32,262 nt of DNA from assembly GCA_028717305.1 (NCBI GenBank), contig JAQUOC010000003.1, positions 1-32,262 on the forward strand. The letters are read 5' to 3'. The translations under genes and the position numbers were made by a program. Below, piece by piece: positions 1-32,262 of this stretch. This DNA is from Dehalococcoidales bacterium. Lineage in GTDB: Bacteria; Chloroflexota; Dehalococcoidia; Dehalococcoidales; UBA5760. Each line of letters opens with the position of its first letter. Positions within the stretch are counted from its first letter, which is position 1. The notes under the pieces were generated by a model. That model had not been told where the DNA came from, did not search any database, and worked only from the letters and a program-made list of their open reading frames with translations.

Positions 1-620
1 TCTTCCGGGACATCGAACGGTTAAAGCGACTGATTAACAACAGACTTTTTCCCGTTCAGATTGTATTCGCCGGCAAGTCCCACCCGGCTGATTTACCATC
101 CAAGCACCTTCTGCATCAGGTTTATACTGTAGCTACGGAAAGGGATTTTGAGGGTCGAATTGCCTTTGTGGAAGACTATGATATGCACATGGCCCACTAT
201 CTGGTACAGGGGGTAGATGTCTGGTTGAATACCCCGCGCCGGTTGCGAGAGGCCTCCGGTACCAGCGGGATGAAGGCGGCGTTGAACGGGGTGCTTAATC
301 TGAGCGTTGCCGATGGCTGGTGGCACGAGGGGTACAACGGTTCTAACGGATGGGTGCTTGGTGACAGTACGGCAAGACCGGAGCCGAATGAGGAGGATGC
401 CATGGATGCCGAGGCGTTCTATCATCTCCTGGAAACAGAAATAGTACCTCTCTACTACTCCCGGGATTCTAAAGGCATCCCCAGGGGCTGGATACACATG
501 GTTAAGAAGTCCGTTAGCTCTACCGTACCCGCTTTTTGCACCCGGCGGATGATCAAGGAATATGCCGACCGGATGTATAAGCCGGCTTTTCAGTCAATGA
601 TAGGCGCAAAACCACGCTAG
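1..620 (+). CDS. glgP: Alpha-glucan phosphorylase, C-terminal part (5' end outside window)
   Basis: The frame is open from base 3 to the TAG at 618-620, so the gene enters from the left edge and only about 205 C-terminal residues are visible. The ORF track starts it at an internal GTG (168), but the same frame continues upstream without a stop (FRDIERLKRL..., VFAGKSHPAD). EASGTSGMKAALNG matches the pyridoxal-phosphate lysine region of GT35 phosphorylases (EASGTGNMKF in classical glycogen phosphorylase), and the SVADGWWHEGY stretch is typical of the short bacterial/archaeal alpha-glucan phosphorylase subgroup. These enzymes release glucose-1-phosphate from maltodextrin or glycogen using phosphate in the cytoplasm. 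The gene converges on the glucan operon at 759-10772, which makes its branched and linear substrates. Partial status is certain; substrate chain-length preference cannot be read. Confidence 0.9.
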   Translation, partial: FRDIERLKRLINNRLFPVQIVFAGKSHPADLPSKHLLHQVYTVATERDFEGRIAFVEDYDMHMAHYLVQGVDVWLNTPRRLREASGTSGMKAALNGVLNLSVADGWWHEGYNGSNGWVLGDSTARPEPNEEDAMDAEAFYHLLETEIVPLYYSRDSKGIPRGWIHMVKKSVSSTVPAFCTRRMIKEYADRMYKPAFQSMIGAKPR

Positions 621-707
621 GCATCCGTTAGCAGGATGTTCAGCGCCTCGGTAATGCTTACCAAACGGGACGTCCCATGAGTAGAGACGAGGTTAATCTC
701 ACTTTTT

Positions 708-733
708 AAGAAAACTACCCGACGGCTTCGGGG
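708..733 (-). terminator. Weak intrinsic terminator after the GH57 gene
   Basis: Read on the minus strand, CCCGA-agccg-TCGGG forms a 5-bp GC-rich stem followed by TAGTTTTCTT. It lies about 25 nt past the GH57 stop codon, in the 138-nt gap between two converging genes. The stem is short and the T-tract interrupted, so termination strength is uncertain. The rest of this gap (621-758) shows only a 10-bp palindrome, GGGACGTCCC, and no gene. Confidence 0.4.
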
Positions 734-758
734 ATAATTATGCCCAGGTCGTCAATCT

Positions 759-3185
759 CTAGGTAACCCTTATCGATAGCTGCTGCCCGATAGAGATAAA
801 CAGGTCGGCCCATATCTTAGCTTTCCCGTCTCCCTGAGATGATCTTTTCTGAAATGCAGGGTAGGCATCACGGAGCATTTTATGGTACAGGTTCTGAACC
901 TGCCAAAGGTTTGTTTCAAAGGGAAATGATCGGGAAAGATCCAGCACCGCCTTTAGATTCTCCAGTCTCGCCGTATCGTCGGGCTCGGACACCAGGTGAG
1001 TCATCGTTTTCACCAGGTTCTGCTCGAACAGACGGGACAGCCCCTCCTTATCGAGATCAATTTCCCATAGCTGGCTATCATCCAGAAGAAAACTGACACG
1101 TTCCACATCGATGGTATCGTTGGACAGAGCCTGGCGCAGATCGGTATTCAGTATGAACCCGGATGTGGTACGAAGGGCCTCGGGCATCGGATTGCCGAGA
1201 TCAGCCAAGAAGCGCATTAACGGGTAGTAGGTTTCATGCAGTTGGCGATACGATGCTTCAACGTCAGCCAGCATGTCCTCCAGAACACGATCCAATACGC
1301 AGCGCTGCTCGTCACGGAAGAGTGATTTTATAGAGTAGGTTGATCCTCCGAAGTGCTTGTCCAGGAGACGGACGACTGCGGAGAAATCGGTAGTAGCACA
1401 GGTCTCGGTTATCTCCCGGATCATGACCCGATAAGCCTCCTCTCCTTGATAATCCCGGATGCCGGCATTGATATTATGCCCGCCAAGGTGAAGAACACCG
1501 AACGTAAGCAGTTTAGTCTCCTTGCTGATCACAGAACTTATCGCTACCCTTCCTGCTGCCAGCCGGGTTTTACCGCAATCGGTAGTCTGATAGTCTTCCC
1601 TGTCTACATCGTAGCAGTAGATCCTGGCGTGATTTCCATAATCCTCGAACAGTGAGCTGATGGCATAATGAGCACCAACCTTGGTAAGGTCCACCATTGC
1701 CGTTTTCACTAACTTGTCGTAGATCAGGCGGCCGTTACCATATCTGGGGACGTTGCTCCTGGCCAGTTCCAGATGCGCTAGAAAATCCTGCTCGGTATGA
1801 TCACCAAACAGTTCTTCCGCCAGTTGAACCGCCCGTCCGGCGTATTGGACCACCTGTACCGTCTCGATACCGGACAGTTCGTCAAAGAACCATCCGCAGC
1901 TGGTGTACATGAGCATAGCATGGCGTTGAAGCTCGAGCATTTTGAGAACCGTTACCGACTCCGTATCGTCCAGCCTGCGTGTGCCATGCCGCTCCAGAAA
2001 GCTGCGGACGTTGTCCTCTGAGCGGTTGAGGACTACCTCGATATAGGCATCACGGGCTGCCCAGGGGTCTTTCAAAAATTCCCGTGCCCTCTCTTCATAT
2101 TTAGGAGCCAGCGTATCACGTAACCAGTCCATTGCCTCACGTAGCGGAGCCCGCCAGGACTGCTTCCACCCCGGATTTCTCCCTGCGTTACACCCGCAGT
2201 CGCTACGCCAACGTTCCACTCCATGCACGCAGCTCCAGGAAGTATTCTCACTAATCTCAACCTCATCAGCAGGCGGGCATTTCTCCAGGTATTCACCATA
2301 GTTGGTGATACGGGCAAGGCCACTACCTTCAATATGGTGTAAAGCATAAGCCAACGCCATATCACCGAAGCGGTGATGGTGACCATAAGTCTCTCCATCG
2401 GTAGCAATGTGAACTAGCTGAGGCCGGCTACACCCTTCACGAAAGGAACCGGTAAGACGAGACGCAAAACTGTCGCCGCTTTTAAGGAGATCCTCAAAGG
2501 CAACGCTACGGGCAATCGGACCATCATAGAAGAAAATGCACAGACTCCGCCCCGAGGGCAGGTTAAGCTGATAAGGCATCGTGGGGTCGATGCCGGAATC
2601 ATCGACCTGATGCCAGGCATCGGTACCAATATGGCGCACGCGACTGGCCTGATGGGGAGCCAGGATAGTAAAGATGATCCCCTGTTCAGTCAGGATATCC
2701 AGCGTTTCCAGGTCGACAGCGGTTTCCGGAAGCCACATCCCCTCAGGTCGTCTTCCGAAACGATGCTCGAAGTCCCTGATTCCCCAGATTACCTGCGTGA
2801 TCTTATCACGACGGTTGGCCAAGGGCATAATCATATGGTTATAGGCTTGAGCGATAGCTGATCCATGTCCGGAAAAGGCGCTTTGACTCTCCCAGTCGGC
2901 ATCCAAAATGGCCTGATATGTATCCGGAGCGTTTGACTGCATCCACATCAGTAAGGTCGGACCGAAGTCAAAGCTGATTTTAGCGTAGTTATTCACCATC
3001 TGAGTGATGTACTTGTCCTTATCCAGAATGCGCGAGACAGCATTGGGTGCATAGCACTCTGCCGTAACCTTTTCGTTCCAATCATGGTAGGGATAGGCGG
3101 AATCCTGCATTTCCACATATTCCAGCCAGGCATTCTCTCGCGGCGGCTGGTAGAAGTGGCCGTGAATACAGATATAGCGATCCAT
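759..3185 (-). CDS. Glycoside hydrolase family 57 protein with DUF3536-type C-terminal region
   Basis: The 808-residue product starts MDRYICIHGHFYQPPREN, which carries the HxHxxQPPRE signature of family GH57. Further GH57-like blocks are GMWLPETAVD (about residue 148) and HIATDGETYGHHHRFGD (about 260), the latter in the region expected to hold the catalytic glutamate. The long helical C-terminal part fits the DUF3536 extension found in a bacterial GH57 subgroup of about 800 residues, so the gene looks full length. GH57 members act on alpha-1,4/1,6 glucans (alpha-amylase, 4-alpha-glucanotransferase, branching enzyme); which activity applies here is not determinable. It is the last gene of the minus-strand glucan operon, 65 nt after glgB, and has no signal peptide, so a cytoplasmic role in glycogen/maltodextrin remodelling is inferred. 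Confidence 0.88.
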   Translation of the reverse strand: MDRYICIHGHFYQPPRENAWLEYVEMQDSAYPYHDWNEKVTAECYAPNAVSRILDKDKYITQMVNNYAKISFDFGPTLLMWMQSNAPDTYQAILDADWESQSAFSGHGSAIAQAYNHMIMPLANRRDKITQVIWGIRDFEHRFGRRPEGMWLPETAVDLETLDILTEQGIIFTILAPHQASRVRHIGTDAWHQVDDSGIDPTMPYQLNLPSGRSLCIFFYDGPIARSVAFEDLLKSGDSFASRLTGSFREGCSRPQLVHIATDGETYGHHHRFGDMALAYALHHIEGSGLARITNYGEYLEKCPPADEVEISENTSWSCVHGVERWRSDCGCNAGRNPGWKQSWRAPLREAMDWLRDTLAPKYEERAREFLKDPWAARDAYIEVVLNRSEDNVRSFLERHGTRRLDDTESVTVLKMLELQRHAMLMYTSCGWFFDELSGIETVQVVQYAGRAVQLAEELFGDHTEQDFLAHLELARSNVPRYGNGRLIYDKLVKTAMVDLTKVGAHYAISSLFEDYGNHARIYCYDVDREDYQTTDCGKTRLAAGRVAISSVISKETKLLTFGVLHLGGHNINAGIRDYQGEEAYRVMIREITETCATTDFSAVVRLLDKHFGGSTYSIKSLFRDEQRCVLDRVLEDMLADVEASYRQLHETYYPLMRFLADLGNPMPEALRTTSGFILNTDLRQALSNDTIDVERVSFLLDDSQLWEIDLDKEGLSRLFEQNLVKTMTHLVSEPDDTARLENLKAVLDLSRSFPFETNLWQVQNLYHKMLRDAYPAFQKRSSQGDGKAKIWADLFISIGQQLSIRVT

Positions 3186-3250
3186 AATAACTCTCTCCCG
3201 AGGAAAGAAGTACCCCAGGGACTAGGTGGCCCCCAAACAGATTCCAGTAA

Positions 3251-5245
3251 TCATTTATCTTGATTCGCTGACTTACTACTCTTGAAGTAGACCATAGCCA
3301 GCGGCGGCAACGTGATCCCGATAGAATAGGGGCGGCCATGAACTGAAGACCGATGTGCTCTCAAGCTCTTCGGATTACCCTGACCGCTACCGCCGTACTC
3401 GCTGCTATCGCTGTTCAATAACTCATCCCAAAAGCCGCCGCGCGGCACACCCACCTGGTAATCCTGATATGTCACCGGAGTAAAATTACCGACCACCAGC
3501 AATATATCATCAGTCGATTTTCCCTTGCGTACAAAACTGATGACACTCTGCAGAGCAGCGCTGGAATCGACCCACTCAAAGCCGGCCGGATCGCAGTCCG
3601 ATTCGTACAGTGCGGGCTCAGCCCGGTATAATCCATTTAACGCCTTCACCCAGCTCTGGATACCACCATGGCGCCGGTAATCAAGGAAATGCCAGTCGAT
3701 ACTGCCGTCATGATCCCATTCCCGCCATTGTCCCAGCTCTGCTCCCATAAAGAGCAGCTTCTTACCCGGCTGTCCGTACATATATGCCAGCAGCAATCTC
3801 AGATTGGCTAACTTCTGCCAGTCGTCACCGGGCATCTTCCCAACCAGAGACCCCTTACCGTGAACCACTTCGTCATGGGATAAAGGCAGGACGAAGTTCT
3901 CGTTAAAAGCATAAATCATGCGAAAGGTTAAAGTATTGTGGTGGTATTTCCGGTGGATCGGGTCTCTCGACATATATTCGAGCGTATCGTGCATCCAGCC
4001 CATATCCCACTTCAGGCCGAATCCCAGGCCCCCCAGATAGGTCGGACGCGATACCATCGGCCAGGCGGTAGAATCCTCAGCAATTGTCTGCACATCGGGA
4101 TAATTCGCGTACACCTCCTCATTCAACCTGCGCAGGAAGGCAATCGCTTCGAGGTTCTCCCGGCCTCCATATTTATTGGGAATCCATTCTCCTTCCTTCC
4201 GAGAATAATCCAGGTAGAGCATCGAAGCAACCGCATCGACACGCAAGCCATCAACATGATATTTATCCAGCCAGAACAGAGCGCTGCTAATGAGAAAACT
4301 CCGCACTTCAGCACGTCCGTAGTTGAAGATGCAGCTTGTCCAGTCATGATGGAACCCCTTTCTCGGGTCTGCATGCTCGTAAAGGTGAGTTCCATCAAAG
4401 AGTCCCAGTCCATGCTCATCAGTAGGAAAATGCGAAGGGACCCAGTCCAGAATTACCCCGATACCGTTTTGATGGAGGTAATCAACAAGGTACATAAAGT
4501 CCTGCGGTGTGCCATAACGGCTGGAGGGAGCGAAATAACCGGTCGTCTGGTATCCCCAGGAACCGAAGAAAGGGTGCTCCATAACCGGCAGAAACTCAAC
4601 GTGAGTGAAGCCCATTTGCCGAACATAGTCGGTAAGCTGAACCGCCAGCTCCCGATAGGAAAGGGAGCGATAACCTTCTTCGGGTACCCTTTTCCAGGAA
4701 CCCAGGTGTACCTCATAGATAGCCATTGGGCTGTCGAGCGCATTACGATTACCACGATGCGCCATCCATTCAGCGTCGCCCCAGCCGTATTCAAGATCCC
4801 AGACTACGGACGCCGTTTTGGGAGCTATTTCATTATAGAAGGCGAAAGGATCGGCCTTTTCTCTACTGCGCCCACCGTAACGAGGGATAATATGGTACTT
4901 ATACAGGGTACCTTTGCCGATGCCGGGAATAAACGCCTCCCATATGCCTGACTGGCCCCGCGGCCATAACGGATTAGCTGCGCCGTCCCAGCCATTGAAG
5001 TCACCGACTACAGATACCTCTCTGGCATCGGGAGCCCACACCGAAAAATAGATTCCTTTTTGCTCATTAAGGTTGAGGGGATATGCCCCCATCTTATGAT
5101 ACAGCCGAAAGTGGTTACCCTCATTGAAAAGATAGAGGTCATCTTCTGTGAGGAGTGTTATCTGTGGGGACTTAAGTGGAATCCCCGGTTTCATGTCAGG
5201 CTTCTGATCCGATTTACTGCTGTATGATGCCTCTTTCTTCGCCAT
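3251..5245 (-). CDS. glgB: 1,4-alpha-glucan branching enzyme (GH13)
   Basis: The 664-residue product moves alpha-1,4 glucan segments to alpha-1,6 positions. An N-terminal CBM48-type domain ([21 protein letters not shown], about 66-87) precedes the GH13 barrel. All four GH13 blocks are present: ILDWVPSHF (about 265), GLRVDAV with nucleophile Asp337, IAEDSTAWP with acid/base Glu390, and [14 protein letters not shown] with Asp458. Length is normal for GlgB (630-730). Start and upstream malQ stop share one base (TAATG), which indicates translational coupling. With MalQ, the phosphorylase and TreS-maltokinase it would build and remodel storage glucan. Residues 1-45 are a low-complexity polar extension. 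Identification is firm. Confidence 0.97.
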
Positions 5246-7374
5246 TACCGGTACTTCCTCCGCTTACGGATCTGGTCTACGGTTAGTAGTGTATCAACTA
5301 CCTGAGACAATTGGCAAAATTGCCCGAGAGCGTATCGTGATCTGTGGCGCCAGTTCGGATACTCTACCGTGGTGCCCGGTATGTTCTGTTGTTGTATCTC
5401 GAGCCAAAGGTCTTCCAGATTGACAACAACTATCCGGGCCTTACTGGCGGCTAAAAACGACAGACTGGACTTGATAATGGCGTGGATATCATCATCCGAC
5501 CCGCAAAGCCACCCGCTATCCTTCAAAATAGAAACCAGGGCCTCTTTCATACGCAGTAGCTTGTCCTGCTCCGATTTTACACCTGCGCTGTCCAGCAGAC
5601 CGAGTTTACTTCGTTCTTCGATATCCAGACCCTGCCACAGTGAGGCAAATGGCGGCATATCATGCGTATTAAGGCTGGCTACCGCGCTGGAGGAAACCGG
5701 GTGAAGCCCTTTCGGCGAGTCAGCAGCAAGCTCGTAATGTAATATATACATGCGGGAGAAGTTGTGCCGACCCATAGCAGGCCGGATATATGAGGGCACC
5801 GTACCCAGGTCTTCACCGACGATGGTTGCCCGGTTTCGATGCGATTCCAGTGATAGTATTGCATAGAACTCTTCAGCCCGGTAACGTACATATACCCCCT
5901 GCCCAGGCCCTATACCATGTGGGATACAGAAAAGCCGATGCAAACCCATCACATGGTCGATACGAAGGACACCGGCATACCTGAGGTTATGGCGCAGACA
6001 GGCTACTATATAGCGGTAACCCTCTTCCCGAATCCTCTGCGGGTGCAGGGGAGGGAACCCCCAGTCCTGCCCGTTGGTAAAAACGTTGTCCGGAGGTGCT
6101 CCAACCGAGACACCTGAAACGAAAGCGTCCTGGTTATGCCACACATCATAGCTGTCGGGATGGACCCCAAGAGGGAGGTCCAGATAAAGCTTCATGTTTC
6201 TATCTTCGATCTCCTCTGCAATATGTTGAATCTGCTGATGGGCCAGCCATTGCACATAAAGATGATAACGTCTGTTTTCTTCGTCGTAGTCATTATCTCT
6301 GATAATACCGCTGCGCATTGGTTCCGGCCAAAATCGCCACGAAGTGCCCTGTCTCTCCATAGCAGCACGAAACCGGGCATAGTTTTCGACTACCGGGTTG
6401 GTATCTACGAAGTGCTGAAAATCACCGAGGCGACCGGATGACTCGGCAAAAAAGAAGCGGCAGAGTTCCTCCAGTACAACGCGCTTAAGCGCCATCTGGC
6501 GGCGGTAGTCAACCAGTGGCAGCCTGCGCAGGGCGGCAACTTCTTTCTCAAACGCAGCCGACTTTAGTATCGCCTGTGCCGATGAACACTTGGGGAGATC
6601 AGGTATCCTGTTGACATCCAGATAGAATTCATTCCATAGCTGCCGGCTGGCAGGAAGATAAGGACTGGGTTCGCAAATACCATCCAGAAACGTGGCTAAA
6701 AGAGGCAAAGTTGCTACGACATCCCCCCCCGTTTCAGCCAGCCATTCTACAAGTGCTTCCAAATCGGAGTAATCACCCCCTCCCCAACTTCCCTCCCTAT
6801 GCAGAGCATAAAGAGGCAGGAAGGCTCCCCACATCCCGGCATTCTCCTTGCCTCCAGGTACATAGGCCCGGCGGGGTGCCGAAACTATCAAGGACTCAGC
6901 GTGATTGCCCTCCAGACATATCGTGAACCGGTGGTATCCCCAGGGTAGCCTTACCGGCACACCGAGCTGTTTGACAACATAACCGATCCCCTCTATCTCC
7001 GAGTGCTCCAGCACGGGCATCTCGGTTCCAGGCTGGCGCCAGTTCATTTCCTCACCCCCCTCCATCTCTATATGACAACCAAGAAGTGCCTCCGAGAGAG
7101 ACGAGGGAAGCCTGACCCGGATTGAGAACGGAATATCATCCCAGGCTATTAAGACCGGCTCTACTATCATCTGCCAGAGCTCCTGACATCGCTGTCGCAG
7201 CGCAAACGGAACATCCTGTAGTCCGGTGATAGGCGCCCCCAGAGACTGAAGCACCGTTAGCAGGGATTCCACAGGCGCATGCTGCCGGCGGCGTTTCACA
7301 TCATAATAAGCCGACTGTATACCGTGTAGACTGGCGAGATGGTGCAGTGATCGACTACCAGAGGAGAAGTTCAT
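5245..7374 (-). CDS. malQ: 4-alpha-glucanotransferase (amylomaltase, GH77)
   Basis: The 709-residue protein transfers 4-alpha-glucan segments between maltodextrins and releases glucose. GH77 hallmarks are visible: an [10 protein letters not shown] block (MalQ-type GxGD[FY]xDL), [10 protein letters not shown] around residue 470 with the catalytic aspartate, VGEDLGTVP around 519 with the acid/base glutamate, and [10 protein letters not shown] around 571 with the third acidic residue. The length suits the longer MalQ type with an N-terminal extension rather than the ~500-residue thermophilic type. Its ATG overlaps the TreS-maltokinase stop (ATGA), and its own TAA overlaps the glgB start, so it is the middle of a coupled operon. 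Cytoplasmic; no signal peptide. Confidence 0.95.
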
Positions 7375-10300
7375 TCTTTAGGAGTATTCCTCTCTGGCGC
7401 AATTGATTCATCGATTGGCGCTAACATCTGCAATATACCCCGCAGCGGTAAGCCCACCCATTGCGGACGATTGTTCAACTCGTAATTGAGCTCATAAATA
7501 GTCTTATCCAGAAGATAGGTATCCATTATTACTTTCATATCCTCACGATTTTGGGGTATTATCAACGTATCCGCCATCAGGTCGAGGTAGGACTTTACAT
7601 ACGTCGCCGATACGCACAGGTACCAGGCATACGCCCACTGCTCCAGCAGCGGGATATCTTCAGGCCTGACCACTGTCGATGCCTGACCCTGCAGGGCAAC
7701 GTAAGCAGCGTAGTGAAAGGAACGCACCATCCCGGCAACATCACGGAGAGGAGATCGTTTTATTTTGCGCTCTCCCAGGCGCCGAGCCGACTCACCCCCA
7801 AAATCGACAATAATAAAATCATCACCGGTATACAGCACATGTCCCAAATGGTAGTTGCCATGACAGCGGATTCGCATACCATCAATCTTATGCCTGGTAA
7901 TTTCCTTGAAACGACCGATAATGGCATTCTCCAGCCGGAGAACCCTCTCAGCATCCAGCTTTTTCTCTTCAGGAAGAGACTGAAGGCGCCGGGACAACAG
8001 CCACAATACTTTCTTGGCAAAACCCCTCATACCATGGTACAGAGAGCGCTGGTAGGTTAGAGAGAAAGGTTCGGGGACGAAGTCCTGATTTTCCAGGGCG
8101 GAAGCCAGCGTCAGGTGAAGCTCGGCAGTACGCTGGCCGAGCAGTTGTGCCGAAACCAGATAAGCCCCGATTGTATCGGTGATCAAGGAAGGTATCTCTT
8201 GGCCGGTAATATCCAGCAGAGAGCCTCCGGGGAGTACCGGTATTTCCCCATCCGGGTGTAAGAGAGCCGCCTCGAAGTAACGCCCCAGAGAATCCATAGT
8301 GTACTGCCAAGCATCACCCTCGTTAGTGACGTATCTATGAAACACCCCCAATGTGACCGGTTTACCACGACTGGTATGGTACTCGATAAAGCCGGCAACT
8401 GGCGGAGTGTTATCAAAACGCTCTATCTCGGTAAGAAAGCGCCCTAGCTCCAGTTCAGGACTAACGCCTTCTTCCAGACGCCGAAACATCTTAAGCTTGA
8501 GTCGTTCGCCATAAACTACCGATGTGTTAGCATGCTCTCCCTTGATCAAGCGTGACTCCAGAACTGTCTCTGGCGCCCCGCGTATCCTTCGAAATACTTT
8601 TGGAGTACGAAAGGCGATAACCTCCCCCCTATCACTTTTGAACCGACGGCGCCAGTCCACTGCATTCAGCAAGGCGTCACGAAAATCAGGGTTAATTAAA
8701 GCATCGTAAATGACCCCTTTTTCTTCGAACTCTTTCTCCTTACGTTTTAACTGAGCCACTAAGGCCTGAGGAAATTCGGCAACCACTTTGCTGGCATTTT
8801 CCCCCCAAGCCAGGACAACGGGAAGAAAATAGGTCTCGGGTTCTCCCTCGTAGTACTCTATCTGGAAAATAAAGCAGTACCCCGTGGTAGTTCTCCCAGG
8901 TACCTTAATCACATCCTGTATTTGTCCCGACCGGGCGTAGCGGGATTTGCCAGCAAACCAATGGCGCTGCCTGACATAGCGTAATAAAGCTGCTTCTAAA
9001 GGTACCTGCTGCCCGCTTTTATACAGCTCCGAAAAATCCCTGCTCAAGGTAAGCGTCGTCACCGGAACCCCTTCTCTTGAAGCGCCCAGATCAATCTGCT
9101 CAGGGCGAACCGACCGCAGAGAAAACCAGTAGAAGGCGTACGGGCTTAAGGTAATCGGATACAAGGCTTCTCCAATTACGGGGAATTCCGTTTGCCCGAA
9201 CATCTCGGTAGGTACTTTGCCAATGAACTCGGAGAGATTAAGCCCGGTATGCTGCGACAACCGGGAGAGATTTGCCACCACCAGAATAGTCTCATCTCCG
9301 TAACAGCGGAGAAAGGCCAGCACTCTACGATTTTCCGGCTGCAGGAACTGCAGGTTACCCCGGCTGAAAGCCCTGAATCGCTTTCGCAGGGCGATCAACC
9401 GCTTCATCCACCACAGTAGAGAGTCCTGGTTATTTTGCTGTGCCTCCACATTGATAGCTTCGTAATGATATTCAGGATCAATGTTGACCGGAAGATACAG
9501 CCGTTGCGGATTGGTGCGGGAGAAACCGGCGTTCCGGTCTGCGCTCCACTGCATCGGAGTACGGACGCCGTCCCGATCACCCAGGTAGAAATTATCACCC
9601 ATGCCGATTTCATCACCATAATAAATAATCGGCGCACCGGGCAGGGAAAAGAGAAGGCCGTTCATCAGCTCTATTTTCTTACGGTCGTTGTTGAGCAGTG
9701 GCGCCAGACGGCGACGAATACCGAGGTTAATCCGGGCCTGGGTATCGTAGGCATAAACCCGATACATATAGTCTCTCTCTTCGTCGGTAACCATCTCCAG
9801 AGTCAGCTCATCGTGATTACGGAGAAAAAGAGCCCACTGGCAGTTCTCGGGAACAGACGGCGTATTTTGAAGAATATCAACAATAGGGAAACGGTCTTCC
9901 ATACGAATGGCCATGAACATCCGGGGCATGAGAGGAAAATGGTAGGCCATATGGCACTCATCCCCCTCACCGAAGTAGGCAACGGCATCCTCCGCCCACT
10001 GATTCGCCTCAGCCAGCAACATTCGGTTTGCGTGCTTTCGGTCTATTTGCTGACGCAATTCTTTAAGGAAAGCATGCGTCTCCGGCAGATTCTCGCAATT
10101 AGTTCCTTCCCGTTCGTACAGATACGGCACCGCATCCAAACGAATTCCGGAGACCCCCAGGTTGAGCCAGAAGTCAATCGCCTTGAACATGGCCTGTCGC
10201 ACCAGGGGATTATCATAGTTGAGGTCCGGCTGGTGTGAGTAGAAACGATGCCAGTAGTAGGCTTCTGCCACCGGATCCCAGGCCCAGTTCGATGACTCGA

Positions 10301-10772
10301 AATCCTTGAATATGATTCGGGCATCCTTATATCTGTTCCAGGTATCGCTCCAAACATAGAAATCACGCTTTTCGCTGCCCGGTGCCGCCTTGCGGGCCCG
10401 CTGGAACCACGGGTGCCGGTCTGAAGAGTGGTTAAGGACCAGTTCGTTAATAATGCGCAGACCGCGATAATTGGCTTCTCTGAGCAGTATCCTGAAATCA
10501 CGAAGTGAGCCGTAGTTAGGGTGGATATCAGTATAGTCCGATACATCGTAGCCATCGTCCTTGAACGGAGACGGGTAGAACGGAAGAAGCCAGATAGCAG
10601 TGACTCCCAGGTCCTGAAGATAGTCGATTTTCTCGGTTAGCCCCGGGAAATCACCAATGCCATCCCCGTTACTGTCGTAAAAGGCGCGGACATGCAGTTC
10701 GTAGATGATAGCGTCCTTATACCATAGCGGGTCAGCATCTCGCCAGAAGTACCTTGAATCACCGGTTTCCAT
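7371..10772 (-). CDS. treS: Trehalose synthase-maltokinase fusion
   Basis: This 1133-residue protein fuses two enzymes. Residues 1 to about 550 are a GH13 trehalose synthase (maltose/trehalose isomerisation): DPLWYKDAIIYELHVRAF near the start, ELVLNHSSDRHPW, GIRLDAVPYL (about 212), LLAEANQWAED (about 254) and FLRNHDELT (about 319). The remainder is a maltokinase of the aminoglycoside-phosphotransferase fold, with HGNYHLGHVLYTGDDFIIVDF (about 970) as the catalytic/Mg-binding region; it would make maltose-1-phosphate from maltose and ATP. Such fusions are known in several phyla and normally feed GlgE, which is not in this window. It is first in a four-gene operon. The leader carries only a weak GGTG ribosome site 5 nt before the ATG; no alternative start gives a complete N-terminus. 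Confidence 0.95.
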   Translation of the reverse strand: METGDSRYFWRDADPLWYKDAIIYELHVRAFYDSNGDGIGDFPGLTEKIDYLQDLGVTAIWLLPFYPSPFKDDGYDVSDYTDIHPNYGSLRDFRILLREANYRGLRIINELVLNHSSDRHPWFQRARKAAPGSEKRDFYVWSDTWNRYKDARIIFKDFESSNWAWDPVAEAYYWHRFYSHQPDLNYDNPLVRQAMFKAIDFWLNLGVSGIRLDAVPYLYEREGTNCENLPETHAFLKELRQQIDRKHANRMLLAEANQWAEDAVAYFGEGDECHMAYHFPLMPRMFMAIRMEDRFPIVDILQNTPSVPENCQWALFLRNHDELTLEMVTDEERDYMYRVYAYDTQARINLGIRRRLAPLLNNDRKKIELMNGLLFSLPGAPIIYYGDEIGMGDNFYLGDRDGVRTPMQWSADRNAGFSRTNPQRLYLPVNIDPEYHYEAINVEAQQNNQDSLLWWMKRLIALRKRFRAFSRGNLQFLQPENRRVLAFLRCYGDETILVVANLSRLSQHTGLNLSEFIGKVPTEMFGQTEFPVIGEALYPITLSPYAFYWFSLRSVRPEQIDLGASREGVPVTTLTLSRDFSELYKSGQQVPLEAALLRYVRQRHWFAGKSRYARSGQIQDVIKVPGRTTTGYCFIFQIEYYEGEPETYFLPVVLAWGENASKVVAEFPQALVAQLKRKEKEFEEKGVIYDALINPDFRDALLNAVDWRRRFKSDRGEVIAFRTPKVFRRIRGAPETVLESRLIKGEHANTSVVYGERLKLKMFRRLEEGVSPELELGRFLTEIERFDNTPPVAGFIEYHTSRGKPVTLGVFHRYVTNEGDAWQYTMDSLGRYFEAALLHPDGEIPVLPGGSLLDITGQEIPSLITDTIGAYLVSAQLLGQRTAELHLTLASALENQDFVPEPFSLTYQRSLYHGMRGFAKKVLWLLSRRLQSLPEEKKLDAERVLRLENAIIGRFKEITRHKIDGMRIRCHGNYHLGHVLYTGDDFIIVDFGGESARRLGERKIKRSPLRDVAGMVRSFHYAAYVALQGQASTVVRPEDIPLLEQWAYAWYLCVSATYVKSYLDLMADTLIIPQNREDMKVIMDTYLLDKTIYELNYELNNRPQWVGLPLRGILQMLAPIDESIAPERNTPKE

Positions 10773-10805
10773 AACAGCACCAAACGTATAATATATTACT
10801 TCGAC

Positions 10806-10834
10806 ATTTTATTCCCTCCCCACTCTTATATCAA
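10806..10834 (-). promoter_or_regulatory. Promoter of the trehalose/glucan operon
   Basis: On the minus strand TTGATA (10834-10829), a 17-nt spacer and TAAAAT (10811-10806) match a sigma-70-type promoter. Transcription would begin near 10799, leaving a leader of about 27 nt before the ATG at 10772. It lies back to back with the promoter of the divergent DUF39 gene within a 160-bp gap. Confidence 0.6.
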
Positions 10835-10894
10835 GACCCAGGGTTACCGATCGATTTCAACATACTGATAGCTCACTCCCCCAAACGGCCCAAA

Positions 10895-10923
10895 TTGACA
10901 AATTCGGCCTTTAACATTATCAT
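10895..10923 (+). promoter_or_regulatory. Near-consensus promoter of the DUF39 gene, predicted leaderless
   Basis: TTGACA (10895-10900), 17 nt, TATCAT (10918-10923) is a strong sigma-70-type match. The expected start of transcription (about 10929-10931) is only 2-4 nt from the ATG at 10933, and the bases between show no Shine-Dalgarno sequence. The transcript is therefore predicted to be leaderless or nearly so. Confidence 0.7.
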
Positions 10924-10932
10924 CTTAATATT

Positions 10933-12141
10933 ATGATAAAGACAATCGCAGAGATAAACGACAAGATAAGAGATGGTAAGGCGGTAGTGGTTACCGCTGA
11001 AGAGATAATCGATATCGTTAAGGAGAAGGGTACCAGAAAGGCAGCGGAGGAGGTAGATGTGGTTACTACCGGGACCTTCGGTCCGATGTGTTCCTCCGGA
11101 GCCTTCATTAATATCGGGCACTCTAAACCGAGGATAAAGCTGGGCGGCGGGCGGACCTACCTTAACGAGGTTCCGGCTTATACCGGGTTGGCTGCGGCAG
11201 ACCTTTATATCGGGGCTAACGCTATTCCTGATGACGACCCCAGGAACAGGTCCTATCCCGGTGATTTCAACTACGGCGGCGGGCATGTCATCGAAGAACT
11301 GGTAGCCGGTAAGGACATCAAACTGATAGCCACCGCCTACGGTACGGACTGCTACCCCCGGAAAAAGCTGGAGACCTGGATCAACATCAAGGACCTTAAC
11401 GAAGTCGTACTGTTCAATATCCGCAACGCCTACCAGAACTATAATGTGGCGGTTAACCTCTCGGACAAAACTATTTATACCTATATGGGGGTTCTGAAAC
11501 CCAACCTGGCTAACGCTAACTTTTGCAGTGCCGGACAGCTCTCCCCGCTGCTCAACGACCCGTACTACAAAACCATCGGCATCGGTACCAGGATATTCTT
11601 GGGTGGAGGCACCGGCTTTATCGCCTGGCAGGGCACCCAGCACAACCCCAATGTACTCCGCTCGGACAATGGAACTCCGAGAAGAGGGGCCGGCGCCCTG
11701 GCTGTGATCGGCGATCTGAAGCAGATGAATCCGCGCTGGCTGGTCGGGACAAGCATGATGGGGTACGGCTGTAACTTAACGGTGGGGATAGGAGTGCCCA
11801 TCCCGATACTCTCCGAGGAAATCCTGCGCTACACGGCAGTGAGTGATGAGGAAATCTTCGCCCCTGTAGTGGACTACTCAGAGGCATACCCAAACCTGAA
11901 GCCGGACATCCTGGCCGAGGTCAGTTACGCCCAGCTAAAAAGCGGCACGATAGTAATCCGGGGAAAGAAGGTACCGACCGCCTCGCTGTCCAGCTACTCG
12001 AGAGCGGTAGAGATCGCCGATACCCTCAAGGAATGGATACTGAAGAGGGATTTCCTGCTGACCGAACCGGTAGCACCCTTGCCAGGGGTCGGCTCGGATG
12101 TGAACTGCAAGCCGCTTCCAGAACGTCCGATAATAGAATAA
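10933..12141 (+). CDS. Homocysteine biosynthesis protein, DUF39 family (L-aspartate semialdehyde sulfurtransferase-like)
   Basis: The 402-residue product belongs to the DUF39/COG1900 family, whose archaeal members convert aspartate semialdehyde to homocysteine using a cysteine-bound sulfur. The N-terminus MIKTIAEINDKIRDGKAVV is the usual start of this family, supporting the ATG at 10933 despite the absence of a ribosome site. Two conserved cysteine contexts are kept: GPMCSSGAFINIGHS (Cys53) and YGTDCYPRKK (Cys140), corresponding to the reactive cysteines described for archaeal homologues. No CBS domain follows, and no NIL/ferredoxin partner gene is adjacent. It stands alone between a divergent operon and a tRNA cluster. 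Function in homocysteine formation is inferred from the family; the sulfur donor is unknown. Confidence 0.88.
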   Translation: MIKTIAEINDKIRDGKAVVVTAEEIIDIVKEKGTRKAAEEVDVVTTGTFGPMCSSGAFINIGHSKPRIKLGGGRTYLNEVPAYTGLAAADLYIGANAIPDDDPRNRSYPGDFNYGGGHVIEELVAGKDIKLIATAYGTDCYPRKKLETWINIKDLNEVVLFNIRNAYQNYNVAVNLSDKTIYTYMGVLKPNLANANFCSAGQLSPLLNDPYYKTIGIGTRIFLGGGTGFIAWQGTQHNPNVLRSDNGTPRRGAGALAVIGDLKQMNPRWLVGTSMMGYGCNLTVGIGVPIPILSEEILRYTAVSDEEIFAPVVDYSEAYPNLKPDILAEVSYAQLKSGTIVIRGKKVPTASLSSYSRAVEIADTLKEWILKRDFLLTEPVAPLPGVGSDVNCKPLPERPIIE

Positions 12142-12168
12142 CGGCTGCGGTCACCGGAGACACGGAGG

Positions 12169-12197
12169 TTAATTTTTGTGCTGAGTTATGTTAAAAT
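12169..12197 (+). promoter_or_regulatory. Possible promoter of the tRNA cluster
   Basis: TTAATT (12169-12174), 17 nt, TAAAAT (12192-12197) lies 12 nt before the tRNA-Trp 5' end, a normal position for a tRNA promoter. The -10 is good, the -35 moderate. Confidence 0.45.
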
Positions 12198-12208
12198 AGG
12201 GACTGTGT

Positions 12209-12284
12209 AGGAGTGTAGCTCAGTTGGGAGAGCAGCGGTCTCCAAAACCGCCGGTCGGGGGTTCGAGTCCTCCCACTCCTGCCA
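12209..12284 (+). tRNA. trnW: tRNA-Trp (anticodon CCA)
   Basis: A 76-nt cloverleaf: acceptor AGGAGTG pairs with CACTCCT, the D-arm has TAGCTCAGTTGGGAGAGCA, the anticodon CCA is at 12242-12244 within loop CTCCAAA, and the T-loop is GTTCGAGTC. Discriminator G and an encoded CCA end (12282-12284) are present. Confidence 0.96.
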
Positions 12285-12291
12285 GATTTGG

Positions 12292-12378
12292 GCCGAGGTG
12301 GCGGAATTGGCAGACGCGCTAGCTTGAGGGGCTAGTGAGCGCAAGCTCGTGGGAGTTCAAATCTCCCCCTTGGCACCA
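12292..12378 (+). tRNA. trnL: tRNA-Leu (anticodon GAG)
   Basis: An 87-nt class II tRNA: acceptor GCCGAGG pairs with CCTTGGC, the anticodon stem CTAGC/GCTAG encloses loop TTGAGGG with anticodon GAG at 12326-12328, a long variable arm (TGAGCGCAAGCTCGT) follows, then a T-arm with GTTCAAATC. Discriminator A and CCA are encoded. It starts 7 nt after tRNA-Trp. Confidence 0.96.
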
Positions 12379-12442
12379 GGAACCCGGCTCAGCCTACCGG
12401 GAAAAAGAGAAGGGGGAAAGGGCTCCGGTACATTTTTAATAT

Positions 12443-12517
12443 GCGGAAGTAGTTCAGCGGTAGAATGCTTCCTTGCCAAGGAAGAGGTCGCGAGTTCGAA
12501 TCTCGTCTTCCGCTCCA
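12443..12517 (+). tRNA. trnG: tRNA-Gly (anticodon GCC)
   Basis: A 75-nt tRNA: acceptor GCGGAAG pairs with CTTCCGC, the anticodon stem TTCCT/AGGAA carries GCC at 12475-12477, and the T-loop is GTTCGAATC. Discriminator T and CCA (12515-12517) are encoded. The 64-nt gap to tRNA-Leu holds only a small CCCGG/CCGGG inverted repeat. Confidence 0.96.
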
Positions 12518-12534
12518 ATAGAATAGAGCTGTGG

Positions 12535-12607
12535 GGCGACGTAGCCAAGAGGATAAGGCGGCGGTCTGCAAAACCGCTATTCACCGGTTCGAATCCGGTC
12601 GTCGCCT
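12535..12607 (+). tRNA. trnC: tRNA-Cys (anticodon GCA)
   Basis: Acceptor GGCGACG (12535-12541) pairs with CGTCGCC (12600-12606), discriminator is T as usual for Cys. Anticodon GCA lies at 12568-12570 in loop TCTGCAAAA context, and the T-arm is ACCGG/TTCGAAT/CCGGT. Unlike the three upstream tRNAs, CCA is not encoded (next bases CTA). Confidence 0.95.
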
Positions 12608-12617
12608 CTAAATTTTT

Positions 12618-12636
12618 GCCGGAGTGGCGGAATCGG
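12618..12636 (+). pseudogene. Truncated tRNA-Leu-like 5' fragment
   Basis: GCCGGAGTGGCGGAATCGG reproduces the acceptor 5' strand and the beginning of the D-arm of a bacterial tRNA-Leu; the intact tRNA-Leu at 12292 has GCCGAGGTGGCGGAATTGG in the same place. After this point (GTTGCAGTG...) the cloverleaf is lost: no D-loop remainder, anticodon arm or T-arm follows up to 12809. It sits 11 nt after tRNA-Cys, where a fifth cluster member would be expected, so it looks like the remnant of a deletion, insertion or recombination breakpoint. Confidence 0.6.
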
Positions 12637-12809
12637 GTTGCAGTGAAAATATTATTGATAGAATCGACCATTTGCTGTGAGAACGGATGTATCAAATTGT
12701 TTAACAGGAAGCGGAGAGACGGAGTTGCTCGACACTGACATATTTACCGCATGTCCGGGTGTTCAATGATACTCCGGTGAAGACCTGGCACTTCAAGGCG
12801 ATTGGCGAT
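12637..12809. other. Gene-free stretch after the truncated tRNA
   Basis: These 173 bases hold no supported gene, tRNA remainder or clear terminator. One plus-strand frame reads PHVRVFNDTPVKTWHFKAIGDL before a TGA at about 12811, which resembles coding sequence, but it has no start and I do not recognise it; it could be a decayed gene end. Confidence 0.35.
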
Positions 12810-13586
12810 TTATGATCTTCTAAACTTTATTATCTCCGCCAAGATGCTAACCGCAATCTCTTCTGGGGTTTTGGCGTTGATTTCCAGCCCGATAGGAGCA
12901 TGAACCCTGTCCAGTTGTTTCTGGGATATTCCCTTGGCCAGCAAGTTTGCGAATAAGGCCTTATTCTTGGTCTTACTGCCCAGCATACCGATATATCCCG
13001 CTGATGTGGTTAAGGCTTGCTCCAGCACTACCTCGTCATACTTGTGCTCCCGGGTAATAACGATGATAATGCCTGTTTTCGTTATATTTAATTTAGGGAA
13101 AACCTTATCGAAGCCTTCGATGAATATGGCATCCGCCTCCGGGAAACGCTGCGGATTAGCGAACTCCTCGCGGTCATCAATCACTGCAATTCGGAAGTTT
13201 AAGAGCTTGCCGATTTTAGCCACTGGGAGCGACATATGGCCACCACCGAAGAGATAAAGTATGGGTGAAGACGCCACAGGTTCAATAAAGACCTCCAGAT
13301 TACCGCCGCAAATCATCCCCATCCCTTTACCTTCCTCTTCAGTCAGGCTAAGTTGAAACCGATCCGGTTTACCCTTCCTCATGACCTGAGCAGCCAGCTC
13401 GCATACCCTAGCCTCCAGACCACCACCGCCGATGGAACCAACAATACTCCCATCAGCCTTCAACAGCATCTTGGTGCCTTCCTCACGCGGCGTAGAACCT
13501 GAAGTTGAGACAATCGTAATCAGCGCCGCCTCTTCCCCATCCTCCATGGTTTTAACCATCTCTTTGTAAATATCCGTATCCGTCAT
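12810..13586 (-). CDS. xdhC: XdhC/CoxI family molybdenum hydroxylase maturation protein
   Basis: The 258-residue protein has the XdhC/CoxI architecture: an N-terminal half with SGSTPREEGTKM (29-40) and CGGNLEVFIEPV (93-104), and a Rossmann-type half starting LYLFGGGHMS (about 110-119), with YIGMLGSKTKN and HAPIGLEINAKTPEEIAVSI near the end. XdhC proteins bind molybdenum cofactor and deliver it, in sulfurated form, to xanthine dehydrogenase-type hydroxylases. It is last in an eight-gene operon, 2 nt after yqeC; a purine-rich GGGGGG ribosome site precedes the ATG. The combination with yqeB/yqeC points to the selenium-dependent branch of these hydroxylases rather than classical sulfurated xanthine dehydrogenase. 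Confidence 0.93.
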   Translation of the reverse strand: MTDTDIYKEMVKTMEDGEEAALITIVSTSGSTPREEGTKMLLKADGSIVGSIGGGGLEARVCELAAQVMRKGKPDRFQLSLTEEEGKGMGMICGGNLEVFIEPVASSPILYLFGGGHMSLPVAKIGKLLNFRIAVIDDREEFANPQRFPEADAIFIEGFDKVFPKLNITKTGIIIVITREHKYDEVVLEQALTTSAGYIGMLGSKTKNKALFANLLAKGISQKQLDRVHAPIGLEINAKTPEEIAVSILAEIIKFRRS

Positions 13587-13588
13587 CC

Positions 13589-14365
13589 CTACCCCCCTTC
13601 TGATATGATCTCTACCACTGGCTCTGCCAAACAGACCTGCCCCAGTAAGACATGCCTAATACCGGGGTGCCCCACCGCTAGAATCTCCCGCGCCAGTTCC
13701 CGCCCCTGCGACAACCCGCCGTCTCGGTCTACTTTATTGATAAAGGGGACAATCCGGGCATTTTCCGGACTTCCTTTGGTTATCCCTTGCCGGTGGGTTA
13801 CGAGTGTGGCAATAGCCGTATTCGACAGTGCTGCACCAAGCGGCAGTCCCAGTAGTCTGGCAGCAATGCCGGCTCTAAAGACCTCCTTCTCATTCAAAGA
13901 ACTACCTACCGCATCAACACCCACCACAGCAACGACCAGAGAGGTTCTATCCGGAATTACCGGCTCAGCATCATTCGGTGCCTTAAGTGGACGCCGGGCT
14001 GCCCCGTCTGCCTCCACAATAACATGAGACACCGTCTTTATCCCAATCAGCTTTTCTACCAGCCCCGGACGAATACCAGCCAGCTTCCCCGAAGCAAGCC
14101 GCTCCGAAGCCAGGGTAACATGGCAGCAATAGGATACACTCCGAAGGAACCGGCTTAGTAGCTCTGTTTCATCTTTTTCCACGATGACCAGCGGTGATTC
14201 GGTCAATAACGGCTCAAATATTTTGGTTGTGGTCGTGGTAACAACACAGCCACCAGCCAGAGCCAACTCCTCAGCCAGGGCAAACATGATACTTGTTTTA
14301 CCCCCACCCCCCACCAGGCTGATCACCTCACCGGGTCTTATCTGCAAAGCTTCTTCTAGTTTCAC
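13589..14365 (-). CDS. yqeC: Selenium cofactor biosynthesis protein YqeC
   Basis: The 258-residue protein carries a P-loop VGGGGKTS (18-25) followed by VVTTTTTKIFEP, the N-terminal signature of YqeC. VIVEADGAARRPLKAP near the middle is a further family block. YqeC is a putative ATPase found with SelD and YqeB in genomes having selenium-dependent molybdenum hydroxylases; its exact reaction is unknown. The start is GTG (14363-14365), 2 nt after the yqeB stop, with only a weak ribosome site, so translational coupling to yqeB is likely. Confidence 0.92.
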   Translation of the reverse strand: MKLEEALQIRPGEVISLVGGGGKTSIMFALAEELALAGGCVVTTTTTKIFEPLLTESPLVIVEKDETELLSRFLRSVSYCCHVTLASERLASGKLAGIRPGLVEKLIGIKTVSHVIVEADGAARRPLKAPNDAEPVIPDRTSLVVAVVGVDAVGSSLNEKEVFRAGIAARLLGLPLGAALSNTAIATLVTHRQGITKGSPENARIVPFINKVDRDGGLSQGRELAREILAVGHPGIRHVLLGQVCLAEPVVEIISEGG

Positions 14366-14367
14366 GG

Positions 14368-15168
14368 CTAAACGTTAAATCGCCTCAATATTGCTTCAAG
14401 TACACCACCGGATATCGCCCGTATCCGGGCCCGGATGCAATAACAGATGTCCTCACCCGCCACAGGATCGATTTCAAGCAGTTTGGTCCCCACTTCTACC
14501 GGGACTCCGTCCCGAATGAGGGCCCGGATGACGCCCCCGAGCGGGGCTTTAATCTCCTGCTCCCCAACCGAGCCGACTAACTCACCGGACGAGACCGTGT
14601 CACCCATCTCCTTCACCGCCCGGAACAGACCGCTCACGTTTGAGTGTATCACCCGCTCCGAGGTCAGTCCACCCACGGCAATCGGGATACCGGTATTCGA
14701 CTCCGCCTCTCCATCAAGGATTACCCGGCCCAGCTGCTCCGTATTGTTAGTCTCCACAACCATGTGCACGTCGCGACCCACCCTGAAACCGGGGCCCAGC
14801 CCGATAACCAGAGGGGCGTCGCTTATCTTCGTCCCCAGGTTCTTCTTAGCCATGACAGCATCAACAAACACGTCGGGATTAAGGGCATCCTTTATCTTAG
14901 CATCAGGATCAACAATAACCGGTATCCGGTTACCTGACCATGCCCTATGTATCCCAGACAATGAATTTACCAGTACGCCAGTCACGTCCTCGATTTCTTT
15001 TTCGTTGTCATACACCGCTTCGGAGAAGGTAACCCCCCGACTCACCGCCTGGGGATGGGGTATCTCCATTAAACAGACCCGGAGATGAGCCTGGAATAGA
15101 CGGTGCGCTACACCGCTGGCCACCTCGCCTCCACCCTTGATCAGTACCACCAATTTGTTAAGGTTCAT
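14368..15168 (-). CDS. yqeB: Selenium-dependent molybdenum hydroxylase system protein YqeB (EF2563 family)
   Basis: The 266-residue protein begins LVVLIKGGGEVASGVAHRL (6-24), the N-terminal nucleotide-binding-like motif of the YqeB/EF2563 family, followed by MEIPHPQAVSRGVTFSEAVYD. The C-terminal half contains a lipoyl/biotinyl-like segment (GELVGSVGEQEIKAPLGGVI, about 200-220). The family is a genomic marker for selenium-dependent molybdenum hydroxylases; the biochemical role is not established. Its ATG overlaps the TGA of the upstream DUF364 gene (ATGA), which places that DUF364 gene in the same translational unit. Full length for the family. Confidence 0.93.
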   Translation of the reverse strand: MNLNKLVVLIKGGGEVASGVAHRLFQAHLRVCLMEIPHPQAVSRGVTFSEAVYDNEKEIEDVTGVLVNSLSGIHRAWSGNRIPVIVDPDAKIKDALNPDVFVDAVMAKKNLGTKISDAPLVIGLGPGFRVGRDVHMVVETNNTEQLGRVILDGEAESNTGIPIAVGGLTSERVIHSNVSGLFRAVKEMGDTVSSGELVGSVGEQEIKAPLGGVIRALIRDGVPVEVGTKLLEIDPVAGEDICYCIRARIRAISGGVLEAILRRFNV

Positions 15169-15890
15169 CTCTGCCTTTCCTTTACCATATTAACCAGCCT
15201 CACTCCCCTCACCTGCCGGAAGATGGCACCCTCGCTGATGGAACGGATAACCGACTCCGGTTCATCGACTATCGCCCCGCTAATGACGTCCACTCCCCAG
15301 TCGAAAAGGAGCGGGGACAACGGGCTGGTCGGCCCTACCAGTATGATGAAACTATCCTGGCTCAACGCAAGCAACCTTTCCAGGGTGTGATTTATGAATG
15401 ATGTCCCGGTAATGGCAACCACGTCAGCCTGAGGAAGAAACTTGTCTGCCGCCGCGGCAGGAAAGTCATCGTCCCGGGGCCTTTGCTCAAGGACCCAGAG
15501 TTCCCTGGCAACGTCTTTTAATTTCGGAACCCAGGGGAAGTGGCCCACCACAGCAATATTCTTCCCCTGCCCTCTTGCCATCAGCATATCCAGAGCATTT
15601 TCCGTAACGCACCTGGCTTCGTCAACATCGATCAGCGAGTTAACAGCCGCCATACCGATCGACGCCTCAAGGAGATTATCTGATTGAGCATACCGTGCAA
15701 TCTCCAGAGCCGGTTTACCACGCAGTGCTCCTGCCTCCCGTACCATGCCATGATGGGGATGGTCACCGCGGAAGGTGGAGGAAAGCCCGCAGTTTTTGCT
15801 GACGACCGCCGTCCAGAAGGCGCACGAGTAGACCTCACGAATCATGCTGTTACCCTTCAGTGTAGCGATTAAATCATCCAACAGCTTCAT
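15165..15890 (-). CDS. DUF364 domain protein (putative metal-handling), copy 1
   Basis: The 241-residue protein shows the DUF4213-DUF364 organisation: an N-terminal half ending ARYAQSDNLLEASIGMAAVNSLID, and a Rossmann-like half starting NIAVVGHFPWVPKL (about 110) and ending in ITGTSFINHTLERLL and ILVGPTSPLSPLLFDWGVD. The family is annotated as a putative heavy-metal chelation domain, found near metal-cofactor genes; no enzyme activity is proven. A strong GGAGGT site lies 4 nt before the ATG. It overlaps yqeB by 4 nt and follows a second DUF364 gene by 9 nt, so both are embedded in the hydroxylase-maturation operon. Metal or cofactor handling is an inference. Confidence 0.85.
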   Translation of the reverse strand: MKLLDDLIATLKGNSMIREVYSCAFWTAVVSKNCGLSSTFRGDHPHHGMVREAGALRGKPALEIARYAQSDNLLEASIGMAAVNSLIDVDEARCVTENALDMLMARGQGKNIAVVGHFPWVPKLKDVARELWVLEQRPRDDDFPAAAADKFLPQADVVAITGTSFINHTLERLLALSQDSFIILVGPTSPLSPLLFDWGVDVISGAIVDEPESVIRSISEGAIFRQVRGVRLVNMVKERQR

Positions 15891-15899
15891 TCTGACCTC

Positions 15900-16637
15900 C
15901 TAATGTCCACAACGGCAGAATCTCTTCAATCCCAGCAGCTCCGCCGTTCCGGAGATAGTGGTGCCGTAGAAGATAGCCTCTTTACCTTCTACCATCTTCA
16001 GCATCGGCTCAATAGTGCCGTTCACTATCGTGGTACCGGTTACCAAGGCAATATCACACCAGTTAAGATTCTCTTCTGTTTTCTCCGGACCACAAACGAT
16101 GACCCCAAACTTCTCAGCACCGATATTTTTTTCATCCAGGTCCGTCACCATTATCTCGAATTTCGATGACAAGGCCTCAATCATTCGTGGCTGAAAGCCG
16201 ATAAACGCGACTCGGGGGTGTCCGTAGGTTTGCTCGATATAATCCGCAAGCTCATTAGCACACTGCCGGGGTTCTTCATCCCGGCAGTGAACCGTTCCGG
16301 CCGTCTTCCTCAGATACCGCATTACCGCATTAAGGCTGGCAATGAAGACAGCCCGCTGGAAATTATCACTGAGTGCCATCGAGGCGACATCCAAAAGACA
16401 CCCGTTATAGTTATCATACATATCGGTAAATGCCTGCCCATAGCAGCTCTGGAACTCGGCCTGCATCAGACGCTCACGCCCCACTATCAACGGGTAATCG
16501 CGATCCTTAGGTCTGCCGATAGCTTCCTCAGCAGACAGTGGAGCAGCCCTGATGATAATCTCATCCGACTCGAGGTTGTTCTCCTTGATGCTGGCAATGA
16601 ATTTCTCCCTGAGAGAGTCATAAATGTTTGGCTTCAT
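15900..16637 (-). CDS. DUF364 domain protein, copy 2, with CRCGH tail
   Basis: The 245-residue protein is a divergent paralogue of its downstream neighbour. Shared blocks are the helical MALSDNFQRAVFIASLNAVMRYL segment (about 86-108), RVAFIGFQPRMIEALS (about 140), and CDIALVTGTTIVNGTIEPML followed by IFYGTTISGTAELLGL at the end. The last residues, RFCRCGH, add a Cys-x-Cys-x-His cluster absent from copy 1 and suitable for metal binding. It overlaps the end of the ABC ATPase gene by 20 nt. Its AAGG ribosome site lies inside that gene, indicating coupled expression with the transporter. Function is unknown; proposed role is accepting or sensing the transported species. Confidence 0.83.
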   Translation of the reverse strand: MKPNIYDSLREKFIASIKENNLESDEIIIRAAPLSAEEAIGRPKDRDYPLIVGRERLMQAEFQSCYGQAFTDMYDNYNGCLLDVASMALSDNFQRAVFIASLNAVMRYLRKTAGTVHCRDEEPRQCANELADYIEQTYGHPRVAFIGFQPRMIEALSSKFEIMVTDLDEKNIGAEKFGVIVCGPEKTEENLNWCDIALVTGTTIVNGTIEPMLKMVEGKEAIFYGTTISGTAELLGLKRFCRCGH

Positions 16638-17679
16638 GAACCTTTATCCTTCTCAGTTTTAGTATTAGGTAGACATTCTTACCCACAGCTAAATCCATGT
16701 CTTCAAATATATGGTGGGGCAACTCGGCCACCAGCTTATTGTCACCCGCTGCTACTTCTAAACGCACCATCTCCCTGGTATCTTCGATAGAAGTGACAAG
16801 CCCCGTAAAACGGTTCACCCCCGGGCCAGGTGGTAAGGTATCGGAGATATATATATCTCTGGGGAAAAGAGCAATTCGTTTAACGGAGTTGCCATCGTGT
16901 GGCACAATAACCGGCAGGCCACCACAACCAACCTCAACAACCCCGTTGCCCAGGTTATGGCAATAGGCACAGTCCAAAATATTCGGCATGCCAACGAAAT
17001 CGGAGACAATCTTGCTGGCAGGATAGAAAAATACCTCCTCCGGCCGACCTAATTGCTCAATATGACCCTTATCAATAACCACAATCCGGTCGGCCATTTC
17101 CTCGGCCTCGGTCAGATCATGAGTAACATACATTGTAGTAATCCCGAGTTTACGCTGAATCCGCCGGAGCTCAACCCTGAGGTATTTTGACGTCTGTGTA
17201 TCAAGCCCACCCAGCGGCTCATCGAGAAGCAGTACCCGGGGTGACGGTGCCATTGCCCGAGCCAGAGCCACCCTCTGCTTTTCACCACCACTTAAGCCTG
17301 CCGGGTAACGGGAGGCAAGATGGGGTATCCTCATCATATCCATGAGTTCGTTTACCCGGTCAGCAACCTCACACCCGTTATAATGCTTTGATGCCTTCAG
17401 ACCATAGGCTATGTTATCGACAACGGTAAGATGGGGAAACAAGCTTAGATCCTGAGACACGTAGCCGATGCCCCTTTTATTAGCCGGAACCCTGTCTATC
17501 GGCATGCCGTCGAGGAGCACCGAGCCATTGTAATCAACAAAACCGGCCACAATATTCAGCAGTGTGGTTTTTCCAGCACCATTATGACCCAGCAGTACCA
17601 GCAGATCTTTGTCGGGAACTGTAAAATTTACATTACTACAGACGTATTTACAAATGTTACGGAATTCGATAGACGGCAT
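16618..17679 (-). CDS. ABC transporter ATP-binding protein with C-terminal TOBE-like domain
   Basis: The 353-residue ATPase has Walker A GHNGAGKT (31-38), Q-loop VSQDLSLFPH, signature LSGGEKQ (129-135), Walker B VLLLDEP (149-155) and H-loop His187. Residues from about 235 form an extra domain (RIALFPRDIYIS, VRLEVAAGDNKLVAELP), as in ModC/WtpC/PotA-type ATPases carrying TOBE regulatory domains. It pairs with a TauC/SsuC-type permease whose usual ATPases lack that domain, so the system is a hybrid by family standards. It follows the permease stop by 1 nt. The TOBE-like domain and operon context favour an oxyanion or metal-linked substrate, but the substrate is not identifiable from sequence. 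Confidence 0.93.
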   Translation of the reverse strand: MPSIEFRNICKYVCSNVNFTVPDKDLLVLLGHNGAGKTTLLNIVAGFVDYNGSVLLDGMPIDRVPANKRGIGYVSQDLSLFPHLTVVDNIAYGLKASKHYNGCEVADRVNELMDMMRIPHLASRYPAGLSGGEKQRVALARAMAPSPRVLLLDEPLGGLDTQTSKYLRVELRRIQRKLGITTMYVTHDLTEAEEMADRIVVIDKGHIEQLGRPEEVFFYPASKIVSDFVGMPNILDCAYCHNLGNGVVEVGCGGLPVIVPHDGNSVKRIALFPRDIYISDTLPPGPGVNRFTGLVTSIEDTREMVRLEVAAGDNKLVAELPHHIFEDMDLAVGKNVYLILKLRRIKVHEAKHL

Positions 17680-17680
17680 A

Positions 17681-18442
17681 TTATTTCCACTGTCTGGTTA
17701 ATCTCATTTCTATATAGGCGAAGAACTTCTCAAAGGATAAGCACATCACAGCCAATACTATCAAACAAACGATAATAATATCTATACGAATCAGGCTCTC
17801 GGCTTTCATCATTAAAGCGCCGATACCGGTGGGTATGGCTACCATCTCAGCAGCGATTATTACTCTCCAGGCCATCCCGGCCTCAAGCCTCAACCCAGTG
17901 AAGATGTTGGGAATGGCGAGGGGGATGACCACCGTAGTCAGAATCCGCCGGTCCGACGCTCCCAGTGCCCGCGCCGTCTTCACGTAACCCTGGTTTACAT
18001 TCTTGACCCCGGTGATTGTATTATACATGACAGGGAAGAAACTGCAAATGAATATGATAGTGATGGGCAGAGCCTCGTTGATACCAAGCCATAGCATCAA
18101 GAGCGGCAACCAACCGAGGGCAGGTATAGGATAGAACAGACTGAATATTGGATTAAGTGCCTTATTGGCGATCTCCTTCCAGCCCATCAGGATACCCATG
18201 GCAATACCGGCGATAGACCCTGCAGAAAGACCGATAAGCACCCGGCTTAGACTGCTCAGGAAATTTCTCCCCAGCACTCCATTAACGACAAGGTGATAGA
18301 ACTCTGTCACCACTGCCGAGAAAGGCGGAAATAGGAACTGGCCCGGAGCCAGATTAAACCGGGCAACCAGTTCCCATACTACCAGGAATACAATTACGGG
18401 GAGTATTCCCCAGCCTGGTTTAATCCAGCTCAGTCTATTCAT
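17681..18442 (-). CDS. ABC transporter permease, NitT/TauT (SsuC/TauC) type
   Basis: The 253-residue membrane protein has about six hydrophobic segments and the cytoplasmic EAA loop ARALGASDRRILTTVVIPLAIPN (about 160-182) that docks on the ATPase. The N-terminal ILPVIVFLVVWELVARF and the PPFSAV segment are typical of the nitrate/sulfonate/taurine/hydroxymethylpyrimidine permease family. Its start overlaps the binding-protein stop by 8 nt. It forms an importer with the genes on each side. Known substrates of the family (nitrate, sulfonates, bicarbonate, thiamine precursors) are too diverse for a substrate call. Confidence 0.93.
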   Translation of the reverse strand: MNRLSWIKPGWGILPVIVFLVVWELVARFNLAPGQFLFPPFSAVVTEFYHLVVNGVLGRNFLSSLSRVLIGLSAGSIAGIAMGILMGWKEIANKALNPIFSLFYPIPALGWLPLLMLWLGINEALPITIIFICSFFPVMYNTITGVKNVNQGYVKTARALGASDRRILTTVVIPLAIPNIFTGLRLEAGMAWRVIIAAEMVAIPTGIGALMMKAESLIRIDIIIVCLIVLAVMCLSFEKFFAYIEMRLTRQWK

Positions 18443-19442
18443 AGAGATACCTTAGATCCAGAATCTCCATGGCATCGAAGCTGTCTTTTATATACCCCAG
18501 TCTGACTAAATAGTCTATGGTCTCCTGAACTACATCAGGATCAATGTCGGTGGTATAGTCAAGTCTCTCCATAGACCGCAGCAACACCTGAGGAGTGATT
18601 TCCAGCTGAGCGACCACATCGGCTACTTCAACCGGCTGAAGACTACTGCCAACGCCGCCTAACTGCCGGGCCATGATCACCGCTACTTCCTCGGGGTTCT
18701 CATTACTCCAGTCGGTTGCCTTTTGTGTTACTTGTACCAGCTTCTCAACTACATCCGGGTTATCGTCCAGAAGACTTTGCTTAACCACCAGCACACTACC
18801 CTCCATATCAGGCCAGATGTCCTGACTCATGAGCATCATTTCAAAGCCAAGCTCTTCAGCCATAGTAGCCCACTGCTCCGGCATAAAAGCAGCATCCAGT
18901 TGCCCCATCTTAATCGCCAGGGCCAGCTTTTGAGGATTCATCCGTTGAACGTTAGCCATTATTTTGGCTTCGTCAAGGCCGTATTTATCTATCGCCTTGT
19001 GCATCAGCGCATCAACTGCTCCGCCCTCTCTGACACAGCCAAGGCGGATGCCTTCCTGCTCCAAGTCCTCGACCGTCTTAATCCTGTGCGGGTCAACCAC
19101 CAGACCGTAACCATACCTGTGAGTACCGGCCACGATTCTGATCGGTACACCGGCGTTGGCGTAAACATTTATCGCCGGTACTAGACATAGATAGGCAACC
19201 TGAATATCATCACGGGCCAGAGCCGCAGCCAACGCCATGCCGGTTGCATAGCTCTCATATGAAGACAGATGCAACCCTTCATCTTCGTACCACCCCTGAT
19301 CCTGACTGATATAGGCACAGGCAGCATGATCCATAAACTCCACCGCCATCCCGATGGATGCCGACTCTTCTTTATCCGCACAACCCCCCACCGGTAGCAG
19401 AACCAGCAAGCCCGCAAGAAGCAACAAAAGCCGTTTTCTCAT
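18435..19442 (-). CDS. ABC transporter solute-binding lipoprotein (NMT1/SsuA-like)
   Basis: The ORF track begins at 19457, but GGAGGGG lies inside that extension 6-7 nt before the ATG at 19442, so the start MRKRLLLLLAGLL is preferred, giving 335 residues. The signal peptide ends in LPVGGC, a lipobox, so the protein is an outer-face lipoprotein. The rest fits periplasmic-binding proteins of the NMT1/nitrate/taurine class: YISQDQGWYEDEGL near the N-terminus, GAVDALMHKAIDKYGL in the middle, QLDAAFMPEQWATMAEELGF after it. It leads the eight-gene transporter/DUF364/yqeB/yqeC/xdhC operon behind a promoter at 19697-19726. Confidence 0.9.
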   Translation of the reverse strand: MRKRLLLLLAGLLVLLPVGGCADKEESASIGMAVEFMDHAACAYISQDQGWYEDEGLHLSSYESYATGMALAAALARDDIQVAYLCLVPAINVYANAGVPIRIVAGTHRYGYGLVVDPHRIKTVEDLEQEGIRLGCVREGGAVDALMHKAIDKYGLDEAKIMANVQRMNPQKLALAIKMGQLDAAFMPEQWATMAEELGFEMMLMSQDIWPDMEGSVLVVKQSLLDDNPDVVEKLVQVTQKATDWSNENPEEVAVIMARQLGGVGSSLQPVEVADVVAQLEITPQVLLRSMERLDYTTDIDPDVVQETIDYLVRLGYIKDSFDAMEILDLRYLYE

Positions 19443-19696
19443 TATTTTCCCCTCCATTCATTTAGTTATCGGTTGGTCGGACACAAATCCAGATTGATGA
19501 CTGATTGTTGATGGTTATCTTGTATAAAATATACCGCTTTTCAAAAAAATTTTCCTTTCCTAACCGCGTGCTAACTATAAGAACTCCCGAAACTTAGTCT
19601 ACAAATCATGGGAAAACCAACGTAGCTTCCTTGCCCAAATTCCAGAACGCCCACACTGCTGGACTACGAATAGCTCTTCCGTAATAAACCGGTGAT

Positions 19697-19726
19697 ATAT
19701 TACTACCGACATAACCCCTTTGTCAA
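19697..19726 (-). promoter_or_regulatory. Promoter of the transporter/DUF364/yqe operon
   Basis: On the minus strand TTGACA (19726-19721), an 18-nt spacer and TAATAT (19702-19697) give a near-consensus promoter just past the mocA stop codon. Transcription would start near 19690, leaving about 245 nt of untranslated leader before the binding-protein start at 19442. No other feature was recognised between 19443 and 19696 apart from an A/T-rich run (GGAAAATTTTTTTG on the minus strand). Confidence 0.6.
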
Positions 19727-19732
19727 TCTCCG

Positions 19733-20332
19733 TTAGCCAAGATAGTGTCGATAATCATCCCTGTTATCAATATCTACAATAATACCCTCGGAGGCGACAT
19801 CTACCTCAAGAACGTCTTCGGGATGGGAATCAATAATCTGACGCCCGCCGATATCACCCTTAACTCTCATCAGCTCCTGGATGTATTTGGGGGCAAAGAT
19901 GACGGGGTGTCCCCTGATGCCCCGGCAGGTTGGGATGGCTATGCCTTTATCCCCGCTCAAGAAGCCTCTGATCAGATTATCTATCGTCCGGCTATTTAAT
20001 AGCGGCTGGTCGCTTAGGGCAAGCATTATCGCCCCAGCTTCAGGAGCAACCAGCTTAAGCCCGGCAATGATAGATGTGATCATACCTTGCCTGTATTCCG
20101 GGTTTTGCGCTATCCTAACCGCTCTGGAGCCGATCCTCTCAACCACTGCTTCCGCCCGGTGCCCCACCACCACAATAACCTCAGCTACCGCCGAAGCCAA
20201 CAGGGTATCCACCGCCTGCTCAATAAAAGTGCTCCGCCCGAATGGTAGCAGTTGTTTAGGCTCTCCCATACGGCTTGATTCTCCAGCCGCAAGGAGTACC
20301 GCCGAGATGAATACCGGCTTATCCAGACTCAT
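19733..20332 (-). CDS. mocA: Molybdenum cofactor cytidylyltransferase-like (MobA/MocA family)
   Basis: The 199-residue protein is a MobA-like nucleotidyltransferase: LLAAGESSRMGEPKQLLPFG (13-32) is the nucleotide-binding loop with the catalytic lysine, LSDQPLL (about 103-109) the metal-binding aspartate, and GIRGHPVIF the third family motif. MocA attaches CMP to molybdopterin to form the dinucleotide cofactor of xanthine dehydrogenase-type hydroxylases; YgfJ-type relatives accompany yqeB/yqeC in selenium-dependent systems. It precedes the eight-gene operon on the same strand with its own ribosome site (CCGGAG, 10 nt upstream). Gene-level identity is firm; cytidylyl versus guanylyl specificity is inferred from context. 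Confidence 0.9.
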   Translation of the reverse strand: MSLDKPVFISAVLLAAGESSRMGEPKQLLPFGRSTFIEQAVDTLLASAVAEVIVVVGHRAEAVVERIGSRAVRIAQNPEYRQGMITSIIAGLKLVAPEAGAIMLALSDQPLLNSRTIDNLIRGFLSGDKGIAIPTCRGIRGHPVIFAPKYIQELMRVKGDIGGRQIIDSHPEDVLEVDVASEGIIVDIDNRDDYRHYLG

Positions 20333-20500
20333 TCAACGAAAACTCCGGAAAGATTCTACACTATCCTCCGGCCAAAAGCGACGCTTTGTCAAGCGGTAAG
20401 GCGAATACACGACTAAACGCTGAGCCTGTATTTACGCTTTAGTAAAGGTCAATAGGGTTCAACAATTCTTCTCCGAGGCTATAATGCTGTGCTTCCGCGT

Positions 20501-21457
20501 TTAAACCAGACCTAAAACCGGGTAACCGCCTCTCTCTTGTGCCTTACCGAATATTAGCTTTGCAACAGCCAAGTCCTGTATAGCCACACCGGTAGAATCA
20601 AAAACAGTTATTGCCTTACTATCTGTTCTCCCTTTCTTCTTACCGGTAAGTACTTCAGCCAGAGTTGCATAAATTTCATCGACGGTAAAAAGACCTTTGC
20701 TTATCGGCATGTTGATCTCCCCGCCATGACTTGCCTGTACTACTTCGTCTACGACCACCATAGCATCTCTCAGTATAGATGGCTCCAGCTCCTCTTTACC
20801 TGCCCCATCTGCTCCGACCGCATTTATATGCGTTCCATCAGCGACCCACCTTCTCTTAATTATGGGTTCACGAGATGGCGTTAGAGTACAGACAATATCC
20901 GAAGATACTGCCTCCTCCAACGAACATTTCCTTATCGGGTACTCAGGCAACGAACTGATTAGTTTATCCATATTTTCCGTAGCAATATCAAAAGCGTTTA
21001 TCGAAGTCAGTTCGAATAATTCAGCGTGCGCTATTATCTGAGTATAAGCTTGACAACCAGCGCCTACTATCCCAAGGGTATTCGAATTCCGCCGAGCCAG
21101 ATATTTAGAGGCTATGGCCGCTATAGCTCCTGTACGACAGTATGTAATCTCGGTACCATCCATCACTGCCAGAGGAAATCCCGTTTCCGGATCATTGCAG
21201 ATTAATACTGCCATGACTGCGGGGAGAGAGTGGGAACGATTAAAAGGGTGAGAATTTACCCATTTTACTCCGGCGAAACCAGGTAAGGCAGCCGGCATGG
21301 CCCTGAAGTCCCCGCGTTCAACAGTCAAATATGCCTTTGGCGGCATGTTGGCTTTACCTTCGGCCCACGCTTTAAAAGCTTCTTCGACTACATTTATGAC
21401 TTCCGACATATTGATGAGACTTCGAATAGCACTTCTATCTAACAAAATCGTGGACAT
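20501..21457 (-). CDS. Ornithine cyclodeaminase/mu-crystallin family dehydrogenase
   Basis: The track starts at 21520, but the ATG at 21457 follows a perfect AGGAGG by 9 nt and gives the family's normal N-terminus (MSTILLDRSAIRSLINMSEVINVVEEAFKAW), so 318 residues are proposed. The Rossmann motif GIVGAGCQAYTQ and the substrate region FRAMPAALPGFAGVKWVNSHP are typical. Family members include ornithine cyclodeaminase, alanine dehydrogenase, imine (ketimine) reductase and N-substituted amino-acid enzymes; the sequence does not choose among them. It is the last gene of the TRAP transporter operon, 156 nt after the PLP enzyme, suggesting it processes an amino or imino acid derived from the imported compound. 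The 156-nt gap shows nothing else. Confidence 0.9.
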   Translation of the reverse strand: MSTILLDRSAIRSLINMSEVINVVEEAFKAWAEGKANMPPKAYLTVERGDFRAMPAALPGFAGVKWVNSHPFNRSHSLPAVMAVLICNDPETGFPLAVMDGTEITYCRTGAIAAIASKYLARRNSNTLGIVGAGCQAYTQIIAHAELFELTSINAFDIATENMDKLISSLPEYPIRKCSLEEAVSSDIVCTLTPSREPIIKRRWVADGTHINAVGADGAGKEELEPSILRDAMVVVDEVVQASHGGEINMPISKGLFTVDEIYATLAEVLTGKKKGRTDSKAITVFDSTGVAIQDLAVAKLIFGKAQERGGYPVLGLV

Positions 21458-21613
21458 AGAATTAATCCTCCTGTTCACTCCTAATACGCACGCCAACCGC
21501 GTCAAGAAATCATGCCCCACGCAGACCGGATATAATCACGACCCTTGCATCTATTGTCTCTGCCCAAACTCGACTGGTTATCGACCCCCTTAAACACTAA
21601 CTCCGCTGACCAG

Positions 21614-22615
21614 CTAATCACTCAATTCTTGATTGTAAGCGAAGTCAGCAGCCACCCCCCCAGTATGGACAAAGAGCATGGTATCTGCCTTGGTAAACAC
21701 CCCTTTATTGATGAGATCTATAAGTCCAGCCATTGCTTTGCCGGTATATACGGGGTCAAGGAATATCGCTTCGGTCTGCGCCACTAATCTGATAGCTTCG
21801 ATACCCTCCCGAGTTGGTATCCCGTAGCCTTGCCCTAGATAGTCGTCGTAAATAGTTACCTCTTCCGGCTTTATGATTATATCCAGACCGAGTAGCTCAG
21901 CCGCGGCGTTAGCTTGGTCAACAACGACAGCGGTAGCCTCATTTCTGTGGTTAACAACACTGATACCAACGACATTCATGGTAGATTTAAGATATTTGAA
22001 CCCCAATACCAAGCCCGCCTGGGTTCCCCCCGAGCCATTGGCCAAAATCAAATGCCGGGTTTCTATCTCCAGCTTCTTCAGCTGTTGAACAATCTCCTCA
22101 GCAGCGCTAACCCAGCCAACAACTCCGAGGGGCATGGTAACACCAACCGGTAATATCAACGGGTTACGACCCTGACCACGCAGCCTATCAGCCAAACTAC
22201 TCGCCTTCTTAAGCATGGTGGTGAACATTTCACGTGGGTCAGCTACTTCAAAAAGTTCCATTGTTGTATTCAGTATGTTAGCCAGTAAGAGATTACCCTG
22301 TTTTTCCGGATGAACACCTTTAAATAATAGTAAGTAGGGCTCCAACCCTAACTTACGGCTGGCGGCAGCTACCTCCAGGGCAGAATTGGACTGCGAACTC
22401 CCAACGGTTACAACAGTATCAATCCCTCTTTGCCTGGCATCAGCCAGTACATACTCCAGCTTACGAAACTTATTGCCGCCTAAGGCCAGCCCGCTCAAGT
22501 CATCACGCTTAACAAATATTCGTGGTCCGCTCAGGACGTCCGACAGTCGTGTTAACTCATGTAAAGGAGTGGGCCAATAGCCTAAATCAACCCGCGGTAA
22601 CTTCACTATAGACAT
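21614..22615 (-). CDS. PLP enzyme of the D-cysteine desulfhydrase/L-cysteate sulfo-lyase/ACC deaminase family
   Basis: The track uses a TTG at 22621; the ATG at 22615 is preferred, giving 333 residues. GGNKFRKLE contains the PLP lysine (Lys49), and DPVYTGKAMAGLI and FVHTGG are family blocks of DcyD and cysteate sulfo-lyase (CuyA) proteins. These enzymes cleave D-cysteine to pyruvate, sulfide and ammonia, L-cysteate to pyruvate, sulfite and ammonia, or open the ring of ACC. The active-site loop reads SSQSNSALE where family members usually have [GI]QSNHxRQ or QSNQTRQ, so the His/Gln and Arg are replaced by Ser and Leu. It starts 12 nt after dctM, so it probably acts on the TRAP-imported compound. 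Confidence 0.85.
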   Translation of the reverse strand: MSIVKLPRVDLGYWPTPLHELTRLSDVLSGPRIFVKRDDLSGLALGGNKFRKLEYVLADARQRGIDTVVTVGSSQSNSALEVAAASRKLGLEPYLLLFKGVHPEKQGNLLLANILNTTMELFEVADPREMFTTMLKKASSLADRLRGQGRNPLILPVGVTMPLGVVGWVSAAEEIVQQLKKLEIETRHLILANGSGGTQAGLVLGFKYLKSTMNVVGISVVNHRNEATAVVVDQANAAAELLGLDIIIKPEEVTIYDDYLGQGYGIPTREGIEAIRLVAQTEAIFLDPVYTGKAMAGLIDLINKGVFTKADTMLFVHTGGVAADFAYNQELSD

Positions 22616-22627
22616 AACCAACTTTCT

Positions 22628-23941
22628 TTATGAGCCTAAATTGGGTAACCAGGTGACCAGTTGCGGAAACGCCATCAGAAGAGCTAAACAAGCAACCATG
22701 ATAAACACAAAAGGTATGACCGAACGGTAGATATCTGTCAAAGTTATCTCTTTAGGAGCCATCGCCTTCATAAGAAAAAGGTTATATCCAAATGGAGGCG
22801 TCAGGTAAGCAATCTGACAGGTTATGGTATAGAGAACACCGTACCAAATCAGATCGAAGCCCAGCTTACCTACCAGTGGGATATAAAGAGGAGCAACGAT
22901 AAGGAGCATAGCCGTATCATCCAGGACCATACCCATCAAAATAAAGGAGGCCTGCATCATTATTATTATTCCCAAGGGGGGGATACCGGAGCGCATAAAA
23001 ATGCTCTCTATTGCATTTACGGCGCCAAGGCCGTCAAATACTGCCCCGAATGCAATTGCCGCTAACACGATCCACATGAACATGCAGCTGACGCTCAGGG
23101 TATCTTCCAGAGCATCGTTGAATACCTTCCAGGTCAGCCGCCGGTTGATGGCAGCGGCAATGATAGCTGATATTGCACCCACTGCTGCGCTCTCGACCAG
23201 ACTGACCACCCCCATGAAGAATAGCCCCAGCATCACAAAAATGATGATTACCACCGGCAGGCCGGCCCCTAGCAGCCGGAATTTCTTTCCCCAGCTAACC
23301 TCTCGCTCTTCTGCGGATAAAGGCGGACCCAGTTCGGGGCGCATCCGGCATCTAACTCCGATGTAAATGATAAAGGCGACGGCCATAATGATACCGGGGA
23401 TAATACCGGCCAGCCACAGCTTACCGATTGCTACCCTGGCGATCATTCCGTAGAGAATAAGCACTATACTCGGTGGAATAAGGATGCCCAGTGAACTACC
23501 TGCCTGGATCACTCCGGTAACCATTAGCTTGTCGTACTTGCGCTTGAGCATTTCAGGCAAAGCCAGGCTACTTGTAATCACCATACCGGCGACACTCAGT
23601 CCGTTCATAGCGGCTATTAAAGCGCTCAGGCCGATTGTTCCTATGGCTAGACCGCCCCGGGTTGGACCCATCCAGACATGCAGGGCGTGGTAAAGCTGAT
23701 CCGCGATCCCTGATCGTGATAGAAGATAACCCATGAAGATGAATAACGGCAGGGTCAGGAGCGGATACCAGTTCAACAGTTTGAAGCCGGCATGGAAAGC
23801 CATAGCTTCACCGCCACTACCCCATAGGAACAGAGCGAAAATAGTGGCGATACCGCCGACGATAGCAAAGACGTGCCGCCCGGTCAGAAGCATAACCAGC
23901 ATCAACCCGAACATCAAGACAGCAATAAGATGGATACTCAT
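22628..23941 (-). CDS. dctM: TRAP transporter large membrane subunit
   Basis: The track begins at 24061, but the ATG at 23941 overlaps the dctQ stop as ATGA, has GAGGGAAGG upstream and yields MSIHLIAVLMFGLMLVMLLTGRHVF, the usual DctM start; the product is then 437 residues, normal for the family. About twelve hydrophobic segments are present, with signature stretches FIFMGYLLSRSGIADQLYHAL, GSSLGILIPPSIVLILYG and QIAYLTPPFGYNLFLMKA. DctM forms the sodium- or proton-coupled translocation channel. Downstream the PLP enzyme follows within 12 nt. Confidence 0.96.
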   Translation of the reverse strand: MSIHLIAVLMFGLMLVMLLTGRHVFAIVGGIATIFALFLWGSGGEAMAFHAGFKLLNWYPLLTLPLFIFMGYLLSRSGIADQLYHALHVWMGPTRGGLAIGTIGLSALIAAMNGLSVAGMVITSSLALPEMLKRKYDKLMVTGVIQAGSSLGILIPPSIVLILYGMIARVAIGKLWLAGIIPGIIMAVAFIIYIGVRCRMRPELGPPLSAEEREVSWGKKFRLLGAGLPVVIIIFVMLGLFFMGVVSLVESAAVGAISAIIAAAINRRLTWKVFNDALEDTLSVSCMFMWIVLAAIAFGAVFDGLGAVNAIESIFMRSGIPPLGIIIMMQASFILMGMVLDDTAMLLIVAPLYIPLVGKLGFDLIWYGVLYTITCQIAYLTPPFGYNLFLMKAMAPKEITLTDIYRSVIPFVFIMVACLALLMAFPQLVTWLPNLGS

Positions 23942-24450
23942 GTTATCGCCTTCCCTCTGGCTGCTGCCAGGTCCTTGATGAATGAAGATATGGCCTGCAG
24001 GAGCATCAGTATGATGCCGGTTGTCATAATGAACTTTATCGGGTATAGATACGGTCCCCATGGAGTACGGCTGACTTGCTTATACTCCCAGGCATAAAGT
24101 GAACTCTCAATACCACCTAACATTAGTACCACAAGAAAGACAGCAAGGAGAGAAAAGGTAATGGCGTCAGCAGTAGCTTTTCTTTTTGCCGACCACCTGT
24201 GGTAGAGGACATCCATTCTAACATGCCCCTCGGTAAGCAGAACATAGCCACCGCCAAGTATGTAGAAGGTGGTCATAATATACTCCCCCATCTCAACCGA
24301 CCACTGTAAAGGAGTATTAAAACCAGCCCGGGAAACCGCCTCAATCAGCAGGACAGCTAATAGCGCAATGACGATGAACTTCACAATCTTGCCTACTGCC
24401 CGGCTCATTGAATCAATACAACGAACGTAGGTTATTGCTGCCTTAGGCAC
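23938..24450 (-). CDS. dctQ: TRAP transporter small membrane subunit
   Basis: The 170-residue protein has four hydrophobic segments, the DctQ hallmark GGGYVLLTEGHVRMDVLYHRWS (about 90-110) and a C-terminal WGPYLYPIKFIMTTGIILMLLQ block. It is the small partner of DctM in the TRAP importer. It overlaps dctM by 4 nt and lies 110 nt after dctP, with a strong hairpin in that gap, which probably sets a lower level for the membrane subunits than for the binding protein. Confidence 0.93.
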   Translation of the reverse strand: MPKAAITYVRCIDSMSRAVGKIVKFIVIALLAVLLIEAVSRAGFNTPLQWSVEMGEYIMTTFYILGGGYVLLTEGHVRMDVLYHRWSAKRKATADAITFSLLAVFLVVLMLGGIESSLYAWEYKQVSRTPWGPYLYPIKFIMTTGIILMLLQAISSFIKDLAAARGKAIT

Positions 24451-24478
24451 TTCAACCCCTTTAAGTTGATACTTTGGA

Positions 24479-24540
24479 AGTAAGCCCTCCGTAGCCTATT
24501 CTATTAAATAACCAGCTAGATACTAGAGGGAGGGCTTACT
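24479..24540 (-). repeat. 12-bp perfect inverted repeat between dctP and dctQ
   Basis: AGTAAGCCCTCC (24479-24490) and GGAGGGCTTACT (24529-24540) are exact reverse complements around a 38-nt loop. The element lies just past the dctP stop codon within the transcript and lacks a T-tract on the minus strand, so it looks like an RNA-stabilising or attenuating intercistronic hairpin rather than a full terminator. Confidence 0.8.
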
Positions 24541-24560
24541 GACCACATCAATTCTATATG

Positions 24561-25706
24561 TTAATCTGGTACTGCACACCGGTAGGGAGTCCCGGCAGCT
24601 TCCAAAAGATCTTGATAGTCTCGAAGGATCTGTATTGCCTGGGCCTCCCTGGCGCCCATAGCAGCAATATCATCCCATATTGATTCCTTCAAATCGGTCA
24701 TCCTTGCCCAATCCTCATCGGGTAATGTGGTAAGGATAAAACTCTTTCCCCCTTCTCCAGCCAAGCGGTAGTGAGCTTCACCCCAATAATACCATACCGT
24801 CTTGTTGTACTGGGCAGAGTCGATCGTCAACCTCCACAACTCTTGAAGATCAGGAGGTAAAGACTCCCAGGAATCAGTACTAACAACCCAGTCAAGTGCC
24901 CAGCGGCCTACCACATTGGTAAGGAAGTAGTCGCACACATCGATCCATCCGCAGGTATACCCCTCGGTGGCGCCACACCAGCAGAGCCCGTCTATCATAC
25001 CGGTCTGAATCGCCATCTGGATATCTTCCCAGGGAAGCGTTACCGGTGCAATGCCGGCCAGTGCCAGTGTCGGCTCCATAGCGCCCATACTGTGTATTTT
25101 CAGCCCATTCATGTCTTCAAATTTCCGGATCGGCTTGGTAGTAATGAGATTACTCGTGTCCCAGCTACCAATGCTTAGATAGGTAACACCGGGCACATCA
25201 TCGTAGGCTGCCTCCCAGATTTCATCCAGCCCAAGTTCTCTCCACAGCGCGTCTATTTCCAGACCTTCCTCGGCATTAAACGGAAGACAACTGCTAATCT
25301 TGCTCAAGCCGCCGATAGGAGCCGCCATAAACTCATCGGGGTGGCAGGTTATATCAACGGTACCGGCCGCCAGTGCCGGAATCAGTTCTGAAGTAGCCAC
25401 CAGCTCATCGGCAATATATATCTCGACCTTCATTCGTCCACCCGATGCTCGCTCCAGCTGTTCTAGATAAGGCCGGAAAATCTTATCGGTAAGGGCGGCG
25501 TCGCAATAGGACTGAAACCTCCAAGTGATGGGTTCAGTTACTTCAGCTGGTGACTCCGGTTCTGGTGTCGCCGTCGGTTCTGGTGTCGGCGTTGGTTCTG
25601 GTGTCGATGTTGGACCGGTGCAGCCGCTCATTATAGGAATGCTGACTGCCAGCACCGCCACCAAACCCAAACCAATAACTAGTTTTAGCAATTCCTTTCT
25701 TTTCAA
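24561..25706 (-). CDS. dctP: TRAP transporter solute-binding lipoprotein
   Basis: The 381-residue protein starts at TTG (25704-25706); AAGGAGGG 7 nt upstream makes this start convincing. The signal peptide ends in IMSGC (lipobox), and a Thr-Pro-Glu-Pro linker tethers the mature domain. DctP-family blocks include KPIRKFEDMNGLKIHSMGA and LPWEDIQMAIQTGMIDGLCWCGA, the latter the region that positions the substrate carboxylate. The last segment, EAQAIQILRDYQDLLE, is the usual C-terminal helix. Family ligands are mostly carboxylates, amino-acid-like acids and sulfonates. It heads the operon with dctQ, dctM, the PLP enzyme and the OCD-family dehydrogenase. Confidence 0.94.
   Translation of the reverse strand: MKRKELLKLVIGLGLVAVLAVSIPIMSGCTGPTSTPEPTPTPEPTATPEPESPAEVTEPITWRFQSYCDAALTDKIFRPYLEQLERASGGRMKVEIYIADELVATSELIPALAAGTVDITCHPDEFMAAPIGGLSKISSCLPFNAEEGLEIDALWRELGLDEIWEAAYDDVPGVTYLSIGSWDTSNLITTKPIRKFEDMNGLKIHSMGAMEPTLALAGIAPVTLPWEDIQMAIQTGMIDGLCWCGATEGYTCGWIDVCDYFLTNVVGRWALDWVVSTDSWESLPPDLQELWRLTIDSAQYNKTVWYYWGEAHYRLAGEGGKSFILTTLPDEDWARMTDLKESIWDDIAAMGAREAQAIQILRDYQDLLEAAGTPYRCAVPD
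25558..25611 (-). repeat. Three 18-bp tandem repeats encoding the TPEP linker of DctP
   Basis: GGTTCTGGTGTC plus a variable hexamer (GCCGTC, GGCGTT, GATGTT) occurs three times head to tail, in frame with the lipoprotein linker. It encodes a flexible, extracytoplasmic Thr/Pro/Glu tether and is a plausible site of repeat-number variation between strains. Confidence 0.9.
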
Positions 25707-25991
25707 GTGTAACCCTCCTTGTTTATTTCCTGCCAGTTCATATTCTTTTTTACGTTTATATATTCCCTCCTCTCTGAAACCTATTTACTCTATTTTGCCG
25801 AGAAACATGAACTCACTTAGTATAATAAATGCGCCAGTTAAACCGAAATCACCAACAAAACCTTATAATTATACACATACCAATCTTATTGTATTTTAGC
25901 ACCCTACCAGAGGCGAACTGACTATTCCCGCCGATTACCATAGCAACTATTCTATCTATTGCCACAACAACTATATTCTAAGTTCGGTGTA

Positions 25992-26020
25992 AATTTAGTA
26001 CGAAAAACGTAGTTTGTCAA
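25992..26020 (-). promoter_or_regulatory. Promoter of the TRAP transporter operon
   Basis: On the minus strand TTGACA (26020-26015), 17 nt and TAAATT (25997-25992). Transcription would start near 25985, leaving a leader of about 280 nt to the dctP TTG. A second TATAAT lies closer (about 25873-25868) but lacks a good -35. Confidence 0.6.
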
Positions 26021-26360
26021 GTCCTTCACAGTAATAGATTCCGGAACTTATAGTAAAATGGTATAAGCAAATCGGCATAGGGATATATACAGCAATCTGT
26101 AATACGTACCCTACCATTTAATGAATCACGAAAAACGGAAAGAATCCACCTTGCCATAAATACATGGCTTATGCATTGACCAATATACAGAATAAAGAGT
26201 GATTTAGCTCCGGGGAAATGCAAGTCTTTTTATGAATTTCAGCTCTTCTCCAATTACCCGTGACTGACTGGTGTGTCAGAGACACCATCTACCGAATACC
26301 CTTTCTGGATTGCGGTCCCGGGGGCACCTAATACTTAACCAAAAAGTTCTTCCGGCCTGA

Positions 26361-26401
26361 TATTCAGCCATCTCTCCAACTGATTATCAACTGGCTGAAT
26401 A
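26361..26401. repeat. 10-bp perfect inverted repeat in the divergent region
   Basis: TATTCAGCCA (26361-26370) and TGGCTGAATA (26392-26401) are exact reverse complements around a 21-nt loop that itself contains TGATTATCA. It could be a regulator binding site or a hairpin; no T-tract follows on either strand. Confidence 0.6.
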
Positions 26402-26467
26402 AATTACGCATATCGTATGATAGACATTCCTATCCTAACCATTATTCTCATATTTCTCGAATTAACT

Positions 26468-26497
26468 TACATAATAATATGTATAACATACTATGTA
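26468..26497. promoter_or_regulatory. Operator-like TACATA/TATGTA cluster
   Basis: TACATA-ATAA-TATGTA (26468-26483) is a small perfect palindrome, and a third half site TATGTA recurs at 26492-26497. The group sits 27 nt upstream of the -35 box of the cysteine desulfurase promoter, a position that suits an activator or repressor. In A/T-rich DNA such repeats can arise by chance. Confidence 0.35.
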
Positions 26498-26523
26498 TTT
26501 CGAATTATTACATCAATTGGAGC

Positions 26524-26552
26524 TTGACTTGTTACGAAATACAAATTAAACT
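26524..26552 (+). promoter_or_regulatory. Promoter of the cysteine desulfurase-dsrC-HdrA genes
   Basis: TTGACT (26524-26529), a 17-nt spacer and TAAACT (26547-26552). The predicted leader to the GTG at 26729 is about 170 nt. Confidence 0.6.
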
Positions 26553-26728
26553 AGCGTAGTTTATTTGTTAAAATGGAATGTCTTTGTAAAACGATCATGC
26601 TGAAGTGCTAATGATATAAAAGAAATAAGAAGTTGGATTAATTTTGATTTTGTGCCGGCAGTAATATTACGAAGATTACACCCAGCAAGTGGTGATCTAA
26701 GCAAGGAATGCTTTTGAAGGAGATACCT

Positions 26729-27895
26729 GTGGAAAAGATTGTATATCTTGATAATACAGCAACGGTCTATCCCAAGCCAAAAGAAGTGATCGATTTCATG
26801 TGCCAATTCTACCGTGAAAAGGGCGTGAATCCCGGTCGCTCGGGATACGATCTTTGTGTAGAGGCTGGGGAGCTTGTATTTGAGACCAGGGAGATGTTGA
26901 CCAAGCTCTTTAATGGAGCTGACCCCAACCGACTTGTCTTTACCTATAATGCTTCGGATTCACTGAATATTATTATCAATGGTATCTTGGAGCCGGGGGA
27001 TCACGTAATAACTTCTAATCTGGAGCACAATTCCGTTCTACGCCCTATCCACCACTTGTATAGTGAAGGAATAGTTGAGGTAGACTATGTCCCTTTTGAT
27101 AACGAGGGTTATATCGACCCGGATGATATAAGAAAAAAGATGAAGAAGAATACCAAGCTGGTGATTATCAGTCACGCTTCAAACGTAATCGGTACAGTTC
27201 AGCCGGTCGGTGAGATCGGGAAGATCTGTAGAGAGAGGTCAGTGATATTTGCCATAGACGCAGCCCAAACCGCCGGCATCATACCCATTGACATTGAGGC
27301 CATGAATATCGATATTGTCGCTTTCACCGGCCATAAATCTCTGCTCGGCCCCACGGGCATTGGGGGAATCTACGTACGGGATGGAGTTGAGATTGCTCAG
27401 ACTCGGGCTGGTGGCACCGGCGTGCGTTCCGCCTATCCATTCCATCTACCGGAATATCCTTACCGGCTTGAGGTTGGCACGGTAAATCTGCTGGGTGTCG
27501 CAGGCTTAAACGCCGGACAAAAGTACATTGCTAAAAGGGGCCTCAATAACATCCATAAGGAAGAGATGAGACTGCTGGACCTATTTCAACAGGGGCTCTC
27601 GGAGATCGATCATATTACAACTTATGGTACGAAATCGCTGCAGAACCGGATGCCGGTACTCTCACTTAATATCGAGGGATACAAAGCTTTTGACACCGGG
27701 ATACTGCTCGATGGTGATTATGACATTGCCGTCAGAACCGGACTGCATTGCGCCCCAAAAGCACACGAACAATTGGGGACAGTTCCCGAAGGGTCAGTAC
27801 GGTTTGGTATTGGCCCAATGAATACCGAGTATGACATCCTTCACGCTATCGAAGCTGTGAAGGAGCTGGCTCCGACAAGAGCCACCTGCAAGTAG
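26729..27895 (+). CDS. Cysteine desulfurase family protein (EF2568-like aminotransferase class V)
   Basis: The track starts at ATG 26708, which has no properly spaced ribosome site; AAGGAG (26717-26722) lies 6 nt before GTG 26729, so VEKIVYLDNTATVYPKP is taken as the start, giving 388 residues. Class V fold marks are YLDNTAT, the PLP lysine in FTGHKSLLGPTG (Lys203) and the cysteine in RTGLHCAPKAH (Cys341), which would carry the persulfide. The GLHCAP form resembles the EF2568 subgroup, which often accompanies yqeB/selD in selenium-dependent hydroxylase genomes. It precedes dsrC by 39 nt on the same strand, so DsrC is a candidate persulfide acceptor. Sulfur versus selenium preference is not readable. 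Confidence 0.9.
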   Translation: MEKIVYLDNTATVYPKPKEVIDFMCQFYREKGVNPGRSGYDLCVEAGELVFETREMLTKLFNGADPNRLVFTYNASDSLNIIINGILEPGDHVITSNLEHNSVLRPIHHLYSEGIVEVDYVPFDNEGYIDPDDIRKKMKKNTKLVIISHASNVIGTVQPVGEIGKICRERSVIFAIDAAQTAGIIPIDIEAMNIDIVAFTGHKSLLGPTGIGGIYVRDGVEIAQTRAGGTGVRSAYPFHLPEYPYRLEVGTVNLLGVAGLNAGQKYIAKRGLNNIHKEEMRLLDLFQQGLSEIDHITTYGTKSLQNRMPVLSLNIEGYKAFDTGILLDGDYDIAVRTGLHCAPKAHEQLGTVPEGSVRFGIGPMNTEYDILHAIEAVKELAPTRATCK

Positions 27896-27934
27896 AAACG
27901 CTGAAAGTAAAACTGAAGAGAGGATAGATAAGAT

Positions 27935-28252
27935 ATGCCAAAACTAGCCCTCGGTGAGATGGAAATCGAAGTTGATGAAAATGGTTTCATGAAGAATCCT
28001 GATGAGTGGAACCAGGCTATAGCTGAAGAGTTGGCCAAGACCGAAAATGCCCACCCAATGAATGAAGATGCCTGGAAAATAGTGAACTATCTTAGAGAGT
28101 ACTATCTTGATAAAGGTGTAGCACCACCGATCCGGATGCTGGTCAAGCAAACCGGGCTCAAACTGAAAGATATTTATCAGCTATTCCCCAACGGACCAGG
28201 CAGAGGCGCCTGTAAGGTGGCCGGATTACCCCGTCCCACCGGCTGTGTCTAG
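27935..28252 (+). CDS. dsrC: DsrC family sulfur carrier with both conserved cysteines
   Basis: The 105-residue product has the length of DsrC and ends GPGRGACKVAGLPRPTGCV. It keeps the penultimate Cys104 and Cys93, ten residues apart; TusE-type relay proteins lack Cys93. In sulfite reducers these two cysteines carry the sulfur atom from DsrAB as a trisulfide that a membrane or Hdr-type complex later reduces. The N-terminus MPKLALGEMEIEVDENGF and the middle PPIRMLVKQTGLKLKDIYQLFP are typical. An AGAGGA site lies upstream. It sits between a cysteine desulfurase and a giant HdrA-type protein; DsrAB is not in the window. Confidence 0.95.
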   Translation: MPKLALGEMEIEVDENGFMKNPDEWNQAIAEELAKTENAHPMNEDAWKIVNYLREYYLDKGVAPPIRMLVKQTGLKLKDIYQLFPNGPGRGACKVAGLPRPTGCV

Positions 28253-28506
28253 TTTTGCAGGACGGGGAAAGCCATATCTTTACGACTGCTCACAATCAGG
28301 CAAAGTAACAGGTAAAACAAGAAGACAAAGTTTAGAGTATTATTTTACTACCATGGTCCACCTATCGGCGCTAATATTTGCTACTTATCTAATCTGGAAA
28401 CGACCAGGCAGGGATCCGTTATTGCTCTTAGCTTAAGTGAGGGTTCTGTCCCGATCGGTTACGAGAAACCTCATTAGCGCTAACAAATACCTTTGGCTGT
28501 GAGAAC
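28253..28506 (+). other. Intercistronic region between dsrC and the HdrA-like gene
   Basis: This 254-nt gap holds no convincing gene: the 63-codon ORF overlapping the dsrC end has no ribosome site and no known features. It contains a 10-bp stem with one mismatch, TGAGGGTTCT (28438-28447) and AGAAACCTCA (28464-28473), whose loop includes the palindrome CCGATCGG, 34 nt before the next start codon. No consensus promoter was found, so read-through from upstream is likely. Confidence 0.5.
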
Positions 28507-31500
28507 ATGGAAGGGTTAGCCACGAAAAATGTAATTATGCAGAAAGTGGGAGGCGTGCTGGTTGTTGGCGGTGGCGTAGCTGGAATTCAGGCATCACTTG
28601 ATCTTGCCGAGTCGGGATATAGGGTTTACCTGCTGGAGAAATCCCCAGCCATTGGTGGCACCATGTCTCAACTGGATAAGACCTTCCCCAGCAACGACTG
28701 CGCCATGTGTATACTATCGCCGAAGCTTGTGGAATGCGGCAGGCACCTGAACATCGATGTAATAACTAACGCAGAATTAAAGGAAGTCAGTGGCGAGGCG
28801 GGCAGGTTTAGGGCAGTAATCGAGAAAAAACCGAGATATATCGATATAGACAGGTGCACCGGCTGTGGGGAGTGCACATCAGTATGCCCTGTAGAGTTAC
28901 CCAATCTCTTCGACGAGGGGTTGAGTCAACGGAAGGCAGTTTTTAGACCATTTGCTCAGGCCTATCCATCCGCCTTTACCATTGATAAGAAGGAAAGACC
29001 CCCCTGTGTAACAGCTTGTCCGGCGCATGTAAATGTACAGGGTTATATCGCCCTAATCAGCCAGGGAAAATACAAAGAGGCGCTGGATTTAATAAAGGAG
29101 AACCTTCCGCTAGCCGGTGTACTGGGTCGCGTTTGTCCTCGGCCCTGTGAAGCTGAATGCAAACGAGGCACTGTTGATGAGCCATTAGCTATCGCCGCTC
29201 TCAAAAGATTCGTCGCCGATAGAGCCGGTGATGAATTACCGCCGGACGTAAAAACAAAAGACGATAAGGTGGCAATAATCGGCTCAGGACCGGCCGGGCT
29301 TACCGCAGCCTATTATCTGGCTAAGGAGGGTTATCAGGTAACAGTTTTTGAAGCTCTTCCCGTAGCCGGAGGTATGCTCTATGTAGGTATTCCGGAGTAT
29401 CGTCTCCCCAAAGGTATGTTAGAGGAAGAAATAGAGGGAATTAAGAAGCTGGGGGTAGCGATTAGAACTAACACTCCGGTAGGCAAGAAGCTATCCCTGG
29501 CAGATCTCACAGAACAAGGATACAAAGCCGTATTCATTGCCGCCGGCGCTCACAAGAGTCAGAGGTTGGGTATTCCCGGCGAAGAGTCCGAGGGAGTTAT
29601 CGATGGAGTTACCTTCCTGAGAAACGTGAATCTAGGAGAGAGAATTCAACCTAAAGGTCGGGTGGCAATAATAGGGGGTGGAAATGTAGCGATAGATGCG
29701 GCCAGGAGCGTCTTACGGCTCAGAGCAGACCAAGTTTCCATCCTTTATCGAAGGTCTCGCGCCGAGATGCCAGCAAGTGATGAGGAAATAGAATCCGCTT
29801 TGGCTGAGGGAGTTGATATTCAACACCTGGTCGCTCCGGTGGAGATTCTCTCTCAAAGTGGCACAGTAGTAGGACTGAGGTGCATCCGGATGGAACTGGG
29901 GCCTCCGGATGCATCAGGCCGATGCAGCCCGATGCCCATATCAGGCTCGGAGTTTAATATTGATGCGGATATAGTAATACCTGCCATAGGCCAGATTCCG
30001 GACCTGTCATTTATTGACGACTCGGGATTGGAGGTTAACAAACGGGGAATTATTGTTGCCGATCCGCTAACCCTGGCTACCAGCCGACCGGGAATCTTTG
30101 CCGGCGGGGACGTCCAAACCGGACCCGGTCTAGCTATTGAGGCTGTAGCCGCCGGCAAGAGAGCAGCTATCTCTATTGACAGATACCTCAGGGGTGAGGA
30201 TATCGAAGCAGGCAGGACAGCGGAGGAGACAAAGCCCGCTACCATGACCGAGCTCCCCCCCAAAGTGGAACGCAAGCCGAGAGTAAAGATGCCCGTCCTC
30301 AATATGGAGAGAAGGTGCGGGGGCTTCGACGAAGTTGAACTGGGTTTTACTGAAGAGATGGCTATCCAGGAAGCCAGGCGGTGTTTAAACTGCGGCGTCT
30401 GCTCGGAGTGTATGCAGTGTGTTGCCTCCTGCGAGGCTGAGGCTATCAATCACCTGATGAAAACAGAGAGCCTGGAAATTGAGGTGGGTTCCGTTATATT
30501 GTGCCCCGGCTTTGATAAATTCGAGGCCGGAGTCTTCTCTAATTATGGTTACGGCATTTTCCCTAATGTGATAACCAGCATGGAGTTCGAGAGGATTCTG
30601 AGCGCCTCCGGTCCTTTTAAGGGTCAGCTTCTCCGGCCCTCAGACAGAGAGGCACCACAAAGGATTGCGTGGCTTCAGTGCGTGGGCTCCAGAGACATAA
30701 ATATCGCTCAAAACAGCTACTGCTCCTCAGTATGTTGCACCTACGCTATAAAGGAAGCGGTAGTAGCCAAGGAACATAGTTCCGTTCACCTTGAAACCAG
30801 CATCTTCTTTATGGATATCAGGACCTACGGTAAAGACTTCGAGCGTTATTATGAGCGGGCAAAGGAGGAACACGGTGTTCGATTCATAAGATCAAGAATA
30901 CACTCCATCCGTCAAGATGATGATGGGGGTCTTCTCATCAGGTACGCCAGTGAGGCGGGTGGGATAGAGGAGGAGAAATTCGACCTGGTGGTTCTCTCGG
31001 TAGGACTTAAACCGCCGTCAGCGGCAAAAGATCTGTCGGAAAGGCTCGGGCTCGGGCTTAACCAATACGGATTTTGCCAGGTTGGGGAGTTCTCGCCGGT
31101 AGCCACTTCTAAACCCGGGATATTCGCTGCCGGCGCGTTTACCGGGCCGAGAGATATCCCGGAAACAGTAGTTGAGGCAAGCGCTGCAGCTAGCGATGTT
31201 TCCTGCTTGCTATCCACAGTCCGGCATACGCTGACCATGGAGAAGCAGTACCCGCCGGAGAGAGACGTCACCGGAGAGAAGCCGCGAATCGGGGTCTTCA
31301 TCTGCTACTGCGGCATCAACATCGGGGGGGTAGTAAACGTCCCCGAAATAAAAGAATATGCCAGATCCTTACCCAATGTGGTCTTCTCTGACGACAATCT
31401 ATTCACCTGTTCGCAGGATACTCAGCAGAGAATAAAGGAGAAAATACGGGAATACAATCTTAATCGAGTAGTGGTGGCCTCCTGTACTCCTCGAACTCAT

Positions 31501-32262
31501 GAGCCACTGTTCCAGGAGACGCTCAGGGAGGCCGGGCTAAATAAACACCTCTTTGAAATGACAAATATTCGGGACCAGTGCTCCTGGGTTCATATGCGCC
31601 AGCCGGATAAGGCTACCGCTAAGGCCAAGGACTTGATAAGAATGTCGGTAGCCAAGGCACGGCTGATCGAGCCGTTGAAGCAGATACCGGTTGGAGTACA
31701 TCACGCTGCTTTGATCATTGGCGGCGGCATTTCAGGTATGGTTAGTGCCCTGAATCTGGCCGGGCAGGGATTTGAGGTCCACCTGGTGGAAAGAACCTCC
31801 CATCTCGGTGGCATCGCCAACAGGATACACCACACCCTTGAAGGCCTGGATGTCCAGACTTATCTCGGAGACCTCATCAATAAGGTCTCCAGTGAGCCGT
31901 TAATAAACATCTATAAAGAGGCTGATATCCTGGAAGTCAGCGGCTACGTAGGTAACTTCACCACTAAACTGCTGCTAAGCTCTGAGAAGGAATCCCGGGA
32001 GATAAATCACGGGGTTGCCATAATCACGAGCGGGGCTGAAGTCTATCGACCCGATGAGTACCTCTATGGTAAAGACTCCAGGGTATTTACCATACTGGAG
32101 CTGGAGGAGGAGATTGCCCGGGGTAATCCCCGGGTGTGTCTAAGTAAAAATGTGGTAATTATCCAGTGTGTGGGCTCCAGAGAAAAAGAAAGACCCTATT
32201 GCAGCCGAATTTGCTGTAGCGAATCAATAAAGTGTGCCCTCAAACTGAAGGAGATAAATCCC
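28507..32262 (+). CDS. Giant HdrA-GltD-HdrA flavoprotein oxidoreductase (3' end outside window)
   Basis: The frame is open for 1252 codons to the window end. The order is: HdrA-type FAD domain (GGGVAGIQ, 21-28; FPSNDCAMCILSPKL); a 4Fe-4S motif CTGCGECTSVCP (117-128); a GltD-type unit with PPCVTACPAHVNVQG (from 165), FAD motif GSGPAGLTAAY (259 on) and NAD(P) motif GGGNVAIDAA (390 on); a cysteine-rich CLNCGVCSECMQCVASC (626-642); an HdrA C-terminal part with CVGSRD and CSSVCC (from 725); then a second HdrA starting RIGVFICYCG (927), with CSQDTQ, FAD motif GGGISG (1072) and CVGSRE (1221). Such proteins move electrons between NAD(P)H, ferredoxin and disulfide-type acceptors, possibly by flavin bifurcation. 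The ATG at 28507 is chosen; 28537 is an alternative. It follows dsrC. Confidence 0.92.
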   Translation, partial: MEGLATKNVIMQKVGGVLVVGGGVAGIQASLDLAESGYRVYLLEKSPAIGGTMSQLDKTFPSNDCAMCILSPKLVECGRHLNIDVITNAELKEVSGEAGRFRAVIEKKPRYIDIDRCTGCGECTSVCPVELPNLFDEGLSQRKAVFRPFAQAYPSAFTIDKKERPPCVTACPAHVNVQGYIALISQGKYKEALDLIKENLPLAGVLGRVCPRPCEAECKRGTVDEPLAIAALKRFVADRAGDELPPDVKTKDDKVAIIGSGPAGLTAAYYLAKEGYQVTVFEALPVAGGMLYVGIPEYRLPKGMLEEEIEGIKKLGVAIRTNTPVGKKLSLADLTEQGYKAVFIAAGAHKSQRLGIPGEESEGVIDGVTFLRNVNLGERIQPKGRVAIIGGGNVAIDAARSVLRLRADQVSILYRRSRAEMPASDEEIESALAEGVDIQHLVAPVEILSQSGTVVGLRCIRMELGPPDASGRCSPMPISGSEFNIDADIVIPAIGQIPDLSFIDDSGLEVNKRGIIVADPLTLATSRPGIFAGGDVQTGPGLAIEAVAAGKRAAISIDRYLRGEDIEAGRTAEETKPATMTELPPKVERKPRVKMPVLNMERRCGGFDEVELGFTEEMAIQEARRCLNCGVCSECMQCVASCEAEAINHLMKTESLEIEVGSVILCPGFDKFEAGVFSNYGYGIFPNVITSMEFERILSASGPFKGQLLRPSDREAPQRIAWLQCVGSRDINIAQNSYCSSVCCTYAIKEAVVAKEHSSVHLETSIFFMDIRTYGKDFERYYERAKEEHGVRFIRSRIHSIRQDDDGGLLIRYASEAGGIEEEKFDLVVLSVGLKPPSAAKDLSERLGLGLNQYGFCQVGEFSPVATSKPGIFAAGAFTGPRDIPETVVEASAAASDVSCLLSTVRHTLTMEKQYPPERDVTGEKPRIGVFICYCGINIGGVVNVPEIKEYARSLPNVVFSDDNLFTCSQDTQQRIKEKIREYNLNRVVVASCTPRTHEPLFQETLREAGLNKHLFEMTNIRDQCSWVHMRQPDKATAKAKDLIRMSVAKARLIEPLKQIPVGVHHAALIIGGGISGMVSALNLAGQGFEVHLVERTSHLGGIANRIHHTLEGLDVQTYLGDLINKVSSEPLINIYKEADILEVSGYVGNFTTKLLLSSEKESREINHGVAIITSGAEVYRPDEYLYGKDSRVFTILELEEEIARGNPRVCLSKNVVIIQCVGSREKERPYCSRICCSESIKCALKLKEINP

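Follow-up and report, generated by a model that had tools for sequence, protein, structure and literature searches.

The right end of the window very probably carries the first part of a locus in which a cysteine desulfurase gene is followed by a two-cysteine dsrC and then by a complete flx-hdr gene set. The window, i.e., the whole stretch of 32,262 nucleotides analysed here, is one entire contig (C3) of an uncultured Dehalococcoidia MAG of 1,304,637 bases in 134 contigs, which is 78% complete. At its right end the gene order is TIGR01977 desulfurase, two-cysteine dsrC, hdrA (Table 1), and the ORFs and family matches agree with an earlier sequence-only reading in placing all three genes on the plus strand. 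We tentatively propose that the locus serves a soluble DsrC cycle that is independent of sulfite and includes the loading of sulfur onto DsrC by the desulfurase, a reading that we regard as somewhat short of probable. The narrower proposal, that the Flx-Hdr complex acts on the window DsrC, is in our judgment likely.

Table 1. Features of the window referred to in the text
Feature	Position	Strand	Remarks
Alanine dehydrogenase-like gene (ornithine cyclodeaminase family)	20501..21520	-	Context, membership uncertain; TIGR02371 388 against a cut-off of 409
PLP lyase, CuyA/D-cysteine desulfhydrase family	21614..22621	-	Context, membership uncertain; CuyA 341 against 450, TIGR01275 288.8 against 289.4
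Cysteine desulfurase, TIGR01977	26729..27895	+	451.5 bits against a cut-off of 377; GHKS, GLHCAP
dsrC, 105 aa	27935..28252	+	TIGR03342 110.5 bits against a cut-off of 53.5; PF04358; Cys93, Cys104
dsrC-hdrA gap, 254 bp	28253..28506	+	No terminator, no inverted repeat found
hdrA with inserted NfnB/GltD domain	28507..32262	+	1252 aa present, open at contig end
4Fe-4S motif CTGCGECTSVC, residue 117	28855..28887	+	End of the N-terminal part of HdrA, immediately ahead of the insertion
NfnB-type (NADPH-binding GltD-like) insert, residues ~164-565	28996..30201	+	YRR at residue 414 (nt 29746)
HdrA proper, residues ~626 to contig end	30382..32262	+	Part grouping with dsrC-linked HdrAs

The truncated HdrA and its probable continuation on a second contig

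The last ORF of the window had been read from sequence alone as a giant HdrA-GltD flavoprotein. Its HdrA/GltD type stands, but the notion of a lone giant flavoprotein does not, as the gene is truncated at the contig end and probably encodes one subunit of a FlxABCD-HdrABC complex. A search of the MAG with the C-terminal part of the best-matching homologue retrieved a single candidate for the HdrA end, with which contig C17 opens. Over 168 bases, the beginning of C17 and the end of the window share 156 identities (93%; 53 of 56 residues), and both contigs end exactly at the limits of this overlap. The missing HdrA end is probably C17 (L204):1-864, which brings the joined HdrA to ~1483 aa. C3 and C17 are probably one locus broken by strain variation, with the join resting on an overlap of 93% rather than 100%. 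Mis-binning of C3 was considered and ruled out, its tetranucleotide distance to the remaining MAG (0.090) being inside the range of the other contigs (0.070-0.237); the corresponding distance for C17 is 0.154.

After the HdrA end, C17 encodes flxD (MvhD type), flxC, flxB, flxA, hdrC and hdrB, followed by unrelated genes, such that all seven FlxABCD-HdrABC subunits are encoded together, contingent on the inferred join. The same flxD-C-B-A-hdrC order follows hdrA in an independent genome, the Deltaproteobacteria MAG L046 (VGSS01000075.1). Given the overlap with C17, its gene set and the matching order in L046, the whole locus very probably reads desulfurase, dsrC and complete flx-hdr, and the window flavoprotein very probably serves as HdrA in a complete FlxABCD-HdrABC. 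The HdrB of C17 has two CCG cluster motifs (residues 10-82 and 155-237). Among 393 genomes of the class, HdrB of this type (63% identity) was found in one other, which is DsrC-bearing, with the remaining matches at about 34% identity or less; the HdrB of a second Deltaproteobacteria MAG, L057 (JAGXTA010000121.1), is 70% identical.

An NfnB-bearing HdrA that groups with dsrC-linked relatives

The domain inserted in HdrA carries a YRR motif of the kind that has been tied to NADP(H) preference (PMC7596348). This fusion is no special mark of the locus, since the same HdrA-NfnB architecture is common in the order, where it is found end to end (~1490 aa) in some 17 other genomes, usually beside hdrB, hdrC, mvhD, metV and metF. 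DsrL-like ORFs from other dsr loci share 40-44% identity with the NfnB part, but this part sits within HdrA rather than standing alone and does not qualify as DsrL.

In a tree of the HdrA-proper region, the window sequence groups with those of L057 and L046, all of them dsrC-linked (support 100/99), and is separate from the HdrAs of its own order that are linked to metVF. The possibility that this HdrA belongs to the methylene-THF reductase module usual in the order was ruled out by this tree and by the neighbouring genes: neither metV nor metF is present on C3 or among the C17 genes after hdrA, and the gene set is not of the MetVF-HdrABC-MvhD type. Such clusters occur in Chloroflexi and Moorella, and related ones have been described for marine Chloroflexi (PMC5736913). 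They share with the window an HdrA of ~1490 aa with an NfnB insert, but the window HdrA branches with the dsrC-linked ones, and dsrC and Flx take the place of metVF.

The two Deltaproteobacteria MAGs carry dsrABDN-C-hdrA(-flx/hdrCB) operons in which an hdrA of the same clade directly follows dsrC, and their HdrA proper is 66-67% identical to that of the window. In both, unlike in the window, dsrAB and dsrN precede dsrC and a desulfurase is missing. Furthermore, the L057 HdrA has no insertion, and in L046 nuoEF-type genes split hdrA at the place of the insertion.

DsrC and the search for sulfite reductase genes

The presence of both Cys93 and Cys104 was confirmed, and these are the sole cysteines of DsrC. 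With a penultimate cysteine, a second one 11 residues upstream and a score above the family cut-off, the protein is a two-cysteine DsrC. In the DsrC tree it is sister to the DsrC encoded in the dsrAB-N-C-MK operon of a relative, G140 (support 96/82), but on a long branch (0.43), and it deviates at five positions at which 32 or more of 34 DsrAB-linked DsrCs agree (D16N, Q20K, E21N, A89G and K100R). DsrC was found in 18 of 156 genomes of the order, in most of which dsrMK accompanies it and no dsrAB adjoins it; two of these DsrC-bearing genomes have a dsrAB-N-C-MK operon. No match to DsrC was found in viral contigs, and the plasmid matches were only gammaproteobacterial TusE-type proteins of less than 60% identity.

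The absence of DsrAB held up as far as the assembly reaches. There is no dsrAB in the window, and targeted searches detected no dsrA and no NIR_SIR domain elsewhere in the 78% complete MAG, with two DsrAB-bearing relatives (G140 and G072) responding to both searches as positive controls. The sole match to a dsrK query in the same genome was a distantly related 390-aa CCG protein (E 6e-8), which does not amount to DsrMK. Because the MAG is 78% complete, these results are suggestive, and not final, as to the species having no sulfite reductase. The sequence-only reading would have been weakened by dsrAB or dsrMK next to the three genes; none adjoins them in the MAG, but dsrAB and dsrN do adjoin dsrC-hdrA in the nearest HdrA relatives. 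Taken together, the DsrC tree, the HdrA tree and the HdrB distribution suggest that the dsrC-hdr half derives from the operon of a sulfite reducer and has either lost dsrAB or become separated from them.

That reading had also proposed conservation of the three genes in related genomes as a check. This expectation failed, as the full trio was seen in no other genome: it is in none of the eight other genomes of the genus (none has a DsrC above the family cut-off) and at no other DsrC-bearing Dehalococcoidia locus examined.

A desulfurase clade linked to dsrC in several phyla

The desulfurase scores above the curated TIGR01977 cut-off and has both the PLP lysine motif (GHKS at residue 208) and the catalytic-cysteine motif (GLHCA at residue 345), with residues numbered from 26708, where a longer ORF (26708-27895) begins. 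The start given earlier, 26729, is plausible and indeed the likely one, being a GTG behind an AAGGAG at 26717.

A TIGR01977 gene also lies near a two-cysteine dsrC in three other dsrC loci. In L090 (Latescibacterota), the desulfurase precedes dsrC and no reductase is in view. In contrast, the neighbouring reductase is DsrMK in the other two: in L080, a proteobacterium, dsrC is followed by the desulfurase with dsrMK divergent, and in L092 (Acidobacteriaceae) the order is dsrC-dsrM-dsrK-desulfurase. When placed in a tree with 29 other members of the class, the window enzyme and these three, from four phyla, form one clade with 100/100 support (99/100 once six further background sequences, plasmid-borne ones included, are added), although the sampling in other phyla consisted of dsrC loci and plasmids, so the linkage of the clade to dsrC carries an ascertainment caveat. 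The window desulfurase is 53-55% identical to the three dsrC-linked enzymes, at most 48% identical to any other member in the class and at most 47% identical to the plasmid-borne members listed. By a rough count, far fewer than one chance desulfurase neighbour would be expected in about 70 dsrC loci. The genomes of L080 and L090 showed no dsrAB-type pair, just single sulfite-reductase-type genes; that of L092 has a dsrAB-like pair, located away from the dsrC locus. Both halves of the window locus are tied, in a clade-specific manner, to DsrC in other phyla.

A possible sulfite-independent DsrC cycle and its alternatives

In the proposed cycle, the desulfurase would take sulfur from cysteine, yielding alanine, and would load it as sulfane sulfur onto Cys104 of DsrC, after which Cys93 would close a disulfide or trisulfide, as the conserved cysteine pair suggests. 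FlxA would accept NADH, and the NfnB domain within HdrA would accept NADPH. Electrons would then pass from HdrA through HdrC to HdrB, where DsrC would be reduced at the two CCG clusters and H2S would be set free by Flx-Hdr, and a second, low-potential electron pair may go to ferredoxin. What the sequence itself gives is the gene order, the intact catalytic motifs, the full Flx-Hdr gene set across the probable join, the linkage of both halves to DsrC elsewhere and the failure to detect a sulfite reductase or DsrK in the MAG; the sulfur transfer, its direction, co-transcription and bifurcation are inferred. Transfer from desulfurase to DsrC is chemically reasonable because E. coli IscS, supplied with cysteine, persulfurates the A. 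vinosum DsrC, placing up to two sulfur atoms on the penultimate cysteine (PMC3397948). Several points count against the scheme: the full trio was seen in no other genome, the MAG is incomplete, the C3-C17 overlap is imperfect, hdrA follows dsrC at some distance with no promoter standing out, and at the other loci the desulfurase is accompanied by DsrMK, or by no reductase in view, rather than by Flx-Hdr. A wider version, in which several phyla would carry out sulfite-independent DsrC respiration or fermentation, with a dedicated desulfurase clade charging DsrC with cysteine-derived sulfur and Flx-Hdr or DsrMK discharging it as H2S and conserving energy without DsrAB, is more speculative, and we consider it doubtful.

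The main rival to the sulfite-independent cycle is an ordinary sulfite reducer whose dsrAB (and dsrMK) fall in the 22% of the genome that the MAG does not cover, with DsrC and Flx-Hdr forming the usual accessory route to the DsrC-trisulfide and with the CuyA-like lyase and transporters supplying sulfite from sulfonates. We consider this unlikely, but it draws on several observations: the sister relationship with a DsrC from a dsrAB-N-C-MK operon, the location of dsrC-hdrA within dsrABDN operons in L046 and L057, the presence on C3 of the CuyA-like gene and of one for a binding protein of the SsuA family, and the incompleteness of the MAG. On the other hand, dsrAB normally adjoin dsrC in this clade and do not do so here, neither dsrA, dsrK nor an NIR_SIR domain was detected in the MAG, all eight other genomes of the genus lack a DsrC above the cut-off, and the window DsrC combines its long branch with five changes at near-invariant positions. 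Less probable again is that DsrC is a plain thiol/disulfide carrier for Flx-Hdr in fermentation while the desulfurase just serves Fe-S supply. Such a role has been proposed for D. vulgaris, whose DsrC works with Flx-Hdr during fermentative growth (PMC10504309), and the many 4Fe-4S motifs across the Flx-Hdr subunits would agree with it. Nevertheless, the desulfurase clade adjoins dsrC in three other phyla without a neighbouring Flx-Hdr, which argues that it follows DsrC and not the complex.

Two further explanations concern the desulfurase more directly. A desulfurase feeding a protein of the TusE/DsrC family (TIGR03342) resembles the Tus relay, and DsrC could accordingly hand sulfur to tRNA thiolation or cofactor synthesis with Flx-Hdr merely reducing it. 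We find this very improbable: TusE-type proteins in organisms without DsrAB nearly always lose the first cysteine (PMC3397948) and here both are kept, the protein reaches 74 with the TusE model, whose cut-off is 191, and the locus has no TusBCD-like gene. The possibility that the desulfurase belongs with selenium/molybdenum hydroxylase genes and precedes dsrC incidentally has slightly less still to commend it. Genes resembling yqeB, yqeC and xdhC do lie at 12.8-16 kb of the same contig, and TIGR01977 includes SclA, which is found with such genes in Enterococcus. However, the window enzyme reaches 343 against a cut-off of 525 with the SclA selenocysteine lyase model, and it groups with the dsrC-linked desulfurases of other phyla. 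We rejected this role on finding the second TIGR01977 gene of the genome on contig C117, directly beside DUF3343- and SelD-like genes, which indicates that the window copy is not the selenium copy.

Relation to described systems

Neither the pairing of DsrC with Flx-Hdr nor the loading of DsrC by a desulfurase in vitro is new. An interaction of DsrC with FlxABCD-HdrABC has been reported for Desulfovibrio vulgaris (Ferreira 2023, cited in PMC10504309), where DsrC is the proposed disulfide partner of a complex built from the same families, FlxA-D and HdrA-C. In comparison with that system, dsrC here heads the operon with the desulfurase before it, the NfnB insert gives HdrA a second pyridine-nucleotide site, and no DsrAB or DsrMK was found in the 78% complete MAG. 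Our search of open-access literature turned up no description of the combination, of the dsrC-linked desulfurase clade and the loci of L080, L090 and L092, or of a flx-hdr operon that begins with dsrC.

DsrC is taken to mark dissimilatory sulfite reductase and to be its obligate partner. If the sulfite-independent cycle is correct, the DsrC carrier would be separable from sulfite and usable for cysteine-derived sulfur, dsrC alone would be an unsafe marker of sulfite reduction, and Dehalococcoidia would have a route to H2S and energy without sulfite or sulfate. The locus would then also supply a few testable proteins with which to study the role of DsrC in genomes that lack dsrAB.

Transcription signals and surrounding genes

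The single clear promoter described earlier for the three genes was not borne out, with 6 promoter-like sites found against 5.7 expected by chance. Neither the promoter nor the terminator scan gave a signal above chance, and on the plus strand the gaps between the genes yielded no terminator. With a gap of 39 bp between desulfurase and dsrC and one of 254 bp between dsrC and hdrA, co-transcription of hdrA with dsrC is no more than a possibility. A search for RNA elements found only tRNAs.

Further from the locus, C3 also carries a TRAP transporter, divergent from it, for which the general TRAP model alone reaches its cut-off. The alanine dehydrogenase-like gene, the CuyA-like lyase and the TRAP transporter would fit the use of cysteine or sulfonates.

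Pyridine-nucleotide modules in HdrA

In the dsrC-linked hdrA of a Deltaproteobacteria MAG (locus L046), nuoE- and nuoF-type genes split the gene after its N-terminal ~130 residues, at approximately the position where the NfnB domain lies in the window HdrA. One HdrA site hosts, in about the same place, two different pyridine-nucleotide modules, nuoE/nuoF-type genes in L046 versus an NfnB domain in the window. Elsewhere in the window's own genome, on contig C17 (L204), a protein whose N-terminal start resembles a xanthine-dehydrogenase FAD subunit also carries an inserted NfnB-like domain, 43% identical to that of HdrA.

Coordinates of the features discussed
Locus	Coordinates	Strand	Feature
Window	12810-16637	-	XdhC-, YqeC- and YqeB-like genes, two more short ORFs
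Window	28507-32262	+	HdrA with NfnB domain
L204 (own genome)	10049-12418	-	Protein with inserted NfnB-like domain, 789 aa
L046	3666-9750		hdrA split by nuoE- and nuoF-type genes
L092	3-1193, 1316-2234		Two Lrp/AsnC-type regulators and divergent Cys/Met-metabolism PLP enzyme, upstream of dsrC-dsrM-dsrK-desulfurase

Other DsrC and desulfurase contexts

A second kind of DsrAB-less DsrC is the set of dsrM, dsrK and two-cysteine dsrC found in ~16 genomes of the window's order (L024-L039), with dsrAB not adjoining these genes and dsrA not found genome-wide in those genomes that were searched. Most of the ~16 also have a C_GCAxxG_C_C redox protein (PF09719). DsrC-like domains lacking redox cysteines occur C-terminally in DsrK-like CCG proteins (L114, L118 and L115; genomes G259, G329 and G319). 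Downstream of these proteins comes another DsrC-like protein, a small one that likewise lacks the cysteine pair usual at the C-terminus. Proteins of ~220-240 aa in L119, L120 and L122 consist of two tandem DsrC-like domains and lack the usual C-terminal cysteine.

In the Acidobacteriaceae locus L092, the regulators and PLP enzyme upstream hint at sulfur amino acid catabolism. The own genome's second TIGR01977 desulfurase (contig C117, L283) lies directly upstream of DUF3343-like and SelD-like genes, and this is the selenium-type locus. Within the window, the XdhC/YqeC/YqeB-like group, including the two short ORFs, has tRNA genes on one side and an ABC transporter on the other; its members are probably molybdenum-hydroxylase/selenium cofactor genes.
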